Shown here: positions 1 to 64,000 of the stretch, in pieces | Layout: each line of letters starts with the position of its first letter | Numbering within the stretch: position 1 is the stretch's first letter | Source: Thermobifida cellulosilytica TB100 | Lineage (GTDB): Bacteria > Actinomycetota > Actinomycetes > Streptosporangiales > Streptosporangiaceae | DNA length: 64,000 nt | Direction of reading: 5' to 3' | NCBI RefSeq assembly: GCF_001517975.1 | Contig: NZ_KQ950181.1 | Coordinates: forward strand, 527,500-591,499 | Translations under genes and position numbers: made by a program | The notes under the pieces: model-generated | Told to the model about the DNA's origin: nothing | What the model saw: only the letters and a program-made list of their open reading frames with translations | The model's database searches: none

Positions 1-51
1 GAGGAGGTCGTCGCGCGGGTCCGCACCGCCCTGGAGGCGGCCCGGGGCTGA
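1..51 (+). CDS. C-terminal end of an unidentified protein (partial)
   Basis: The window opens inside a reading frame whose last 16 residues read EEVVARVRTALEAARG before a TGA stop. The codons are strongly GC-rich at the third position, and a strong hairpin follows about 70 bases later, so this looks like the true end of a gene. The tail is an amphipathic helix with no recognisable motif. No function can be given. Confidence 0.55.
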   Translation, partial: EEVVARVRTALEAARG

Positions 52-120
52 CCGCGGGCGGCCGCCGGGCTCCCCGGCCGCGGCGCCCCGCCCGGGCCCG
101 CCCGCGGAAGGACGAGGACG

Positions 121-158
121 CCGCGGCCCCGCACCCGGAACCGGGTGCGGGGCCGCGG
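121..158. terminator. Bidirectional terminator hairpin
   Basis: An 18-bp perfect inverted repeat (arms 121-138 and 141-158, starting CCGCGGCCCCGCACCCGG) has two bases between the arms. It lies between convergent genes. There is no T-tract, as is common for high-GC actinobacterial terminators. Confidence 0.7.
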
Positions 159-176
159 CTTGGCAGGCCCGACGGG

Positions 177-2726
177 TCAGGGGCGCAGCACGAGGGTGTG
201 CTCGGCGGCCTCTTCCACCGCGCTGCGGCTCATCCGCATCGGGGTGGTCCCGCCGGTGGCCCACAGCTCCATCTGGTCGTCGTAGTTGCGGTGGAAGGCG
301 TGCCCGGAGTTGCCGGTGAGGTTGACCCACCGGGAGTTGTCCGGGTCGGCCAGGTCCACCACCATGCGCATCGACGGCACCGTGGTGATCTCGTAGCCCG
401 CCGCCGGGTCCCAGCCGGTGGCGTTGACCACGCTGGAGCCGCCGCCTGCCGCCACGGGTCCGCGGTTGAACAGCCACTCCACGGCGGCGATGCCGGACTT
501 GCCGAAGGAGGCGTTGCGCGCGGTGAGGGTGTGCAGGTCGCCCCAGCGCCACTCGGCCGGGTCGTCGCCGAGCAGCCCGCTCAGCTCCTCGGCGGCCCGC
601 TCCATGGCCGAGGCGAGCGCCTCCTCCCGGCTGTCGGCCTCCTCGCCGCGCCACCACGGCGAGTCGGGGTCCTCGACCAGGTCGGACAGCAGCAGCCAGG
701 CGCGGGAGGCGCCGATGCCGGGCTGGTCGCCCAGCTCGTCGAAGACCAGCGGCAGCAGGTGGCGGTAGGTGGCGTTGTAGAACGCGGCGGCGGCCGAGTC
801 GGCGTCCTGCTGGAAGTCCCAGTCGGCCAGCAGGTCGCGGGCGCGCGCGGCGGTGCCGTCCACGTCGGCCTCCAGCAGGTGCGGCACCAGGGCGCGCGCC
901 CCGCTGTTCTCGTTGTCCATCTGGATCTCCACCATGTCCTCGACGGTCAGGCCGCCCTCGGCGACCGCCGCCTCCAGCAGGGTGATGATGCGCTGGGAGC
1001 GGTAGCCGTAGTCCCAGTCGGTGGTGAGCAGGTGCGGGTAGCCGGAGTCGACGACCGCCTGGTTGGCGGTGACGATGACCCCGGAGGCGGGGTTGCGGAC
1101 GGTGGGCAGCTCCTCGAAGGGCAGGTAGTCCTTCCAGTCGTAGGCGGAGTCCCAGCCGGGGGCGGGCCAGCGGCCGTCGCCCTTCCCGCGCACCGGGATC
1201 TTCCCCGGGGACTGGTAGCCGATGTTCCCGGAGGTGTCGGCGTAGACGAGGTTCTGCGAGGGCACCTCGAAGCGGCTCGCCGCCTCGCGGAACTCCTCGA
1301 AGGTGCGGGCCCGGTTGAGCAGGAAGATCGCGTCGGCGGTGCGCCCCGGGGAGAGCGCGGTCCAGCTGATGGCGACCGCGTAGTCGGCCGGCTGCGCGGT
1401 GTCGGCGGGCTCGCCGTCGGCGGTGACGGGCGCGTTCTCGCCGAACTCGCGCAGTTGCGCGCCCAGTTCGGGGTCGGACAGCAGCGGGCCGTGGCGGGAG
1501 GAGCGCACGGTGATCTCCACGTCCTCGCCTCCGGCGACCCGGATGGTCTCGGTGCGGACCTCCAGCGGCTCGGGGCGGCCGTCGACGATCGCGGCGTCGC
1601 CGTCGATCCGCTCCAGGTACAGGTCCACCACGTCGGGGCCGAGGTTGGTGAAGCCCCAGGCGATGGTGTCGTTGGCGCCGATGACCACGCCGGTCAGCCC
1701 GGGGAAGGTGAACCCGGTGACGTCGAAGGGGCAGGCGTCGTCCACGGCGGTGCAGTGCAGGCCCATCTGGTACCAGATGGACGGCATGACCGCGCCCAGG
1801 TGCGGGTCGTTGGCCAGCAGCGGCAGACCGGAGGCGGTGTGCTCGCCGGAGACCACCCAGGAGTTGGAGCCCAGCTCGGAGGAGGCGGGGCCGAGGGTGC
1901 GCGGGATCGCGTCGAGCGGCGCCTGAAGGCCGGCCACGGCGCGCACGGCGGCGGTCTGGGACACCTCGGCGGGGACCTCCCCGCCGTCGTCGACGACGAA
2001 CGCGCCGTCGCGGACCCGGCCCCCGGGGACGATGGGCGCGTGCTCCTGCTCCGGGTAGGCGGGGTAGAGCTCCTCGACCTGCTCGCGGGTGAGCCCGTCG
2101 GCGAGCAGCGAGGCGCGGGCGATCTCGTCGTGCAGGTTGCCCGCCAGGTCCCAGGCCATCGCCTTGAGCCAGGCCAGGCTGTCGACGGCGCTCCACGGCT
2201 CGATCTCGTAGCCGCCGTTGGTGGCCGCCAGCACCGTGTACTCCAGGCTGACCTCGGCGGGCGACTTCCCCTCCAGGTAGGCGTTGACGCCGTCGGCGTA
2301 GGCGTCCAGGTAGGTGCGGGTGGTCTCGTCGAGCAGGTCGTACTCGGCCTCGGCCACGCGGCGCCAGCCCATGGTGCGCAGGTAGGCGTCGGTGGGGACC
2401 TGGTCGGCGCCGAACAGCTCGGCGAGCCGACCGGCGGTGACGTGGCGGTTGAAGTCCATGGACCAGAAGCGGTCCTGGGCGTGCACGTAGCCCTGGGCGG
2501 TGAACAGGTCCTCGGGGGTGTCGGCGTACAGGTGGGTGATGCCGTGGTCGTCGCGGTGCACGGTGACGGGCGCGCTGAGTGCGGGCAGCGCCAGCTCCCC
2601 GGAGACGTCCGGGAAGGAGCGCCGTACCGTCCACACGGCGAGTCCGGCGGCGACGAGGAGGAGGGCCGCGACGGCGGCGAGCGCGCCGAGCAGCCAGCGT
2701 CGTATGCGGGGGAGGGCAACAGACAT
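177..2726 (-). CDS. Penicillin acylase family (S45) hydrolase, membrane-anchored
   Basis: 849-aa N-terminal-nucleophile hydrolase of the penicillin/acyl-homoserine-lactone acylase family, which cleaves amide bonds of acylated substrates. Residues 11-33 form one hydrophobic helix (signal anchor), so the enzyme should act outside the membrane. The precursor is cut in cis: the predicted nucleophile is Ser287 in the motif GSNSW, which would become the first residue of the beta chain. The alpha chain is roughly residues 35-260 and a variable spacer precedes Ser287. Length fits the family (750-850 aa). The substrate cannot be told from sequence. There is no Shine-Dalgarno before the ATG, but TAGAGT lies 12 bases upstream, suggesting a leaderless mRNA. 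Confidence 0.9.
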   Translation of the reverse strand: MSVALPRIRRWLLGALAAVAALLLVAAGLAVWTVRRSFPDVSGELALPALSAPVTVHRDDHGITHLYADTPEDLFTAQGYVHAQDRFWSMDFNRHVTAGRLAELFGADQVPTDAYLRTMGWRRVAEAEYDLLDETTRTYLDAYADGVNAYLEGKSPAEVSLEYTVLAATNGGYEIEPWSAVDSLAWLKAMAWDLAGNLHDEIARASLLADGLTREQVEELYPAYPEQEHAPIVPGGRVRDGAFVVDDGGEVPAEVSQTAAVRAVAGLQAPLDAIPRTLGPASSELGSNSWVVSGEHTASGLPLLANDPHLGAVMPSIWYQMGLHCTAVDDACPFDVTGFTFPGLTGVVIGANDTIAWGFTNLGPDVVDLYLERIDGDAAIVDGRPEPLEVRTETIRVAGGEDVEITVRSSRHGPLLSDPELGAQLREFGENAPVTADGEPADTAQPADYAVAISWTALSPGRTADAIFLLNRARTFEEFREAASRFEVPSQNLVYADTSGNIGYQSPGKIPVRGKGDGRWPAPGWDSAYDWKDYLPFEELPTVRNPASGVIVTANQAVVDSGYPHLLTTDWDYGYRSQRIITLLEAAVAEGGLTVEDMVEIQMDNENSGARALVPHLLEADVDGTAARARDLLADWDFQQDADSAAAAFYNATYRHLLPLVFDELGDQPGIGASRAWLLLSDLVEDPDSPWWRGEEADSREEALASAMERAAEELSGLLGDDPAEWRWGDLHTLTARNASFGKSGIAAVEWLFNRGPVAAGGGSSVVNATGWDPAAGYEITTVPSMRMVVDLADPDNSRWVNLTGNSGHAFHRNYDDQMELWATGGTTPMRMSRSAVEEAAEHTLVLRP

Positions 2727-2732
2727 GGGATG

Positions 2733-2738
2733 ACTCTA
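2733..2738 (-). promoter_or_regulatory. -10 box TAGAGT, leaderless promoter of the acylase gene
   Basis: On the minus strand TAGAGT is followed by six bases and then the ATG. This spacing would put transcription start at or next to the ATG. The same geometry recurs at five other genes in the window. No -35 box is evident. Confidence 0.5.
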
Positions 2739-3193
2739 GGAACGGGCGTATGCGGCGCGGCACCTTCTCGGTATCGCTTCCGCAACGCCGCGGCGCTGGT
2801 GGGGCGGACGGCGGGGGAGCGGACGGGGATACTGCGCCGGGTGGGACTTCGGGTGCTCTCCGTGGTCGTTCTCCCGCTTTCGGGAAGGCCTTGTTCGGTC
2901 CTGGACTGCGGTCCGGAGACGGCCCCTCCCGTCCCGGACGGCCCGGACGCGGTCCCGTGGAGGCGACCCCGCGGCCCCCTCCCCGGCCTCCGGCGCGCTC
3001 CGCGGCTCCGGCAGGATCCGCATCCGCGCGCTCGGAGTTCCCCGGCACCGCCGACGCCGCCGTCTCCCACACTCCCGCCCGGAAGAACCCGTGCCGTCGA
3101 CGTCGCCCTGCGCGGTGTCACCCGGATCGACGGCAGTTCCACCGTGTGCTGGCCGGGCGTGCCGCGGCGCCTCCGCGCCGCAGCGGCCGACGC
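2739..3193. other. Intergenic region with no supported gene
   Basis: About 455 bases between divergent genes. Frames crossing it are rich in Arg and Pro, have no plausible start with a ribosome site, and match nothing I recognise. I see no strong hairpin. It holds the divergent promoters at its two ends. Confidence 0.5.
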
Positions 3194-3199
3194 TACCCT
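3194..3199 (+). promoter_or_regulatory. -10 box TACCCT, leaderless promoter of the S4-domain gene
   Basis: TACCCT is followed by six bases (GGGACC) and the GTG at 3206. No Shine-Dalgarno lies in front of this GTG, which supports leaderless initiation and this start choice. Confidence 0.55.
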
Positions 3200-3205
3200 G
3201 GGACC

Positions 3206-3646
3206 GTGCACGACCACGACCCAGGACAGCAACCGGCCCGCTCCGAGCAGCCGGAGGCCCCGGCTCCGGCGCTGCCGCCCGGTCCCCCCACCGCGCGCGT
3301 GGACCGCTGGCTGTGGGCGGTGCGCCTCACCAAGACCCGGGCGGACGCGGCCCAGGCCTGCCGGGCCGGGCACGTCCGCGTCAACGACCGCCCCGCCAAG
3401 CCCGCCACCCCGGTCAAACCGGGCGACCAGGTGCGGGCCCGCGTCAACGGCGTCAACCGGATCGTCGAGGTCACCCACGTGATCGAGAAGCGGGTCGGCG
3501 CGCCCATAGCGACCCGCTGCTACGTCGACCACACCCCGGTGGTGCCCAAGGAGTTCGCCGTGCCGGTGGCCCGCCGCGACCGGGGCGCCGGACGCCCCAC
3601 CAAGCGGGAACGCCGCCAGATCGACCGGCTGCGCGGCCGAGCCTGA
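3206..3646 (+). CDS. S4-domain RNA-binding protein (Hsp15 family)
   Basis: 146-aa basic protein. After a Pro/Ala-rich lead of about 30 residues comes an S4 domain starting RVDRWLWAVRLTKTRADAAQ, then a C-terminal tail rich in Arg and Lys (GRPTKRERRQIDRLRGRA). The order and the RxDxWLW entry are typical of the Hsp15/YrfH ribosome-associated heat-shock family, which binds stalled 50S subunits carrying peptidyl-tRNA. The frame stays open for about 600 bases upstream, but the GTG at 3206 has a leaderless-type TACCCT box at the standard distance and sits just before recognisable homology. Function is from family knowledge. Confidence 0.85.
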   Translation: MHDHDPGQQPARSEQPEAPAPALPPGPPTARVDRWLWAVRLTKTRADAAQACRAGHVRVNDRPAKPATPVKPGDQVRARVNGVNRIVEVTHVIEKRVGAPIATRCYVDHTPVVPKEFAVPVARRDRGAGRPTKRERRQIDRLRGRA

Positions 3647-3900
3647 CCCCGGCCCGCCGCCTCGCTCGGGGGAGCGCGACGCCGAGACCCGTGAGGAGGT
3701 TGACAGCGGGCCGTATGCGGTCAGAGGGGATGCTGTGGCCGGTGAGTGCGTAGACTTGCCGGTAATCAACCGGGCGGCGACAGCGGAAAGGGGAGCGCCA
3801 GGGCAACCGCGGCATCCGTTTCCGTCTCCCGGGCCGCACCACGCGGTCCACTCCGTCGGTCGTCCGGTTCGTACGGGTCCTTCACACGCGGAGGTGGATC

Positions 3901-5223
3901 GTGTCCGTTGATCCCCGAGAGTCCCAGCCCAACCCGCAAGGGTCGCGCATCGACCCCTACGTCGGCTCCTACGCAGCACGAGCCGCAGGGATGGTGGCCT
4001 CGGAGGTCCGCGCACTGTTCGCCGTCGCCTCCCGACCCGAAGTGGTCTCCCTCGCCGGAGGCATGCCCAACATCAGCGCGCTGCCGCTGGACGCCCTCGG
4101 CGAGCTCGCCCAGCAGGTCGTCGTCGAGCAGGGCCGCACCGCGTTGCAGTACGGCTCCGCCCAGGGCGACCCGGTGCTGCGCCAGCAGATCTGCGAGGTC
4201 ATGGCTCTGGAGGAGATCGACGCCAGCCCTGACGACGTCATCGTCACCGTCGGCTCCCAGCAGGCCCTGGACCTCATCACCAAGGTCTTCGTCGACCCCG
4301 GCGACGTGGTGCTGACCGAGGGACCCACCTACGTGACCGCCATCAACACCTTCGCCGCCTACCAGGCCCGCATCGAGCACGTCGAGATGGACGACGACGG
4401 CGTGGTCCCCGAGGCGCTGGAGGAGCGGCTGGCCGGGCTGGCCCGCGAGGGCGCGCGGGTGAAGTTCTTCTACACTGTGCCGACCTTCAACAACCCCGCC
4501 GGGGTCACCCTGTCGCCCGAGCGCCGCCGCCGCGTCCTGGAGATCTGCGAGCGGTTCAACCTGCTGGTCGTCGAGGACAACCCCTACGGCCTGCTGCGCT
4601 ACGAGGGCGACCCGGTGCGCCCGCTGCGCGCCGACTCCGCACGCAACGTCATCTACCTGGGCTCCTTCTCCAAGACCCTGTCGCCCGGCTTCCGGATCGG
4701 CTGGGCGCTGGCCCCCTCGGCGGTCCGCGACAAGCTCGTGCTGGCCGCCGAGTCGGCGATGCTCAGCCACTCCAACTTCAACCAGGCGATCGTGGGGCGC
4801 TACCTGGCCACCCAGCCCTGGCCGGAGCAGATCAAGGAGTTCAACGAGATGTACCGGGCCCGCCGCGACGCCATGCTGGCGAGCCTGGAGGCGCTCATGC
4901 CGCCCGGCTGCTCCTGGACCCGGCCCAGCGGCGGGTTCTTCGTGTGGGCCACCCTCCCCGAAGGGCTCAACGCCAAGGCCATGCTGCCCCGGGCCGTCAA
5001 CGAGCGGGTCGCCTACGTTCCGGGCACCGGCTTCTACTACGGCGGGGGCGGGCAGCGCAACATGCGGCTGTCGTTCTGCTACCCCAGCCCGGAGCAGATC
5101 CGCGAGGGCGTGCGCCGCCTGGTGGGCGTGCTGGAGAGCGAGATCGAACTGCGCAACACCTTCGGCGGCGTGCCCGCGTCCACCGGTCGGGGCGGCGAGG
5201 CGCCGGCCCCCGACCTGCCGTGA
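3901..5223 (+). CDS. PLP-dependent class I/II aminotransferase (2-aminoadipate/LysN-like)
   Basis: 440-aa fold-type I aminotransferase. The PLP lysine is in SFSKTLSPGFRIGW (about residue 258); the upstream VEDNPYG motif supplies the Asp that contacts the pyridine nitrogen, and the YTVPTFNNPAG segment is typical of the MocR/LysN/Kat-II-like group. There is no N-terminal GntR domain, so this is a stand-alone enzyme rather than a MocR regulator. The probable reaction is amino transfer from a 2-amino acid to 2-oxoglutarate; the exact substrate (2-aminoadipate, aromatic or branched-chain) is open. The GTG start follows GGAGG with six bases between. A TAGACT -10-like box lies at 3751. The ATP-grasp gene starts 20 bases downstream, probably in one operon. 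Confidence 0.88.
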   Translation: MSVDPRESQPNPQGSRIDPYVGSYAARAAGMVASEVRALFAVASRPEVVSLAGGMPNISALPLDALGELAQQVVVEQGRTALQYGSAQGDPVLRQQICEVMALEEIDASPDDVIVTVGSQQALDLITKVFVDPGDVVLTEGPTYVTAINTFAAYQARIEHVEMDDDGVVPEALEERLAGLAREGARVKFFYTVPTFNNPAGVTLSPERRRRVLEICERFNLLVVEDNPYGLLRYEGDPVRPLRADSARNVIYLGSFSKTLSPGFRIGWALAPSAVRDKLVLAAESAMLSHSNFNQAIVGRYLATQPWPEQIKEFNEMYRARRDAMLASLEALMPPGCSWTRPSGGFFVWATLPEGLNAKAMLPRAVNERVAYVPGTGFYYGGGGQRNMRLSFCYPSPEQIREGVRRLVGVLESEIELRNTFGGVPASTGRGGEAPAPDLP

Positions 5224-5242
5224 CGCAGGAGGCCTGCGCGCC

Positions 5243-6232
5243 GTGACCACAGCAGGACAGGGACAGAAAGAGGACAGGACCGTGGCCGACCTGAACCGGG
5301 TGCTCGTACTCGCCGGAGGGCTGTCGCCCGAACACGAGGTGTCGGTGCGCTCGGGCCGACGCGTCGCCGACGCGCTGCGCCGCCTGGAGGTGGAGGTGCA
5401 GATCTGCGACGTCGGCCCGGAACTGCTCGGCCTCCTGACCGAGGACCCGCCGCAGGTGGTGTTCCCGGTGCTGCACGGCGCCGCCGGCGAGGACGGCTCG
5501 ATCCGCGAGGTCCTGGAGCTGGCCGGGGTCCCCTACGTGGGCGCCCGGCCCGACGCCTGCCGTGCCGCCTACGCCAAACCGACCGCCAAGGCCCTGGTCG
5601 CCGAACGGGGCATCACCGTGCCGCGCGGGGTGGCCCTGCCCAAGGCGCTCTTCCACGACCTGGGCGCGCCCGCGGTGCTGGAGCGCGTCGTGGCGCTGCT
5701 GGGGCTGCCGCTGTTCGTCAAGCCCGCCCAGGGCGGGTCGGCGTTCGGCGCGGCCGCCGTCACCGAGGCCGCCGAGTTGCCCGCGGCCCTGGTCGGCTGC
5801 TTCGCCTACAGCGACACCGCGCTGATCGAGCAGCAGGTGACGGGCACCGAGATCGCGGTGGGCGTGGTCGACCTGGGCGACGGTCCGGTCGCGCTGCCCG
5901 CCGTGGAGATCGTGCCCGACGGCGGCGTCTACGACTACGCCGCCCGCTACACCGCCGGGCGCACCGAGTTCTTCAGCCCGGCCCGGCTGGACGACGAGAC
6001 GGCGCGCGCCGCCGCCGAGACGGCCGTCACCGTGCACCGCGCCCTGCGGCTGCGGGACGTCTCGCGCACCGACCTCATCGTCGACGCGGACGGCCGCGTG
6101 CACTTCCTCGAGGTCAACGTCTCCCCGGGCATGACCGACACCTCCACCCTGCCGCTGGCGGTGGAGGCGGCGGGCATGGACTTCGCGGTGCTCTGCCGCG
6201 AACTGGCCCACCGCGCCCTGCAACGGGGCTGA
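5243..6232 (+). CDS. ddl: D-alanine-D-alanine ligase family ATP-grasp protein
   Basis: 329-aa ATP-grasp ligase. N-terminal VLVLAGGLSPEHEVSVRSG is the signature of Ddl enzymes, HGAAGEDGSIREVLEL follows, the ATP-grasp Lys is in LPLFVKPAQGGSAFG, and metal ligands lie in the C-terminal HFLEVNVSPGMT. The expected role is making D-Ala-D-Ala or a related dipeptide for peptidoglycan in the cytoplasm. It follows the aminotransferase by 20 bases. Two starts are possible: GTG at 5243 (GGAGG 11 bases upstream) and GTG at 5282 (GAGGA upstream), the latter beginning only seven residues before the conserved core. At about 316-329 aa it fits the family. A primary ddl may lie elsewhere, so this could be a paralogue. 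Confidence 0.87.
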   Translation: MTTAGQGQKEDRTVADLNRVLVLAGGLSPEHEVSVRSGRRVADALRRLEVEVQICDVGPELLGLLTEDPPQVVFPVLHGAAGEDGSIREVLELAGVPYVGARPDACRAAYAKPTAKALVAERGITVPRGVALPKALFHDLGAPAVLERVVALLGLPLFVKPAQGGSAFGAAAVTEAAELPAALVGCFAYSDTALIEQQVTGTEIAVGVVDLGDGPVALPAVEIVPDGGVYDYAARYTAGRTEFFSPARLDDETARAAAETAVTVHRALRLRDVSRTDLIVDADGRVHFLEVNVSPGMTDTSTLPLAVEAAGMDFAVLCRELAHRALQRG

Positions 6233-6244
6233 ACCGCGCGTCGC

Positions 6245-6289
6245 GGGGGTCCCGCCGGTCACCATAGGGTCACGATCGGCGGGACCCCC
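6245..6289 (+). terminator. Rho-independent-like terminator after ddl
   Basis: A 12-bp inverted repeat (6245-6256 GGGGGTCCCGCC with 6278-6289) is followed by GTCCTTTTCC. It ends the aminotransferase-ddl unit 13 bases after the stop codon. Confidence 0.75.
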
Positions 6290-6348
6290 GTCCTTTTCCG
6301 CGCGCCGCGGCGTCGAAGCAGCCAGAGGACCGGCGGAGGGGAGCGCGG

Positions 6349-7422
6349 ATGCGGGCGACGGTACGGCGGGGCACGGCGGTGGTGGCGGCGACGGTGCTCG
6401 CGCTCGGCGCGGGATGGGCCCACCCGTCGTGGGCCTGCGGCTGCGGGGCGGCGGTCGGCGACGTCGACGTCCACGGCGAGAGCACCGTGGTGCACTTCGC
6501 CGACGGGGTGCAGACCGTGGTGCTGCGGCTGGACGCGGAGTCCGCGCAGAGCAGCGCGGCCCTGCTGCTGCCCACCCCGGCCCCGGCCGAGGTGGCGCTG
6601 GGGGAGGCGGAGATGTTCGACGAGCTGGCCGCGCTCTCCCGGCCCCGCGTCGAGTACGTCGACCAGTGGTGGCCCGAGCAGTGGTACGAGGCGGGGGAGG
6701 AGACGGCGGGAGCTCCCCCGGGCGGGGTGGCGGTCCTCGACCGGGTCGAGCTGGGACCGTTCGACGCGGCCACGCTCGCCGCCGACGACGCCGCCGCGCT
6801 GCACGACTGGCTCGACGGCAACGGCTTCACGATGCCCGACGACCTGGCCGAGGCGCTGCGGCCCTACGTCGAGGAGGGCTGGTACTACGTCGCGGTGCGC
6901 CTGGACGCCGGGGAGGAGGCGCTGTCCGGCGCGCTGGCCCCGGTCGAGGTGGTCTTCCCGGCGGCCGAGCCGGTCTACCCCATGCGGCTGACCGCGCTGG
7001 CAGAGCACGGCCAGTACGCGCGCCTGTACCTGCTGGCCGACCACCGCATGGAGCGCGCCGACGGGGTGCCGGTCCCCTCCCGGGTGCGGTTCGCCGGACC
7101 CCTGGCGGCCGACGGGGTGGAGTCGGCGCGGCTGCGCGACCTCATCGGCCCCGACGGCGCCTTCCTCACCGCCCTCGACCACGACATCCCCAGCCCCGAG
7201 GCGCTGACCGGCGACTTCGTGTTCCGGCCCGCCGCGGCCGACGCCCCCTACCAGGAGGTGGTCCGCCTGGAGCGCCCCGTGTACGTCATGGGGGTCGCGG
7301 CCGGGCCGTTCACCGCGGCGCTGGGGGTGCTGGCCGTGCTGGCGGCGGCCGGGCTCGCAACAGGGCTGGTGCGGCGGGCGCGCCGCCTCCCCGCCCGCGG
7401 CTCCGGGCCGCGCGGGCGCTAG
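6349..7422 (+). CDS. DUF2330 family secreted/membrane protein
   Basis: 357-aa protein with an N-terminal signal peptide (residues 1-27, ending near WACGCG) and a C-terminal hydrophobic helix (about 315-340) followed by an Arg-rich tail, so most of it should sit outside the cell anchored by its C-terminus. After signal removal it begins with a Cys-Gly-Cys-Gly motif, then alternating beta-rich sequence with the AAALLLPTPAP-type segment typical of DUF2330. The family function is unknown. The ATG follows a GGAGGGGAG ribosome site. The stop TAG is shared with the -10 box of the next gene. Confidence 0.75.
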   Translation: MRATVRRGTAVVAATVLALGAGWAHPSWACGCGAAVGDVDVHGESTVVHFADGVQTVVLRLDAESAQSSAALLLPTPAPAEVALGEAEMFDELAALSRPRVEYVDQWWPEQWYEAGEETAGAPPGGVAVLDRVELGPFDAATLAADDAAALHDWLDGNGFTMPDDLAEALRPYVEEGWYYVAVRLDAGEEALSGALAPVEVVFPAAEPVYPMRLTALAEHGQYARLYLLADHRMERADGVPVPSRVRFAGPLAADGVESARLRDLIGPDGAFLTALDHDIPSPEALTGDFVFRPAAADAPYQEVVRLERPVYVMGVAAGPFTAALGVLAVLAAAGLATGLVRRARRLPARGSGPRGR

Positions 7423-7425
7423 CCT
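7420..7425 (+). promoter_or_regulatory. -10 box TAGCCT overlapping the upstream stop codon
   Basis: TAGCCT begins with the TAG stop of the DUF2330 gene and is followed by six bases and the ATG at 7432. It predicts a leaderless NUDIX transcript. Confidence 0.55.
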
Positions 7426-7431
7426 GCCGGT

Positions 7432-7902
7432 ATGACCGGTCTTCTCCCTCCCGAGCAGTGGTTCGCGAGCCTCCCCACCTCCTACCTCGCGGCCTCCGGG
7501 CTGATCACCGACCCGGACGGCCGGGTCCTGCTGGTGGACCCCAACTACCGCGAGCACTGGACGATGCCGGGCGGCGTGGTGGAGCACGGCGAGGCCCCGC
7601 ACCTGGCCTGCGAACGCGAGGTCGCCGAGGAGGTGGGGCTGGCGGTGCGCACCGGGCGGCTGCTGGCGGTGCACTGGAGCGCGCCCCGCGCTCCGCGCCC
7701 CCGGGCGTTCCTCTCCTTCGTCTTCGACTGCGGCACCGTCGCGCCGGACACGCCGATCCGGCTGCAACGGGAGGAGCTGGACGGGTACGTGTTCGCCGAG
7801 CCCGCCCGGGCGCTGAGCCTCATGGACCCGGCCCTGGCGCCGCGCCTGGAGGCCGCGCTGCGCGCCCGCGACCGCGGGGAGACCGTCTACGTCACCTCCT
7901 GA
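7432..7902 (+). CDS. NUDIX hydrolase
   Basis: 156-aa NUDIX-fold hydrolase. The Nudix box begins at GGVVEHGEAP and ends at REVAEEVGL, with the Glu pair that binds Mg. Such enzymes cleave nucleoside diphosphates linked to another moiety; the substrate cannot be inferred. The N-terminal YLAASGLITDPDGRVLLV strand is typical. The ATG is ten bases after the previous stop, has no Shine-Dalgarno, and has the 12-base-spaced TAGCCT, so it is probably leaderless rather than read through from upstream. Confidence 0.88.
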   Translation: MTGLLPPEQWFASLPTSYLAASGLITDPDGRVLLVDPNYREHWTMPGGVVEHGEAPHLACEREVAEEVGLAVRTGRLLAVHWSAPRAPRPRAFLSFVFDCGTVAPDTPIRLQREELDGYVFAEPARALSLMDPALAPRLEAALRARDRGETVYVTS

Positions 7903-7925
7903 CCGGGCCGGACGCGGGCAGGAAA

Positions 7926-7939
7926 GTGACCTTCGTCAC
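7926..7939. promoter_or_regulatory. CRP-like palindrome GTGA-N6-TCAC
   Basis: GTGACCTTCGTCAC matches the core of the CRP/GlxR consensus TGTGA-N6-TCACA. It lies 24 bases after the NUDIX stop codon and directly before TTGCAT (7941-7946), which could be a -35 box. One such match can occur by chance. Confidence 0.35.
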
Positions 7940-8049
7940 GTTGCATTGGTGCTGGTGAGGGCGTAAAGCCCAGGCCGGATGGGGACACTCAAGAGTGTCA
8001 CCGGCCGACAGCAGTGTCGGAACGCCGCACCGGTGGCCGTACGGTCGCG

Positions 8050-8086
8050 GGCGCGTCGCCGAGGAGGACGGACTCGGCGACGCGCC
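8050..8086 (+). terminator. Terminator hairpin in the NUDIX-glycosyltransferase gap
   Basis: A 14-bp perfect stem (8050-8063 GGCGCGTCGCCGAG with 8073-8086) and nine-base loop are followed by TGTTTGTGTG. It lies 148 bases after the NUDIX stop, so it may end either the NUDIX mRNA or a short transcript starting near 7970. Confidence 0.65.
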
Positions 8087-8136
8087 TGTTTGTGTGCGGA
8101 AACGGGCGCTTCCCGAGAAGCGGCCGCCCCGCCTCC

Positions 8137-8142
8137 TATAGT
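8137..8142 (+). promoter_or_regulatory. -10 box TATAGT, leaderless promoter of the glycosyltransferase
   Basis: TATAGT is followed by six bases and the GTG at 8149. This is the best -10 match in the set of six. No Shine-Dalgarno precedes the GTG. Confidence 0.6.
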
Positions 8143-8148
8143 GACGCC

Positions 8149-9714
8149 GTGCAGCTATTCGATTACACACTGTCATATGTGGAGGGCGTCTCCCCGCCCG
8201 ATCCCACCGGCCACCAGGTGTTCCGCAACGACTGGAGCACCCTCGAACCGCCCGAACCGGGATCCTGGGAGCCCGGCCCCACCGTCACCGTCGTCATCAC
8301 CGTCCGCAACGACCAGGAGCGCCTCGACCGCATCCTGGCCTGCCTGAGCCGCCAGACCTACCCCGGGCACCTGATGGAGGTGGTCGTCGTCGACGACCAC
8401 TCCGCCACCCCGCTGCGGCTCCCCGAGACGCGCCCCGCCCGGTGCCGGATCGAACCCGCCCCGCCGGACGGCAGCGGCCCCGCCCACGCCCGCGCCCACG
8501 GCGCCCGCGTCGGCACCGGCGAGGTGCTGTGCTGGCTGGACGTCGACCTGTTAGTCGACGCCGCCCTCGTGGAGACCCTGGTCCGCTGGCAGCACGTCCA
8601 CCCGGCCGCGGTCGCCCTGGGCGACGTCCGCTACGCCACCGAGACCGACCTGGCCCCCGACCGGGCCGCCGCGCTCGTCGCCGACCGGGCCCTGCACCGC
8701 AGCCTCGTCGACGCCCCGCCCCACCCCCGCACCGAACGGCTCCTCTCCCGCAGCGGCGACCTGCGCGACGCCGACAGCCAGGGGTTCCGCGCCTTCGTCG
8801 GCTCGTGCGTGACGATGAGCCGGGAGCTCTACGAGGCCGCAGGCGGCGTCAACCCCACCCTCAGCCTGGGGCACGACACCGAGCTCGGCTACCGGCTGTG
8901 GCAGGCGGGAGGGGTGTTCGTCCCCGACCGCGCCGCCCGCGTCTGGCACCTCGGCAGCGCGACCGCCAACCGCACCCGCGTGCCCGGCCCGCGCAGCTAC
9001 GCCCTCGCCGACCTCGTCCCCTACGCGCGTCCCACCCACCGGACGCGGCGCCTCCCCGAGAACCGCGTGCCGATGGTGCGCGCCGTCGTCGACGCGGCCC
9101 ACCACCCCTACGAACTGGTGCGCGCCTGCGTGGACCGGCTGCTCGCCAGCACCGAGGTCGACCTGGAGGTGGTCCTGGTCGCCGACTGGGACACCACCGC
9201 CGACTCCTGGCTGGAGACCCGCCTCGTCCAGGCCCACTACCTGGCCGAGCCCAGGGTCGGCTTCGTCGCGGAGGCGCCCCGCACCGCCTTCCCCGCGCCG
9301 TTCCTGCTCCAGGTGCCGGTGAACTGCGGGGTGGGCCCGCACACCGTGGCGCGGATGGTGGAACGCGCCGAGTGGGCGCGCGCCGGACTCGTCGAACTCG
9401 TCCGCGACACCCCCGGGCCGACCCTGTGGCGCACCCGGGCGCTGGCGCGGGTGCTGGGCACCGGCCGGGCCGAGGAGGCCCCGGCCGAGGCGGACCTGGC
9501 CGAGGCGGACCTGGCCGAGGCGGTCGCCGCGGTGCACGGCCGCTACCGGATGCACGGGGAGGCCGACACCGTCGACCTGTCCGGCGTGGCCGCCCTCGAC
9601 GGGACCGCGCCGCGCCGCCGCGGACGGCTCGCCGTCCTCGCGGTGTGGCGCATCCTCACCTCGGTGCTCCGCTGCGGGATCGGCACCGTGCGGCGCCGCC
9701 TGCGGGTGCGCTGA
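8149..9714 (+). CDS. Family 2 glycosyltransferase
   Basis: 521-aa cytoplasmic GT-A glycosyltransferase. The first domain (about 45-290) has VTVVITVRNDQERLDRILAC, the nucleotide-sugar segment VVVVDDHS, the metal-binding DVD-type motif in CWLDVDLLVD, and a later GHDTELGYRLWQAG segment like the galactosyltransferase C-terminal region. The second half (about 300-470) again opens with a PMVRAVVDAAHH stretch and VVLVADWD, so it may be a second, divergent GT-A-like domain. Near residue 445 the 15-base unit GAGGCGGACCTGGCC occurs twice in tandem. No membrane helix is evident. Acceptor and donor are unknown. Confidence 0.8.
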   Translation: MQLFDYTLSYVEGVSPPDPTGHQVFRNDWSTLEPPEPGSWEPGPTVTVVITVRNDQERLDRILACLSRQTYPGHLMEVVVVDDHSATPLRLPETRPARCRIEPAPPDGSGPAHARAHGARVGTGEVLCWLDVDLLVDAALVETLVRWQHVHPAAVALGDVRYATETDLAPDRAAALVADRALHRSLVDAPPHPRTERLLSRSGDLRDADSQGFRAFVGSCVTMSRELYEAAGGVNPTLSLGHDTELGYRLWQAGGVFVPDRAARVWHLGSATANRTRVPGPRSYALADLVPYARPTHRTRRLPENRVPMVRAVVDAAHHPYELVRACVDRLLASTEVDLEVVLVADWDTTADSWLETRLVQAHYLAEPRVGFVAEAPRTAFPAPFLLQVPVNCGVGPHTVARMVERAEWARAGLVELVRDTPGPTLWRTRALARVLGTGRAEEAPAEADLAEADLAEAVAAVHGRYRMHGEADTVDLSGVAALDGTAPRRRGRLAVLAVWRILTSVLRCGIGTVRRRLRVR

Positions 9715-9839
9715 ACGGCCCGTTCCGGGACGGCCGACCGGCCGCCCCGGAACGGGCACGTCCGCGGTGGCCGCATCCGCCGCGACGGCGTAGCATCCGG
9801 AAGACGCCCCGGAGAACGGAGAGGACGGGAGACACCGCC

Positions 9840-10655
9840 GTGCCCGCCGCGCCGACGCCGTTCCGCTTCTTCCTGCTGACCTTCGCGCTGGCCGCCCCCT
9901 TCTGGGTCCTCGGCTTCCTCGTGGCCAGCCCCGACCGGGTCCCCATGGACATGCCCGTCAGCGCGCTCATGTTCGTCTGCCCGGGACTGGCCGCGACCCT
10001 TCTCACCTGGCGCTCGGGCGGACGTGCGGCGGTGCGCGCCCTGTGGGCCAGGCTGCTCGTCCCGCCCCGGCCCGTGCGCTGGGCCTGGTACGCGGCGGCA
10101 CCGCTGGTCTCCGCGGGGCCGCTGCTGGTCCACGCCCTGGCCCACCTGGCGGGGGTGCCCGTCACCGCGGCCCGGACCACCCTGCCCACACTGCTCGCCC
10201 TGGTCGCCCTCTACCTCGTCGCGGCCGCCGCCGAGGAGGCGGGCTGGACCGCCTACGCCACCGACGCGCTGTGCGACCGGTGGGGCGCCGCGCCCGCCGC
10301 CGTCGTCATCGGCGTGGTCACCTCGGCCTGGCACGTCGTGCCGTGGAGCCAGGTCCACCCCCCGGACTGGGTGGCCTGGCAGTTCCTCGCCTCGGTCGCA
10401 CTGCGCGTGCTGTGGACCTGGGTCTACGCCAACACCGGGCGGAGCGTGCCCGCGGTGGTCGCCTGCCACCTGTTCGTCAACCTGTGGGGCACCCTCACCC
10501 CGACCTTCGACTCCCCGGCCGCGCACGCGGCCACCGCGGCGGTCACCACGGCCGCGGCAGCGGCGGTGCTGCTGCTGTGGGACGGACGCACCCTGGCCCG
10601 TCCGCGCCGCCGGGCGCACCGGGCCGCCGGCACCGCACCGGAGGGCCGCCCCTAG
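9840..10655 (+). CDS. CPBP family intramembrane metalloprotease
   Basis: 271-aa polytopic membrane protein with six or seven hydrophobic helices. The CPBP/Abi (Rce1-like) signature is present: the glutamate pair in AAAEEAGWTAYATD (near residue 133), then a His-containing segment TSAWHVVPWS and a third motif ACHLFVNLWG. These residues form the intramembrane metalloprotease site in this family. The GTG start follows GGGAG. The gene is convergent with the nucleotidyltransferase gene and the two stop codons overlap in CTAG. Substrate unknown; bacterial members include bacteriocin-immunity and CAAX-type proteases. Confidence 0.85.
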   Translation: MPAAPTPFRFFLLTFALAAPFWVLGFLVASPDRVPMDMPVSALMFVCPGLAATLLTWRSGGRAAVRALWARLLVPPRPVRWAWYAAAPLVSAGPLLVHALAHLAGVPVTAARTTLPTLLALVALYLVAAAAEEAGWTAYATDALCDRWGAAPAAVVIGVVTSAWHVVPWSQVHPPDWVAWQFLASVALRVLWTWVYANTGRSVPAVVACHLFVNLWGTLTPTFDSPAAHAATAAVTTAAAAAVLLLWDGRTLARPRRRAHRAAGTAPEGRP

Positions 10656-11410
10656 CCGGCGTCGACCCGCGCCTCCAGCAGGGCGCGCGCGGCGTCCACC
10701 GCCTCGACCAGCACCCGCGGATCGGGGCGCAGGCCGGCCACGATCCCGTCGACGTCGCGCAGACCCGCCCGGTCCAGCAGGGTCTTCTCGTTGGTGGTCC
10801 ACTCGCCGCGGGCGGCCAGCACCGCGTGCGCGGCCTGGCAGGCCGCCACCGCGACCGCCCCGGCCACCTGGGCGGCCTGGGCGCGGGGCGCGTGGTTGGC
10901 GCGCGCGTAGTCCAGGGTCAGCAACGCCGCGGCCCGCCAGCGCGGCGGGGCGCTGGCGCGCAGCGCCTCCGGGAAGGCCGGGCGGGGCAGCTCGCCGCGC
11001 AGCACCCGGTTGCGCGCGAGCTCGGCCACCACCAGGTAGGTGGGGATCCCGGCGAGGTGGAACAGCAGCGGCTCGACGTCGAAGCGGCCCCGTGCGGCCT
11101 CGGCGATCTGCTGCTCGACCACGGCGAGGTCGCGGTAGTGCACGTCCACGCGGCGGCCCTCCACGGTCAGCCAGGCGCCCCCGTTGAACACCCCGCCGCC
11201 CCAGCCGCCGATCTCGGAGACCTCGCCGGGCCAGCCGAGGTCCCGCAGGTCCTGCGGGTCGAAGCGGTCCCGGTAGTAGACGGCCAGGTCCCAGTCGCTG
11301 TCGGGGCGGTGGGTGCCCAGGGCCCGGGAGCCGCCCAGGCTCACCGCCCGCACCCCGGGCAGCGCGGCCAGCCGGTCGGCGACGTAGTCGACGAACTCCG
11401 CGTCCTCCAC
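10652..11410 (-). CDS. Minimal nucleotidyltransferase-fold protein
   Basis: 252-aa protein with an N-terminal Pol-beta-type nucleotidyltransferase domain. The motif GGSRALGTHRPDSDWDLAVY has the GS and the DxD metal ligands, and a third acidic position is in RRVDVHYRD. Residues about 125-245 are helical and Ala-rich. This layout resembles aminoglycoside-nucleotidyltransferase-like and DUF4037 proteins. Target unknown. The GTG start follows GAGGAGGAG. The stop codon overlaps that of the convergent CPBP gene. Confidence 0.8.
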   Translation of the reverse strand: MEDAEFVDYVADRLAALPGVRAVSLGGSRALGTHRPDSDWDLAVYYRDRFDPQDLRDLGWPGEVSEIGGWGGGVFNGGAWLTVEGRRVDVHYRDLAVVEQQIAEAARGRFDVEPLLFHLAGIPTYLVVAELARNRVLRGELPRPAFPEALRASAPPRWRAAALLTLDYARANHAPRAQAAQVAGAVAVAACQAAHAVLAARGEWTTNEKTLLDRAGLRDVDGIVAGLRPDPRVLVEAVDAARALLEARVDAG

Positions 11411-11449
11411 CCGCTCCTCCTCGCCGCTGCCACGGACGGTCGCGGCGGC

Positions 11450-12301
11450 TCAGCCTACCAGGATCTCCCCGCCCGCGGGCACCAGCACCTGGCCGGAGTA
11501 GTACGACGAGGTCCGCCCGCTGGCGAAGAACACGTAGGACGGGGCGATCTCGTCGGGGTCGGCGGCGCGCTCCATCGGCGCCTGCCGACCGAAGCCCTCC
11601 ACCTTCTCCTCCGGCATCGTCGCCGGGATCAGCGGCGTCCACACCGGCCCCGGCGCCACGCAGTTGATGCGGATGCCCCGCTTCATGTAGTGCCGGGCCA
11701 GGCTCTGCACCAGGTTCATCACCGCGGCCTTGCCGGCGGCGTAGTCGATGAGCGAGGAGTTGCCGCGCAGCCCGTTGACGGACCCGGTGACGATCACCGA
11801 GCCGCCGTCGGGCATCCTCGGGACGGCCGCGCGCAGCAGCCAGAACACGCTGAACACGTTCACCTCGAAGGTGCGGCGCAACTGCTCGGTGGACAGTTCG
11901 GCGAAGTCCTCCACCGGCGCCTGCACCGCGTGGTGGGCCACCAGCACGTCCAGGCCGCCGAACTCGGCGACGGTGCGCTCCACCACCTCGGCGCAGCGGG
12001 CCTCCTCGGCCAGGTCCCCGGGCAGCAGCAGGCTGCGCCGCCCCGCCGCCTCGACCAGGGAGGCGGTGTGGCGGGCGTCGTCGTGCTCGTCCAGGTAGGC
12101 GACGGCCACGTCCGCGCCCTCCTTGGCGAAGGCCGTCGCCACCGCCCGGCCGATCCCGGAGTCGCCTCCCGCGATCAGGGCCCGCCTGTCCCGCAGCAGG
12201 CCGCTGCCGGTGTAGTCGCGCATCTCGTCGCGGGGCCGGGGGACCATGCCCCTGGTCCGCCCCGGACGGGACTGCTTCTGGGCCGGAGGATGCTGTGCCA
12301 T
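11450..12301 (-). CDS. SDR family oxidoreductase (general-stress YhxC/YdaD-like)
   Basis: 283-aa short-chain dehydrogenase/reductase with an N-terminal extension of about 40 residues (MAQHPPAQKQSRPGRTRGM). The NAD(P)-binding motif is ALIAGGDSGIGRAVA, the NNAG-type position is VAHHAVQ, and the catalytic Ser/Tyr/Lys lie in VTGSVNG and IDYAAGKAAV. The extension, together with a C-terminal VLVPAGGEILVG, matches the YdaD/YhxC/YhdF stress-associated group. The reading frame continues further upstream, but the ATG at 12301 follows GGGAG with eight bases between. Substrate unknown. It runs with pstS on the same strand, 78 bases downstream of it. Confidence 0.87.
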   Translation of the reverse strand: MAQHPPAQKQSRPGRTRGMVPRPRDEMRDYTGSGLLRDRRALIAGGDSGIGRAVATAFAKEGADVAVAYLDEHDDARHTASLVEAAGRRSLLLPGDLAEEARCAEVVERTVAEFGGLDVLVAHHAVQAPVEDFAELSTEQLRRTFEVNVFSVFWLLRAAVPRMPDGGSVIVTGSVNGLRGNSSLIDYAAGKAAVMNLVQSLARHYMKRGIRINCVAPGPVWTPLIPATMPEEKVEGFGRQAPMERAADPDEIAPSYVFFASGRTSSYYSGQVLVPAGGEILVG

Positions 12302-12379
12302 GCGCCACGCTCCCGGTGTCGCGGTTGCGGTGTCACCGGGAGAGCTGACCGGGACCCGGCAGCGCAAACACGGCCCCGC

Positions 12380-13480
12380 TCAGCCGGCGCTGATGGCCTC
12401 GACCGAGGCCATCAGCTCGGCGCGCGTCCCGGCGGGCAGCGGAGCCGAACCCGACTCCTCGGCGGCGGCCTGCTGGCCCTCGTCGCTGAGCAGGTAGCTC
12501 AGGAACGCCCGCACGGCGGCGGCGTCGTGCTCGTCCTCGTAGGACAGGCAGGCGATCTCGTAGCTGACCAGCACGGCGGGGTAGGAGTCGGCGGCGGTGT
12601 AGTCCAGCTCCAGGGCGTGGTCGTGCGCGCCGCCGCCCGCGCGGCGCGGGGAGGCCTCCACGATGCGCGCCGCCGACTCCGGGGACAGCGCGACGAAGTC
12701 CCCGCCCGTGCCGATGCGGGCCGTGGCCATGCCCTCGGCGTGGGACGCCTCCAGGTAGCCGATGGTGCCGCGGCCGCCCCGGACGGCCTGGGCCACGCCG
12801 CTGTTGCCCTGCCCGGCCTCGACCGGGGGGAGGGGCCACTGGCCGTCCGGCTCGTAGGGCCAGTCCTCGCCCGCGGCGGCCGCCAGGTAGGAGGTGAAGT
12901 TCTCGGTGGTGCCGGACTCGTCGGAGCGGCTGACCGGGACCACGGGCAGGTCCGGCAGGTCGACGCCGGGGTTGTCCGCGGCGATCGCCGGGTCGTTCCA
13001 GCGGGTGATGTCGCCGCTGAACAGGCGGGCCAGCACGGCGGGACCGAGGTTGAGCGTGTCGACGCCCTCCAGGTTGAACGCCACCGCGATCGGCACCACG
13101 TAGGCGGGGATGTGCACCACCTCGGAGCCGCAGCGCTGCCGCGCCTCCTCCAGCTCCCCCTCGTCCATGGCGGCGTCGGAGCCCGCGAAGTCCACCGCGC
13201 CGTCGATGAACTGGCTGCGGCCGCCGCCCGAGCCGATCGCGTCGTAGTAGATCTGGGCGTCGTCGCAGGCGGTCTGGTATCCGGCGATCCACACCTGCAT
13301 CGCCAGCTCCTGGGCGCTGGAGCCGGCGCCCGACAGGGGGCCGTCGAAGCACTCCAGGTTCTCGGGCACCGGGATCTCCTGGCCGCCGCGCACGGCGTCG
13401 TCGCTGCCGCACCCTGTCGCCAGCGCCAGCGCGCCCAGCAGCGCGATCACGGTCCCTGCGCGGTGCCTCGCCATCGACAC
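12380..13480 (-). CDS. pstS: Phosphate ABC transporter substrate-binding lipoprotein PstS
   Basis: About 366-aa periplasmic-type binding protein for inorganic phosphate, lipid-anchored through the lipobox LATGC. Signature segments are GAGSSAQ, DAIGSGGGRSQFIDG, DFAGSDAAM and SRSDESGTTENFTSYL, which line the phosphate pocket. GTG at 13480 follows GAGG with five bases between; ATG at 13474 is an alternative. No pstC, pstA or pstB is present beside it, so the permease must be elsewhere or this is an extra copy. A Pho-box-like direct repeat lies about 60 bases upstream, which fits phosphate-starvation control by PhoP. Confidence 0.9.
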   Translation of the reverse strand: MSMARHRAGTVIALLGALALATGCGSDDAVRGGQEIPVPENLECFDGPLSGAGSSAQELAMQVWIAGYQTACDDAQIYYDAIGSGGGRSQFIDGAVDFAGSDAAMDEGELEEARQRCGSEVVHIPAYVVPIAVAFNLEGVDTLNLGPAVLARLFSGDITRWNDPAIAADNPGVDLPDLPVVPVSRSDESGTTENFTSYLAAAAGEDWPYEPDGQWPLPPVEAGQGNSGVAQAVRGGRGTIGYLEASHAEGMATARIGTGGDFVALSPESAARIVEASPRRAGGGAHDHALELDYTAADSYPAVLVSYEIACLSYEDEHDAAAVRAFLSYLLSDEGQQAAAEESGSAPLPAGTRAELMASVEAISAG

Positions 13481-13538
13481 GGTTGCCTCATCCCCCGGAC
13501 GGACCACGGGCGTGGTCGTATGCGGTCATATGCCGTCG

Positions 13539-13560
13539 AAGAATTTAACCAGAGGTGAAC
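13539..13560 (-). promoter_or_regulatory. Pho-box-like pair of 11-nt direct repeats
   Basis: On the minus strand GTTCACCTCTG is followed at once by GTTAAATTCTT. Streptomyces PhoP sites are tandem 11-nt units resembling GTTCACC plus four bases, so both spacing and sequence of the first unit fit. It lies upstream of pstS. Confidence 0.6.
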
Positions 13561-13608
13561 CGCCGGCGAGGCCCGGGACCGCGTGCGGGGCGGCGGCCGG
13601 GCGGGGCC

Positions 13609-14058
13609 TCAGCCCCTGCGGCCGATCAGCCAGACCACGTGGCGCAGCGCCAGCTCGTAGCCGTGCACCCCGCAGCCGCTGATGCTGCCGCTCATCACCG
13701 GGGCGGTCACCGAGGTGTGGCGGAACTCCTCGCGGGCGTGGATGTTGGAGATGTGCACCTCCACGCACGGGGTGGGCACCGCCTCGATCGCGTCGCGCAG
13801 CGCGATGCTGGTGTGGGCGTAGGCGCCCGGGTTGAACACCACGCCGTCCAGCTCGCGCGCGGCGTGGATCCGGTCGACCAGCTCGCCCTCGTGGTTGCTC
13901 TGCGCGCACACCACGTCCACGCCCAGCTCGTCGCCCAGCTCCACCACCCGCTTCTCGATGTCGGCGAGCGTGGTGGTGCCGTACTGGGCCGGGTCGCGCA
14001 GACCCAGCAGGTTGAGGTTGGGGCCGTTGAGCAGCAGCACGGTGGGGCGGGACGCCAT
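13609..14058 (-). CDS. aroQ: Type II 3-dehydroquinate dehydratase
   Basis: 149-aa shikimate-pathway enzyme that converts 3-dehydroquinate to 3-dehydroshikimate in the cytoplasm. Family motifs are complete: LLLNGPNLNLLGLRDPAQYG with the catalytic Tyr, CAQSNHEGELVDRIH, VFNPGAYAHTSIAL, the catalytic His in EVHISNIHAREEFRHTS, and the C-terminal GVHGYELALRHV. ATG at 14058 is preferred over the in-frame GTG at 14076 because the core starts directly after it. A TAGGCT -10-like box lies at 14103-14108 on the same strand. The gene stands alone. Confidence 0.95.
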   Translation of the reverse strand: MASRPTVLLLNGPNLNLLGLRDPAQYGTTTLADIEKRVVELGDELGVDVVCAQSNHEGELVDRIHAARELDGVVFNPGAYAHTSIALRDAIEAVPTPCVEVHISNIHAREEFRHTSVTAPVMSGSISGCGVHGYELALRHVVWLIGRRG

Positions 14059-14195
14059 GGGGTCGCAGCCTTTCACGAGTGAGCCGGTGGGAACGTGGGC
14101 ACCAGCCTATTGACTTCCGCCCGCCGCCACACGCCCGCGGCCCGGACGGCCCCGCCCGGGCGGAGCGACCAGGAAACGGGAGGGCCGAAAGCCCG

Positions 14196-16523
14196 ATGAG
14201 CGCACACACCCACCCCGCGGCCACCTACCGGCTGCAACTGCGGCCCGGATTCACCTTCGCCGAGGCCGCCGAGACGGCCGACTACCTGTCCCGCCTCGGC
14301 GTGTCCGCCGTCTACACCTCCCCCCTGCTCGCCGCGGCGGCCGGCTCCACCCACGGCTACGACGTGGTGGACCCCACCCGGGCCGCACCGGCGCTGGGCG
14401 GGGAGGCGGGGCGGGTCGCGTTCGCCCACCGGCTCCGCGAGCACGGCCTGGGCCTGGTCCTCGACATCGTGCCCAACCACATGTCCGTCGCCGACCCGGC
14501 CGCCAACCCGTGGTGGTGGGACGTGCTGCGGCACGGCCGCGCCTCCCGCTACGCCCGCTGCTTCGACATCGACTGGTCGGCGGGGCCGATCCTGCTCCCG
14601 GTGCTGGACGACGACGGCGACGGCGGCGCCGCCGCGCTCGGCGAGCTCACCGTCGCCGACGGCTGCCTCACCTACTACGACCACCGCTTCCCCCTGGCCG
14701 AGGGCACCTACCAGGCGGGCGACAACCCGCTGGAGGTGATGGAGCGCCAGCACTACCGGCTGGTGTCGTGGCGCAGGCAGGACGCCGAACTCACCTACCG
14801 CCGCTTCTGCGACGTGGCCGCCCTGGCCGCGGTGCGCGTGGAGGACCCGGCGGTCCTGGAGGCCACCCACGCCGAGGTGCTGCGCTGGGCCGCCGGCGGC
14901 GACGTGCAGGGCCTGCGGGTGGACCACCCCGACGGGCTCAGCGACCCGGGTGAGTACCTGCGCAGGCTGCGCGACCGCTGCGACGTGTGGACCGTGGTGG
15001 AGAAGGTCCTCGCCCTCGGCGAGGACCTGCCCGCCTCCTGGCCGGTGGACGGCACCACCGGATACGACGCGCTGCGCGAGGTCTGCGGGGTGTTCGTGGA
15101 CCCGGCCGGCGAGGAGCCGCTCACCGCGTTCGCCGCGCAGGCGGGCGTGCCCGTCGACTTCGCGCGGGTGGAGACCGAGAGCCGCCGCCAGGTCGCCGCC
15201 ACCTCACTGGCCTCGGAGGTGCGGCGGACCGCCGCCCTGCTGCGCGGCGTGGACGCCCGAGCCGCCCGGGAGGCCGTCGTCGAACTGCTCGCCTCCTTCG
15301 ACGTCTACCGCAGCTACCTGCCGGAGGGGCAGGACGCCTGGGCACGCGCCGTCGACCGCGCCGCGCGCCGCCGCCCGGACCTGGCCGGGGTGCTGCGACA
15401 CATCGACGCCGAGGCGCGCGCCGATCCGCGCGGCGAACTGGCCCGCCGCGTCCAGCAGACCGGTGCCATGGTGGTGGCCAAGGGCACCGAGGACACCGCG
15501 CTGTACCGCTGCACCCGGTTCGTGGCCCTCAACGAGGTGGGCGGATCCCCCGACCGGTTCGGGGTCTCGCCCGACGAGTTCCACGCCGCGGCCGAGCACC
15601 GCGAGGCCGTGTGGCCGCACACCATGACCACCCTGTCCACGCACGACACCAAGCGCTCCGAGGACGTGCGGGCCCGCCTGGCGGTGCTCTCGGAGATCCC
15701 CGACGAGTTCACCGCGGCCGTGCGCGACTGGACGGCACGCGCCGGGCTGGGCGAGCCCGCGCTCAACCTGCTGGCCTGGCAGACGCTCGTCGGGGCGTGG
15801 CCGCTCGACGCCGACCGGCTGCGCGGCTACCTGCTGAAGGCGGCCCGGGAGGCGAAGCTGCGCACCTCCTGGACGGCCCCCGACGCCGGCTTCGAGGACG
15901 AGATCGCCGCGTGGGCCGACCGGGTGCTCACCGACCCCGGCCTGGCGGACCGGGTCGCCGCGTTCGCGGCGCGGGTGCGCGGCCCCGGCTGGTCGAACTC
16001 GCTGGGACAGAAGCTGGTGCAGTTGACGGCGCCGGGCGTGCCCGACGTCTACCAGGGCACGGAGCTGTGGGACCTGTCCCTGGTCGACCCCGACAACCGC
16101 CGCCCCGTCGACTACGGCGTGCGCCGCCGCCTGCTGGAGCGGCTGGAAGGCGGGTGGCGCCCGCCCGTGGACGACACGGGCGCGGCCAAGATGCACGTGG
16201 TGCGCCAGGCGCTGCGGGTGCGCCGCAGGCACGACCTGGCGGGCTACCGCCCGCTGCGGGCGGTGGGCCCGGCCGCCCGGCACTGCCTGGCGTTCGCCCG
16301 GGGCCGACGGGGCCGGGTCGTGGCCGTGGCGACCCGGCTGCCGGTGGGCCTGGAACGCGGCGGCGGGTGGCGCGACACCGTCCTGCCGCTGCCGTGGAGC
16401 CGCGGCGGCTGGGTGGACGTGCTCACCGACCGCGCCGTGCCCGCCGTCGGCGGGGACACCGCCGTCGGGCTGGCCGCGCTGCTCGACCGCTACCCGGTGG
16501 CGCTGCTGGAGCAGCGGGACTGA
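14196..16523 (+). CDS. treY: Maltooligosyl trehalose synthase
   Basis: 775-aa GH13 enzyme that converts the reducing-end maltose unit of maltooligosaccharides into a trehalose unit. It opens with ATYRLQLRPGFTFAEAAE and has VYTSPLLAAAAGSTHGYDV, LDIVPNHM, the nucleophile Asp in GLRVDHPDGLSDP, the acid/base Glu in TVVEKVLALGE, and STHDTKRSEDVRARL with the transition-state residues. Length fits the family. The partner treZ and treX are not in the window, which is unusual since these genes are often grouped. The ATG follows GGGAGGG with 11 bases between. Confidence 0.95.
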   Translation: MSAHTHPAATYRLQLRPGFTFAEAAETADYLSRLGVSAVYTSPLLAAAAGSTHGYDVVDPTRAAPALGGEAGRVAFAHRLREHGLGLVLDIVPNHMSVADPAANPWWWDVLRHGRASRYARCFDIDWSAGPILLPVLDDDGDGGAAALGELTVADGCLTYYDHRFPLAEGTYQAGDNPLEVMERQHYRLVSWRRQDAELTYRRFCDVAALAAVRVEDPAVLEATHAEVLRWAAGGDVQGLRVDHPDGLSDPGEYLRRLRDRCDVWTVVEKVLALGEDLPASWPVDGTTGYDALREVCGVFVDPAGEEPLTAFAAQAGVPVDFARVETESRRQVAATSLASEVRRTAALLRGVDARAAREAVVELLASFDVYRSYLPEGQDAWARAVDRAARRRPDLAGVLRHIDAEARADPRGELARRVQQTGAMVVAKGTEDTALYRCTRFVALNEVGGSPDRFGVSPDEFHAAAEHREAVWPHTMTTLSTHDTKRSEDVRARLAVLSEIPDEFTAAVRDWTARAGLGEPALNLLAWQTLVGAWPLDADRLRGYLLKAAREAKLRTSWTAPDAGFEDEIAAWADRVLTDPGLADRVAAFAARVRGPGWSNSLGQKLVQLTAPGVPDVYQGTELWDLSLVDPDNRRPVDYGVRRRLLERLEGGWRPPVDDTGAAKMHVVRQALRVRRRHDLAGYRPLRAVGPAARHCLAFARGRRGRVVAVATRLPVGLERGGGWRDTVLPLPWSRGGWVDVLTDRAVPAVGGDTAVGLAALLDRYPVALLEQRD

Positions 16524-16577
16524 CCGTTGCGGGCGGCCGCCGCCCAACTGCCGTCACCGGCGCCGCCGGGGCGCCAG

Positions 16578-16583
16578 TAGCCT
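16578..16583 (+). promoter_or_regulatory. -10 box TAGCCT, leaderless promoter of the rlmA-type gene
   Basis: TAGCCT, six bases, then the ATG at 16590; identical in sequence and spacing to the box in front of the NUDIX gene. No Shine-Dalgarno is visible. Confidence 0.55.
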
Positions 16584-16589
16584 GCGGTC

Positions 16590-17444
16590 ATGGACGACAG
16601 GGAGCGGCTGCGCATTCCCGGCCCCGTGGTGGAGGCACTGGCCTGCCCGCACTGCGGCGGCGGCCTGAGGCGGTCGGGCGGTGGGCTGGCCTGCGCACGC
16701 GGGCACTCCTTCGACGCGGCCCGGCAGGGCTACGTCAACCTGGTCGCGGGGCGGCCGCCGACCGCCGGGGACGACCGGGAGATGGTGCGCGCCCGCGGCG
16801 AGTTCTTCGACGCCGGGTACTACGCCCCGCTGACCGCGAAGCTGGCCGAGCACGCCGCCCGGTGGTGGGACGGGGGACTGGTGGTCGACGTCGGCGCGGG
16901 CACCGGCCACCACCTGGCCGGGGTGCTGGACGCGCTGCCGCGGGCCCACGGCCTGGCCGTGGACGTGTCCCGGTACGCGCTGCGGCGCGCCGCCCGCGCC
17001 CACCCGCGCGCGGGCGCGGTCGGCGGCGACGTCTGGCGGGCGCTGCCGCTGGCCGCCGGATCGGCCGGGCTGCTGCTCAACGTGTTCGCGCCGCGCAACG
17101 GGCCGGAGTTCGCGCGGGTGCTGCGCGACGGCGGCACCCTGCTGGTGGTGACCCCGGACGCCCGCCACCTGGCCGAGCTGCGCTCCGCGCTCGGGCTGAT
17201 CGCGGTGGACCCCCGCAAGGCGGAGCGGCTGGCCGCGCAGTTGCGCGGCCGCTTCACGGCGGCGGGGGAGGAGCGGGTCGCGGTCGAGCTGAGCTTGACC
17301 CGCGCCGAGGCGGCGACCCTGGTGGAGATGACGCCCAGCGCCCGCCACGTCACCGCCGAGGAGCTGCGCTCCGGCCTGGCCCGGATGCCCGAACCGGTGG
17401 CGGTGACCGCGGCCTTCCGCCTGTCGGTGTACCGGCGCAGGTGA
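16590..17444 (+). CDS. rlmA: 23S rRNA guanine-N1 methyltransferase, RlmA/TlrB family
   Basis: 284-aa methyltransferase. The N-terminal zinc-binding module reads ACPHCGGGLRRSGGGLACAR then GHSF (Cys-x2-Cys ... Cys, His), followed by the QGYVNLVAGRP segment that is diagnostic of RlmA(I/II). The SAM motif is VVDVGAGTGHHL, and LLNVFAPRN is the motif IV-like region. The family methylates N1 of G745 or G748 in helix 35 of 23S rRNA; the G748 type gives tylosin resistance in producers. Which of the two is made here cannot be told. Confidence 0.88.
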   Translation: MDDRERLRIPGPVVEALACPHCGGGLRRSGGGLACARGHSFDAARQGYVNLVAGRPPTAGDDREMVRARGEFFDAGYYAPLTAKLAEHAARWWDGGLVVDVGAGTGHHLAGVLDALPRAHGLAVDVSRYALRRAARAHPRAGAVGGDVWRALPLAAGSAGLLLNVFAPRNGPEFARVLRDGGTLLVVTPDARHLAELRSALGLIAVDPRKAERLAAQLRGRFTAAGEERVAVELSLTRAEAATLVEMTPSARHVTAEELRSGLARMPEPVAVTAAFRLSVYRRR

Positions 17445-17773
17445 CCCCGGCGGACAAAAGGTCCTTACAGGTCAAAAATGGGGAGAGCGTCAGGAATCCG
17501 GGCCGGTCGGAATTTTGGCGGAATCAAGGTTTCGGCGTTGTTTTCGGGTTTTCTGGCGAAAAGTGCATAGTGTGTCGATTCGTTGTTCGAGATACGTCCA
17601 CCTTTCCGGCGGTGGGGATGGCAGGGCCGCCCCTTCCAGGTGAAACACGGGGTGGGAAAGTTCGCATATCGCCGTTTCGGCTTTCGGTTCGCGGGACTGT
17701 CGGAAACAATGGGTCGGTGGTGACAGGAGGGCTGCGCGGAGATTGCGGCTGGGTCACAAAAAGCAGCGAAATC

Positions 17774-17807
17774 TATACTGTGATTTAGAGTAATGGTCTC
17801 ATTACTC
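17774..17807 (+). promoter_or_regulatory. Promoter and palindromic operator of the Opp-type transporter operon
   Basis: A -10 box TATACT (17774-17779) is followed nine bases later by a perfect palindrome GAGTAATGGTCTCATTACTC (17788-17807, 8-bp arms, 4-bp centre) that would cover the transcription start, a classic repressor position. The rest of the 424-base gap (17445-17868) is unusually AT-rich for this genome and shows no gene. No CelR-type TGGGAGCGCTCCCA occurs here. Confidence 0.5.
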
Positions 17808-17868
17808 CCAGATTGTTCGCTTTGCGGGATTCGTTGCCACGGGTGCGAACAACCCAGGGAGAGTGACC

Positions 17869-19623
17869 ATGCGTGACCGAAGTAGGCTGACCACTCTCGC
17901 CGCGTCGATCGGCGCGGCGACGCTCGTTCTCACCTCCTGCGCACCGCAGGAGGTCGGCGCGGACAGCAGCCTCGCCGACTGCGCGGAACACCCCAACACC
18001 TGCAACAGCGGGGAGCGGGCCGAGGGCGGCGACATCACCTGGATCGTCGACTCGCTCCCGGGCGCGTGGGCCACGCTGTCCCCCGAGGGGGGCAGCGTCT
18101 ACACCCTCCAGATGCTCCACGGCATCCTGCCGCACACCGGCCACTGGGAGCCCGACGGCGTCACCTTCACCCCCAACATGGACCTGCTCGCCGAGGAACC
18201 GCGGGTCGTCGACGAGGACCCGTTCACCTACCAGTTCACGATCCGCCCCGAGGCGGTCTGGGACGACGGCACCCCCATCACCGCCGCCGACTTCGAGGTC
18301 ACCTGGAAGCTCAGCACCACCGAGGAGGCCGGGCACTGCACGGGATGCCGGCCGCGGACCGACAACTACGACCGGATCGCCAGCGTCGAGGGCAGCGACG
18401 GCGGCTCCACCGTCACCGTCACCCTCGCCGACGGCGCGGCCGACCCCGAGTGGCGGGACCGTTTCAGCGCCTCCGACATCGCCGGCGGCATCTACCCCGC
18501 CCACGTCGCCGAGGAGCAGGGCTTCGACATCACCACCCCCGAGGGCGTCGGCGAGTACTTCGAGTGGCTGCACACCACCATGCCCACCTTCTCCGGCGGC
18601 CCCTACCGGCTGGTCGAGGGCGACCTGGAGAACCAGGTCATCAAGGAGCCCAACCCCGCCTGGTACGGCGAGGTCGCCCCCACCCTGGACACCGTGGTCA
18701 TCCGCTTCCTCACCGACGAGGGCACCTGGATCAGCGCCCTGGACAACGGCGAGGCACACGGCACCTCCCCCGTGGCCTTCGGCCAGGACACCGTGGAGCA
18801 GGCCCGCCAGCGCCCCGGCCTCAACGTGAGCATCACCGCCGGCCCCAGTTGGGAGCACGTCGACCTCAACCTGGAGAACAGGTGGCTCAAGGACGTCGCA
18901 CTGCGCCGGGCCATCTTCACCGCCATCGACGTCGAGGACATCGCCCGGCGCACCATCGCCCAGCTCTACCCCGAGGCCGGGCCCCGCACCAACCACATCT
19001 TCCCCGACACCAGCCCCTACCACACCGACGTCATCACCGAGACCGGCCAGGGCAGCGGCGACACCGAGGCCGCCCGCCGGATCCTCCTCGACGCCGGATA
19101 CACCTACCAGGGCGAGACGCTGACCCTGGACGGCGAGGAGGTCGGCCCGTTCCGGCTCCGCTCCACCAGCAACACCGTGCGCGACACCTCCACCGAGCTC
19201 ATCCAGTCCTACCTGGCCGAGATCGGCATCACCGCCACCATCGAACCCACCGACGACCTGGGCGCCACCCTCGGCGGACAGGACTACGACATCATGCAGT
19301 ACGGCTGGAGCAGCTCCCCGGCCTTCGCCACCGCGCCCAGCCAGTACTGGAGCAGCAGCAGCGACAGCAACTTCGGCCGCTACCGCAACGACGAGGTCGA
19401 CAGGCTCGCCGAGCTCACCCGCAACGCCTCCTCGCTGGACGAGGCGGCCGAGTACGCCAACGAGGCGGCCCGCATCGTCGCCCGGGACGCCTACGTCCTC
19501 CCCCTGTTCAGCATGCCGATCTACGTCCTGGTCACCGACGGCTACGTCAACGTCCGCGACAACCCCTCCTCCAGCCTGCGCGCCCTCTACCAGCACCACG
19601 AGTGGGGCCTGGCCGCCCAGTGA
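17869..19623 (+). CDS. ABC transporter substrate-binding lipoprotein, peptide/oligosaccharide (SBP_bac_5) family
   Basis: 584-aa extracellular solute-binding protein with signal peptide and lipobox LTSC (Cys at residue 25). The family signature region lies in LLAEEPRVVDEDPFTYQFTI and the following VWDDGTPITAADFEVTWK. The ATG follows AGGGAGAG with five bases between. It heads a four-gene operon with two permeases and a double ATPase. Binding proteins of this family usually take oligopeptides, nickel or, in several thermophiles, cello-oligosaccharides; the location between trehalose and beta-glucosidase/cellulase genes makes an oligosaccharide ligand possible, but the sequence alone does not decide. 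Confidence 0.88.
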   Translation: MRDRSRLTTLAASIGAATLVLTSCAPQEVGADSSLADCAEHPNTCNSGERAEGGDITWIVDSLPGAWATLSPEGGSVYTLQMLHGILPHTGHWEPDGVTFTPNMDLLAEEPRVVDEDPFTYQFTIRPEAVWDDGTPITAADFEVTWKLSTTEEAGHCTGCRPRTDNYDRIASVEGSDGGSTVTVTLADGAADPEWRDRFSASDIAGGIYPAHVAEEQGFDITTPEGVGEYFEWLHTTMPTFSGGPYRLVEGDLENQVIKEPNPAWYGEVAPTLDTVVIRFLTDEGTWISALDNGEAHGTSPVAFGQDTVEQARQRPGLNVSITAGPSWEHVDLNLENRWLKDVALRRAIFTAIDVEDIARRTIAQLYPEAGPRTNHIFPDTSPYHTDVITETGQGSGDTEAARRILLDAGYTYQGETLTLDGEEVGPFRLRSTSNTVRDTSTELIQSYLAEIGITATIEPTDDLGATLGGQDYDIMQYGWSSSPAFATAPSQYWSSSSDSNFGRYRNDEVDRLAELTRNASSLDEAAEYANEAARIVARDAYVLPLFSMPIYVLVTDGYVNVRDNPSSSLRALYQHHEWGLAAQ

Positions 19624-19678
19624 CCGCACCGGGTCCGGGCACGTCCGCCCGGACCCGCTCCGCCCGCCGAGGACCGCC

Positions 19679-20689
19679 ATGCTCGCCTACACCGTCCGCC
19701 GCCTGCTGGGCACCGTCCCCCTCCTGCTCGCGGCCTCACTCCTCACCTTCCTGCTCGTCGACCTGTCCGGAGACCCGCTCGCCGACCTGAGAGTGCAGCA
19801 GCCCCCCGTGCCCGCCGAGGTGATCGAAGCCGAGGAGGAACGCCTCTACCTGGACCGCTCCCTGCCGGAGCGGTACGTGCTGTGGCTGACCGGCATCGGC
19901 GGCGACGGCGACATCGGCCTGCTGCGCGGCGAGTTCGGACCGTCGGTACGGGGACCCGACTACGACATCGGACAGGCCCTGGCCGAACGGCTCGGCAGCA
20001 CGCTGCGCCTGGTCGCCGCCGCCCTGCTGCTGGCCCTGGGCCTGGCGGTCCTCACCGGGGTCGTCAGCGCCGTCCGCCAGTACTCCGCGGTCGACTACAC
20101 CCTCACCTTCGTCGGCTTCCTCGCCCTGGCCATGCCCACCTTCTGGCTGGGCGCGCTCGTCAAGGAGGCCGGGGTGTGGGCCAACCAGCAGACCGGCTAC
20201 ACGATCTTCTACACCGTCGGCGCGACCTCGGCCGACACCCGCGGCTTCACCGCCGGACAGCTCCTCGCCGACCACCTCGGACACCTCGTCCTGCCCACGC
20301 TCACCCTCATGCTCACCGGATACGCGGCCTGGAGCCGCTACCAGCGCACCTCCATGCTCGAGGTGCTCAACAGCGACTACGTCCGCCTGGCCCGCGCCAA
20401 GGGCCTGCCCAACCGGGTGGTGCTGCGCAGGCACGCCCTGCGCACCGCCCTCATCCCGCTGACCACCGTCGCCGCGGTCACCGTCGCCGGAACCGTCGAC
20501 GGCGTCATCCTCATCGAGACCGTCTTCCAGTGGCGCGGACTGGGCGACTTCTTCGTGGAGGCGGTCAAACGCAGCGACGCCTACGCCCTGATGGGCTGGC
20601 TGATGCTGAGCGGAACCGCCGTCGTCCTCGCCAACCTCGCCGCCGACCTGCTGTACGGCGTGCTCGACCCGAGGATCCGCCATGAGTGA
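19679..20689 (+). CDS. ABC transporter permease, DppB/OppB type
   Basis: 336-aa inner-membrane permease with six hydrophobic helices. The N-terminal MLAYTVRRLLGTVPLLLAAS is typical of DppB/OppB. The EAA loop that contacts the ATPase is near RTSMLEVLNSDYVRLARAKG. The ATG follows GAGGA. The reading frame overlaps the next permease gene by eight bases (ATGAGTGA), showing coupled translation. Confidence 0.9.
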   Translation: MLAYTVRRLLGTVPLLLAASLLTFLLVDLSGDPLADLRVQQPPVPAEVIEAEEERLYLDRSLPERYVLWLTGIGGDGDIGLLRGEFGPSVRGPDYDIGQALAERLGSTLRLVAAALLLALGLAVLTGVVSAVRQYSAVDYTLTFVGFLALAMPTFWLGALVKEAGVWANQQTGYTIFYTVGATSADTRGFTAGQLLADHLGHLVLPTLTLMLTGYAAWSRYQRTSMLEVLNSDYVRLARAKGLPNRVVLRRHALRTALIPLTTVAAVTVAGTVDGVILIETVFQWRGLGDFFVEAVKRSDAYALMGWLMLSGTAVVLANLAADLLYGVLDPRIRHE

Positions 20690-21614
20690 ACTGCGCACGC
20701 GCCCCGGCGCCCCCACCCCGCCCGCCGACCCGCCGGCCGCCGCCCGCGGCACGGCGCACCACGGCCGGCTCCGCCTGGTCCTGACCCGGTTCGCCCGGCA
20801 CCGCATGGCCATGACCAGCCTCGCCGTGTTCGTCCTGACCGTGCTCTTCGCGTTCCTCGGCCCCCTCCTGTGGCCCTGGGACCACACCGTGCACCGGGAG
20901 ATCCTGCCCAACCAGCCGCCCAGTTGGGAGCACCCCTTCGGCACCACCAACGCCGGACACGACGTGCTCGGCCAGCTCATGCGCGGCACCCAGCAGACCC
21001 TCAGGGTCGCGCTCACCGTGTCGGTGCTGGCCACCGCGTTCGGCGCGGTGTGGGGCGCGGTCGCCGGGTACTACCAGGGCTGGGTCGACGCGGTCATGAT
21101 GCGCGCCGTCGACGTGCTCATGGTGGTCCCGCTGCTCGTCGCGGTCGCCGCCATCGGCGGCAACGTGCGCGGCGGCACCACCTGGTGGGCGGTGGCGCTC
21201 ATCATCGCGCTGTTCTCGTGGACCACGATCGCCCGGGTGGTGCGCGGCGTGGTGCTGTCCCTGCGTGAACAGGAGTTCGTGGAGGCGGCCCGCGCCGCCG
21301 GGGCCTCCGACGCCCGCATCATCCTGCGGCACCTGCTGCCCCACGCCGCCGGCCCCGTCATCGTCGCCGCGACCCTGCTCGTCGCCCTGGCGATCCTGCT
21401 GGAGGCGAGCATGTCCTTCCTCGGCTTCGGCATCCAGGCGCCCGACATCTCGCTCGGCCTGATGATCGACAACGCGCGCACGGCCGCCTTCACCCGGCCG
21501 TGGCTGTTCTACCCGCCGGGACTGTTCATCGTGCTGATCTGCCTGACGATCAACTTCATCGGTGACGGCCTGCGCGACGCACTCGACCCCCGACAGACGA
21601 TGGTGCGCAGATGA
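20682..21614 (+). CDS. ABC transporter permease, DppC/OppC type
   Basis: 310-aa partner permease with an N-terminal hydrophilic lead of about 35 residues, then six helices. The EAA loop is [20 protein letters not shown], and the conserved [14 protein letters not shown] closes the protein, as in DppC/OppC. Its ATG overlaps the end of the upstream permease, and its stop overlaps the ATPase ATG in ATGA, so the three genes are translationally coupled. Confidence 0.9.
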
Positions 21615-23761
21615 CCTCGACCAACCACGCCGAGAACACCGTTTCCGCCGCGGCGGGCGACGGCACCGTCCTCGACGTCGCCGACCTGCACGTCCGCTTC
21701 CCCACCGACGGAGGACACCTCCACGCCGTGCGCGGCGTCTCCTACCGGCTGCGCCGGGGCGAGGCGCTGGGCATCGTGGGCGAGTCCGGCTCCGGCAAGT
21801 CGGTGGCCGCACTGGCGGTCATGGGACTGCTGCCGCGCACCGCGCAGGTCTCCGGCTCGGCCCGGCTGCTGGGCCAGGAGCTGCTCGGCCTGGGCGACGC
21901 CGCGATCAGCCGGGTGCGCGGCGCGCGCATCGCCATGGTCTTCCAGGACCCGCTGACCTCCCTCAACCCCGTCCACACGGTCGGCAGGCAGATCGTCGAG
22001 GCGATCCAGGCCCACCGCGACCTGCCCCGCGCCGCCGCCCGGGCGCGCGCCGTGGAACTGCTGCGAACCGTCGGCATCCCGCAGCCGGAGCAGCGGGTCG
22101 ACGCCTACCCGCACGAACTGTCCGGCGGCATGCGCCAGCGGGTGGTGATCGCCATCGCCATGGCCAACGACCCCGACGTGATCATCGCCGACGAGCCCAC
22201 CACCGCCCTGGACGTGACCGTCCAGGCCCAGGTGCTGGAGGCGCTGCGGGCCGCGCGCCGCGCCACCGGGGCCGCACTGGTGCTCATCACCCACGACCTG
22301 GGAGTGGTGGCGGGCCACGTCGACCGGGTCGCGGTCATGTACGCGGGCCGGATCGTGGAGGCCGGCAGCGTCGACGAGGTCTTCTCCACCCCGCGCATGC
22401 CCTACACCCTCGGCCTGCTGGGCAGTCGGCCGCGCATGGACGCCGCCCGCCGCTCCCGGCTCGTCCCGGTCCCCGGCGCCCCGCCGTCGCTCACCCAGCA
22501 GATGCGGGGATGCGCGTTCGCCCCCCGCTGCCCGCTGGCGCAGCCGGTGTGCCGCGACACCGACCCGCCGCCGACCGGGCAGGGGGACGGCCACACCGCC
22601 GCCTGCCACTTCGCCGACCGGCTGGCCGGAGTCCGGCCCGAGGAGCTGTTCCCGCCCGCCCCCGCCACCGCCGCCGTGCCGCTCCGGGCGGCGCCCGCCG
22701 CGGCCGACGGCGCCCCCCTGCTCGTGGCCGAGGACCTGGTCAAGCACTTCCCGGTGCGCTCCAGAGGGCTGCTGCGCCGCCGCAGCGGGGAGGTGCACGC
22801 GGTCTGCGGCGTCTCCCTGGAGCTGCGCGCCCGCCGGACGCTGGCCCTGGTGGGGGAGTCCGGCTGCGGCAAGTCCACCACCGCCCGCCTGCTGCTCAAC
22901 CTGATCCCGGCGAACCGCGGCAGCGTCCGCTACCGGGGACAGGAGCTGACCGGGCTGTCGCGCGCCCGGATGCGGCCGCTGCGCAGCCGGGTGCAGATCG
23001 TCTTCCAGGACCCCTTCGCCTCCCTCGACCCGCGGATGACGGTGTTCGAGGCGGTCGCCGAGCCGCTGCGCATCCACGGCCGCTTCGCCGACGGCGGCCC
23101 GCGCCGGGTGCACGAGCTGCTGCGCCTGGTCGGCCTGGACCCCGAGCACGCCGACCGCTACCCCCACGAGTTCTCCGGCGGCCAGCGCCAGCGCGTCGGC
23201 ATCGCCCGCGCCCTGGCCCTGGAACCGGAGGTGCTGGTGCTGGACGAACCGGTCTCGGCGCTGGACGTGTCCGTCCAGGCCGGCGTGGTCAACCTGCTGG
23301 AGGAGCTTCAGGAGCGGCTGGGCCTGTCCTACCTGTTCGTCTCCCACGACCTGGCGGTGGTCAGGCACGTCGCCGACCGGGTCGCGGTCATGTACCTGGG
23401 GCGGATCGTGGAGACGGCTCCGGTGGAGCGCCTGTTCACCGCGGCGGCCCACCCCTACACCCAGGCGCTCGTCTCCGCGGTCCCGCTGCCCGACCCGCGC
23501 CGGGAGCGCAGCCGGGAGCGGATCGTGCTCGCCGGCGACGTGCCCAGCCCGCTGGACCCCCCGTCGGGCTGCCGGTTCCGCACCCGCTGCCCCACCTTCG
23601 CCGCCCTGAGCGGCGAGCAGCGCAGCCGCTGTGTGCGACAGGCGCCGCCGCTGGTCGAACAGGGGGAGGGCCACGCCGCCGCCTGCCACTACGCCCGGGC
23701 GCGCAACCTGCTGCGCGGCACCTCGACGGACCTCGGTCAAGAACCGACACAGTGGCGATGA
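21611..23761 (+). CDS. Double ABC ATPase (OppD-OppF fusion) of the transporter
   Basis: 716-aa protein with two complete nucleotide-binding domains in tandem. Domain 1 (about 10-270): Walker A GESGSGKS, signature [14 protein letters not shown], Walker [14 protein letters not shown]. Domain 2 (about 375-700): Walker A GESGCGKS, signature [14 protein letters not shown], Walker [13 protein letters not shown]. Each ends in the OppD/OppF C-terminal Cys-rich tail ([14 protein letters not shown] and [10 protein letters not shown]), which binds an iron-sulfur cluster or metal in some members. The fusion replaces separate oppD and oppF. It is the last gene of the operon. Confidence 0.92.
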
Positions 23762-23848
23762 CCTGCGAAAATGGCCGAAAGCGGCCAGTTGTTGGCCGCA
23801 GTGGTCCTCGCCTGTTCGGGCACTCTCCCCCTCGGAAGGGGGAGGAAC

Positions 23849-24388
23849 ATGACCGTATTCCGTCGCACCGCCCGGAGCTGGACGCTCCTGGGGGCGGTGC
23901 TCGCCGCGACCGCACTGGTCTGCGTCCCGGCGCAGGCGGGCGGCCCGGGAGGGGGCGACCTGCGCCACTGCGGCAAGGGGGACCTCAAGGCCGTCGAGGA
24001 GCGCCGGGTCACGGCGCTGGACGTCACCGTCGTCGAGTTCAGCCTGCTGCACGTCGAGAACGGGCAGACCTGCCTCATGCCGGGCCGGGTGGAGGTGCAC
24101 TGGGTCGACGCCGACCTCCGGGAGGTCGGCGGCTGGGCCGTGCAGGCGGAGGAGCCGCCCGAGCCGTTCCCGCTCGCGCCCGGCCAGAGCGCGTCGTGGA
24201 CCCTGTACCAGGCGGACCCCGACAGGTTCGACCCCGCCGTGTGCCGGCCCGCCGACGTCGTCGGCATCGAGATCTTCCTGTGGGGCGAACCCGAGGGGAC
24301 GTACGTGGGGATGGGGCCCGGCCAGCGCGTCTGCGCCGACCCGGAGGTCGTCGACACCGCCGCGGGCGCGGTGCGCCAGCAGGTCTGA
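23849..24388 (+). CDS. Secreted protein, probable DUF4232 type
   Basis: 179-aa exported protein with an Arg-containing N-terminus (MTVFRRTARSW) and signal peptide cut near AQAGG (about residue 31). The mature part begins with a conserved Cys and continues with beta-rich sequence including LLHVENGQTCLMPGRVEVHW, a pattern like DUF4232 domains of actinobacterial surface proteins. The ATG follows GGGGGAGGA. It is separated from the transporter operon by 87 bases and may have its own promoter. Function unknown. Confidence 0.6.
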   Translation: MTVFRRTARSWTLLGAVLAATALVCVPAQAGGPGGGDLRHCGKGDLKAVEERRVTALDVTVVEFSLLHVENGQTCLMPGRVEVHWVDADLREVGGWAVQAEEPPEPFPLAPGQSASWTLYQADPDRFDPAVCRPADVVGIEIFLWGEPEGTYVGMGPGQRVCADPEVVDTAAGAVRQQV

Positions 24389-24413
24389 CCCCGCCCGGCC
24401 GCCGCGGCGCTGA

Positions 24414-24448
24414 CCGCCCCACGCGCAGGCGCTCCTGGCGTGGGGCGG
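24414..24448. terminator. Bidirectional terminator between convergent genes
   Basis: An 11-bp perfect stem (CCGCCCCACGC at 24414-24424 with 24438-24448) and 13-base loop lie between the secreted-protein gene and bglB. Confidence 0.65.
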
Positions 24449-24515
24449 AGTCGGGGCGGAGGAGGCGGCGGTGCGGCCGGGGCCGCCTCCTCGCGCGTCG
24501 GTGCGCCTGCGGTGA

Positions 24516-25907
24516 TCAGCCGCCGTGGCGGGCCCGGTGGTGCTCGATGAGCCGCTGGTACCAGAAGTAGCTGTCCTTGGGCAGCCGCTCCAGGGTGTCG
24601 TAGTCGACGCGGACGATGCCGAACCGGCGCTCGTAGCCGAACGCCCACTCGAAGTTGTCCAGCAGCGACCAGACGAAGTAGCCGCGCACGTCCACCCCGG
24701 CCCGGATCGCCGCGGCCAGGGCGTGCAGGTGGTCGTTGAGGTAGGCGACGCGGTCGGCGTCGTGGACCCGGCCGTCGGGGGAGACGGTGTCGTGCTCGGC
24801 CGAGCCGTTCTCGGTGATGAGGATGGGTGGCAGGTCCGGGTAGCGCTCGGTGAGGTCGAGCAGCAGGTCGGTGAAGGAGCCGGGCACCACGGGCCAGTCC
24901 ATGGCGGTGTGCCGCACGCCTTCGAAGCGCTGCTCGGGGGCGCGGATGTCCACGGCGGTGCGGCGCGCCGGGTCGGCCTCCTCCCACGGGCCGTCGGCGA
25001 CCTTGATGGGCCGGTAGTAGTTGATGCCGAGGAAGTCCAAGGGCTGGCCGATGATCTCCAGGTCGCCGTCGCGCCGGTAGGAGCCGTCGGCGAGCTCCCC
25101 CCACGTCTCGGCCTCGTTGGCGGGGTAGGCGCCGGTGAACAGCGGGTCGAGCCAGACCCGGTTGTGCAGGGTCTCGGCGCGGTCGGCGGCGGCCCGGTCG
25201 GCCTCGCTGTCGGAGGCGGGCAGTACCCGGTCGAGGTTGAGGGTGATGCCGACCTCGTGCGCGCCGGCGGCGCGCAGCTCGCGCACCGCCAGGCCGTGCG
25301 CGACCAGCAGGTGGTGGGCGGCGGCCAGGGCCGGGGTGCCCTCGCGGGCGCCGGGGGCGTGGCGGCCCACGGCGTAGCCGACGAAGGCGGTGCAGAACGG
25401 CTCGTTGAGGGTGATCCAGTGGCGGATCCGGTCGCCGAGGCGGTCGGCGACGATCCGGGTGTAGGCGGCGAAGTGCTCGGCGGTGGCGCGCACCCGCCAG
25501 CCCCCCGCGTCCTCCAGGGCCTGGGGCAGGTCCCAGTGGTAGAGGGTGGCCGTGGGGGTGATGCCCGCCTCCAGCAGGGCGTCGACCAGCCGGTCGTAGA
25601 AGTCCAGGCCGCGCTGGTTGACCTCGCCCGCCCCCGTGGGCAGCACGCGCGGCCAGGCGACGGAGAAGCGGTAGGCGTCCACGCCCAGGCGGCGCAGCAG
25701 CTCCACGTCCTCGGCGTAGCGGTGGTAGTGGTCGCAGGCCACGTCCCCGGTGTCGCCGTTGAGCACCAGCCCTGGAGTGTGGCTGTAGGTGTCCCAGATG
25801 GAGGGACCGCGGCCGTCGGCGTGCACCGCTCCCTCGATCTGGTAGCTGGCGGTGGCCGCGCCGAAGCGGAATCCCGCGGGGAACTCGGGCAGGTGGTCGT
25901 TGCTCAC
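24516..25907 (-). CDS. bglB: GH1 beta-glucosidase
   Basis: 463-aa cytoplasmic glycoside hydrolase family 1 enzyme that releases glucose from cellobiose and short cello-oligosaccharides. The acid/base Glu is in WITLNEPFCTAF and the nucleophile Glu in PILITENGSAEH; FRFGAATASYQIEGA is the GH1 N-terminal signature. No signal peptide is present, so it should act on imported sugar. GTG at 25907 follows AGGAG with five bases between. Its place near cel9B and a four-gene oligomer transporter matches the known Thermobifida BglB neighbourhood. No perfect CelR box is found in front of it. Confidence 0.93.
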   Translation of the reverse strand: MSNDHLPEFPAGFRFGAATASYQIEGAVHADGRGPSIWDTYSHTPGLVLNGDTGDVACDHYHRYAEDVELLRRLGVDAYRFSVAWPRVLPTGAGEVNQRGLDFYDRLVDALLEAGITPTATLYHWDLPQALEDAGGWRVRATAEHFAAYTRIVADRLGDRIRHWITLNEPFCTAFVGYAVGRHAPGAREGTPALAAAHHLLVAHGLAVRELRAAGAHEVGITLNLDRVLPASDSEADRAAADRAETLHNRVWLDPLFTGAYPANEAETWGELADGSYRRDGDLEIIGQPLDFLGINYYRPIKVADGPWEEADPARRTAVDIRAPEQRFEGVRHTAMDWPVVPGSFTDLLLDLTERYPDLPPILITENGSAEHDTVSPDGRVHDADRVAYLNDHLHALAAAIRAGVDVRGYFVWSLLDNFEWAFGYERRFGIVRVDYDTLERLPKDSYFWYQRLIEHHRARHGG

Positions 25908-26029
25908 TGGTACTCCTGACGGCTGTCGTGTCACCGTTGGGTGAACCGGATCAGCGGTTCAGGGTAGTGGTCGGCGGACAGCTGGTCGAGGCGACCGATC
26001 GGGAAGCGGGAGGTAGTCCCCAAATTCAT

Positions 26030-26049
26030 ACTAAACAGGTAGGATTAGT
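26030..26049 (+). promoter_or_regulatory. Promoter with overlapping inverted repeat before the YeiH pair
   Basis: TAGGAT (26040-26045), a good actinobacterial -10 box, lies inside an ACTAA-N10-TTAGT inverted repeat (26030-26049). A repressor bound there would block the promoter. The surrounding bases are unusually AT-rich. About 70 bases of leader would precede the ATG at 26123. Confidence 0.45.
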
Positions 26050-26122
26050 TGTCAGCGGCGTCGGGTGCCGCGGTCGCCCGCTGCCGTGCCTCTTTCCCCT
26101 ATCCCCCGTCTGTGAGGACAGT

Positions 26123-26257
26123 ATGAACGACAGAGCACCCGAGCGGGCCGGTGCGGCCCGCTTCCGGATCAGCGAGGACTGGGCAGCGACCATCGTCGGC
26201 CTGGTCCTGCTTGCCGCCTCCCTCGTCGGTCTCATCCCCGCGGGACTGGTGCCCTGA
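26123..26257 (+). CDS. 44-aa single-helix membrane protein coupled to the YeiH transporter
   Basis: A short gene with a GAGGA site four bases before its ATG. The first 20 residues are hydrophilic, ending RISEDWAATI, and the rest is one hydrophobic helix, IVGLVLLAASLVGLIPAGLV. Its TGA overlaps the ATG of the transporter gene in TGATG, so translation is coupled. The EDW-A-IVGL motif resembles the first segment found at the start of some one-piece YeiH-type transporters, so this may be the N-terminal helix carried as a separate subunit. That link is from pattern memory and needs alignment. Confidence 0.75.
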   Translation: MNDRAPERAGAARFRISEDWAATIVGLVLLAASLVGLIPAGLVP

Positions 26258-27399
26258 TGAGCGAGCGAGAGACCACCCCCCGCAGCCCCGAGGAGGCCGC
26301 CACCGCGGGAGCCTCCACCCCCTGGTACTGGGCGCTCCTCGGAGTCATCGTCGTCGTCGCCCTGGCCGCGGTGACCCGCACCCTGGAGAACGTCGTCCCC
26401 ACCGCGGCGGAGGGGACCGGCTTCGCCGGAGTGGCCAAGGCCATCGAGTACCCCGTCTACGCGATCATCCTCGGCCTGCTCGTCAACGCCCTGCTGAGCG
26501 CGATCGGGGTGCGCGACCGCCTGGCCGAGGGCTTCCGCACCGAGTTCTTCATCAAGACCGGTCTGGTCCTGCTGGGCTCCACGGTCCTGTTCGACGTGAT
26601 CGTCAAGGCCGCGGGACCGGCCATCATCCAGGCGCTCATCCTGGTCACCTCGGTCTTCCTGTTCACCTGGTGGCTGGGCGGCCGGTTCGGCCTGGACGAC
26701 CGGCTGCGCGCCCTGCTGGCCTCCTCGGTGTCGATCTGCGGCGTCAGCGCGGCCATCGCCGCCGCCGGTGCGGTGCAGGCCCGCAGGGAGCAGCTCGCCT
26801 ACACCGCCAGCCTGGTGATCCTCTTCGCGGTGCCGTCCATCTTCCTGCTGCCCTGGCTGGTGGGGCTGATCGGCCTCAACGACGCCCAGGCCGGCGCCTG
26901 GATCGGCGGCAACATCGACACCACCGCGGCGGTCGCGGCCTCCGGCGCCATCGTGGGCGAGGGCGCGCTGCAGATCGCCTCCATCGTCAAGTCCACGCAG
27001 AACGTCCTGATGGGCGTGGCCGCGGTGGCGCTGACCGCCTACTTCGCCTTCCGGGTGGCCCCGGCGCAGGGCGAGGCCGCCCAGGACCGCCCGTCGTGGC
27101 TGCGCACGCTGTGGGACCGCTTCCCGAAGTTCGTGCTGGGCTTCCTCGCCGCCTCCGTGGCGGCCACCATCTGGGCGAACGTCGCGGGAGAGGCCGGGCA
27201 GGCCGGGCTGGACACCGCCAAGGCGCTGCGCGACTGGTTCCTCATCGCGGCCTTCACGAGCATCGGCCTGGAGTTCAAGGTCGGCTCGCTGCGGGAGGCC
27301 GGCTGGCGCCCGATCGGGGTGTTCGCCCTCGCCACGGTGTTCAACCTGGTCGCGGGGCTGATCCTGGCCTCCCTGCTGTTCCGCGGGTTCACGCTCTGA
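26257..27399 (+). CDS. YeiH family putative sulfate exporter
   Basis: 380-aa integral membrane protein with about ten hydrophobic helices, of the Cons_hypoth698 (YeiH) family. Recognisable segments are LKTGLVLLGS-like IKTGLVLLGST, the SVSICGVSAAIAAAGA motif, GAWIGGNIDTTAAVAASGA, and KSTQNVLMG. Family members are annotated as putative sulfate exporters, though direct evidence is thin. It starts on the ATG that overlaps the stop of the 44-aa gene. A strong terminator follows 22 bases after the stop. Confidence 0.87.
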   Translation: MSERETTPRSPEEAATAGASTPWYWALLGVIVVVALAAVTRTLENVVPTAAEGTGFAGVAKAIEYPVYAIILGLLVNALLSAIGVRDRLAEGFRTEFFIKTGLVLLGSTVLFDVIVKAAGPAIIQALILVTSVFLFTWWLGGRFGLDDRLRALLASSVSICGVSAAIAAAGAVQARREQLAYTASLVILFAVPSIFLLPWLVGLIGLNDAQAGAWIGGNIDTTAAVAASGAIVGEGALQIASIVKSTQNVLMGVAAVALTAYFAFRVAPAQGEAAQDRPSWLRTLWDRFPKFVLGFLAASVAATIWANVAGEAGQAGLDTAKALRDWFLIAAFTSIGLEFKVGSLREAGWRPIGVFALATVFNLVAGLILASLLFRGFTL

Positions 27400-27421
27400 A
27401 CCGTACGGGAGGCCGTCGGAC

Positions 27422-27454
27422 GGGGGCCGGTCGCCGCTGCGGCGACCGGCCCCC
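27422..27454 (+). terminator. Terminator after the YeiH gene
   Basis: A 16-bp perfect inverted repeat (GGGGGCCGGTCGCCGC at 27422-27437 with 27439-27454) forms a very stable hairpin with a tight loop. Confidence 0.7.
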
Positions 27455-27494
27455 GCCGTTGCGCCAGGGAGAGGTCTGATCTGAGCGTAACCCA

Positions 27495-27523
27495 TTGACA
27501 CCAATGAGTGATCCTGTTTCTAT
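27495..27523 (+). promoter_or_regulatory. Probable cel9B promoter
   Basis: A perfect -35 TTGACA (27495-27500) is followed after 17 bases by TTCTAT (27518-27523), a weak -10 match. The CelR operator lies just downstream, where binding would block initiation or clearance. Confidence 0.5.
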
Positions 27524-27541
27524 GTCATAAGTCACACGATA

Positions 27542-27555
27542 TGGGAGCGCTCCCA
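27542..27555. promoter_or_regulatory. CelR operator TGGGAGCGCTCCCA
   Basis: A perfect match to the 14-bp palindrome bound by the LacI-family cellulase regulator CelR in Thermobifida fusca; the symmetry extends to 16 bp (27541-27556). It lies 64 bases before the cel9B start. CelR binding is relieved by cellobiose. This is the only perfect copy in the window. Confidence 0.92.
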
Positions 27556-27618
27556 TTTCAGTGGCCTCCGCATGCGGACTCTCCTCCAACGACGATCCCC
27601 CTCCACGGAAGGACTCCC

Positions 27619-30531
27619 GTGTCGAGACCCAGAATCAGACCGCCCCTCGCCGGGGCCGTGGCGCTCGCCCTCGCGACGACCTTCGGCCTCACCACCGCCG
27701 CGGCCCAGGCCGACGAGGTCAACCAGATCATCAACGGCGACTTCAGCAACGGGACCGCCCCCTGGTGGGGGACCCCGAACATCAACCTCGACGCCAGCAG
27801 CGGGGCGCTGTGCGCGAACGTCCCCGGAGACACCCTCAACGCCTGGGACGTGATCATCGGGCAGAACGACATCCCCCTGATCGAAGGGGAGTCCTACACC
27901 TTCTCCTTCACCGCCTCCGCCACCGAGCCGGTCTCCATCCGCGCCCTGGTGCAGGAGCCGGTGGAGCCGTGGCGGACCCAACTGGACCAGCGGGCCTTCC
28001 TCGGACCCGAAGAGCAGAGATTCGAGTACGTCTTCACCTCCAACGCCGACTGGGACGACGCGCAGGTCGCCTTCCAGATCGGCGGCTCCGACGTGCCGTG
28101 GACCTTCTGCGTCGACGACGTGGCCCTCCTGGGCGGGGCCGAGCCCCCCGTCTACGTGCCCGACACCGGCCCCCGGGTCCGCGTCAACCAGGTCGGCTAC
28201 CTGCCGCACGGCCCCAAGAAGGCGACCGTCGTCACCGACGCCACCGAGGCGCTCACCTGGGAGCTGGCCGACTCCGGCGGCACGGTGGTGGCCAGCGGCC
28301 AGACCGAGCCGTACGGACCGGAGTCCTCTTCCGGCCTGAACGTGCACACCGTCGACTTCAGCTCCTACACCACCTCCGGCAGCGGCTACACGCTCACCGT
28401 CGACGGCGAGACCAGCCACCCCTTCGACATCGACGAGAGCGCCTACGAGGAGCTGCGCGTCGACGCGCTGTCGTTCTACTACCCGCAGCGCAGCGGCATC
28501 GAGATCCTCGACTCCATCGCCCCCGGCTACGGCCGCGCGGCCGGACACGTGGGCGTGCCCCCCAACCAGGGCGACACCGACGTGCCGTGCGCGCCGGGCA
28601 CCTGCGACTACTCCCTGGACGTGTCGGGCGGCTGGTACGACGCGGGCGACCACGGCAAGTACGTGGTCAACGGCGGCATCTCGGTGCACCAGCTCATGAA
28701 CATCTACGAGCGCGCCCAACGGGCGGAGACCGCCCAGCCCGACAAGCTGGGCGACTCCACGCTGCGCCTGCCCGAGACCGGCAACGGCGTTCCCGACGTG
28801 CTCGACGAGGCGCGCTGGGAGATGGAGTTCCTGCTCAGCATGCAGGTGCCCGAGGGCGAGCCGCTCGCCGGCATGGCGCACCACAAGATCCACGACGAGC
28901 AGTGGACCGGCCTGCCGCTGCTGCCGGCCAACGACCCGCAGCCGCGCTACCTGCAACCGCCGTCCACCGCGGCGACGCTCAACCTCGCGGCCACCGCCGC
29001 CCAGTGCGCCCGGGTCTTCCAGCCCTACGACGCGGACTTCGCCGCCGAGTGCCTGGAGGCGGCCGAGACCGCCTGGGACGCGGCCAAGGCCCACCCCGCC
29101 GTCTACGCTCCGGCCTTCGGCGAGGGCGGCGGCCCCTACAACGACAACAACGTCACCGACGAGTTCTACTGGGCCGCGGCCGAGCTCTTCCTCACCACCG
29201 GCGCCCAGGAGTACCGCGACGCGGTGACCTCCTCGCCGCTGCACACCGACGACGAGGAAGTGTTCCGCGACGGCGGCTTCGACTGGGGCTGGACCGCCCC
29301 GCTGGCCCGCATCCAACTGGCCACGATCCCCAACGACCTGGCCGACCGCGACCGGGTGCGCGACTCGGTGGTCGCGGCCGCCGACGGCTACCTCGCCAAC
29401 GTCGAGTCCAGCCCGTGGGGCCTGTCCTACAAGCCCGGCAACGGCGTGTTCGTCTGGGGCTCCAACAGCGCGGTCCTCAACACCATGGTGGTCATGGCCG
29501 TCGCCTTCGACCTCACCGGCGACACCAAGTACCGCGACGGCGTGCTGGAGGGCATGGACTACATCTTCGGCCGCAACGCGCTGAACCAGTCCTACGTCAC
29601 CGGCTACGGCGAGAAGGACTCCCGCAACCAGCACAGCCGCTGGTACGCCCACCAGCTCGACCCGCGCCTGCCCAACCCGCCCAAGGGCACCCTGGCAGGC
29701 GGGCCCAACTCCGACGCCAGCACCTGGGACCCCAAGGCCCAGAGCACGCTGACCGGCTGCGCGCCCCAGATGTGCTACATCGACGACATCGAGTCCTGGG
29801 CCACCAACGAGCTGACCATCAACTGGAACGCCCCGCTGTCGTGGATCGCGTCCTTCATCGCCGACCAGGACGACGCGGGCGGCGGCTCGGAGGACCCGGA
29901 GGAGCCGGTCGAGGACACGGAGCCGCCGACCGCCCCCACCGGCCTCAAGGCCACCGGCGTCACCACCGACAGCGCCACGGTGAGCTGGAACGCCGCCACC
30001 GACAACGTCGGAGTGGTCGGCTACGAGCTGGTCCTGCAGCACACCGACACCCTCGCCCCGCTGGGCACCACCACGCAGACCAGCTACCAGTTGGAGGGGC
30101 TGCGGCCGGGACAGACGTACACCTTCTGGGTGTACGCCTACGACGCGGCGGGCAACCGCTCCCCCTCGGCCAAGGTCACCTTCACCACCGAGGAGGAGGA
30201 CGAGCAGCCGACCGGCTCCTGCACGGTGAGCTACACCACCTCCGACTGGCCGGGCGGCTTCACCGCCTCGGTCGTCCTCACCAACACCGGCACGACTCCC
30301 TGGAACGGCTGGACGCTCGGCTTCACCTTCCCCTCCGGGCAGCGGGTCACCCAGGGCTGGAGCGCCACGTGGGTGCAGACCGGGGACCAGGTGACCGCCA
30401 CCTCGATGTCGTGGAACAGCTCGGTCGCTCCGGGCCAGTCGGTCACCATCGGCTTCAACGGAAGCTGGACCGGCTCCAACACCAGGCCCGCGGAGTTCAC
30501 CGTCAACGGCGGGTCCTGCTCGGTCGCCTGA
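27619..30531 (+). CDS. cel9B: Secreted GH9 endoglucanase, CBM4-Ig-GH9-Fn3-CBM2
   Basis: 970-aa modular endocellulase. Signal peptide 1-32; CBM4-type domain about 35-170; Ig-like cellulase domain from [17 protein letters not shown] (about 185-270); GH9 catalytic domain about 274-750; fibronectin III about 767-857; CBM2 about 865-970. Catalytic Asp residues are in [12 protein letters not shown] and the acid Glu in [13 protein letters not shown]. The domain order equals that of T. fusca Cel9B (E1). The enzyme cuts amorphous cellulose outside the cell and CBM2 binds crystalline cellulose. GTG follows GGAAGGA with five bases between. Control by CelR is expected from the upstream operator. Confidence 0.96.
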
Positions 30532-30560
30532 CCCTGATCCGGCTCTCCAGGTGAGCCGTC

Positions 30561-30596
30561 TCGGTCCCCGCCGGCCCCGCGGTCGGCGGGGACCGA
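30561..30596 (+). terminator. First of two terminator hairpins after cel9B
   Basis: A 13-bp perfect stem (TCGGTCCCCGCCG at 30561-30573 with 30584-30596) and ten-base loop, 30 bases after the stop codon. Confidence 0.7.
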
Positions 30597-30602
30597 ACCA
30601 TC

Positions 30603-30638
30603 GCTGTCTCCGCGCGGCCCGGGCCGCGCGGAGACAGC
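30603..30638. terminator. Second hairpin, 36-bp perfect palindrome
   Basis: A gapless palindrome centred on CCCGGG with 18-bp arms starting GCTGTCTCCGCGCGG. It follows the first hairpin by six bases. It could be a second terminator or, since it lies 40 bases before the GntR gene, a leader structure of that gene. Confidence 0.6.
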
Positions 30639-30677
30639 TCCCCCACAACGTTCCGGTAGGACGAGGAAGGCACCGAC

Positions 30678-31412
30678 GTGACCATCGAGAGCCCCGTACG
30701 CGCGGCCCCCGGCGTCGGACGGATGACGGTGACCCGGCGAGCGGTCGAACAGATCAAGGCGATGATCGCCGACGGCACCCTGCACCCCGGACAGCGGCTG
30801 CCCACCGAGCGGGAGCTGGCCGCGGGCATGGGGCTGTCCCGCAGCTCGATGCGGGAGGCGATCCGGGTGCTGACCACGCTGGGCGTGCTGGAGGCACGGC
30901 ACGGCGCGGGCGTCTACGTCACCGAGCTGCGCCCCCGCGACCTGCTGGAGCCCTTCTCGGTGCTGGCCGAGGTCGGACGGGGCCACACCCTGCTGGAGGT
31001 GCTCCAGGTGCGCCGGATCGTGGAGCCGGCCGCCACCGCGCTGGCCGCGGTCCGCGCCACCGACGCGCAACTGGCCGAACTGGACGGGCTGCTGGAGGAC
31101 GGCCGCGGCTGCGGCGCGGGAGAGGCCGCCGCCGCGGACCGGGCCTTCCACCGGGCCGTCGCGGAGCTGGCGGGCAACGCCACCCTCGCGGCCCTCGTCG
31201 ACGGGCTGTCCTCGCCCGCCCTCGGCGCCCGGTTGGGGCGGGGGGAGGCGGACGAGGAGGAGTGGACCGCGCGGCTGCGCGAGGACCACCGCCGCATCCA
31301 CGACGCCCTGCTGGCCCGCGACCCCGACGCGGCGCGGGCAGCGGCGACCCTGCACGTCCTGGGCCTGGAGGAGCGGCTGCGCCGCCGCATGGCCGACGCC
31401 CCGTGGCTGTGA
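30678..31412 (+). CDS. GntR family (FadR subfamily) transcriptional regulator
   Basis: 244-aa DNA-binding regulator. Winged helix-turn-helix about residues 17-85 with QRLPTERELAAGMGLSRSSM and REAIRVLTTLGVLEARHGAG; FCD ligand domain about 95-235, all helical, with the metal/ligand residues in RRIVEPAATALA, HRAVAELAGN and DHRRIHDALLARD. FadR-type proteins usually respond to a carboxylic acid. The GTG follows GAGGAAGG. Its target is unknown; the neighbours are cel9B and an EamA exporter gene. Confidence 0.9.
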   Translation: MTIESPVRAAPGVGRMTVTRRAVEQIKAMIADGTLHPGQRLPTERELAAGMGLSRSSMREAIRVLTTLGVLEARHGAGVYVTELRPRDLLEPFSVLAEVGRGHTLLEVLQVRRIVEPAATALAAVRATDAQLAELDGLLEDGRGCGAGEAAAADRAFHRAVAELAGNATLAALVDGLSSPALGARLGRGEADEEEWTARLREDHRRIHDALLARDPDAARAAATLHVLGLEERLRRRMADAPWL

Positions 31413-31498
31413 ATCTACGATGTAAAACCGCTGGTCCATGGCGCCCGAGGCGGGCGCCCAAGGGAGCACGCCCCGAACGCCGCAGTCGGCCGATGGCC

Positions 31499-31504
31499 TA
31501 GGAT
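31499..31504 (+). promoter_or_regulatory. -10 box TAGGAT of the EamA transporter gene
   Basis: TAGGAT matches the Streptomyces -10 consensus and would give a leader of about 40 bases containing the AGGAGG site of the downstream gene. Confidence 0.4.
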
Positions 31505-31552
31505 CGACGCGACCCAAAGATCCCATCACTGGGCAACACCGTCAGGAGGGCC

Positions 31553-32551
31553 GTGGCCGACAACAGCAGGAACCGGGCGTCCGGACTGGCGTTCGCGATC
31601 GTCTCCGCACTGGCCTTCGGCGGCTCCGGTCCCGTCGCGCGGCCGCTGCTCGACGCCGGGCTCGACCCGCTGCACGTGACGTGGCTGCGGGTGGCCGGAG
31701 CCGCGCTGCTCCTGCTGCCCGTCGCCCTGCGCCACCGCCGGGTGCTGCGCACCCGCCCCGCGCTGCTGCTGGCCTACGGCATGTTCCCGATGGCGGGCGT
31801 GCAGGCGTGCTACTTCGCCGCGATCACCCGCATCCCCGTCAGCGTGGCGCTGCTCATCGAGTTCCTCGGCCCGGTGCTGGTGCTGCTGTGGACGCGCCTG
31901 GTGCGGCGCGTCCCGGTGTCGCGGGCGGCGGCCCTCGGCGTGGTGCTGGCGGTCGTGGGCCTGAGCTTCCTCGTCGAGGCGTGGGCGGGCATCCGCCTGG
32001 ACGCGGTCGGCCTGGTGCTGGCCCTGGGCGCGGCGGTGGGCCAGGCCACCTACTTCCTGCTGTCGGACGCCGCGCGCGACGACGCCGACCCGCTCGCGGT
32101 CATCTCCTACGGCGCGCTCGTCGCCGCCGTCCTGATGGGCCTCCTCGCCCGCCCCTGGACCCTGCCCTGGCGCACCCTGGCCGCAACGGTGGAGTTCGGC
32201 GGGGCGGACGTGCCCGCCCTGGCACTGCTGGTGTGGCTGGCGCTGGTGGCCACGGCCGTCGCCTACGTCACCGGCGTGGCCGCGGTGCGGCGGCTGTCCC
32301 CGGTGGTCGCCGGACCCGTCGCCTACCTGGAGGTGGTGACCTCCATCGTGCTGGCCTGGCTGCTGCTGGGGGAGGAGCTCAGCCCCGCCCAGCTCGCGGG
32401 CGCGGTCGCCGTGGTGGCGGGCGCGTTCCTCGCACAGACCGCGGTCCCCGCCTCCCCGGCCCCCGCCCGGCGGTCGCGGCCCTCCGAGCCGGAGCCGCCC
32501 CGCCCGTCCGCCGCGGTCACCGGCCAGGGACAGCAGAGCCCCGACCGGTAG
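31553..32551 (+). CDS. EamA/DMT family transporter
   Basis: 332-aa membrane protein with ten hydrophobic helices in two EamA repeats (about 10-135 and 150-295), typical of drug/metabolite exporters such as RhtA-type amino-acid effluxers. The repeats contain ALLIEFLGPVLVLLWTR and GPVAYLEVVTSIVLAWLLLGE, the latter with the conserved ExxxA/LG region. The last 35 residues are Pro/Arg-rich and probably cytoplasmic. The GTG follows AGGAGG. Substrate unknown. Confidence 0.88.
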   Translation: MADNSRNRASGLAFAIVSALAFGGSGPVARPLLDAGLDPLHVTWLRVAGAALLLLPVALRHRRVLRTRPALLLAYGMFPMAGVQACYFAAITRIPVSVALLIEFLGPVLVLLWTRLVRRVPVSRAAALGVVLAVVGLSFLVEAWAGIRLDAVGLVLALGAAVGQATYFLLSDAARDDADPLAVISYGALVAAVLMGLLARPWTLPWRTLAATVEFGGADVPALALLVWLALVATAVAYVTGVAAVRRLSPVVAGPVAYLEVVTSIVLAWLLLGEELSPAQLAGAVAVVAGAFLAQTAVPASPAPARRSRPSEPEPPRPSAAVTGQGQQSPDR

Positions 32552-32566
32552 GCGCCCGGCAGCGCA

Positions 32567-32586
32567 GGCGCGGCCGCAGCCGCGCC
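32567..32586. terminator. Hairpin between convergent EamA and fdhD genes
   Basis: An 8-bp stem (GGCGCGGC with GCCGCGCC) and four-base loop in the 68-base gap. Confidence 0.5.
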
Positions 32587-32619
32587 CCGCAGCCCTGGCC
32601 GCGGCGGGACCGGTCGGGG

Positions 32620-33444
32620 TCAGTCCGCGACGCGGTGGGCCCCGGCGTAGACGTTCATCGACTCGCCGCGCAGGAACCCGATCAGGGTCATCCCGCTGTG
32701 CACGGCCAGCTCCACGGCCAGGGAGGACGGCGCGGAGACCGCGGCGAGCAGCGGGACGCCCGCCATGAGGGCCTTCTGGGTCAGCTCGAAGGAGGCCCGG
32801 CTCGACACCAGCAGGCCCGTGCCGCGCAGCGGCAGGCCGTAGCGGGAGGCGGCGTGGCCGACGACCTTGTCCACGGCGTTGTGCCGGCCGATGTCCTCGC
32901 GGACGCACAGCAGCTCGCCCTCCGGGGTGACGAGCGCGGCGGCGTGCAGTCCGCCGGTGCGCGAGAACACCTTCTGCGCCTCGCGCAGCCGGTCGGGCAG
33001 CGCCGCCAGCACCCCGGTGGAGAAGCGCACGTCGTCGTCGGCCACGGCGAAGCGGCTCCGGGTGCGCACCGCCTCCAGACTGGTCTTGCCGCACACCCCG
33101 CACGAGGAGGTGGTGGAGAAGTTCCGCTCCACCGAGACGTCCGGCTGCGGCACGCCGGGGGCCAGGACGACGTCGATGACGTTGTAGGTGTTGACCCCGT
33201 CCTCGGTGGCCCCCGCACAGTAGCGCAGGGAGTGCACGTCGGAGGCGTCGGCGATGACGCCCTCGCCGATGAGGAACCCGGTGACCAGGTCGAAGTCGTG
33301 CCCGGGGGTGCGCATGGTGACGGTCAGCGCACGACCGCCGACGCGCATCTCCAGCGGTTCCTCCACGACGAGGGTGTCCAGGCGGTCGCGTGCCGCAGAG
33401 CCGTCGATCCGGCGCACCCGTACCCGGGCCGTGACGCGTCCCAT
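32620..33444 (-). CDS. fdhD: Formate dehydrogenase accessory sulfurtransferase FdhD
   Basis: 274-aa protein that hands sulfur from a cysteine desulfurase to the molybdenum-cofactor formate dehydrogenase. The essential CxxC is in [15 protein letters not shown] (about residue 120). Other family segments are [39 protein letters not shown] and [12 protein letters not shown]. The ATG follows GGGGAGGAG with five bases between. No formate dehydrogenase or molybdopterin gene is next to it in the window. Confidence 0.94.
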
Positions 33445-33583
33445 CCCTGCTCCTCCCCGCTGCCTGCGACGACGGTGACGACGCCACGCTACCTGCTCGG
33501 TGACCAAAGCCGGACAGATGGGGAGGAACAGGAGGGAGAGCAGCAATACGGGACGTGACGGGCCGGGGACGGTGAGGGGCGCT

Positions 33584-34687
33584 GTGGCGAGGTGGGACAC
33601 CTGGGACGCGGTCTGGGACCGGGCCGCTGGGGCGATGGTGGGCGGCGCGGTGGCGCCGCTGCTGGTCGGCGCGACCGCACCGCCGGAGGAGGAGTACCTG
33701 GCCGGGGTGGGCGGCCTGGTCGCCGAGGCGCTGCACGAGCTGGCCGACGGCACGGCCGCGCCGCGGGCGGACGGCTGGGAGCGGCGGTGGATGCGGGCGG
33801 TGCGGCTGGGCGTGGTGAGCGGGGAGGTCCCGCGGGACGTCGCGGCGCACGGGGAGCACCCGGCGGCGGTGGGGTGGCGCGCGGTCGCGGAGGCCCCGGT
33901 GCCGCCGCTGGACCCGGCGCGGGGCGTCTTCCCCTGCTCCCATCTGGTGGCGGCGGTGCGCCTGGCCCGCGAACGGGGCGGGGTGGAGGCGGCCCGGTAC
34001 GCGGGCGCGCTGGCCGGTGCGCGGTGGGGGGTGTCGGGCATCCCCCTGACCGCGCAGCGCGGGCTCGCCGCGACGGTGGCACCGCGCTCGCTGGTCACGG
34101 CCGCGCTGGTCGCCGCGCGCGGCGACGCGCCCGACGAGTGGCCGCAGTGCGCGACCCTGGCGGTTCCCGGGCTGGACCGGGAGCACCGCCAGGCGTTCGC
34201 GGTGCCCCACCCCCACGATCCGGGAGTGGTGCTGTGCACCCTGGAGTACGTGCGCGACAGCGACGCCCAGGCGGTGGTGTCGCTGTGCCGTACGGGCACC
34301 CGCGACCGGCCGCCGCACCTGGCGCCGGAGGACACCGTCGAGGTGTGGCTGCACGACCGGCCGGGCGCCAACCGCAACCTGCACTTCGTGCTGGACCAGG
34401 CGGCGCGCATGGTGGCCCTGCTGCGTGCGGAGGGCAAGCGGGTGCTGCTGCACTGCGCGGCCTGCCAGTCGCGGACCCCCGCGGTGGCCGCCCGTTACGC
34501 GTCGGTGCACTGCGGCGCGGACGTGGTGGAGGCGCTGCGAGAGATCATCGCGACGGTGGCGGGGCACCTGGACAACCCGGAGCTGAGCCGGGCCGTGGCC
34601 GAGCTGGACGGCGTGGCCGTGGACGACCCGCGCGCGGTGCTCTTCCCGGAGGGGATGCCGCGGCTGACCAGGACGCCGCGCAGTTGA
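33584..34687 (+). CDS. ADP-ribosylglycohydrolase-like / dual-specificity phosphatase fusion
   Basis: About 367 aa. Residues 5-180 resemble the helical ADP-ribosylglycohydrolase (DraG/ARH) fold: [16 protein letters not shown] matches the N-terminal helix but has lost the GDALG motif, and [18 protein letters not shown] matches the C-terminal metal site but has VEA where Asp-Thr-Asp is usual. The second part (about 195-345) is a tyrosine/dual-specificity phosphatase domain with the P-loop [12 protein letters not shown] (Cys about residue 290) and an upstream general-acid candidate in [10 protein letters not shown]. The glycohydrolase part is therefore probably inactive while the phosphatase looks complete. 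GTG at 33584 (after GAGGGG) is chosen; 33572 and 33500 are alternatives. Substrate unknown. Confidence 0.7.
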
Positions 34688-34711
34688 GCGGAGCGCGGGG
34701 AGGGCCGCCCG

Positions 34712-35134
34712 TCAGTAGTAGTAGGAGGAGCTCCCGCTGCTGCCCAGGCCCAGCAGCACCGCGCCGTAGACGAGGTAGAGCACGACCGTCACGACGAGGA
34801 ACACCAGGGCGACCCCGAAGCAGATCCAGGCGCCCACGGTGAGTTTGCGTGCCGAGTCCGGGTCGGTCCGGGCCTGCGTCATCGCGATGATGGACAGCAC
34901 GGTGCCCACGAGGGCGGGGAGGGCGCCGTAGCAGCCGCACAGCGCCAGGATGTTGCAGACCAGCGAGAGGATCGTGCTGACCGAGGGGCCGGGCTGCGCC
35001 TGGGGGTGGGGCGCGGAGAAGTGCGCCGGGGCGGGCGGCGGGACCGGCCCGGGGGGAGGCGGCGGGAACGACCCCCAGCCGCCGGTGCCGTGCTGCGGAG
35101 GACCGCTGTAGCCTCCTTGTCCTTCGTGGACCAT
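34712..35134 (-). CDS. DUF4190-like small membrane protein
   Basis: 140-aa protein. Residues 1-50 are rich in Pro, Gly and His (WGSFPPPPPGPVPPPAPAH), then come two hydrophobic helices (about 55-85 and 100-130) separated by TQARTDPDSARKLTVGAW, the layout of DUF4190 proteins. It ends SSGSSSYYY. The Pro-rich face is probably cytoplasmic. The ATG has only a weak ribosome site. Function unknown; such proteins are common beside cell-envelope genes of actinobacteria. Confidence 0.75.
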   Translation of the reverse strand: MVHEGQGGYSGPPQHGTGGWGSFPPPPPGPVPPPAPAHFSAPHPQAQPGPSVSTILSLVCNILALCGCYGALPALVGTVLSIIAMTQARTDPDSARKLTVGAWICFGVALVFLVVTVVLYLVYGAVLLGLGSSGSSSYYY

Positions 35135-35283
35135 GTCCGTTTCCGTTCCGTGGTCGGGGGAGTTCCCGGACATGATCCCAGAGCTTCGGGGGTGGTCCGG
35201 ACATCCGGTCGGATTCTGCGCCGGACGGCCGGAAGTGGCCACGGCCGGGGCCGGGCGCCTGCGGCGCCGCGGGCCGTGCGGCC

Positions 35284-36285
35284 TCAGGCGGTCAGGTCGC
35301 TGTCGACGAGCGGCAGCAGGGGCGCGGGTGCGCACTGCTCGTCGATGGTCTCGGCGATGATCGTGTCCAGGTCGGTGGTGGCCTGCCAGCCGATCAGCGA
35401 CGCGGCCAGGGAGGTGTCGGGGACGCGGTGGCGGGTCGGGGTGTAGCGGGGGCCGCGGGCCACCCGGTGGTCGATGGTCACGATCTCGCTGGGGGAGTCG
35501 GCAAGAAGACGGACCCGCCGGGCCAGCTCCATGATGCTGGTGGGCCGGGTGGCGCCGATGTTGACGGCGCGCCCGTAGGCCAGCGGCTGCTCGACGAGGG
35601 CGAGCAGAGCGGCCACGGCGTCGTGCACCGAACAGAAGCAGCGGGTCTGCGAGCCGTCCCCGTGCACGGTGAGGGGACGGCCGTGCAGGGCCTGCGCCAC
35701 GAACGCGGGCAGCACGTGCCCGTGGTCGGCGCTCTGGCGCGGCCCGGTCACGTCGAACAGGCGGGCGATGACCGCGGGCATCCCGTACTCGCGGGCGTAG
35801 CGGGTGACCAGGCACTCGCCCAGGCCCTTGGTGACGGCGGTGCACCAGCGCTCCTCCTGCGCCGACCCCAGGATACGGTCGTCGTCCTCGCGCAGCGCCT
35901 CGCCGTCGCACCGCCCGTAGACCTCGCCTCCGGAGGCGAACAGCAGGCGGCAGCCCCTCTCCAGGGCGGCGGCCAGGACCCGTTCGGTCCCGGTGACGTT
36001 GACGTGGACGGTCCGCACCGGGTCCACGCCCACGACGCGGGCGCCCACGGGAGCGGCCAGGTGGAAGACCGTGTCGCGGTCGGCCATGGCGGCGCGCAGG
36101 ACCCGGTCGTCCAGCACCGATCCGTGGACGAAGCGCGCCCTGGGGTCGCGCAGCGCGTGGACCAGGTTGGTGCGCGTGCCGGTGGACAGGTCGTCGAGGA
36201 CCACCACGTCGTGGCCGCGGGCGAGCAGGGAGTCGACCAGGTGGGAACCGATGAATCCGGCTCCTCCCGTCACCAGCGCCCTCAT
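35284..36285 (-). CDS. NAD-dependent epimerase/dehydratase family protein with altered catalytic Tyr
   Basis: 333-aa extended SDR of the UDP-sugar epimerase/decarboxylase group. The NAD motif is ALVTGGAGFIGSHLVDSLL. Conserved segments HLAAPVGARVVGVDP, FASGGEVYG and ARLFDVTGPRQ follow. The catalytic Tyr-x3-Lys site aligns to ERWCTAVTKGLGE: the Lys is there, but the Tyr position holds Thr (codon ACC). The protein may thus be a binding protein, use another base, or have lost activity. The ATG follows GGAAGAGG with five bases between. A TTATAT -10-like box lies at 36335-36340 on the same strand. Its neighbours are a DUF4190-like gene and a polysaccharide deacetylase. Confidence 0.85.
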   Translation of the reverse strand: MRALVTGGAGFIGSHLVDSLLARGHDVVVLDDLSTGTRTNLVHALRDPRARFVHGSVLDDRVLRAAMADRDTVFHLAAPVGARVVGVDPVRTVHVNVTGTERVLAAALERGCRLLFASGGEVYGRCDGEALREDDDRILGSAQEERWCTAVTKGLGECLVTRYAREYGMPAVIARLFDVTGPRQSADHGHVLPAFVAQALHGRPLTVHGDGSQTRCFCSVHDAVAALLALVEQPLAYGRAVNIGATRPTSIMELARRVRLLADSPSEIVTIDHRVARGPRYTPTRHRVPDTSLAASLIGWQATTDLDTIIAETIDEQCAPAPLLPLVDSDLTA

Positions 36286-36624
36286 AGCGACCTCTTCCGC
36301 CGACCCGCACCCGCGATCATCACTGTCAATGCAGATATAACTCCACAGAGTGGCGACTGGGGGGAGGTGGGCGGGTGTGTCCCGGTGAAGGGACGAACGT
36401 CTCGCCGCCGGTTTGGCGGGGGAGCAACGTCAACTGTTACCGTCGGAAGGGTCGGCTGCAGCCATCAAAACCCCCAAGTCCGCCGCTGCGGGCGCGTCGT
36501 TCGGCCACGCGGGCGGAGGTGGAACATAACTTTCAGCCAACGGCGCGGTTGACGCCGAACCGATCCCCGGCCCGGATCGACTCATCTCCCGCATGCCCTT
36601 ATTGACTCGTTAGGTCGGTTCGCA
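36286..36624. other. Intergenic region between divergent epimerase and deacetylase genes
   Basis: 339 bases with no supported gene. Near the epimerase end it contains the minus-strand -10-like TTATAT (36335-36340). Near the other end TTGACG (36549-36554) and TTGACT (36602-36607) occur, but neither has a convincing -10 partner. I see no long inverted repeat. Confidence 0.4.
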
Positions 36625-38097
36625 GTGGTGTGGAAAACGTGGAAGAGGCAACTGTTCGGTGCGTGCCTGGTCGCGGCGGTCGTGGTGCCGCTCGGCGCGT
36701 GCACGGCCCTGGGAGAGCTCGGCGGTGGGCTGGTGGGGGAGGCGGGGCCGCTGCCCGAGGGACTGCGCACGGTCGACCCCGCCTGGATCGACGGGCTGAG
36801 CACCGCCGAGCACGCGGTCTCGGCCGACGGCACGACGATCACCAGCACCTACCCGGTGGTTCCCGGAGCGGTCGGCTTCACCGTCGAGGTGCGCACGACC
36901 ATGGCGGAGCGGGAGACCGAGTTCGTCACCGGGGGAGGAGGCGGTGAGCTGAAGCAGCACGCCGAGTTCCTCGTGGCCTCCGGCGGGGTGCTCGGGGCGC
37001 GGGTCGTCTCCCAGGCCGACGGGCGGACCGAGGCGTCCACCCACTGGTACGACGTCGCCTCCGGCGAGGCACTGCCGTGGACCGCTCTGCTCAACGGGGA
37101 GAAGGCGATCGAGCAGTTGGCGGCGCGGGTGGCGCTGGCCCTGAACAAGGAGCACGGGGTGGCCGCCGACGCCATGCCGGAGGGCCTGCCCGCGCCCCAG
37201 GACGAACTGCCTGCCTCCCCCGAGAACGCCGACCCCGTCGTGGTCGACCCGGAGGAGGCGTGGCGCATCGCCGAGGAGCGCGAGGGGGCGCCGCTGGCCG
37301 ACCTGGGGTTCGACGCAGCGGGCGACCTGGTGGTGGCCTTCAGCCCGGGCGAGGTCGCCGAGGAGGAGGTGCAGGTGACCGTGGCCGACAGCGAGCCGCT
37401 GCTGTCCCGGTTCGGCCGCACCGCCCGCCAGGCCGTGGTGGACGGCGAGGAGAGCCTGAGCCTGCCCTCCGACGACGTGCCCGGCTACACCATCGACTGC
37501 GACCGGGTGCCGTGCGTGGCGCTGACCTTCGACGACGGTCCGGGAGCCGACACCGGCCTGCTGCTGGAGCACCTGGACGCCTACTCGGCCAAGGCCACCT
37601 TCTACGTGCTGGGCCAGCTCACCGAGCACGACCCCGACACGGTCCGGGCCGCCGCCGAGGCCGGTCACGAGATCGCCAACCACTCCTGGAAGCACGACAA
37701 CCTCGCCACCAAGAGCGGGGAGGCGGTGCGCGAGGACATCGACAGCACCTGGAAGGCCATCGAGGAGGCCGCCGGAGTGGAGCGGACCACGGTCCGCCCG
37801 CCCTACGGGTCGTTCAACGAGACCACCCAGGCCAACATCGACTACCCGCTGATCCTGTGGGACGTCGACACCCTGGACTGGCAGCACCGCAACACGGAGA
37901 AGACCGTCGAGGCCGCCGTGTCGGGCACCCAGCCCGGAAGCATCGTGCTGTTCCACGACATCCACCGGCCCACCGTCGACGCCATCCCCGAGGTGCTCAG
38001 CAAGCTGTACGCCAAGGGCTACCACTTCGTGACGGTCACCGAACTGTTCGGCGACCGCACCCTGGAGCCGGGGCAGGCGTACACGCGGCGCGACTGA
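36625..38097 (+). CDS. Polysaccharide deacetylase (NodB domain) lipoprotein
   Basis: 490-aa extracytoplasmic CE4 enzyme. Signal peptide and lipobox LGAC (Cys about residue 26). Residues 40-270 form an N-terminal domain with RsiV/DUF3298-like pattern. The NodB domain (about 295-475) has all CE4 motifs: TFDDGPG, the zinc His pair in ANHSWKHDNL, RPPYGSFN, LWDVDTLDW and VLFHDIH. It should remove acetyl groups from peptidoglycan, chitin or xylan at the cell surface; peptidoglycan is most likely given the domain layout. The gene starts with two adjacent GTG codons (36625, 36628) and has no clear ribosome site. Confidence 0.9.
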   Translation: MVWKTWKRQLFGACLVAAVVVPLGACTALGELGGGLVGEAGPLPEGLRTVDPAWIDGLSTAEHAVSADGTTITSTYPVVPGAVGFTVEVRTTMAERETEFVTGGGGGELKQHAEFLVASGGVLGARVVSQADGRTEASTHWYDVASGEALPWTALLNGEKAIEQLAARVALALNKEHGVAADAMPEGLPAPQDELPASPENADPVVVDPEEAWRIAEEREGAPLADLGFDAAGDLVVAFSPGEVAEEEVQVTVADSEPLLSRFGRTARQAVVDGEESLSLPSDDVPGYTIDCDRVPCVALTFDDGPGADTGLLLEHLDAYSAKATFYVLGQLTEHDPDTVRAAAEAGHEIANHSWKHDNLATKSGEAVREDIDSTWKAIEEAAGVERTTVRPPYGSFNETTQANIDYPLILWDVDTLDWQHRNTEKTVEAAVSGTQPGSIVLFHDIHRPTVDAIPEVLSKLYAKGYHFVTVTELFGDRTLEPGQAYTRRD

Positions 38098-38137
38098 CGC
38101 CCGCGCGGCCCTCCGCAGCGGCAGAACGGGCGGACCC

Positions 38138-38169
38138 TTCTGCCGTGGGCAGATCTCCGCACGGCAGAA
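38138..38169 (+). promoter_or_regulatory. Inverted repeat TTCTGCCGTG-N12-CACGGCAGAA
   Basis: A 10-bp perfect stem in the 151-base gap between the deacetylase and ClpP-like genes. GGCAGA also occurs at 38120 and inside the loop. It may be the deacetylase terminator, but the repeated motif 80-110 bases before a gene paired with an XRE regulator also suits an operator. Confidence 0.45.
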
Positions 38170-38248
38170 ACCCCTTCCCTCCGCCCCGGGAGCGGGCGAG
38201 GGTGGACGGGGCGGCGCCCGCCGCCCTCCGAGCCGCCGAGGAGGAGAC

Positions 38249-38893
38249 ATGCCACCGATCCTGCCGCGACAGACCACCGTGCCCCCGGCGGGTGCGGCCC
38301 TCGACGACCAACTGGCCGCCCGGCTGCTGAACGAGCGTGTCGTGGTGCTCGGCCAGGAGGTCGACGACGCCGTCGCCAACCGCGTCTGCGCGCAGTTGCT
38401 GCTGCTCGCCGCCGAGGACGACCGGCGCGACATCACCCTCTACGTCAACTCTCCCGGCGGCTCGGCGCACGCGGGCCTGGCCGTCTACGACACGATGCGG
38501 TTCGTCCCCAACGACGTGGCCACCGTCGGCCTGGGCCTCGCCGCGGGCGTAGGGCAGCTCCTGCTGTGCGCGGGCGCCTCCGGCAAGCGCTACAGCCTGC
38601 CGCACACCCACGTCGTGATGCGCCGTCCCTCCGGCGGGCCGGGCGGCACCGCCCTCCGGGACGGGAACCCGGCGCCCGGCGGGCGCCTCCTGCTGGAGCT
38701 GACCGCCCGCCACACCGGGCAGAGCGTGGAGACGGTGGAGCGCGACAGCCGCCGCGACCGCTGGTTCACCGCCGAGGAGGCCCGCGACTACGGCATGGTC
38801 GACCACGTCGTGGCGCACGCCTCGGCCCTGCGCACGGCCGGTGCGCGCGGCTACGGCTTCACGGCGTCGGCCTCCGCGGGGCGGCCGGGGTGA
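38249..38893 (+). CDS. ClpP-like protein lacking catalytic Ser and His
   Basis: 214-aa ClpP-fold protein. The family frame is clear (ITLYVNSPGGSAHAGLAVYD, LPHTHVVMRRPSGG, RDRWFTAEEARDYGMVDHVV), but two of three catalytic residues are changed: the nucleophile Ser, expected in GxAASMG, is Gly100 in GLAAGVGQ, and the His, expected in MIHQP, is Arg125 in VMRRP. Asp170 remains. It is thus probably a non-peptidase subunit, as ClpR is in cyanobacteria and plastids. The loop after it is longer and Gly/Pro-rich. The ATG follows GAGGAGGAG. It is convergent with a ClgR/PopR-like regulator gene 26 bases away. Confidence 0.9.
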   Translation: MPPILPRQTTVPPAGAALDDQLAARLLNERVVVLGQEVDDAVANRVCAQLLLLAAEDDRRDITLYVNSPGGSAHAGLAVYDTMRFVPNDVATVGLGLAAGVGQLLLCAGASGKRYSLPHTHVVMRRPSGGPGGTALRDGNPAPGGRLLLELTARHTGQSVETVERDSRRDRWFTAEEARDYGMVDHVVAHASALRTAGARGYGFTASASAGRPG

Positions 38894-38919
38894 GCCGTGC
38901 GCGGTCGCGGCCCGCCGGG

Positions 38920-39291
38920 TCAGGCCGCCAGCACCAGAGCCCGCGGGGCCCCGCAGCACGGCGCGGGCGCGGGCGTCGGCGCGGGGACCGGGGCGGGGGT
39001 CGGCGCGGAGACGGTGGAGAGCTGGTCGGCGACCTCGCCGATCAGGTCGGCCAGCCGCAGGTCCAGGGCGCGGTAGACGGCGGCCAGCACCTCCGAGGAG
39101 GGCTCCTTGCGGCCGCGCTCGATCTCCGACAGGTAGGCCAGGGAGACCTGGGCGGCCTCGGAGACCTCGCGCAGGGTCAGGCCCCGCTCCTGGCGGACCC
39201 TGCGCAGTGCGTCACCGATGAGGTGGCGCAGCAGCGGCTCCTCGGGAACGGGGGGCGGTTCGAGTGGGGCGTTCCGGACACGGTCGGTCAA
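38920..39291 (-). CDS. XRE family regulator, ClgR/PopR-like, with C-terminal Ala-Ala
   Basis: 123-aa helix-turn-helix regulator. The XRE domain (about 25-85) reads LIGDALRRVRQERGLTLREV then AQVSLAYLSEIERGRKEPSS, as in ClgR and PopR, which activate clp genes in Streptomyces and relatives. After a Pro/Ala repeat linker (APTPAPVPAPTPAPAP) the protein ends ALVLAA. ClgR and PopR are themselves degraded by Clp proteases through two C-terminal alanines, so this tail fits feedback by proteolysis. TTG start follows GGGAGG with five bases between. Confidence 0.85.
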   Translation of the reverse strand: MTDRVRNAPLEPPPVPEEPLLRHLIGDALRRVRQERGLTLREVSEAAQVSLAYLSEIERGRKEPSSEVLAAVYRALDLRLADLIGEVADQLSTVSAPTPAPVPAPTPAPAPCCGAPRALVLAA

Positions 39292-39355
39292 GGCTGCCTC
39301 CCTCGCGGGCCGGGGACGCGGACGCGCCCAGTCTATGCGCGTCCCCGGGGCGGGC

Positions 39356-40369
39356 TCAGTCGGGCGGGGGCGCGGTGCTGGCCCGCTTCACCAGTTCGGT
39401 GGCCAGTTCCACCCGGGGGGAGCTGGGGCGGCCCCCGGCGACCATGCGCAGCAGCGTGCGGGCGGCCATCTGCCCCATCTCGCTGAGCGGCTGGCGCACC
39501 GTGGTCAGCGGGGGAGCCGCCCAGGCGGCCTCGGGAAGGTCGTCGAAGCCGACCACGCTGACGTCGTGCGGCACCCGCAGGCCGCGCTCGAACAGGGCCT
39601 CGTAGGCGCCGCGGGCCATCATGTCGGACCCGGCGAAGATCGCGGTGGGCGGTTCGGGCAGGTCCATCAGCCGGTGGGTCTCGGCGTAGCCGCCGGGGAT
39701 GCTGAAGTCGCCGTGGCCGATGTAGTTGTCGGGCACGGTCAGGCCCGCGGCGTCGAGCGCGCTGCGGTAGCCGTCCACCCGGGCGCGGCTGCACAGGACG
39801 CGGGTGGGGCCGCTGATGGTGGCGATGCGGGTGTGGCCCAGGTCGATGAGGTGCTGGGTGGCGGCCAGACCGCCCGCCCAGTTGGTGGTGCCCACCGCGG
39901 GGACGTCGTGGGCGAGGTCGCCGACCGGGTCGACCACGACCACGGGGACCCCCAGGGCCTCCAGTTGGGAGCGCTGCTCCGGCGACAGCTCCGACAGCAC
40001 CAGCACCACGCCGTCGGAGCTGCGGGCGCGCACGTTGTCCAGCCAGCGGCGGCCGGGGCGGCTGCGGTCGTCGTGCACGGCGGAGACGACCACGCCGATG
40101 CCCTGCTCGTGGGCGACCTGCTCGACCCCGCCCAGGATCTGCATCGCCCAGGAGTTGTCCAGGTCCTGGAAGACCAGGTCGATGAGGCCCACGGGCTGGC
40201 GGCCGGGGGAGCGGCGCGGCCGATACTGGTGCTGTTCGAGGAGCAGCTCGACCTGGCGCCGGGTCTCGTCCGAGACGTCGAGGTGGCCGTTGACCACCTT
40301 GGACACGGTCGAGACCGACACGCCGGCCTGACGGGCCACCTCGGCCAGGGTGGGGCGTCGTCTGGACAC
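39356..40369 (-). CDS. LacI family regulator of the xylo-oligosaccharide locus
   Basis: 337-aa repressor. N-terminal helix-turn-helix TLAEVARQAGVSVSTVSKVV with hinge helix, then a periplasmic-binding-protein-like sugar domain (about 60-335). The gene is divergent from a sugar ABC transporter and GH43 operon. CGAAA-N2-TTTCG palindromes lie in front of both units (40417 and 40596), which suggests that this protein represses the transporter operon and itself, with a xylo-oligosaccharide or xylose as inducer. GTG follows AAGGAG with four bases between. Confidence 0.9.
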   Translation of the reverse strand: MSRRRPTLAEVARQAGVSVSTVSKVVNGHLDVSDETRRQVELLLEQHQYRPRRSPGRQPVGLIDLVFQDLDNSWAMQILGGVEQVAHEQGIGVVVSAVHDDRSRPGRRWLDNVRARSSDGVVLVLSELSPEQRSQLEALGVPVVVVDPVGDLAHDVPAVGTTNWAGGLAATQHLIDLGHTRIATISGPTRVLCSRARVDGYRSALDAAGLTVPDNYIGHGDFSIPGGYAETHRLMDLPEPPTAIFAGSDMMARGAYEALFERGLRVPHDVSVVGFDDLPEAAWAAPPLTTVRQPLSEMGQMAARTLLRMVAGGRPSSPRVELATELVKRASTAPPPD

Positions 40370-40416
40370 GGGACTCCTTGGGGACCTGGAACCTGCGTGC
40401 TTCCACCATCCTAGGC

Positions 40417-40428
40417 CGAAAAGTTTCG
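40417..40428. promoter_or_regulatory. Operator CGAAAAGTTTCG before the LacI gene
   Basis: A 12-bp site of form CGAAA-N2-TTTCG, 48 bases upstream of the LacI-gene start. The same pattern recurs at 40596. Probable autoregulatory site of the adjacent LacI protein. Confidence 0.6.
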
Positions 40429-40512
40429 CCGCGGCTTTCGGGGGTGGTTCGCGGGGTTCTGTGCTTCTCTGTCCTGGATCGTACCCGCTGATGCTGGGAG
40501 TTCATCGGAAGA

Positions 40513-40527
40513 TGTGACCTCCGTTAC
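40513..40527. promoter_or_regulatory. CRP-like site TGTGA-N6-TTAC
   Basis: TGTGACCTCCGTTAC lies 20 bases upstream of the -35 box of the transporter operon, a suitable place for an activator. One base differs from the TGTGA-N6-TCAC core. Confidence 0.3.
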
Positions 40528-40546
40528 CTGACTGAGACAGCAGGGG

Positions 40547-40577
40547 GCTTGACGGAGATTTTGGACACATCTAGCGT
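40547..40577 (+). promoter_or_regulatory. Promoter of the xylo-oligosaccharide transporter operon
   Basis: -35 TTGACG (40547-40552), 19-base spacer, -10 TAGCGT (40572-40577). The LacI operators begin nine bases after the -10 box, at the expected transcription start. Confidence 0.5.
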
Positions 40578-40585
40578 CTCTAATC

Positions 40586-40607
40586 CGAAAACTCTCGAAA
40601 AATTTCG
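40586..40607. promoter_or_regulatory. Operator pair for the LacI regulator
   Basis: CGAAAACTCTCG (40586-40597, one mismatch) runs into a perfect CGAAAAATTTCG (40596-40607). Both follow the CGAAA-N2-TTTCG form found in front of the regulator gene. Position over the start site implies repression. Confidence 0.65.
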
Positions 40608-40659
40608 GAGATTCGGCTGCTGTCGTTTATCCCCCTGGAACCCGAACGAGGACGGTGTC

Positions 40660-41970
40660 TTGCCCATGAGACGCATCACCCGGCCCCACATGCTCGGCAG
40701 CGCCCTGGTGGCGCTCGCACTCGGTCTGACCACCGCGTGCGGAACCGCCGGCCCCGGCACTGAGGAGGACGCGGCCGGAGTCGAGGTGTGGGTCGTCGAG
40801 GACGCCACGGTCAACCAGGTCGTGCAGACCGCGGTCGAGGCCTACAGCGAGAGCGCCGGCATCGAGGGCGAGCTCGTCACCTACGCCAACGACGCCTACA
40901 AGCAGCGTATCCAGGTGGCCCTCGGCTCCCCCGAGGCCCCCGACGTCTTCTTCAACTGGGGCGGCGGCAACCTCGCCGAGTACGTCAATGCCAAGCAGGT
41001 GGTCGACCTGACCGACGCCCTGGAGTCCAACCCCGAGTTCCGCGACGCCTTCCTGCCCAGCGTCCTGGACGTGGCCAAGATCGACGACCGCTACTACGGC
41101 GTCCCGATGCAGGGCGTGCTGCCGGTGGTGCTCTTCTACAACAAGAAGATCTTCGACGAGGTCGGCGTCGAGCCGCCCACCACCTACGACGAGCTGCTCA
41201 AGCTGGTCGACACCTTCAAGAAGGAGGGCATCACCCCCATCGTCCTGCCCGGCGCGCAGGCCTGGACCGAGCTGATGTGGCTGGAGTACCTGGTGGACCG
41301 CGTCGGCGGCGCCGACGTGTTCCAGGCCATCGCCGACGGCGAGGAGGGCGCCTGGAAGGACCCGGCCGTCATCAAGGCCCTGGAGATGTGCCAGGAGCTG
41401 GTGGAGCGCGGCGCCTTCGGCAACAACTTCTCCTCCCTGACCTCCGACAACGGCAGCGCCTCCACCGTGCTGGCCAGCGGCAAGGGCGCGATGTACCTGA
41501 TGGGCACCTGGGAGCTGTCCAACCAGATCGAGAACAACCCCGACTTCGTGGCTGACGGCCACCTCGGCTTCACCGCCTTCCCCGCCCTGGAGGACGGCGA
41601 GGGCGACCCCAAAGCGATCGTCGGCAACCCCAGCAACTACTTCTCCGTCAACGCCGACAGCGCCCACATCAAGGAGTCCATCGACTTCCTCGTCCAGCAC
41701 ATGGCCTCCGACGAGTACGTCGAGGACCTGATCGAGATCGGCCACGTCCCCGCCGTCGCCGGCATCGAGGACAAGCTGGCCGAGACCGAGCACGCCGAGT
41801 TCACCACCTTCACCTACCAGCTCGTCTCCGAGGCGCCCACCTTCACCCAGTCCTGGGACCAGGCGATCCCGCCCGCCGCGGCCGAGACCATGCTGACCAA
41901 CCTGCAGATGGTGTTCCTGGGCGACATGACCCCCGAAGAGTTCGCCGAGGCCATGGAGGCCACCCAGTGA
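40660..41970 (+). CDS. Sugar ABC transporter substrate-binding lipoprotein
   Basis: 436-aa family-1 extracellular solute-binding protein (carbohydrate uptake type 1). Signal peptide ends in a Cys in LTTACGT, so it is a lipoprotein. The mature protein has typical segments VLPVVLFYNKKIFDEVGVEPP and SGKGAMYLMGTWELSNQI. TTG at 40660 is seven bases after GAGGA; the ATG at 40666 is an alternative. It is the first gene of an operon with two permeases and a GH43 beta-xylosidase, so xylobiose or longer xylo-oligosaccharides are the likely ligand. No ATPase is in the operon; a shared MsiK-type ATPase elsewhere is expected. Confidence 0.9.
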   Translation: MPMRRITRPHMLGSALVALALGLTTACGTAGPGTEEDAAGVEVWVVEDATVNQVVQTAVEAYSESAGIEGELVTYANDAYKQRIQVALGSPEAPDVFFNWGGGNLAEYVNAKQVVDLTDALESNPEFRDAFLPSVLDVAKIDDRYYGVPMQGVLPVVLFYNKKIFDEVGVEPPTTYDELLKLVDTFKKEGITPIVLPGAQAWTELMWLEYLVDRVGGADVFQAIADGEEGAWKDPAVIKALEMCQELVERGAFGNNFSSLTSDNGSASTVLASGKGAMYLMGTWELSNQIENNPDFVADGHLGFTAFPALEDGEGDPKAIVGNPSNYFSVNADSAHIKESIDFLVQHMASDEYVEDLIEIGHVPAVAGIEDKLAETEHAEFTTFTYQLVSEAPTFTQSWDQAIPPAAAETMLTNLQMVFLGDMTPEEFAEAMEATQ

Positions 41971-42857
41971 CCTCGGCCACCCGAGTGCAGCGGCCCGGAG
42001 CCCTCTGGGCCGCTCCCGCTCTCCTCTTCTTCGGCCTGTTCGGGCTCGCCCCGATCGTCATCGTGGCCGGGCTCAGCTTCACCACCTGGAAGGGGCTGGG
42101 GACGCCGGAGTGGGCAGGGCTGGCCAACTGGCAAGCTCTGCCCTCCGACAAGCTCGTCGGATCGGGCATCCTCATCACGCTGTCGCTGACAGTGCTGACC
42201 TGGGCCACCCAGACGCCGCTGGCCCTGGCCTTCGGCGCCTGGGCGGCCGGGCCGCAGCGCGTGCGCGCCGTGGTCAGCACGATCTTCTTCCTGCCGCTGC
42301 TGCTGTCCACCGCCGCGATCGCGCTGATCTGGCAGGCGCTGCTCGACCCCAACTTCGGCGTGCCCGCCCAGTGGGCCGAACTGACCGGACTGAGCGCCAA
42401 CGTGCTCGGCGACCCCGACCTGGCGCTGTGGGCGATCGTCTTCGTCCTGCTGTGGCAGTTCCTGCCGTTCCACATGCTGCTCTACCAGGCCGCGGCCAAG
42501 CAGATCCCGGCGTCGCTGTACGAGGCGGCCGAGATCGACGGGGCCGGTCCCGTCCAGCGCTTCTGGCGCATCACCGTCCCCCAGCTGCGCCACACCATCA
42601 TCGCCTCCTCGGTGCTCATCCTCGTCGGCTCGATGACCTACTTCGAGACGGTGCTGCTGCTGACCGGCGGCGGTCCCGGAACCGCCACCCGCATCCTGCC
42701 GCTGCACATGTACCTCAAGGGCTTCTCGGCCTTCGAGATGGGATACGCCAGCGCCATCGCGGTGCTGCTGGTCGTGATCGGCACCGGCCTGTCGCTGCTG
42801 GTGGTGCGGGTCAGCGGCTACTCGCAGATGACCAGTGAGCGGGAAGGAGCCTCCTGA
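41967..42857 (+). CDS. Sugar ABC transporter permease (MalF type)
   Basis: 296-aa permease with six helices. The EAA loop is YEAAEIDGAGPVQRFWRITVPQL. The GTG start overlaps the upstream stop in GTGA, which indicates coupled translation. It forms the membrane channel together with the next gene product. Confidence 0.93.
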   Translation: MTSATRVQRPGALWAAPALLFFGLFGLAPIVIVAGLSFTTWKGLGTPEWAGLANWQALPSDKLVGSGILITLSLTVLTWATQTPLALAFGAWAAGPQRVRAVVSTIFFLPLLLSTAAIALIWQALLDPNFGVPAQWAELTGLSANVLGDPDLALWAIVFVLLWQFLPFHMLLYQAAAKQIPASLYEAAEIDGAGPVQRFWRITVPQLRHTIIASSVLILVGSMTYFETVLLLTGGGPGTATRILPLHMYLKGFSAFEMGYASAIAVLLVVIGTGLSLLVVRVSGYSQMTSEREGAS

Positions 42858-42858
42858 G

Positions 42859-43767
42859 ATGTCGACCGTCACCGCCCCGGCCTCAGCGGAGCGGACGGCC
42901 CGCGCCGAGGCGCGCCGCCCCGCCGGACGGCCCAGGCCCAGGTCCAGGAAGGTCTCCCGGCCCGCCTACGGAGCGGGCCTCGGCGCGGCCGTGTGGCTGG
43001 TCCTGGTGCTGGTGCCGCTGTACTTCCTGATCGCCACCAGCCTGCGCGGCTCGGGCGACTACCTCACCGAGGGCCCCCTGTCGATCCCCGAGACCATCAC
43101 CCTCGACGCCTACCGGCGCGCCTTCGAGGTGGGGTTCCTGCGCTTCCTCACCAACAGCCTCATCGTGGCCGTCGGCGCGATCGCCCTGGTGCTCGTGGTG
43201 GCGCTGCCCGCGGCGTTCGCCATCGTGCGCAGCAAGAGCCGCGTGGTGCGGATCGGGTTCACCCTCTTCCTGCTGGGACTGGCGGTCCCCGCGCAGGCCG
43301 TGATCATCCCGATCTACCTGATCATCACCCGCCTGCACCTGTACGACTCGCTCACCGCCGTCATCCTGCCGACCGCGGCGTTCGCGCTGCCGGTGTCCAT
43401 CGTCGTGCTCACCAGCTCCCTGCGCGACGTGCCCGGCTCGCTGTACGAGGCGATGGCACTGGACGGCGCGAACAACTTCCAGACGTTCTGGCGTCTGGTC
43501 CTGCCCCTGTCCCGTTCCGGGGTGGTCACCGTGGCGATCTTCGTGGGGCTCAACGCCTGGAACAACTTCCTGTTCCCCCTGGTGTTGACGCAGAGCTCGG
43601 AGACCCGGGTGCTGCCGCTGGGGCTGTGGGAGTTCCAGACCCAGTACGGCACCGACGTCCCCGGCCTGATGGCGGCCGTGGTGCTGTCGGCGCTCCCGGT
43701 GCTGGCCCTCTACCTGTTCGGCAGAAGACAGCTTCTCGGCGGTCTGGCCGCCGGAGCCGGCAAGTGA
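42859..43767 (+). CDS. Sugar ABC transporter permease (MalG type)
   Basis: 302-aa permease. A 45-residue basic lead (ARRPAGRPRPRSRKVSRP) precedes six helices. The EAA loop is YEAMALDGANNFQTFWRLVLP. The ATG is one base after the previous stop and follows GGAAGGAG. Its product pairs with the MalF-type permease. Confidence 0.93.
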   Translation: MSTVTAPASAERTARAEARRPAGRPRPRSRKVSRPAYGAGLGAAVWLVLVLVPLYFLIATSLRGSGDYLTEGPLSIPETITLDAYRRAFEVGFLRFLTNSLIVAVGAIALVLVVALPAAFAIVRSKSRVVRIGFTLFLLGLAVPAQAVIIPIYLIITRLHLYDSLTAVILPTAAFALPVSIVVLTSSLRDVPGSLYEAMALDGANNFQTFWRLVLPLSRSGVVTVAIFVGLNAWNNFLFPLVLTQSSETRVLPLGLWEFQTQYGTDVPGLMAAVVLSALPVLALYLFGRRQLLGGLAAGAGK

Positions 43768-43828
43768 GCCGGGCCGACACCGACCTTCGCGCGTGCCGGA
43801 GACCCCGGCCCGAGCCAGAAAGGCAGTC

Positions 43829-45481
43829 ATGACGTCTCCCGAAGTCACGTCCTCCCCCTCCCGCGAGGAGCAGAGAGCCGGCACCATCCGAAACCCGGTG
43901 CTCACCGGCTTCTACCCCGACCCCTCGATCCTGCGGGTGGGCGACGACTACTACCTGGCGACCTCCACGTTCGAGTGGGCTCCCGGGGTCACCCTGCACC
44001 ACTCCCGGGACCTGGTGAACTGGCGGCCCCTGGGCGGTGCACTGAACGAGACCCGGCTGCTGGACCTGACCGGACGGCGGGACAGCGCCGGGGTGTGGGC
44101 TCCGGCGCTGTCCTACCGCGACGGGCTCTTCTTCCTGATCTACACCAACGTCGAGAGCTACGGCGGCAACTTCTGGGACAGCCCCAACTACCTCACCACC
44201 GCTCCCGACATCACCGGTCCCTGGTCGGACCCGGTGCCGCTGCACGCACGCGGTTTCGACCCGTCGCTGTTCCACGACGACGACGGGCGCACCTGGATGC
44301 TCAGCCCGTCCATGGACTGGCGCCCCGGGCGCAACGCCTTCGGCGGCATCGTCGCCCAGGAGTTCTCGGTGCGCGACATGAAGCTGGTCGGCGAGCCGAA
44401 GATGATCTTCACCGGCACCGAGGTCGGGGTGACCGAGGCGCCGCACATCTACAAGCGCGACGGCTGGTACTACCTGATGACCGCCGAGGGCGGCACCCAG
44501 TGGGAGCACCAGGTCACGGTGGCGCGCTCCCGGTCCGTCACCGGCCCCTACGAGGTCGACCCGGCCGGGCCGATGCTGACCTCGCGGCACGTGCCCGAGG
44601 CGGTGCTGCAGCGGGCCGGGCACTCCAGCCTGGTGGAGACCCAGCACGGCGAGTGGTACCTGGCGCACCTGACCGGACGCCCGCTGCCGCCCAAGGGCCG
44701 GTGCGTGCTGGGCCGCGAGACCGCGTTGCAGAAGGTCGAGTGGACCCCGGACGGCTGGCCGCGCGTCCGCAACGCCGAACCGCTGGTGGAGGTGCCGGGG
44801 CCGCGCGGGCTGGCCGCCCACCCGTGGCCGCAGCCGCCGGAGACCGACCACTTCGACTCGGCCCAGTTGCGCCCCGAGTGGAGCACGCTGCGCCGCCACT
44901 TCGACCCCTCCTGGGTCTCGCTGACGGAGCGCCCCGGCTACCTGCGGATCCGCGGCGGCTCCTCGCCCGCCGGACTGCACAAGCCCAGCATGGTGGCGCG
45001 CCGGCTCCAGCACCGCGCCTGCGTGTTCGAGGCCGCCCTGGAGTTCGCCCCGGAGGACTTCCGGCAGATGGCCGGGATCACCGCCTACTACAACACCCGC
45101 CAGTGGCACTACCTGCGGGTCAACCGCGACGACCGCGGCGGGGTGTTCGCGGGGGTGCTCACCAGCGACCGCGGCCAGATCCAGGAGGTCGGACGGCGGA
45201 TCAGCGTCTCGGACTGGCCGCGGGTGTTCCTGCGCGCCGAGATCGACCGGAACGACCTGCGCTTCGCGGTGTCCTCCGACGGCAGCACCTGGGCCGACAT
45301 GGGCGTGCGCCTGGACATGAGCATCCTGTCCGACGAGTACGCCGAGGAGCGCTTCGGCAACCAGCCCATCATGTGGGGCTTCACCGGCGCGTTCCTGGGA
45401 CTGTGGGCCCACGACATGACCGGGGCGGGGCTGCCCGCCGACTTCGACTTCTGCACCTACCGGTCTCTGTCCCCCTCCTGA
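43829..45481 (+). CDS. xyl43A: GH43 beta-xylosidase, cytoplasmic
   Basis: 550-aa glycoside hydrolase family 43 enzyme. The five-blade propeller (about 25-330) has the catalytic base Asp in GFYPDPSILRVGDD, the pKa-tuning Asp in GFDPSLFHDDDGR and the acid Glu in GVTEAPHIYKRDGWYYL. The C-terminal jelly-roll domain (about 345-545) matches the beta-xylosidase C-terminal domain that closes the active site. No signal peptide, so it cleaves imported xylo-oligosaccharides to xylose. It is the last gene of the transporter operon. Length and layout equal T. fusca Xyl43A as I recall it. Confidence 0.93.
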   Translation: MTSPEVTSSPSREEQRAGTIRNPVLTGFYPDPSILRVGDDYYLATSTFEWAPGVTLHHSRDLVNWRPLGGALNETRLLDLTGRRDSAGVWAPALSYRDGLFFLIYTNVESYGGNFWDSPNYLTTAPDITGPWSDPVPLHARGFDPSLFHDDDGRTWMLSPSMDWRPGRNAFGGIVAQEFSVRDMKLVGEPKMIFTGTEVGVTEAPHIYKRDGWYYLMTAEGGTQWEHQVTVARSRSVTGPYEVDPAGPMLTSRHVPEAVLQRAGHSSLVETQHGEWYLAHLTGRPLPPKGRCVLGRETALQKVEWTPDGWPRVRNAEPLVEVPGPRGLAAHPWPQPPETDHFDSAQLRPEWSTLRRHFDPSWVSLTERPGYLRIRGGSSPAGLHKPSMVARRLQHRACVFEAALEFAPEDFRQMAGITAYYNTRQWHYLRVNRDDRGGVFAGVLTSDRGQIQEVGRRISVSDWPRVFLRAEIDRNDLRFAVSSDGSTWADMGVRLDMSILSDEYAEERFGNQPIMWGFTGAFLGLWAHDMTGAGLPADFDFCTYRSLSPS

Positions 45482-45490
45482 GGCCGGTGG

Positions 45491-45890
45491 CCGCCGCGGC
45501 AGTCCCCTGACGCGGCGGGCCGGACCGTCCGTGGTCCCTCCCGTATTCCCGGTCCCCCTCCCGGGCACGGGGGAGCGTCGGCCGCGGCCGCCAGAGCCGC
45601 GGCCGACGCGGCGCACGGACGGTCGGGACGGACCCGACCCTCTGGTGCTCCCCGCCGCGGCCCCGCCCTCCTCTCCTCCCGGGGCAGCAGGGGACGGGGC
45701 GACCACGGCCCCCCTCCCAGCCGTGGTCGCCCCGCCGCCTCCGCGGCGGTGAGGGCGGGACCGCCCCAACCCCCGACGGCCGCGTCCCCTCCCCGCGGCC
45801 GTCGGGGCAGGACGTGTCGGCCGTGACCACCCCTCCTGGTCACGGCCGACACGGCACCCGGAGCACGGCGGTGCCCCGGAGGGCACCGCC
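45491..45890. terminator. Array of perfect hairpins after the GH43 gene
   Basis: In 400 bases there are six stem-loops: 45491-45518 (8-bp stem), 45576-45608 (13 bp), 45696-45733 (14 bp), 45771-45807 (14 bp), 45813-45853 (17 bp) and 45867-45890 (10 bp). Stems are perfect, loops are 4-12 bases, and the arms are not copies of each other. The first probably ends the GH43 operon. The 17-bp one lies at the end of the decayed minus-strand gene. The others have no gene between them and may be terminators left behind by deleted genes. Confidence 0.65.
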
Positions 45891-46486
45891 AGCTCCGCGA
45901 CCGCGGTGCCGGAGAGCATGTCACGGCCGTGCGGGGGCAGGCCGAGGCCGCTCCCGGGCACCGGTCGGCCGTCGTGGCTGAGCACGACCCCCAGTCCTCC
46001 TCCCGGGGGAACGGCGGCGCACCACCTCGACGTCGGGGGGAGAGGTGGTGCGCCCGTCCGGGAGGGAGCAGGACAGCACCTCCGCGAGGACGCCGTCGTC
46101 CAGGACGCAGGAGACGTACCATACCCGGCCCGGGCCCCCGGCCGCGCGGCAGGCCGCCGCGTCGGCGTCGACCACCCCGGGGTACTCGCTCCAGGAACGG
46201 GCGCACCCCGGTCCGCGCCGTCGGCGGCGCAGCACCCGGTGGACCCGGCGGACCGCGGCCGGGTGGTCCGGTCGGGGGAGGACGGGGAGGGCGACCACAG
46301 CGCCCACCAGCACTCCGGGTCCCACAGCGCGGCCGAGTCCTCGACCACCGCGGCGTCGCCGACGCCGGCCAGGCGGCCCAGATCGCACACCTCGGAGAAG
46401 ACCGGGGCGTCGGCCTCCGAGTGCGGCAGCATCGCCGGATGCCGCTGCTCCGCGCCGCCCGCCGAGACCCGCCACCGGAAGAACAT
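45840..46486 (-). pseudogene. Frameshifted remnant of an unidentified protein gene
   Basis: Coding-like sequence (high third-position GC, sensible residues) moves between frames. It starts at ATG 46486 (MFFRWRVSAGGAEQRHPAM), continues to about CWWALWS, shifts into a second frame (WSEYPGVVDADAAACRAA, GRVWYVSCVLDDGVLAEVL), then back (GVVLSHDGRPVPGSGLGLP), and probably ends at the TGA near 45840. At least three indels are needed to restore one frame. The product, about 210 aa, is not a family I recognise. GGAGG lies eight bases before the ATG but inside a perfect hairpin. Confidence 0.5.
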
Positions 46487-46488
46487 CG

Positions 46489-46526
46489 CCCCGCCTCCCG
46501 CGGCCCGCGGGCCGCGGGAGGCGGGG
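46489..46526. repeat. 38-bp perfect palindrome over the ribosome site of the remnant
   Basis: Arms of 19 bp begin CCCCGCCTCCCGCGGCCCG and have no spacer. On the minus strand the palindrome ends three bases before the ATG at 46486 and contains its GGAGG site. It may be a terminator of the upstream remnant or a structure that hides the ribosome site. Confidence 0.6.
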
Positions 46527-46549
46527 CTGTGCCGACGACCTCGCCGGGC

Positions 46550-46941
46550 GCCTTGGGGCGGGCGCCGACGTGGTCGGCGGGCCTGCTCCATGAGCAGCCA
46601 GGGGCGTCCGCCGCCCCACGAGCGGGCCAGGTCCGCGGCGAGGGCGTGCGGGTGGGCGGTCCTGCCGCGACGGTGCCGGGAGACGTCGACGGCCACCAGG
46701 TCGGTGGCGGCCGCCCGCCGCCGCGGAAACAGGGGCGCGACCGCGCCACCGGACGGCCGACCGTGCCGGACAGCAGCACCGACGTGTGCCGTCGCGGGAC
46801 CGCGCACGGGTCCGCCGACGGCACACGTCCCCGCAACACGCAGGGCCTGTGCCCCGGCACCGCGACGAAACGCTCCGGCAGGCCGTGCCCGTCGCGGTCC
46901 GCAGCGCTCCCCGGTCCCGTTTCCGGACAGTGTCCGCACAC
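46550..46941 (-). pseudogene. Second frameshifted gene remnant
   Basis: A likely start is GTG at 46941 (VCGHCPETGPGSAADRDGHG), giving a Cys-x2-Cys pair and then LPERFVAVPGHRPCVLRG and RRHTSVLLSGTVGRPVA. Coding potential then moves to another frame (DLVAVDVSRHRRGRTAHPHA, LAADLARSWGGGRPWLLMEQ) and again to a third (ADHVGARPKAPGEVVG). No family recognised. The boundaries are approximate. Confidence 0.4.
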
Positions 46942-47003
46942 CCGTTCCCACCGGCCGTTCCCGGCGGGACAATGGCGGCTCCACCACTGTGAGAGGGAGC
47001 GCG

Positions 47004-47660
47004 ATGACGGGACGAGCACCGGCGCCGGCCGCCCCTCCCGCCGGGGCGGGGAAACGTGGAGAACCGCGCTGTCCTGGGCGGGAGCGCGCTGTTGTCGGCC
47101 GGACCGGGCCTGCCGCGGCCACCGGAACCGTCCGGAACCGCAGCATGGCCGAGCAGACCAGAACCCGCGACGCCGTGGTGTGCGCCGCAGGCCCCGCCCC
47201 CGACGCCGCACCCCCCGTCGGCGCGGCCCAGGAGGGAGGCTGGGCCGTCCAGGCCGCCGCCACCCCGGCCGCAGCGGGCTTCGCCGACGTCGAGCCCCTG
47301 GAACAGCAGACCGGCCGCCCGGTGCGCCGCACCCGGCGCGTCCCCGGCTGTCCCCGCTCCCCGAAGGCCGACGCCGTACTCGCCCCGGCCTCCTGCGCCA
47401 CCGTCGACACACACGCCGACGACTGCGCGCTCGACGTGGCGGATGAGGCGATCGGACGAGGTGGCCCCGTGGCCGTCCTTCCGTTCGTCAGCTCCGCCTG
47501 CTCCGCCCGCAAGGCTTTCCGGCCACGCGCCGACCCCCTTCGGGAAGAAGGGGGCGACGTGCTGCTGGGCCCCGGAGCCTTCGAGCCCTGCCACGCCGGT
47601 TCCGGAGACTCCGCGCGGGAGAGTCTCACCTGGAGGGCTGCTCCGGCTGCCCTTCCCTGA
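47004..47660 (+). CDS. Diverged flavoprotein (PPC decarboxylase-like fold), possibly decaying
   Basis: Up to 218 aa. From about residue 50 it follows the pattern of small actinobacterial flavoproteins of the phosphopantothenoylcysteine-decarboxylase fold: DAVVCAAGPAPDAAPPVGAA, GWAVQAAATPAAAGFADV, ADAVLAPASCATVDT, GGPVAVLPFVSSACSARKAF, GGDVLLGPGAFEPCHAG. The usual NKWAAGIADTLALG flavin-loop sequence is badly eroded (THADDCALDVADEAIG), so function may be lost. ATG at 47004 has GAGGGAG upstream; ATG at 47145 begins nearer the conserved core. The frame is intact, unlike its neighbours. Confidence 0.5.
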   Translation: MTGRAPAPAAPPAGAGKRGEPRCPGRERAVVGRTGPAAATGTVRNRSMAEQTRTRDAVVCAAGPAPDAAPPVGAAQEGGWAVQAAATPAAAGFADVEPLEQQTGRPVRRTRRVPGCPRSPKADAVLAPASCATVDTHADDCALDVADEAIGRGGPVAVLPFVSSACSARKAFRPRADPLREEGGDVLLGPGAFEPCHAGSGDSARESLTWRAAPAALP

Positions 47661-47887
47661 GCGGAAGACCGCTCGACTGCCAGGCGCTTTCCTGGCGGCA
47701 CCCGGAACGCCCCCTGAGCAAGACAGGTGCGGGCCGGTCCTCCCGGCGGAGAACGGCCTTCCCCACCGCCGTGCTTCCGGTGCCCGGCCCTCCGGAGAGC
47801 GCACAACCACCCGAAGGCAGGAGAGCCCTCGTCCGGGGCCCGGACAAGGGGGATCTCCGCTGCCCCGACCGGAAACGGAGCGTCACC

Positions 47888-48796
47888 GTGACTGAACAGA
47901 CCGCCCCGATCTCCCCCGAGTCCGACGCCCTGCTGCTGCGCCGCCTGGCCGCCGCGGGACTGGACGGGGTGCGCACGCTGCGGCCCGTCCGCAGCGGCAC
48001 GATGGCCGTCGCGTGCCTCGCCGAGCTCGCCGACGGCACCCGGGCCTTCGTCAAGACGCTGGCCGAGCCGCCCGGGGACGACCTGTTCGAGGCCGAGGCC
48101 GAAGGACTGGCGGCCCTGCGCGACCTCGGCGGCGTCGCCACCCCCGAGGTGCTGCTGGCCACCTCCGACCTGCTGGTGCTGCGGGCGCTGCACCCCCGCC
48201 CCGACACCCCGGGCTTCTGGGAGCGGCTCGGGCACGCCGTGGCCGCCCTGCACACCGCCACCGTCCACGACCGCTTCGGCTGGCACCGCGACAACTGGCT
48301 CGGCCGCAAGCGCCAGTACAACCCGTGGCACACCGACGGCCACGAGTTCTACGCCCGGTACCGCATCCTGCGCTGGCTGGACGAGCCGCTCGTGGCCGAC
48401 GCCCTCGACCGGGAGGACCGCCGCGCGGTGGAGCGGCTGTGCGCCCGCCTGCCCGAGGTCGTCCCGGCCGCCCCCGCCTGCCTGACCCACGGCGACCTGT
48501 GGACCGCCAATGTCGTCTCCGGAAGCGGCGGGGAACCGGTCCTCGTCGACCCGGCGGTCTCCTACAACTGGCCGGAGACCGACCTCAGCATGCTGTGGAA
48601 CACTCACCGCCCGCCCGAGTCCGACCGCTTCTTCGACGCCTACACCGAGGCCGCCCGCCCCGAGCCGGGCTGGCAGGAGCGGCTGCCCGTGCTGCACCTG
48701 CGCCAACTGCTGTGCCTGATCGCCCACGGTTACCCCGACCGGACGCTGGTCGAGCAGGTACGCCGGGTGGTCGCGCCGTTCCGGCGACGCGGCTGA
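47888..48796 (+). CDS. Fructosamine kinase family protein
   Basis: 302-aa kinase-fold protein. Family motifs are ADGTRAFVKTLAEPP (ATP-binding Lys), GWHRDNWLGRKRQYN (Asn-rich fructosamine-kinase signature), the catalytic loop CLTHGDLWTANVV and the metal Asp in PVLVDPAVSYNWPETDLSML. Members phosphorylate ketosamines on glycated proteins or small glycated amines, leading to deglycation. The GTG follows CGGAG with seven bases between. Cytoplasmic; the gene stands alone amid decayed sequence. Confidence 0.92.
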   Translation: MTEQTAPISPESDALLLRRLAAAGLDGVRTLRPVRSGTMAVACLAELADGTRAFVKTLAEPPGDDLFEAEAEGLAALRDLGGVATPEVLLATSDLLVLRALHPRPDTPGFWERLGHAVAALHTATVHDRFGWHRDNWLGRKRQYNPWHTDGHEFYARYRILRWLDEPLVADALDREDRRAVERLCARLPEVVPAAPACLTHGDLWTANVVSGSGGEPVLVDPAVSYNWPETDLSMLWNTHRPPESDRFFDAYTEAARPEPGWQERLPVLHLRQLLCLIAHGYPDRTLVEQVRRVVAPFRRRG

Positions 48797-48889
48797 GCCC
48801 CGGCGGCGGTGCGGGGGCCGGGAACGTCCCCGCACCGCCCCGCCACGACCTGACGCCGGTGAGTGTCCTTGTGTGCACGGAACGTTGAT

Positions 48890-48911
48890 TTTTGTTCGTT
48901 TGGAGACAAAA
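48890..48911. promoter_or_regulatory. TTTTGT-N10-ACAAAA inverted repeat before the GH31 remnant
   Basis: A 6-bp inverted repeat in an AT-rich patch 40-60 bases before the remnant's ATG. It may be the old operator of the alpha-xylosidase gene. Nothing else is seen in the 153-base gap. Confidence 0.3.
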
Positions 48912-48949
48912 CTGACCGGGAGTGTCGTCCGTGCCCCGCAAGGAGCGTC

Positions 48950-49678
48950 ATGCTTGACCGGCCCCCCAGGGTCCCCCACGAGCGCTTCGTCGCCGACCCT
49001 CCGGCCCTGCCCGTGCCCGCACCCGGCGACAGCAGTCCCGCCACCGCCGCCCCCGCCGTCACCGACGATCCCATCGTCGTGGCCAGCGGCCCGCTGCGCG
49101 CCCGCATCGGCCTCGACCCCTGGCACCTGGGCTTCCACAACGGCCCCGGCCGCCCGCTCACCGAACAGGACCGCGGCCACGTCGACATCAGCGGACGCTG
49201 CCGCACCCTGCCGTTGGTCGGCAGCACCGTCGAGGGCACCGCCGCCTCCCACGGTCGTTCGTCCTGGCCGCCGACGAGCGCCCCGTCGGACGCGGCGCAC
49301 GCTTCACCCCCTTCGAGCTGCGCGGGCGGCGCGTCCGCATGGGGAACTTCGACGCCTTCGGCGCCGAGTCCGACCGCGCCTGCACGAACGTGCCGCCGTA
49401 CCTGTCCAGCCGCGGCTGCGGACCGCCGCTCGACACCGGCAGCCCCGCCGACCACCACCGTCCCCGACGGCCCGTTCTCCCCGGTCACCCCGGTCAGATG
49501 GGGCGGCCTGGGACGGCGCACCGTCCTCACCGACGTCGACGGCGACACCGTCGTCACCGCCGTCCGCGAAGGCGACACCCTGCGCGTCACCGTGGACGGC
49601 CCGGCCTCCGTCACCGGTGCCGAGAGCGTGCCCGTGCCCGGACTCACCCCTCCCGAGCACGTGGGACTGCACCGCTGA
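48950..49678 (+). pseudogene. GH31 alpha-xylosidase remnant with catalytic domain deleted
   Basis: ATG 48950 follows AGGAG. The N-terminal beta-sandwich of YicI-like GH31 enzymes is recognisable: VVASGPLRARIGLDPWHLGF and RPLTEQDRGHVDISGRCRTL in the first frame; then, after a frameshift near 49255, FTPFELRGRRVRMGNFDAFG and AESDRACTNVPPYLSSRGCG. From about 49450 the first frame returns with a tail like a GH31 C-terminal domain (RRTVLTDVDGDTVVTAVREG) and ends at 49678. The whole TIM barrel with its catalytic Asp pair, about 400 residues, is missing. An intact enzyme would remove xylose from xyloglucan oligosaccharides made by the downstream xyloglucanase. Confidence 0.8.
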
Positions 49679-49742
49679 AGGCGGCCGACCCGTGCCCGGG
49701 GCGGTCCCGGGCAGGCTCCACCCCCCACACCAGGAGCATGAC

Positions 49743-52502
49743 GTGACACCAACCGACCAACGAGCACCACTCCCGCCGATCCCCCGGAGCAGACGCGGCG
49801 TCCTCTCCCGCGCCCTGTCCTGCCTGGCCACCGCGGCCACCGTGGCCGCGCTCGGCGCCGTCCTCCACCCCGCCGCCCCGGCCGCGGCCGACACCGGCTA
49901 CACCTGGGGCAACGTCGAGATCGTCGGCGGCGGCTTCGTCCCCGGCATCGTCTTCAACCAGAGCGAACCCGACCTCATCTACGCGCGCACCGACATCGGC
50001 GGCGCCTACCGCTGGAACCCCGACACCGAGCGGTGGATCCCGCTGCTGGACCACGTCGGCTGGGACGACTGGGGCCACAGCGGCGTCGTCAGCATCGCCA
50101 CCGACCCGGTCGACACCGACCGGGTGTACGCGGCCGTGGGCACCTACACCAACGACTGGGACCCCAACAACGGCGCGATCAAACGCTCCACCGACCGCGG
50201 GCGGACCTGGCAGACCACCGAACTGCCGTTCAAACTGGGCGGCAACATGCCCGGCCGCGGCATGGGCGAACGGCTGGCCGTCGACCCCAACGACAACAGC
50301 GTGCTGTACTTCGGCGCGCCCAGCGGCCACGGCCTGTGGAAGAGCACCGACCACGGCGCGACCTGGAACGAGGTCACCAACTTCCCCAACCCGGGCAACT
50401 ACGCCGCCGACCCCTCCGACGTCGGCGGCTACCAGGGCGACAACCAGGGCGTGGTGTGGGTGACCTTCGACCCCTCCAGCGCCTCCCCCGGCCAGGTCAC
50501 CCAGGACATCTACGTCGGGGTCGCCGACAAGGACAACACCGTCTACCGCTCCACCGACGGCGGCGCCACCTGGGAGCGCATCCCCGGCCAGCCCACCGGC
50601 TTCCTGGCGCAGAAGGGCGTGTTCGACCACGTCAACGGGCTGCTCTACATCGCCACCAGCGACACCGGAGGCCCCTACGACGGCTCCGACGGAGAGGTGT
50701 GGCGCTACGACGCCGCCACCGGCGCCTGGACCGACATCACCCCGGCCGACCCCGACGGCTTCGAGTACGGCTTCAGCGGCCTGACCATCGACCGGCAGAA
50801 CCCCGACACGATCATGGTGGTCAGCCAGATCCTGTGGTGGCCCGACATCCAGGTGTGGCGCTCCACCGACCGCGGCGCCACCTGGAGCCGCATCTGGGAG
50901 TTCAGCGGCTACCCCAACCGCACCCTGCGCTACGACCACGACATCTCCGGGGCGCCGTGGCTGCACTTCAACAACCCGGACCGGCCCCCCGAGGTCAGTC
51001 CCAAGCTCGGTTGGATGACGCAGGCGTTCGAGATCGACCCGTTCGACTCCGACCGCGTGCTGTACGGCACCGGCGCCACCGTCTACGGCAGCGACAACCT
51101 CACCGACTGGGACTCCGGCGGCACCGTCCACATCAAGGTCCGCGCCCAGGGCATCGAGGAGACCGCGGTGCAGGACCTCGCCGCGCCGCCCGGCGCCACC
51201 GAGCTGGTCTCCGCGCTGGGCGACATCGGCGGGTTCGTGCACGAGGACATCGACGTCGTCCCCGACGCGATGTTCGACACGCCCTTCCACGGCACCACCC
51301 GCAGCATCGACTTCGCCGAACTGGCCCCCGCCACCATGGCCCGGGTCGGTGAGGCCGTCTCCGGCGAGGTCGACTCCCACATCGGCATCTCCACCGACGG
51401 CGGGTCGAGCTGGTGGGCCGGACAGCAGCCCCCCGGGGTCACCGGGCCGGGCACCGTGGCGGTGAACGCCGACGGCTCACGGATCGTGTGGAGCCCCGAC
51501 GGCACGGGCGTGCACTACTCCACCACGCTCGGCTCGTCGTGGACCGCCTCGACCGGCGTGCCCGCCGGGGCGCGCGTGGAGGCCGACCGGGTCGACCCGG
51601 ACAAGTTCTACGCCTTCGCGAACGGCACGTTCTACACCAGCACCGACGGCGGTGCGACGTTCACCGAGTCCGCGGCCACCGGCCTGCCCGCCCGGGGCAA
51701 CGTCCGCTTCGCCGCGGTGCCCGGCCACGAGGGCGACATCTGGCTGGCCGGCGGCGAGGCCAACAGCACCTACGGCATGTGGCGCTCCACCGACTCCGGG
51801 GCCACCTTCACCCGCCTCGGCGACGTGGACGAGGGCGACGTGGTCGGCTTCGGCAAGCCCGCCCCCGGCAAGAGCTACCCGGCCGTCTACACCTCGTCCA
51901 AGATCAACGGGGTGCGGGGCATCTTCCGCTCCGATGACGCCGGGCAGACCTGGGTGCGCATCAACGACGACCAGCACCAGTGGGCCTGGACCGGCGCGGC
52001 CATCACCGGCGACCCCGACGTCTACGGCCGCGTCTACATCGGCACCAACGGCCGCGGCGTCGTCGTCGGCGACCTGACCGGCCAGCCCGGCGAGGAACCC
52101 GAGGAGCCGGAGGAGCCCGAGGAACCCGAAGAACCCGAGGAACCCGAGGAACCCGAAGAGCCCGAGGAGCCCGAGGGCCCCGGCGAGGACGCCTCCTGCG
52201 CGGTCTCCTACCAGGTCGTCAACCAGTGGGGCAACGGCTTCCAGGGCGAGGTGACGATCACCAACACCGGTGACAGCGCGATCAGCGGCTGGGAGCTGAA
52301 GTGGACCTTCCCCGGCGACCAGCAGATCGCACACGCGTGGAACACCCAGCTCACCCAGACCGGAGCGGACGTGACCGCCCGCGACGCGGGCTGGAACAGC
52401 ACCATCGCCCCCGGCGGCACCGCGAGCTTCGGATTCCTCGGCTCCACCGCCCCGGGCACGGCTCCCAGCGAGTTCACCCTCAACGGCGAGTCCTGCTCCT
52501 GA
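49743..52502 (+). CDS. xeg74: Secreted GH74 xyloglucanase with CBM2
   Basis: 919-aa enzyme that cuts the glucan backbone of xyloglucan outside the cell. Signal peptide about 1-48 with Arg pairs (RSRRGVLSRALS); two seven-blade propellers about 52-780; the catalytic Asp residues are in ARTDIGGAYRW and ALGDIGGFVHE; recurring STDGGATW-type turns mark the blades. A linker with nine EEP units joins CBM2 (about 816-919, SCAVSYQVVNQWGNGFQGEV). GTG follows AGGAG with seven bases between. Layout equals Xeg74 of T. fusca. Two terminator hairpins follow. Confidence 0.95.
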   Translation: MTPTDQRAPLPPIPRSRRGVLSRALSCLATAATVAALGAVLHPAAPAAADTGYTWGNVEIVGGGFVPGIVFNQSEPDLIYARTDIGGAYRWNPDTERWIPLLDHVGWDDWGHSGVVSIATDPVDTDRVYAAVGTYTNDWDPNNGAIKRSTDRGRTWQTTELPFKLGGNMPGRGMGERLAVDPNDNSVLYFGAPSGHGLWKSTDHGATWNEVTNFPNPGNYAADPSDVGGYQGDNQGVVWVTFDPSSASPGQVTQDIYVGVADKDNTVYRSTDGGATWERIPGQPTGFLAQKGVFDHVNGLLYIATSDTGGPYDGSDGEVWRYDAATGAWTDITPADPDGFEYGFSGLTIDRQNPDTIMVVSQILWWPDIQVWRSTDRGATWSRIWEFSGYPNRTLRYDHDISGAPWLHFNNPDRPPEVSPKLGWMTQAFEIDPFDSDRVLYGTGATVYGSDNLTDWDSGGTVHIKVRAQGIEETAVQDLAAPPGATELVSALGDIGGFVHEDIDVVPDAMFDTPFHGTTRSIDFAELAPATMARVGEAVSGEVDSHIGISTDGGSSWWAGQQPPGVTGPGTVAVNADGSRIVWSPDGTGVHYSTTLGSSWTASTGVPAGARVEADRVDPDKFYAFANGTFYTSTDGGATFTESAATGLPARGNVRFAAVPGHEGDIWLAGGEANSTYGMWRSTDSGATFTRLGDVDEGDVVGFGKPAPGKSYPAVYTSSKINGVRGIFRSDDAGQTWVRINDDQHQWAWTGAAITGDPDVYGRVYIGTNGRGVVVGDLTGQPGEEPEEPEEPEEPEEPEEPEEPEEPEEPEGPGEDASCAVSYQVVNQWGNGFQGEVTITNTGDSAISGWELKWTFPGDQQIAHAWNTQLTQTGADVTARDAGWNSTIAPGGTASFGFLGSTAPGTAPSEFTLNGESCS
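52092..52172 (+). repeat. Nine tandem Glu-Glu-Pro codon repeats (linker)
   Basis: The 9-base unit coding Glu-Glu-Pro occurs nine times in a row with synonymous variation (GAG/GAA, CCC/CCG). It makes a stiff, acidic linker between propeller and CBM2. Such repeats vary in number between strains. Confidence 0.9.
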
Positions 52503-52508
52503 CCCTGA

Positions 52509-52542
52509 CTCCCGGCCCGCCCCGCCCGGGTCGGGCCGGGAG
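52509..52542 (+). terminator. Terminator hairpin after xeg74
   Basis: An 11-bp perfect stem (CTCCCGGCCCG with CGGGCCGGGAG) and 12-base loop, seven bases after the stop. Confidence 0.65.
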
Positions 52543-52561
52543 CCGCCCCGACCACCCGGAC

Positions 52562-52597
52562 CTGCGGCCCGCACTCTGCCCCCGGTGCGGGCCGCAG
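52562..52597. terminator. Second hairpin between convergent xeg74 and the polyketide synthase gene
   Basis: A 12-bp perfect stem (CTGCGGCCCGCA with TGCGGGCCGCAG) and 12-base loop. It can serve the minus-strand polyketide synthase gene, which ends at 52709. Confidence 0.65.
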
Positions 52598-52708
52598 CCC
52601 TGTCCGGGCCCGTGCGGCGGGCCGCACCGGAGCGGGTACGCCGCGGCACGGGAGCGGAACGGCCCCGCGCCGACAGGGCACGGGGCCGGGGGACCGGGAT
52701 GCCCCGGG

Positions 52709-55642
52709 TCAGGCGGCGGGCACGCCGCGGCAGTGGTCGATGATGGCCTCGGCGAGCCGGGTGATGCTGACGGAGGGGTCGAACAGCAGCCGCACCCCGA
52801 AGTTCGACAGAGCCGGATGCGCCTCGTGGAAGAGGTCGCGCAGCCCGATCATCGCGACCGAGGACAGGCCCATGTCGATCGGGGAGCGCTCCGCGTCCAC
52901 CTCCTGGGGGGTGATGCCCACGGTGTCGGCGACCAGGTGCACCAGGGCCTCCAGGACCGCGGCCGGGTCGGGCTCCGGCGCGGCGAGGGCCTCGGCCAGC
53001 GTGGGGGCGGCCGCGGTGGCGTCGGACAACTGGCCGTGGTCCCAGCGCACCGGCAGCCGCACCGGGGAGCGCACCGGCTCGGGCCAGCGGGCGGGGGAGC
53101 GGCCGCGCAGGTGCAGGGCGGCCAGTTGGTCCAGCAGCGCGGCGTGGTCGCCGCGGTCGGCGTCGCCCGCGGCCACCACGGCCGCGTCCGTGCCCGCAGC
53201 GGCCAGGACCGCGGTGGCGGGACGGCCCAGGGTGGAGCGTCCGCCCAGCTCCAGCACTGTCGCACCGTCGTCCACCGCCCGCGCCAGGGCGTCGGTGAAG
53301 CGCACGGGCGAGCGCAACTGCCGCGCCCAGTAGGCGGCGTCCAGTGCTGCGCCGTCGACCACGGCGGCCTCGGCCGTGGAGCAGAAGACCACGTCGCTGC
53401 TGCGGGGGGCGATGCCGTCCAGGGCGGCGGCCAGGCGCCCGGTGAGCGGGGCCACGCTGGGGGAGTGGGCGGGCACGTCGTTGGGCACGCGGCGGGCGAA
53501 CACCCCCCGGGCCTCCAGGGCGGCGCGCAGCTCCTCCAAGGGCTCCTCGGGGCCGCTGAGCACAGTGGTGTCGGGGGCGTTGTAGGCCGCCGCCACCAGC
53601 GTGCCGACCAGGCCGTGCTCGGCGATGACCTCCTCTGCGCGCTCGGCGGTCAGGTCGGTGACCAGCAGGCCTCCCACCGGTTCGAGCTCGGCCAGCAGGG
53701 CGCTGCGCGCGGCCACCACCCGGGCGGCGTCGTCCAGGGACAGGGCGCCGGCGGCGTGGGCGGCGGCCACCTCGCCCAGGGAGTGGCCGATGACCACGTC
53801 GGGGGTGTGCCCCCAGTGCCGCCAGGTCGCGGCCTGGGCGACCTGGGTGAGCCAGATGGCGTGCTGGGCGGTCTCGAAGTCGGGGATCGGCTCGCCCGGA
53901 CGCCACGGCTGCCGTCCCAGGTGCGCGGCCAGGGCCGCGCGCGCCTCCTCCATCGCCTCGCGGAACACCGGCAGTTCGGCGTGGCAGGCGCGGGCCATGG
54001 CGGCGTGCTGGGAGCCCTGCCCGGCGAACATCCACACCAACCGCCCCGGTTTGGGGGGTGCGGCGGCCGGGCCGACCAGGGCGGGGTGGGAGCGGCCCGC
54101 GCCCAGGGCCAGCAGGGCCGCGGCGGCCTGCTGCGGGTGCTCGACGACGACGGCGGCGCGCACCGGGTGGTGGTCGCGGCGGTGCTGCGCGGTCGAGGCC
54201 ACCCGGCCCAGGTCGGTGCTGTCGGCCAGGACCGGCGCCCACGCCTGGGCGAGGTCGCGCAGCCGGGCCTCCGACAGCGCGCTGAGGGGGACGAGGCGCG
54301 GGCGGGCGGCCGTGCCGTCCTCCTCCTCGGGCGCGGGTTCGGGGGCCTGCTCCAGGACGATGTGGATGTTGGAGCCGCCCAGTCCGAAGGCGCTCACCCC
54401 CGCGGTGCGCGGCCGTCCGGTCTGCGGCCACGGCTCCGGCTCGGTGGGCACCCGCAGCGGGAGCCGCCTGAGGGTGGAGCGGAGCGTCTCGTGGCACGCG
54501 GTGGGCGGGATGGTGGCGTGGTACACGGCCAGCGCGGCCGCGATCACCCCGACCACGCCGGAGGCCCCCTCGGTGTGGCCGACCAGGGACTTGACCGAGC
54601 CGATGGCCAGCGGCCCCTCGCGGCCCGGGGTGAGGACGCGGGCCAGGGCGCGGCCCTCGGAGGAGTCCCCGGCCTTGGTGCCGGTGCCGTGGCACTGCAC
54701 GTAGTCGACGTGGGCGGGGTCCATGCCCGCGTCGGCGTAGGCGTCCTTCAGCAGGTCCCGGTGGACCGACGGGTTGGGGGCGTACAGGCCCGCGGGCGAG
54801 TAGCCGTCGCAGTTGGCGGCCGAGCCGCGGACGAGCGCGTAGACGCGGTCGCGGGACTCCTGCGCGTCGTCCAGGCGGCGCAGCACGAGGACCGCGGTCG
54901 CCTCGGCGCGCACGTATCCCTCGCCGTCCTCGTCGAAGGGGCGGCACATCCCGTCGGCGGCGATCACCCCGCCGTCGACGAAGCCCGCGGTGATGCCGGA
55001 GAACTGCATGAGGTTGACGCCGATGACGATGGCGGTGTCGACCTCTCCCAGGAGCAGGGACTGGCGGGCCAGGTGCAGGGCGGTTCCCGAGGCGGAGCAG
55101 GCGGTGTCGACGTTCATGGACGGCCCGCGCAGGTCGAGGTGGTAGGAGACGCGGTTGGCCAGCATCGCCATGGCTGCCCCGGCCATGGTCGTCATCCGCT
55201 GGAACCGTCCGGGCTGTAGGGTCATCAGCCCCTGGTCGAAGCAGGCCGATCCGCTCCACACCCCGGTCCGGCTCCCGGCCAGCGAGGAGGGGGGAAGACC
55301 CGCGTCGTTCAGCGCCTCGACGACGACTTCCAGGATCATGCGCTGCTGCGGGTCGAGCTGTGCGGCTTCATGGGCGGGGATGGAGAACGCCTGGTGGTCG
55401 AAGGCCTCGATGTCGTCGATCGTCCCGGCGGTCCACGGCTGTTCCGGGCGCTGGTCGGGGTGAAGCTGCGAGCGCATCCGTTCCCAGCGTTCGCCCGGGA
55501 TCGGGGAGAGGACGGACTCGCCCTTGACCATGGCGTCCCACAGGGCGGTGGGGGAGTCGATGCCCCCGGGCAGTCGGCATCCGATACCGGTGATCGCGAT
55601 GAGCGGTCGTGACGGACGGGGGGACTGACTGTTTTCAGGCAC
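52709..55642 (-). CDS. Single-module type I polyketide synthase, KS-AT-ACP
   Basis: 977-aa PKS. KS about 12-440 with active Cys182 in NVDTACSASGTAL and His318 (CHGTGTKAGD) and His356 (KSLVGHTEG); the context SASG replaces the usual SSSL. AT about 530-830 with GQGSQ, Ser621 in GHSLGEV and catalytic His726; the specificity motif is VPAHS instead of HAFHS (malonyl) or YASHS (methylmalonyl). ACP about 890-965 with probable phosphopantetheine Ser928 in DMGLSSV. There is no KR, DH, ER, loading module or thioesterase. All catalytic residues needed for one condensation are present. GTG follows GAGG with seven bases between. Methyltransferase and monooxygenase genes lie upstream on the same strand. 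Product unknown. Confidence 0.93.
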   Translation of the reverse strand: MPENSQSPRPSRPLIAITGIGCRLPGGIDSPTALWDAMVKGESVLSPIPGERWERMRSQLHPDQRPEQPWTAGTIDDIEAFDHQAFSIPAHEAAQLDPQQRMILEVVVEALNDAGLPPSSLAGSRTGVWSGSACFDQGLMTLQPGRFQRMTTMAGAAMAMLANRVSYHLDLRGPSMNVDTACSASGTALHLARQSLLLGEVDTAIVIGVNLMQFSGITAGFVDGGVIAADGMCRPFDEDGEGYVRAEATAVLVLRRLDDAQESRDRVYALVRGSAANCDGYSPAGLYAPNPSVHRDLLKDAYADAGMDPAHVDYVQCHGTGTKAGDSSEGRALARVLTPGREGPLAIGSVKSLVGHTEGASGVVGVIAAALAVYHATIPPTACHETLRSTLRRLPLRVPTEPEPWPQTGRPRTAGVSAFGLGGSNIHIVLEQAPEPAPEEEDGTAARPRLVPLSALSEARLRDLAQAWAPVLADSTDLGRVASTAQHRRDHHPVRAAVVVEHPQQAAAALLALGAGRSHPALVGPAAAPPKPGRLVWMFAGQGSQHAAMARACHAELPVFREAMEEARAALAAHLGRQPWRPGEPIPDFETAQHAIWLTQVAQAATWRHWGHTPDVVIGHSLGEVAAAHAAGALSLDDAARVVAARSALLAELEPVGGLLVTDLTAERAEEVIAEHGLVGTLVAAAYNAPDTTVLSGPEEPLEELRAALEARGVFARRVPNDVPAHSPSVAPLTGRLAAALDGIAPRSSDVVFCSTAEAAVVDGAALDAAYWARQLRSPVRFTDALARAVDDGATVLELGGRSTLGRPATAVLAAAGTDAAVVAAGDADRGDHAALLDQLAALHLRGRSPARWPEPVRSPVRLPVRWDHGQLSDATAAAPTLAEALAAPEPDPAAVLEALVHLVADTVGITPQEVDAERSPIDMGLSSVAMIGLRDLFHEAHPALSNFGVRLLFDPSVSITRLAEAIIDHCRGVPAA

Positions 55643-55654
55643 GACAAAACCTCG

Positions 55655-55662
55655 TCACGTGA
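55655..55662. promoter_or_regulatory. TCACGTGA palindrome before the PKS gene
   Basis: An 8-bp palindrome 13 bases upstream of the PKS start codon, partly over the ribosome-site region. It could be an operator, but the motif is short. Confidence 0.25.
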
Positions 55663-55747
55663 ACGGTTGTGCAGAGACCTGGACGGAAGTGACGTGTGGT
55701 GGTGCTTGGAGTGAGGAGCCGGGGGACGAGTCCGCGGTGTGTGGGCA

Positions 55748-55780
55748 GGGGCGGCCGGCGGTGCGGAAGTCGGCCGCCCC
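55748..55780 (-). terminator. Hairpin just after the methyltransferase gene
   Basis: A 10-bp perfect stem (GGGGCGGCCG with CGGCCGCCCC) and 13-base loop, nine bases after the methyltransferase stop on the minus strand. It suggests the PKS gene downstream has its own promoter in the remaining 105 bases. Confidence 0.55.
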
Positions 55781-55788
55781 GACGTCTG

Positions 55789-56454
55789 CTACTTGGTCGC
55801 CACCCACACGCCCACGGTGCCGACCACCTGGAAGTCGACCGTGGAGAAGTGCTTCTCCAGGACCTTCCTCAGGTCCTCCGGCGAGTCGCCGAGGTTGCAG
55901 AAGGTGTTCTCCTGGCTGTTGTAGAGGTCGAGGAGCCTGCGCGCCAGGGCGTTGATGCGCAGCTCGTCGCCCTTGCCGAGAACGGTGCAGCCGAAGAAGC
56001 GGCCGCCGGGCTTGAGGGCGCGGGCCGCCTCGGCCATCAGCGGCTCCTTGTCCCACATGTCCTTGCCGCGCACGGTGTGCAGCATCATGTGGGAGTCGAC
56101 CGAGTCGAGGCTCTCCGGCTCCACCGGCCACGGCTTGAGGGCGTCCTGCTCGGTGGTGCGGATGTCGAACCGGCCGCTGAGGCGCTTGCGGGTGATCTCC
56201 AGGCAGGCCGGGTTGAGGTCGAGCAGGTGCAGGGTGCGCAGCGGGGTGTCCTTGGGGAGTTTGCTCAGGAAGTAGCCGTTGCCCGGGCCGACGGTCAGGT
56301 GGGACGGGCCGACGTTGTCGCGGTGGTTGCGGTGCAGGAGGCTGTTGGGGACCTGCCATGCGAAGGCGTGGCTGAACCAGATGACACCGGCGGTGTAGCC
56401 CTTGCTCATCCACCAGTGGCTGTACAGCTTGCTGTTCGCCTTGTTTTCGGTCAA
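55789..56454 (-). CDS. SAM-dependent methyltransferase of the PKS locus
   Basis: 221-aa class I methyltransferase. SAM motif I is LTVGPGNGYFLSKL (Gly-Pro-Gly-Asn-Gly instead of the common GxGxG), motif II acid is in LHLLDLNPACLEIT, the DSVDSHMMLHTVR stretch is motif IV, and LKPGGRFFGC is the post-motif strand. The N-terminal NSKLYSHWWMSKGYTAGV is rich in aromatic residues and may form the substrate lid. The acceptor is probably the polyketide or its oxidised form (inference from position). TTG at 56454 is used because GAGG lies seven bases upstream; the ATG four bases earlier gives only Met-Ser-stop. Confidence 0.88.
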   Translation of the reverse strand: MTENKANSKLYSHWWMSKGYTAGVIWFSHAFAWQVPNSLLHRNHRDNVGPSHLTVGPGNGYFLSKLPKDTPLRTLHLLDLNPACLEITRKRLSGRFDIRTTEQDALKPWPVEPESLDSVDSHMMLHTVRGKDMWDKEPLMAEAARALKPGGRFFGCTVLGKGDELRINALARRLLDLYNSQENTFCNLGDSPEDLRKVLEKHFSTVDFQVVGTVGVWVATK

Positions 56455-56484
56455 GACATAACCTCTTCTTGGTGGGGGAAAACC

Positions 56485-56501
56485 ATCGAGTGGGACTCGA
56501 T
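56485..56501. promoter_or_regulatory. ATCGAGT-N3-ACTCGAT inverted repeat in the methyltransferase leader
   Basis: A 7-bp perfect inverted repeat 31 bases upstream of the TTG start; an operator or a small hairpin near the ribosome site. Confidence 0.35.
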
Positions 56502-56565
56502 CGGGGGAGCGAGGTCATGGGCGGCCGAGAAGCGCCTCCCACCAGGGAAGACGCAGGCGCGCGCG

Positions 56566-56608
56566 AAAAACCGGATGCGGTTCCCGCGAGGATCCGCATC
56601 CGGTTTTT
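56566..56608. terminator. Bidirectional intrinsic terminator inside the methyltransferase 5-prime region
   Basis: A 15-bp perfect inverted repeat AAAAACCGGATGCGG ... CCGCATCCGGTTTTT with a 13-base loop gives U5 tracts on both strands. It is a textbook intrinsic terminator, yet lies about 110 bases in front of the methyltransferase start, so it may attenuate that gene if the promoter is in the AT-rich patch at 56609-56695. Confidence 0.75.
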
Positions 56609-56700
56609 CACATAATCCATGACTCAGAACTTTACCAATGATTGGCTTTTGTGCCATAAGGGACAAATTTGACTTTTCTCATGGTTTACCCGTGAGAAAA

Positions 56701-56740
56701 CGGGGCCGCTCCGGTTTCGGCCGATACCGGAGCGGCCCCG
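56701..56740 (-). terminator. Terminator of the monooxygenase gene
   Basis: A 14-bp perfect stem (CGGGGCCGCTCCGG with CCGGAGCGGCCCCG) and 12-base loop, followed on the minus strand by TTTTCTC. It starts 15 bases after the monooxygenase stop. Confidence 0.8.
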
Positions 56741-56755
56741 GGAGAACGGTCCCGC

Positions 56756-58051
56756 TCAGCTTCCGGCCCTGGCGGCGACCTCGGCGATGTAGTCCCGCGC
56801 GGCCTGCGGGTCGAACATCCACCGCTCGTAGTCGGCCGGGTCGTTGAAGCCGCTGATCCACCGGTCGGCGACCTCCGGGTAGCGCACGACCGCCCCGATC
56901 AGGTCGTTGAAGTGGGGCGGCAGCGTCCCCCGCCAGAAGTTGTGCACCATGCCGGCCAGGACCGCACTGTGGCGCCCCCGCTCCTGGTAGAACTTGTCGA
57001 ACGCGTTCTCCATGAACTCCGCGTCGAACGGCTTGCCCGAGTGGGCGCGCTCGGCGATCGCGTCTGCGTAGACCTGGGCGCAGAAGGTCGAGTTCGCCCA
57101 GCCCTGCCCGGTGATCGGGTCGGAGGTGACGACCACGTCGGCCATGCCCAGCATGGGGACGCCGTCGAGGAAGGCGACCGGCTTGCGCACCATCGGGGTG
57201 AACTTCGAGTACGTGATGTCCTTGGCGCCGCCCACCAGGTCGTCGACCCCCAGGTGGGCGATGCGCTCGTAGACCTCGGGCAGGTGCTCGCGCAGCAGGG
57301 TCTGCATCCCCGCCAGCAGCGGCCCAGGGCTGCGGCCGGCCATCCCCCCGGCGTCCAGCGAACCGCCCGGGGTGCTCAGCATCGTCACACTGGTCGCCTC
57401 GCCCTGGGAGGTCAGGAACGGGGTCAGGAACACCTCGCCGTGGGGGGAGGTGTAGACGTCGAGCTGCCGGTCGCCCTCCCAGGCGACCCCGTCGAGGATC
57501 GCCTGGACCATCACCCGCTCGTGCGCGCCGGAGAAGCGGCTCCGGTCGACGTGGAACAGGTCGCCGAGCTGGTCGGCGCCCACGGCCACCACCACCAGGT
57601 CGTACATCCTGATGTAGTACTTGAGGTCGGCCAGGGTGGCGGTCTGGATGTGGACCTTGGCGCCCTTGTCCTCCAGGTACTCCAACCAGTCGGCCATCTT
57701 GATGCGCCGGTCCACGCTGACCGCGTGCTCGCCGATCCGCTCACCGATGGGGGAGGCGCCCAGACGCCCGGAGAAGCGGAAGACGTCCCCCTGCGGGGGG
57801 ATCATCGACAGGCGGACCCGTTCGAACCGCGGTGCCTGTTCCCGCCACAGGTCCAGCCCGGCCTGCTCCTCCAGGGCCCGCGTGGACGGGGCGGCGAACT
57901 GGGTGACCGAGGCCGGACTCTCCCGGATCTCCAGGGAGGTCTGGTTGGTGATCAACTCGACCCGGAAGCCCAGGTCGAGCAGACGGTGTCCGAGGAAGAG
58001 GCCGGACTGTCCGGCCCCGACGATCAGCACCCGGGGTGACAAGGGGGGCAT
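56756..58051 (-). CDS. Styrene-monooxygenase-like FAD-dependent oxygenase
   Basis: 431-aa single-domain flavoprotein monooxygenase. The FAD motif is VLIVGAGQSGLFLGHRLLDL, an inner strand DLVVVAVGADQLGDLF follows, and the second FAD contact region is LGMADVVVTSDPITGQGWAN. The overall pattern (PASVTQFAAPSTRALEEQAG near residue 55, and GQGWAN followed by a long helical C-terminus) is that of StyA/indole monooxygenases, which epoxidise aryl alkenes using FADH2 from a partner reductase. No reductase gene is next to it. ATG at 58051 follows GGAG with nine bases between. It probably modifies the product of the PKS locus. Confidence 0.85.
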   Translation of the reverse strand: MPPLSPRVLIVGAGQSGLFLGHRLLDLGFRVELITNQTSLEIRESPASVTQFAAPSTRALEEQAGLDLWREQAPRFERVRLSMIPPQGDVFRFSGRLGASPIGERIGEHAVSVDRRIKMADWLEYLEDKGAKVHIQTATLADLKYYIRMYDLVVVAVGADQLGDLFHVDRSRFSGAHERVMVQAILDGVAWEGDRQLDVYTSPHGEVFLTPFLTSQGEATSVTMLSTPGGSLDAGGMAGRSPGPLLAGMQTLLREHLPEVYERIAHLGVDDLVGGAKDITYSKFTPMVRKPVAFLDGVPMLGMADVVVTSDPITGQGWANSTFCAQVYADAIAERAHSGKPFDAEFMENAFDKFYQERGRHSAVLAGMVHNFWRGTLPPHFNDLIGAVVRYPEVADRWISGFNDPADYERWMFDPQAARDYIAEVAARAGS

Positions 58052-58084
58052 GTGAACGGTCTCCAAAACACAGGACGGTTGTGG

Positions 58085-58105
58085 AACCCCTGTGTCCCAG
58101 GGGTT
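58085..58105. promoter_or_regulatory. AACCCCTG-N5-CAGGGGTT operator-like repeat in the divergent region
   Basis: An 8-bp perfect inverted repeat in the 196-base space between the divergent monooxygenase and DUF742 genes, about 35 bases before the monooxygenase start. Candidate binding site for the regulator of the locus. Confidence 0.45.
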
Positions 58106-58247
58106 TGAGGGATACCCCGGGATGATTTCAGATTCCTTGGGGGGCCGCATCCGGATCCCCCGGCGTTCGGCCTGCGCGCCCCGGGTTGAACGCCCCGTCC
58201 GATGCGGCAACACTATGGACGGCTCGCCCCCTCCCGGAGGAACCCCC

Positions 58248-59042
58248 GTGACCGTCCCCGCCAGCAGCCTCCGCCCCCTCCTGGGCCTTCCCGCCCGCTG
58301 GTCCCAGCGCCCCCTGCGGCACACCGAGACCCTGCGCCTGACCGAGACCACCGACGCCCTCGGGCGCGCGGTCACCCACGCGCACTCCCTGTGCCCCAGC
58401 CCCGCCACCCCCGCCGTCGTCGCCCGACTGCACCGCGGCCCCGCGGTACTGGCCGAGATCGCGGCCGAGACCGGCCTGCCCCTCGGCCTGGTCGCCAAGG
58501 TCTGCCAGGACCTGGCCGAGGCCGGGCTGGTCGGGATCGACCCCGACCACGACCGCAGCGGAGCCCGCAAGATCGTGGTCGTCGCGGCCACCCTGGAACG
58601 GGAACGCGCCTTCGTCGCCGCGCTCACCGGGGACCGGGGAGCCCTGCTGTGCATGGACTACCCGGCGGACCCGCACACGCCCGTCACCGTGGAGCTCGCC
58701 GTCAGCCGGGCCGTGCACCGCCCCGACTGGCCCGTCCCGCTGTGCCTGATGGGCAGCCCCCGCGGCGTGGACAGCACGGCGCTGTGGTCCGAGGCGCTGC
58801 GCGACGCCGCGGCGCTGGTCCTGCTGCTCGGCCCCGACTGCGAGCAGGCCGTGGCCAACGCGCTCGCCCACGCGCCCGACCGCCTGGACCGTGTGGCGGC
58901 CGTGGACCTCCCCCAGGTCCCCGACCGGGTCTGGGCGCGGCTGCGTGAGGCGGGCGTCCTGACCGGTCCCGACGGGATCTGGTCGGCCGCCGACCCCCGC
59001 CTGCCGGAGGCCGTCGCCCGGATCGCCGCGACCCGGGGGTGA
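58248..59042 (+). CDS. DUF742 domain fused to a P-loop-less GTPase-like domain
   Basis: 264 aa. Residues about 15-105 match DUF742 (winged-helix-like), ending LAEIAAETGLPLGLVAKVCQ and DLAEAGLVGI. Residues about 110-260 follow the order of the small GTPase found in actinobacterial conservons: RKIVVVAATLERERAFVAAL at the P-loop place but without GxxGxGKT, and LCLMGSPRGVDSTALW at the place of the usual FGTPGQDRFWFMW. It is thus probably a fused CvnC-CvnD-like protein with a dead GTPase part. The GTG follows GGAGGA. A weak promoter (TTGAAC 58186, CACTAT 58211) lies upstream. Divergent from the monooxygenase gene. Confidence 0.7.
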   Translation: MTVPASSLRPLLGLPARWSQRPLRHTETLRLTETTDALGRAVTHAHSLCPSPATPAVVARLHRGPAVLAEIAAETGLPLGLVAKVCQDLAEAGLVGIDPDHDRSGARKIVVVAATLERERAFVAALTGDRGALLCMDYPADPHTPVTVELAVSRAVHRPDWPVPLCLMGSPRGVDSTALWSEALRDAAALVLLLGPDCEQAVANALAHAPDRLDRVAAVDLPQVPDRVWARLREAGVLTGPDGIWSAADPRLPEAVARIAATRG

Positions 59043-59076
59043 GGGGCGTCCCGGGACGCCGGAGAGCGCGCCCCGT

Positions 59077-59730
59077 TCACTCCAGTCCGGCGTCGTGGGC
59101 GAGCAGGGCCAGCTGGGTGCGGTTGTCCAGGGCGAGTTTGGCCAGAACGGTCGAGACGTGGGCCTTGACCGTGGCCACGCTCAACAGCAGTTCCGCGGCG
59201 ATCTCGGCGTTGCTGAGGCCCCGGGCCACCGCCAGCGCCACCTCGTACTCGCGGGGGCTGAGGGCGGCCAGCGCGGTCCGCGCCCGCCGACGGGACTCGG
59301 CGTGCACGGCCACCCGGTCCATGAGGCGGCGGGCGACCCGGGGAGACAGCACCGGCTCCCCGTCGGCGGCCCGGCGGACGGCCTCCGCGATCCGTGGCGG
59401 CGGAGTGTCCTTGAGCAGGTAGCCGCTGGCCCCGGCGCGCAGCGCGCGCAGGATGTCGTCGTCGGAGTCGAAGGTGGTCAGCACGACGACCTCGGGCGGA
59501 CGGGGAGTACCGCGCAGCCTGCGGGTGGCGGCGACGCCGTCCACCCCCGGCATCCGCAGGTCCATGAGCACCACGTCGGGAAAGTGGGTGCCGGCGAGCG
59601 CGACCGCCTCCTCGCCGTCGGCGGCCTCGCCCACCACGGCGATGCCCTCGGCGCCGTCGAGCATCATCGCCAGTCCCGTGCGCACGAGCGCGTCGTCGTC
59701 GACGATCAGCACCCGCAGCGGACGGCTCAC
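59077..59730 (-). CDS. NarL/LuxR family response regulator
   Basis: 217 aa. Receiver domain about 1-120 with the acidic pair in [10 protein letters not shown], phospho-acceptor Asp in [14 protein letters not shown] and the Lys in YLLKDTPP. LuxR-type helix-turn-helix about 148-210: [35 protein letters not shown] at 59730 overlaps the kinase stop in GTGA; ATG at 59739 is an alternative. It is the partner of the interrupted upstream kinase; without that kinase it may be fed by others or act unphosphorylated. Confidence 0.92.
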
Positions 59731-60878
59731 GCAGGCCATGCTAGCCGGGCGCACAGCCGGAACTCCCCCGAGAAGGTCCCGTGGTCCAGCTGTCCGCCGC
59801 ACAGGCGCACCCGTTCGGTCAGGCCGACCAGGCCGGTGCCGCTGCCGGGGACGGCCTGCGGCACGTCCCCGGCGACGATCCGGTTGCGCACCTCCAGCAC
59901 CAGGTGCTGCCCGGGCCGTCCCGCCAGCACCAGCCGCACCGGCTGGCCGGGAGCGTGCTTGCGGGCGTTGGTCAGCCCCTCCTGCAGCACACGGTAGGCG
60001 GTGCGGACCACCGAGGCGGGCAGCGTCTCCGGCTCGACCGTCCTGTCGCTGAACACCACCTGCGCCCCGGCGGCGCGGGACTCCTCGACCAACCCGGCCA
60101 GATCGGCCCAGACCGGGGCCGGCCCCGCCGCGCCGTCGGAGTCCCGCAGCAGGCCGATGACCTCACGGAGCTCCTCCAGTGCCTGGTGGGCACCGGCGCG
60201 CACCACCCCCGCGGCGTGCGCCAGCTTCTCCGGCGCCGAGTCGGGGCGCTACTCCAGCGCACCCGCGTAGGTGGCGAGCAGGGACAGCCGGTGCGCCAGC
60301 ACGTCGTGCATCTCGCGGGCCAGGCGGGTGCGTTCCAGCATCCGCGCCTCGGCCACCCGCCGCCCCTGCTCGGCCTCGGCGCGGCGGGCCCGCTCCCGCA
60401 GCGCCCAGGCCAGCGCGCGGTGGGTCCGCAGCAGCACCCCCCAGCCGACCAGCGCGCTGTAGCCGACCGCCACCAGCGCCAGCCACCAGCCCAGGGAGAC
60501 GTCCTCGTGCGGTCGCCACACCCCCTGCGCGGCGTGTGCCGCGACGCCCGCCGCGGCCGCGACCGGCAGGCTGCGCCGCTGCGCGACCAGGAGCACGCCC
60601 AGCGAAGCCGCCGGGGTGAGGGACACCGACAGGGTCGCCGCCGCGGTGAGCCCGAGCGTGCCCGCCAGCGGGTACCGCAGCAGCAGCGGCACGGCCAGAC
60701 CACCCAGCACCGCCAGTACCAGGTCGAGCAGCAGCAGGCCCTCGGCGGGAGCGGTGGCGTGGCGCGCCCAGGCCGCCAGCGCCGCCAACGCGGCCACCCC
60801 GGCGGCCGCGCCGAGCGCGCGGGGAAGGGGGACGCGTCGCTGTGCGGGCCCCGATCCGTCGGGGAGCAGGTCGGTCAC
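59727..60878 (-). pseudogene. DesK-type sensor histidine kinase interrupted by an in-frame amber codon
   Basis: The full frame would give about 382 residues: five or six hydrophobic helices (about 20-150), HisKA_3 with REMHDVLAHRLSLLATYAG, and an ATPase domain (YRVLQEGLTNARKHAPG, GSGTGLVGLTERV). A TAG at 60249-60251 follows AGALE, where relatives have Tyr (LEYRPD); the bases after it continue in the same frame with RPDSAPEKLAHAAGVVRAG. A single change from TAC or TAT explains it. The front part would keep the His but lose the ATP site. GTG at 60878 has the leaderless-type TACCCT box. Confidence 0.85.
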
Positions 60879-60884
60879 CCGGAA

Positions 60885-60890
60885 AGGGTA
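60885..60890 (-). promoter_or_regulatory. -10 box TACCCT, leaderless promoter of the kinase gene
   Basis: TACCCT, six bases, GTG; same box and spacing as the S4-domain gene. The promoter seems intact though the gene is interrupted. Confidence 0.5.
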
Positions 60891-61053
60891 AGCCCCGCGC
60901 GGTCGGCGCCGCCTCCCACCGGGGGAGGGGCCGCCCCCGACCAAAGTCGGGGGCGGCCTGGCCGCGCGGCCGACGCGGGCTTTACGCCGGCGCGGCGACG
61001 CTGGGGGAGCCGGGCGGACCGTCCGTCCGGCTCCGATGAGGGGAGCAGGACCC

Positions 61054-61476
61054 ATGTCGACGCAGAACACGCGACCGCGGCGTGCGACGGGCGGCACGGC
61101 CGTGCGGCGGGGGGTGACGGTGGTCGCCGCGACGGCCGCCGCGCTGGCGGTGTGGGGGCTGGCGGTCGTGGTGGCCGGGGTCGACCTGTCCGTCCGCACT
61201 GGCGCGACGGTCCAGCAGGTGGGGGCGGGGGCGGTGGCCGTCGCGAGCCTGGCCGCCGCGTTGGCGGCCTGGGCGCTGCTCGCGCTGTTGGAACGGTTCC
61301 TGCGGCGGCCGCGGCGGGTCTGGACGGGGATCGCCGTCGCGGTGGGCGCGGTGTCGCTGCTCGGGCCGCTGGGCGCGGTCAACACCGCGGCCCTGGTGGT
61401 GCTGGTGGCGCTGCACCTGGTGGTCGCCGTGGTGCTCGTGGCCGGCCTGGCCCCTTCGGCCGGGACGCGCGGGTGA
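61054..61476 (+). CDS. DUF6069-like four-helix membrane protein
   Basis: 140-aa membrane protein with four hydrophobic helices (about 25-48, 60-85, 95-112, 115-135) and a short Arg-rich start. The pattern, with a LLALLERFLRRPRRVWTG turn between helices two and three, is that of DUF6069 proteins of actinobacteria. Function unknown. The ATG follows GGGGAGCAGGA. Its stop overlaps the GTG of the hydrolase remnant in GTGA. Confidence 0.7.
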   Translation: MSTQNTRPRRATGGTAVRRGVTVVAATAAALAVWGLAVVVAGVDLSVRTGATVQQVGAGAVAVASLAAALAAWALLALLERFLRRPRRVWTGIAVAVGAVSLLGPLGAVNTAALVVLVALHLVVAVVLVAGLAPSAGTRG

Positions 61477-62609
61477 GCGTGCCCGTCGGCTACCTGGCCA
61501 CCGTGGTACTCGCCGCGTGGTGCACGGGGGTCGCCCTGGCCGCGCCGGCCCGGCCCCGCGTGCCCGCCGCCGTCGCCTTCTGGTCGGGCTGCTGCTCAAC
61601 GAGCAGCCGTTCCTCGCGCTGGTCTGGCTGTCGGCCGCGACCGCGCCGGCCTTCGCCCAGGGCGACGTCGCCTCACCCGCCGCCTGGGCGGCCGTCGCCC
61701 TGGCCACCGCGACCGCGCTGGGACTCGTGCTCCTGGCACGGCGGGGTCTGCGCGCCAGGCCCGTCCTGGACCGGGCCCTGGCCGAAGGGTTCGGCGCGCC
61801 CGTGCGCACCCCCGCGCCCCGGCGGCGCGACCTCCTGCGGACCCTGCTCGTGCCGCTGCCGGTGCGGCCCCGCGGCGTCGAACGGATCGCGGACACCCCC
61901 TACGGGGACGCGGGCAGACGCCACCTGCTCGACGTCTACCGGCACCGCTCCCGGCCCGGGGGCCGCCCCGCGCTGGTGTACCTGCACGGCGGCGGGTACA
62001 CCGGCGGAGGCAAGGACCGTGAGGCGCGTGCCCTGCTCCACCGGGTCGCCGCGCGGGGGCGGGTGTGCGTCAGCGCGAACGACCGGCTGCGTCCCGGGGC
62101 GGGCCTCGCCGAGCACCTGGCCGACGCCGGGCAGGTGCTCGCCTGGGTGCGCGAACACGGTGCGGCCCACGGCGCGGACGGGGACACGGTGGTGGTGGCA
62201 GGCAGCTCCGCGGGCGCCCACCCGGCCGCGCTGCTCGCCCTCACCGCCGAGAAGCCCCGCCCACCGGTCCGCTGCGGCGGACACCGGACCCCCGGTGGCC
62301 GCCGCCGTGTGCCTGTACGGCTACTTCGGCGCCTACTACGGGATGAGCGGGGCCGAGACCTCGCCGACGGCGCGGGTCCACGCCGGCGCGCCGCCGTTCC
62401 TCGTGGTCCACGGCGACCACGACACGCTGGTGCCCGCGGCGGACGCCCGCCGCTTCGTCTCGGCGCTGCGGCAGGCCTCGGCCGCCCCGGTCTGCCACGC
62501 GGAGCTGCCGGGGGCGCAGCACTCCTTCGACGTGCTCCGCTCCGTGCGCTTCGACGCGGTCGAGGTCTTCGCCGCCCGGGTGGCCGAGACGGGCGGAGGC
62601 GGCCGGTAG
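61473..62609 (+). pseudogene. Alpha/beta hydrolase gene with two frameshifts
   Basis: GTG 61473 starts SVPVGYLATVVLAAWCTGVA. Near 61588 coding moves to another frame, as if one C were lost from GGGCCTGCTGCTCAAC, and continues with LLLNEQPFLALVWLSAATAP, the oxyanion motif LVYLHGGGYTGGGKD and the nucleophile VVVAGSSAGAHPAALLALT. Near 62265 the first frame returns with AAAVCLYGYFGAYYG, the Asp in LVVHGDHDTLVP and the His in LPGAQHSFDVL, ending at 62609. The catalytic triad is all there, so the two indels offset each other around an otherwise sound esterase/lipase-like protein of about 375 aa with N-terminal membrane helices. Confidence 0.8.
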
Positions 62610-62783
62610 CCGTCGCGCTGCCGAGCCGGAGGGGCGGTGCGACCGTCCACCGCGGGGGCCGCGGCGGTCGGGGCCGCGGCGGGGTTCGGGGAACCGCGGA
62701 GGCCCCGGGCCGGTACGGCTGTCCCCCGGCCCGGGGAAGCCCGTCGGGAACGGACCCTCTCGTGTGCGCGGGAAGGGGCGGCA

Positions 62784-63190
62784 GTGGTCGTACGGAGGCC
62801 TGTCTGCCAGGCCGTGGCGTGGTTCTCGCCCCTGTTCACGCTTCTTCCCGGGACCGCGATGGGAACGGAGGCCCGGTCTCCGGGGCAGGTGTTCCTCGGC
62901 TCCGGGACGTTCGGCGGACTCCCGGCCGCTCTCTGGCCGCCGGGGTGGTACTCCCGGGTCCGACTCGACGAGCGGGGCGTCGTGGTCGTCGACGGCTTCT
63001 TCCACAGCACGGCCCCGTGGCGGCACGTGGAGCCGGTGGAGCGCAACGGCGCCTTCGCCGTCCGGCCCGCCTCGGGGGAGGAGGCGGGCTCGGTGCAGCA
63101 CGGGGGATCGCTGACCGGCTCCCCCACCCACCGCCGGCCGGTGCGGACCGCACGAGGGCTCCTCGAACGCTCCCGCTCCTCCCCTAAACC
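62784..63190 (+). pseudogene. Worn PH-like membrane protein gene
   Basis: From GTG 62784 the frame reads RRPVCQAVAWFSPLFTLLPG, then PGQVFLGSGTFGGLPAALW and WYSRVRLDERGVVVVDGFFH followed by WRHVEPVE, a pattern like the N-terminal helices plus PH-like domain of small actinobacterial membrane proteins. It then runs past HGGSLTG with no stop before the end of the window, which is not natural for this family and suggests a lost stop or a frameshift near 63130. Boundaries are approximate. Confidence 0.4.
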
Positions 63191-63329
63191 GGGGACGGGG
63201 CCGAGCGAGCCGGTGCGGGGCCGGTCGGGGCCCCGTGAGGGCGGGCATCCTGGCGGTCGCGGGCGCCTGCACGGGCTTCTGCACCGCCCGCTTTCCGGGC
63301 CGCCCGGTGGCCGGGAGCCCGCGGCGTGG

Positions 63330-64000
63330 TCACCGGGCGCGTTCCAGCGCGTCCAGGTGGGCCCTGAGCGATGCGGCGGTCGGCTGCTCCAGGGTGCCGG
63401 CGATGCGGCCGTCACGCAGGAACAGCACCCGGTCGGCGCAGGCCGCGGCCGCCGGCTCGTGGGTCACCATGACCACCGTCTGGTCGAGTTCGTCCACCGA
63501 GGCCCGCAGCAGCGCGAGGATCTCCTCCCCGGTGCGGCTGTCCAGCGCCCCGGTCGGCTCGTCCGCGAAGATCACCTCGGGACGGGCCAGCAGTGCCCGG
63601 CAGACCGCCACCCGCTGCTGCTGGCCCCCGGACAGTTCGTGCGGATAGCGGTCGATGTGCTCGCGCATCCCGGTCCGCTCCAGGATCAGCTCCAGCCAGT
63701 CCCGGTCCACGCCGCGGCCGGCCAGCTGCAGCGGCAGCACCGTGTTCTCCCGGCCGGTCAGTGCCGGAAGCAGGTTGAACGACTGGAAGACGAAGCCCAT
63801 CCGCTGCCGCCGTACCAGCGCCAGTTCCTTCTCCTGCAGGCCCGCGATGTCGGTGCCGCCGAGCCTGACCGAGCCCCTGGTGGGTTCGGCCAGTCCGGCC
63901 GCGCACTGCAGGAGCGTGGTCTTGCCCGACCCGGAGGGGCCCATGACCGCGGTGAAGGAGGAGGCGGGGAAGTCGACCGTGACGTCCCGCAGCGCCACCA
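63330..64000 (-). CDS. ABC transporter ATP-binding protein, MacB/LolD type (N-terminus outside the window)
   Basis: At least 222 residues of an ATPase of the MacB/LolD/FtsE-like group. Walker A is GPSGSGKTTLL, Q-loop FVFQSFNLLPALTGREN, signature ELSGGQQQRVAVCRAL, Walker B VIFADEPTGALD and H-loop VMVTHEP. These ATPases pair with a FtsX-like permease for export of peptides, drugs or lipoproteins. The gene enters from beyond the right edge; the permease gene usually follows, but downstream on the minus strand only the worn PH-like remnant of the other strand is seen, so the permease is not here. Confidence 0.92.
   Translation of the reverse strand, partial: VALRDVTVDFPASSFTAVMGPSGSGKTTLLQCAAGLAEPTRGSVRLGGTDIAGLQEKELALVRRQRMGFVFQSFNLLPALTGRENTVLPLQLAGRGVDRDWLELILERTGMREHIDRYPHELSGGQQQRVAVCRALLARPEVIFADEPTGALDSRTGEEILALLRASVDELDQTVVMVTHEPAAAACADRVLFLRDGRIAGTLEQPTAASLRAHLDALERAR

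Follow-up and report, generated by a model that had tools for sequence, protein, structure and literature searches.

The window, i.e., the whole 64,000-nucleotide stretch of Thermobifida cellulosilytica TB100 DNA analyzed here, carries three minus-strand genes and one divergent gene. Tentatively, and with confidence just short of even, these genes are read as a self-regulated operon of conservon origin, whose product would be a small polyketide that is methylated and oxidized; its chemistry, DNA binding and signaling we infer. At the sequence level, a cassette of roadblock, DUF742 and Ras-like GTPase genes is coupled to a StyA-like FAD monooxygenase (FMO) in many relatives. In the actinomycete family of the window, the cassette is often joined to a methyltransferase (MT) and a KS-AT-ACP polyketide synthase (PKS).

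The PKS, methyltransferase and monooxygenase genes

The three genes and their domains were assigned as follows.

52709..55642, minus strand: PKS, single-module non-reducing type I, KS-AT-ACP, 977 aa, GTG start
54350..55600, minus strand: KS domain, residues about 15-431 (Pfam ketoacyl-synt and Ketoacyl-synt_C; end from NCBIfam KS matches)
53102..54037, minus strand: AT domain, residues 536-847 (Pfam Acyl_transf_1, 179 bits)
52709..52975, minus strand: ACP region, about residues 890-977, phosphopantetheine Ser928 (family alignment; limits approximate)
55789..56454, minus strand: MT, class I SAM methyltransferase, 221 aa (Methyltransf_11, 46 bits; family alignment)
56756..58051, minus strand: FMO, StyA/indole-monooxygenase-type FAD monooxygenase or conservon accessory protein, 431 aa (Smoa_sbd)

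The KS was recognized with Pfam scores of 240 and 126 bits. The catalytic residues, i.e., KS Cys182/His318/His356, AT Ser621 (GHSLGE) and His726 (PAHS), were invariant in 12/12 aligned family members, as were G925 and S928 of the ACP. The ACP part of the KS-AT-ACP assignment is taken from the family alignment, the window protein scoring under the Pfam limit there and PP-binding being matched in six of the 12 family members scanned. No reductive domain (KR, DH or ER) or TE was matched in the window PKS by Pfam domain scan. The earlier note had described a lone, non-reducing PKS with complete KS, AT and ACP residues and without TE, and this description stands. Release from the ACP by ring closure or by a trans-acting hydrolase is plausible for such a protein.

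Three motifs had been pointed out in the earlier note as marks of the locus. The MT motif GPGNG, called atypical, fits the ordinary GxGxG, which is the standard glycine motif of class I methyltransferases. For the KS motif TACSASG, TACSAS was found in 11/35 family KSs, most others having TACSSS or TSCSSS. For the AT motif VPAHS, PAHS was the norm (31/35 in the PKS family). These motifs are ordinary inside the family and were dropped as a sign of novelty. The MT is probably an O-methyltransferase, with the PKS product as its predicted target.

The FMO matched Smoa_sbd with 58.7 bits (cut-off 25), and the profile of its family matched 7z97 with E 1e-100 and 3ihm with E 5e-50, indicating that the substrate-binding domain and FAD fold are present. 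In phmmer, the FMO was nearer the 7z97/7z4x chains (8e-48) than StyA 3ihm (2e-18); 7z97/7z4x we take to be the indole monooxygenase VpIndA1. The name StyA-like is right as to the StyA-type flavoprotein, but not as to the closest relative. The FMO shares full-length homology, the FAD glycine motif and the DPxxGQG motif with the StyA/VpIndA1-type monooxygenases, whereas it scored 133 bits against the NCBIfam StyA equivalog (cut-off 550), has no reductase neighbor, and lies beside conservon-derived and PKS genes. Two flavin reductases (PF01613) were found in the genome, both outside the window. By eye, a flavin-reductase-like gene was seen after StyA in locus L160. A promoter/terminator consensus scan over 52400-59100 gave no match.

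In the earlier note, lack of co-occurrence of the three genes in relatives had been named as one finding that would refute its reading; by this test the reading is not refuted. The trio was found in at least 31 loci, in 24/250 sampled genomes of the window's GTDB family, a lower bound biased to good matches, as the loci were picked out of search listings. The order StyA-MT-PKS on one strand was kept in 27/31. A joint recurrence in 31 loci shows that the trio is not a chance arrangement, and with the Pfam matches this upholds the genes at 52709-58051 as first described. Trios were present in Nocardiopsis species and Marinactinospora thermotolerans. In the StyA tree, where L068, L103, L105, L108 and L109 were labeled trio for their adjacent StyA and MT, the trio label required four changes, at least two of them on well-supported branches, so that the link was gained or lost repeatedly, a point against the proposed operon reading.

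A trio outside the GTDB family was also looked for and rejected. Twelve other-family genomes of the class sample had an MT match, and none of the 11 examined (L164-L174) had the trio by these models. PKS pieces were noted nearby in L166, and conservon and StyA lay on the same stretch in L164 and L165.

Conservon genes and the divergent fused gene

The conservon, or actinobacterial G protein system (AGPS), comprises cvnA-D with an optional cvnE P450 or cvnF GAF gene. According to the available text of PMC13343842, large actinomycete genomes typically have 5-10 conservons, and P450 and GAF proteins are the typical accessory kinds. Upstream of the FMO, the following features were assigned.

58248..59042, plus strand: fused CvnC-CvnD-like protein, divergent from the FMO, HTH-like DUF742 part and small G-protein fold without P-loop
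58407..58541, plus strand: residues 54-98, helix-turn-helix/winged-helix part resembling CvnC (DUF742) (95%, E 1.8e-8 by hhalign against canonical CvnC)
58557..59039, plus strand: residues 104-264, pseudo-G domain resembling CvnD (98.4%, E 6.7e-15 by hhalign against canonical CvnD)
58121..58132, minus strand: conserved 12-bp motif TCTGARATCATC, candidate operator or promoter element, in the intergenic gap between the FMO and the fused gene

By Cvn models built from the same loci in which proximity was counted, a Cvn gene lay within 3 kb of the FMO in 23/31 trio loci, 10/12 StyA loci with a large PKS and 6/10 other StyA loci. In the remaining eight of the 31 trio loci, these models found no Cvn gene that close to the FMO, which counts against the conservon reading; in one such locus, L058, an AsnC/Lrp-like regulator was seen upstream by eye. 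In an independent check with Pfam Robl_LC7 over 20 genomes, resting on the 150 roadblock matches listed out of 169, at least 22 of 50 StyA matches had a roadblock gene within 6 kb, where 0.9 were expected, a difference whose significance is overstated as relatives are not independent; only 5/22 positives were trio-type, and the window was not among them. A full CvnABCD directly followed by StyA was found in 7/11 StyA loci from the class scan (3/3 f18 and 4/4 f17 examined) and again at the second StyA of the same genome (L144).

Partial correlations between distance matrices were taken over 22 trio loci, as a Mantel analysis and not a reconciled phylogeny, with the L068 PKS cut by a contig end; the values were 0.57 for CvnD-StyA given PKS, 0.00 for CvnD-PKS given StyA, 0.55 for MT-PKS given StyA and 0.38 for StyA-MT given PKS. 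By these distances, the FMO co-diverges with CvnD and the PKS with the MT.

In the window itself, no CvnA model matched at 25 bits or more over 46000-64000. No CvnB was matched near the trio, and the eight roadblock genes of the genome are all on other contigs. CvnA was present in L059, L099 and most StyA loci with a large PKS. The earlier note had described a compact PKS locus. The trio is indeed a conserved unit, but a conservon link just outside 52709-58051 was missed. Because the FMO stands beside conservon genes in most relatives and the divergent gene is conservon-derived, a compact PKS cluster is too simple a description of the locus.

The fused protein was modeled by AF2 with pLDDT 81 and pTM 0.80. 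The CvnC-like part has helices and one strand in predicted models, and the pseudo-G domain aligned to MglA 6h17 (VIA Z 12.2, 153 residues, rmsd 3.7). The DUF742 score of the window protein was 20.6 bits, under the Pfam cut-off of 27, and 7/8 fused members matched at E<=0.01 (best 4.3e-10). Searching Foldseek with the winged-helix part alone gave no match at E<=0.001 (best E 0.17). Weak matches were TFE-alpha and winged-helix regulators, and also GATOR1/KICSTOR chains.

The P-loop G-x4-GK[ST] is absent from the fused window protein. It was kept in 5/22 trio-linked CvnD-like proteins versus 11/12 in other StyA loci, and in 7/7 CvnD of L155-L159, L164 and L165; the 193-aa family is called CvnD here for its gene order, size and P-loop, and for the G-protein fold seen in its fused relative. 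From profiles and predicted models, the window conservon seems reduced to one divergent gene, i.e., CvnC fused to a CvnD-fold domain without P-loop. Because the CvnD fold and profile homology come without a P-loop, the gene is called conservon-derived and not a conservon. Two-component genes past the fused regulator were considered for the unit and rejected; L054, the closest relative, has the response regulator (59077-59739) in the same place, but in L056 a similar gene lies elsewhere.

The gap between the FMO and the fused gene is 196 bp and holds the 12-bp motif. The motif occurs in the gap of 5/5 loci with a divergent fused regulator, by construction, as it was found by aligning those five; independent evidence comes only from its absence elsewhere and from the shuffle test. 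Searched for with at most one mismatch in the 900 bp upstream of StyA, it was found in 0/48 other StyA loci, and the 4.43-Mb genome has one copy. No such 13-mer was shared in three lineages in 1000 dinucleotide shuffles.

Proposed function and alternatives

In the proposed self-regulated operon, the fused protein would bind the 12-bp motif via its winged helix, setting expression of the StyA-MT-PKS operon and of itself. The PKS would take an acyl starter from fatty-acid metabolism and make one or two extensions without reduction. The chain would leave the ACP by lactonization, most simply as a 4-hydroxy-2-pyrone, whose enol the MT would cap as a methyl ether. Served by a flavin reductase in trans, the FMO would oxidize the precursor or product, and the regulator may receive feedback from the product or from the redox state of the FMO. 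The product is perhaps a nocapyrone-like pyrone. Counting against this reading, the CvnC proteins of known conservons are described as apparent GTPase modulators, not DNA binders, in the available text of PMC13343842. The DUF742 score under the Pfam cut-off and the Foldseek outcome for the winged-helix part count against it too.

A more ordinary explanation, which is possible at a clearly lower level of confidence, is a small nocapyrone-type cluster in which an iterative KS-AT-ACP works with an O-methyltransferase for pyrones and an FMO for tailoring, and whose pathway-specific regulator happens to descend from a conservon. The nocapyrones of Nocardiopsis alba were assigned to ncpA-D (PMC4110758), and PMC8155685, as far as its accessible text goes, credits ncp with 'an unusual polyketide synthase' and describes its MT as doing the predicted reaction on the native pyrone. 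The trios of Nocardiopsis and Marinactinospora agree with it. Conservons as cluster regulators also have precedents in the text available, i.e., fkmR1-R4 in the type II PKS cluster for frankiamicin (PMC4383371) and Cvn8, a repressor of the lanthipeptide cluster next to it (PMC13343842). However, the FMO tracks CvnD and not the PKS, and it stands beside conservons in seven class-scan loci without the trio, which is unexpected of a mere tailoring enzyme. Those same observations suit another explanation that we hold rather unlikely, namely that the FMO serves conservons as an accessory protein or sensor, as a flavin equivalent of CvnE P450s, and that MT-PKS is a separate small pathway sharing the operon. 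StyA lies directly after CvnD in L155-L159, L164, L165 and L144, none with the trio, the CvnD signal in the partial correlations lies with StyA and not with the PKS, and, in the part of PMC13343842 available, CvnE and CvnF go with those CvnA proteins that lack sensor domains. Against it, StyA and MT also correlate given the PKS. The split loci L103, L105, L108 and L109 have StyA together with MT and the full PKS elsewhere, and L164 and L165 have an MT-family gene at about 6 and 10 kb from StyA, which hints at shared chemistry.

A catabolic or detoxifying styrene/indole oxygenase with unrelated neighbors would fit the family resemblance of the FMO, but it is highly improbable and was rejected, as the window has no flavin reductase, unlike L160, and the MT and PKS linkage is conserved in at least 31 loci. 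A bolder form of the self-regulated operon, judged unlikely, is a self-contained chemical signaling unit. The PKS, MT and FMO would make a small polyketide hormone, and the CvnC-CvnD fusion would be its receptor, a one-component transcription factor acting via the winged helix, with the GTP pocket traded for ligand sensing.

Comparison with known systems and meaning

The window operon resembles conservons in adjoining a protein related to CvnC (DUF742) and CvnD (Ras/MglA-like), and in relatives CvnB/CvnC/CvnD or a full CvnABCD precede the same FMO. It differs in having no CvnA or CvnB, in the fusion of C and D with loss of the P-loop, and in its linked genes, which are an FMO, an MT and a PKS instead of a P450 or GAF protein. 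The frankiamicin (fkm) cluster of Frankia likewise has its conservon, a proposed regulator, beside a polyketide pathway, whereas its PKS is type II and its four-gene conservon complete; an FMO-CvnD pairing or a fused P-loop-less regulator is not mentioned in the accessible part of PMC4383371. The nocapyrone locus is likened by description only, i.e., a small locus of a related genus whose PKS is unusual and whose MT acts on a pyrone. BpsA/BpsB of Bacillus subtilis, in which a pyrone synthase paired with an MT gives pyrone methyl ethers, is a works-like precedent only; that PKS is type III without ACP, and FMO or G-protein genes are not mentioned in the text available (PMC4901931).

No conservon with a StyA-like protein or with the trio was found in open-licence literature, including the accessible text of PMC8510531, PMC13343842 and PMC4383371, and no gene cluster of styrene monooxygenase, type I PKS and methyltransferase was found in open-licence PMC literature. 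One precedent for a conservon inside a polyketide cluster is found in the text available, i.e., frankiamicin. For the FMO as conservon partner and for the P-loop-less fused regulator, no precedent was found in the open-licence text available.

By what means conservons sense, and which processes they control, is largely an open question. A StyA-like flavoprotein as a widespread further accessory, with a joined PKS-MT pair, would give a concrete metabolite to seek and a 12-bp site to test. If the reading is true, the Ras-fold protein, with a winged helix and no P-loop, would show clearly how a G-protein switch can turn into a transcription regulator. Through the trio, orphan pyrone-type chemistry can also be approached from genome data.

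The three-gene unit and its relatives

Three minus-strand genes had been described in an earlier note as a compact, unassigned polyketide synthase (PKS) locus, and all three were found in place.

Features of the locus
52709-55642, minus strand: PKS (KS-AT-ACP), strong Pfam matches for KS and AT
55789-56454, minus strand: methyltransferase (MT), GxGxG motif of the ordinary kind
56756-58051, minus strand: StyA/indole-monooxygenase-like flavoprotein (FMO, "StyA"), StyA substrate domain at 58.7 bits
58121-58132, FMO/regulator gap: conserved motif TCTGARATCATC, exact in all five aligned gaps
58248-59042, plus strand: fused CvnC-CvnD-like protein (candidate regulator), divergent from FMO across a 196-bp gap

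KS residues Cys182, His318 and His356, AT residues Ser621 and His726, and ACP residues Gly925 and Ser928 were invariant in the 12 aligned PKS family members. The C-terminal ACP gave a PP-binding Pfam match in 6/12 members, and no such match was found in the window PKS itself by Pfam scan. The motifs regarded as odd in the earlier note proved typical, i.e., TACSAS was present in 11/35 and PAHS in 31/35 family sequences, and the supposedly atypical glycine motif of the MT was an ordinary one. The FMO scored below the NCBIfam StyA cut-off (133 vs 550) and resembled chains 9lrq (1e-50) and 7z97/7z4x (8e-48) more closely than StyA 3ihm (2e-18). The sequence of 9lrq_A is closely related to StyA/indole monooxygenases (profile E 7e-101) although the chain was deposited under the name 'Alanine-phosphoribitol ligase', so this name may hide the family in annotations.

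The trio, defined as StyA, MT and a KS-AT-ACP protein of 850-1100 aa, is a conserved unit. The FMO was found in 3/4 genomes of the window's genus (own included; the other two 72 and 93% identical), and MT matches in 32/250 genomes of the GTDB family (E<=1e-20). Among the loci examined from this family, 31 trio loci (window included) were placed in 24 genomes, on the same strand in 30 and in StyA-MT-PKS order in 27; the MT and PKS reading frames overlapped, by the chosen starts, in 24 of these 27. One genome (G003) carried three trios, and G044, G010, G074, G026 and G192 two each. A scan giving species names (19 loci, mostly from genomes already counted) detected complete trios in Actinorugispora endophytica (two), Nocardiopsis ansamitocini, Marinitenerispora sediminis, N. 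metallicus, Murinocardiopsis flavida, Nocardiopsis sp. CNT312, N. xinjiangensis, N. kunsanensis, Streptomonospora alba, and, with the PKS on the opposite strand, Marinactinospora thermotolerans.

In four genomes the set was split into StyA-MT (L103, L105, L108, L109) and KS-AT-ACP (L104, L106, L107, L110), and L105 kept a 118-aa PKS-like stretch behind the MT. StyA also preceded large PKSs, e.g., KS-AT-ACP followed by KS-AT-DH with an ER start cut by the locus end (L088), or KS-AT-DH-ER-KR-ACP (L063, L123). A second SAM-methyltransferase-like gene (cluster 11, ~264 aa) was placed downstream of the trio PKS in L066, L073 and L111. MT relatives (34-37% identity) were found in marine proteobacterial MAGs (L135, L136, L140; Rhodospirillales, Pelagibius, Arenicella), with no StyA or PKS match within the locus.

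Around the window locus, glycoside-hydrolase-like genes and sugar transporters were recognized by eye (24516-25907, 27658-30531, 43898-45481, 49842-52502), surroundings that look like those of a plant-biomass degrader. The window's genome encodes a second type I PKS (L143, G000:C2:335001-355000, at 10068-16239), called at 1909 aa. The next gene codes for a YbgC/FadM-like thioesterase of 149 aa, and the pair looks like a PKS/thioesterase set of the iterative enediyne type.

Conservon genes beside StyA

Gene clustering over 61 loci gave four families recurring upstream of StyA. Three were identified by Pfam as HATPase, roadblock/LC7 and DUF742, and the fourth, of 193 aa, frequently has a GGFGAGKT P-loop. 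By order and size, these predicted products were assigned to CvnA, CvnB, CvnC and CvnD of a conservon, the actinobacterial G-protein system. A Cvn gene was located <=3 kb from StyA in 23/31 trio loci, 10/12 loci of StyA with a large PKS and 6/10 other StyA loci, and match density near StyA was 47x that of the outer flanks. Because the Cvn models behind these counts were built from the same loci, Pfam roadblock was searched over 20 whole genomes. At least 22/50 StyA matches had a roadblock gene <=6 kb away vs 0.9 expected, although related genomes are not independent observations; five of the 22 were trio-type loci, and the remainder were StyA with large PKSs or alone.

StyA matches were present in 66/296 class-sample genomes (E<=1e-60). 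StyA stood directly behind CvnA-B-C-D in 7/11 class-sample loci examined, i.e., 3/3 of family f18 and 4/4 of family f17, and not directly behind it in the other four, one of which (L160) has a flavin-reductase-like gene, by eye. The second StyA-like gene of the window's genome (L144, 8536-10339) is directly behind a full conservon.

Further arrangements were observed. Three tandem StyA-like genes lie ~1-4 kb from a roadblock gene in a related genome (G001:C1:3827669-3831415). In L164 and L165 (f17), an MT-family gene is ~6 and 10 kb from the conservon-linked StyA, on the opposite strand and without KS-AT-ACP. The KS-AT-ACP of L104 (G108:C13) has no adjoining StyA or MT and is beside a complete CvnA-B-C-D, with the StyA-MT pair elsewhere in the genome.

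Distance matrices were correlated over the 22 trio loci having a CvnD-like gene. Correlations with CvnD were 0.71 for StyA, 0.61 for MT and 0.52 for PKS; among the trio they were 0.74 (MT-StyA), 0.73 (PKS-StyA) and 0.79 (MT-PKS). CvnD-StyA given PKS remained at 0.57 and MT-PKS given StyA at 0.55, whereas given StyA CvnD-PKS fell to 0.00 and CvnD-MT to 0.16. The FMO thus travels together with the G protein, and the PKS is the companion of the MT. A clear example of decoupling is L064-L066, where the PKS is ~64% and StyA ~40% identical to the window's counterpart. The StyA tree (65 rows) grouped the window's gene with L054-L058. On this tree the trio label has to change four times, two or more of these on well-supported branches, so gain or loss of the PKS/MT link happened repeatedly.

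The accessory genes described for conservons encode P450 (CvnE) or GAF (CvnF) proteins and are present where CvnA has no sensor domain (PMC13343842, PMC8510531). P450 genes (cluster 10, identified by eye, possibly CvnE) were upstream of the trio in L073 and L111, so both accessory types may co-occur. Pathway control by a conservon is no novelty in itself, given that the frankiamicin type II PKS cluster, reported in 2015, contains a complete conservon as proposed regulator, its authors knowing no further example (PMC4383371), and that Cvn8 is described as repressing an adjoining lanthipeptide cluster (PMC13343842). In the accessible portions of the open-access literature, no report was found of a StyA-like FMO as conservon partner, of MT/KS-AT-ACP joined to conservon-StyA, or of a CvnC-CvnD fusion that lacks a P-loop, together with its site.

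The proposed fused regulator and the gap motif

The regulator family profile aligned to canonical CvnD (hhalign 98.4%, E 6.7e-15, 164 columns) and CvnC (95%, E 1.8e-8, 38 columns). Its AF2 model (pLDDT 81, pTM 0.80) predicts a small G-protein fold at ~residues 97-264, with MglA 3t1o as best Foldseek match (E 2.9e-4); by VIA, MglA 6h17 gave Z 12.2 (rmsd 3.7, 153 residues), other G proteins having similar Z. The N-terminal part is modelled as helices and a strand, winged-helix-like, with weak MarR/IclR-like Pfam matches under cut-off and a weak best Foldseek E of 0.17 when searched alone. No P-loop was found in the regulator sequence. The P-loop is retained in 5/22 trio-linked CvnD-like proteins vs 11/12 in other StyA loci, and in 7/7 CvnD of L155-L159, L164 and L165. 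Sequence comparison establishes the conserved genes, conservon descent and P-loop loss, and argues for the C-D fusion. Lacking CvnA, CvnB and a P-loop, the window locus does not qualify as a conservon by definition but derives from one. Two genes lie behind the regulator (59077-61400), one for a response regulator of the LuxR type and one resembling a histidine kinase, the former kept in position in the closest relative, L054.

On aligning five gaps (window, L054, L055, L056, L057), TCTGARATCATC was the single conserved run. Its presence in these gaps is by construction, and the tests were uniqueness and shuffles. Over 53 loci (2.05 Mb, both strands), the exact motif was counted five times, which equals the number of gap sites, and there was a single copy with one mismatch. 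In the 48 other StyA loci it was not found, even with one mismatch, in the 900-bp stretch preceding StyA. The window's genome has one copy of the motif and none of its reversed control, and 0/1000 dinucleotide shuffles of three diverged gaps shared such a 13-mer. In L055 and L056 the motif reads GATCTGAGATC, an inverted repeat, which is imperfect in the window. Judged from these sequences, the motif goes together with the fused divergent regulator.

Proposed control and product

The fused regulator would read the gap motif and control the operon. The PKS would extend an acyl starter once or twice, and since no TE is present, the chain may be released by lactonisation. The MT would then cap the enol, and the FMO would oxidise with a flavin reductase supplied in trans; two PF01613 genes are encoded elsewhere in the window's genome. 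BpsA/BpsB, a synthase and MT yielding pyrone methyl ethers (PMC4901931), is a precedent that works like this synthase-plus-MT pairing. For the nocapyrones of N. alba, the locus is described as encoding an MT that acts on a pyrone, along with an 'unusual polyketide synthase' (PMC8155685; PMC4110758). Nocapyrones may be the closest possible chemistry for the trio product.
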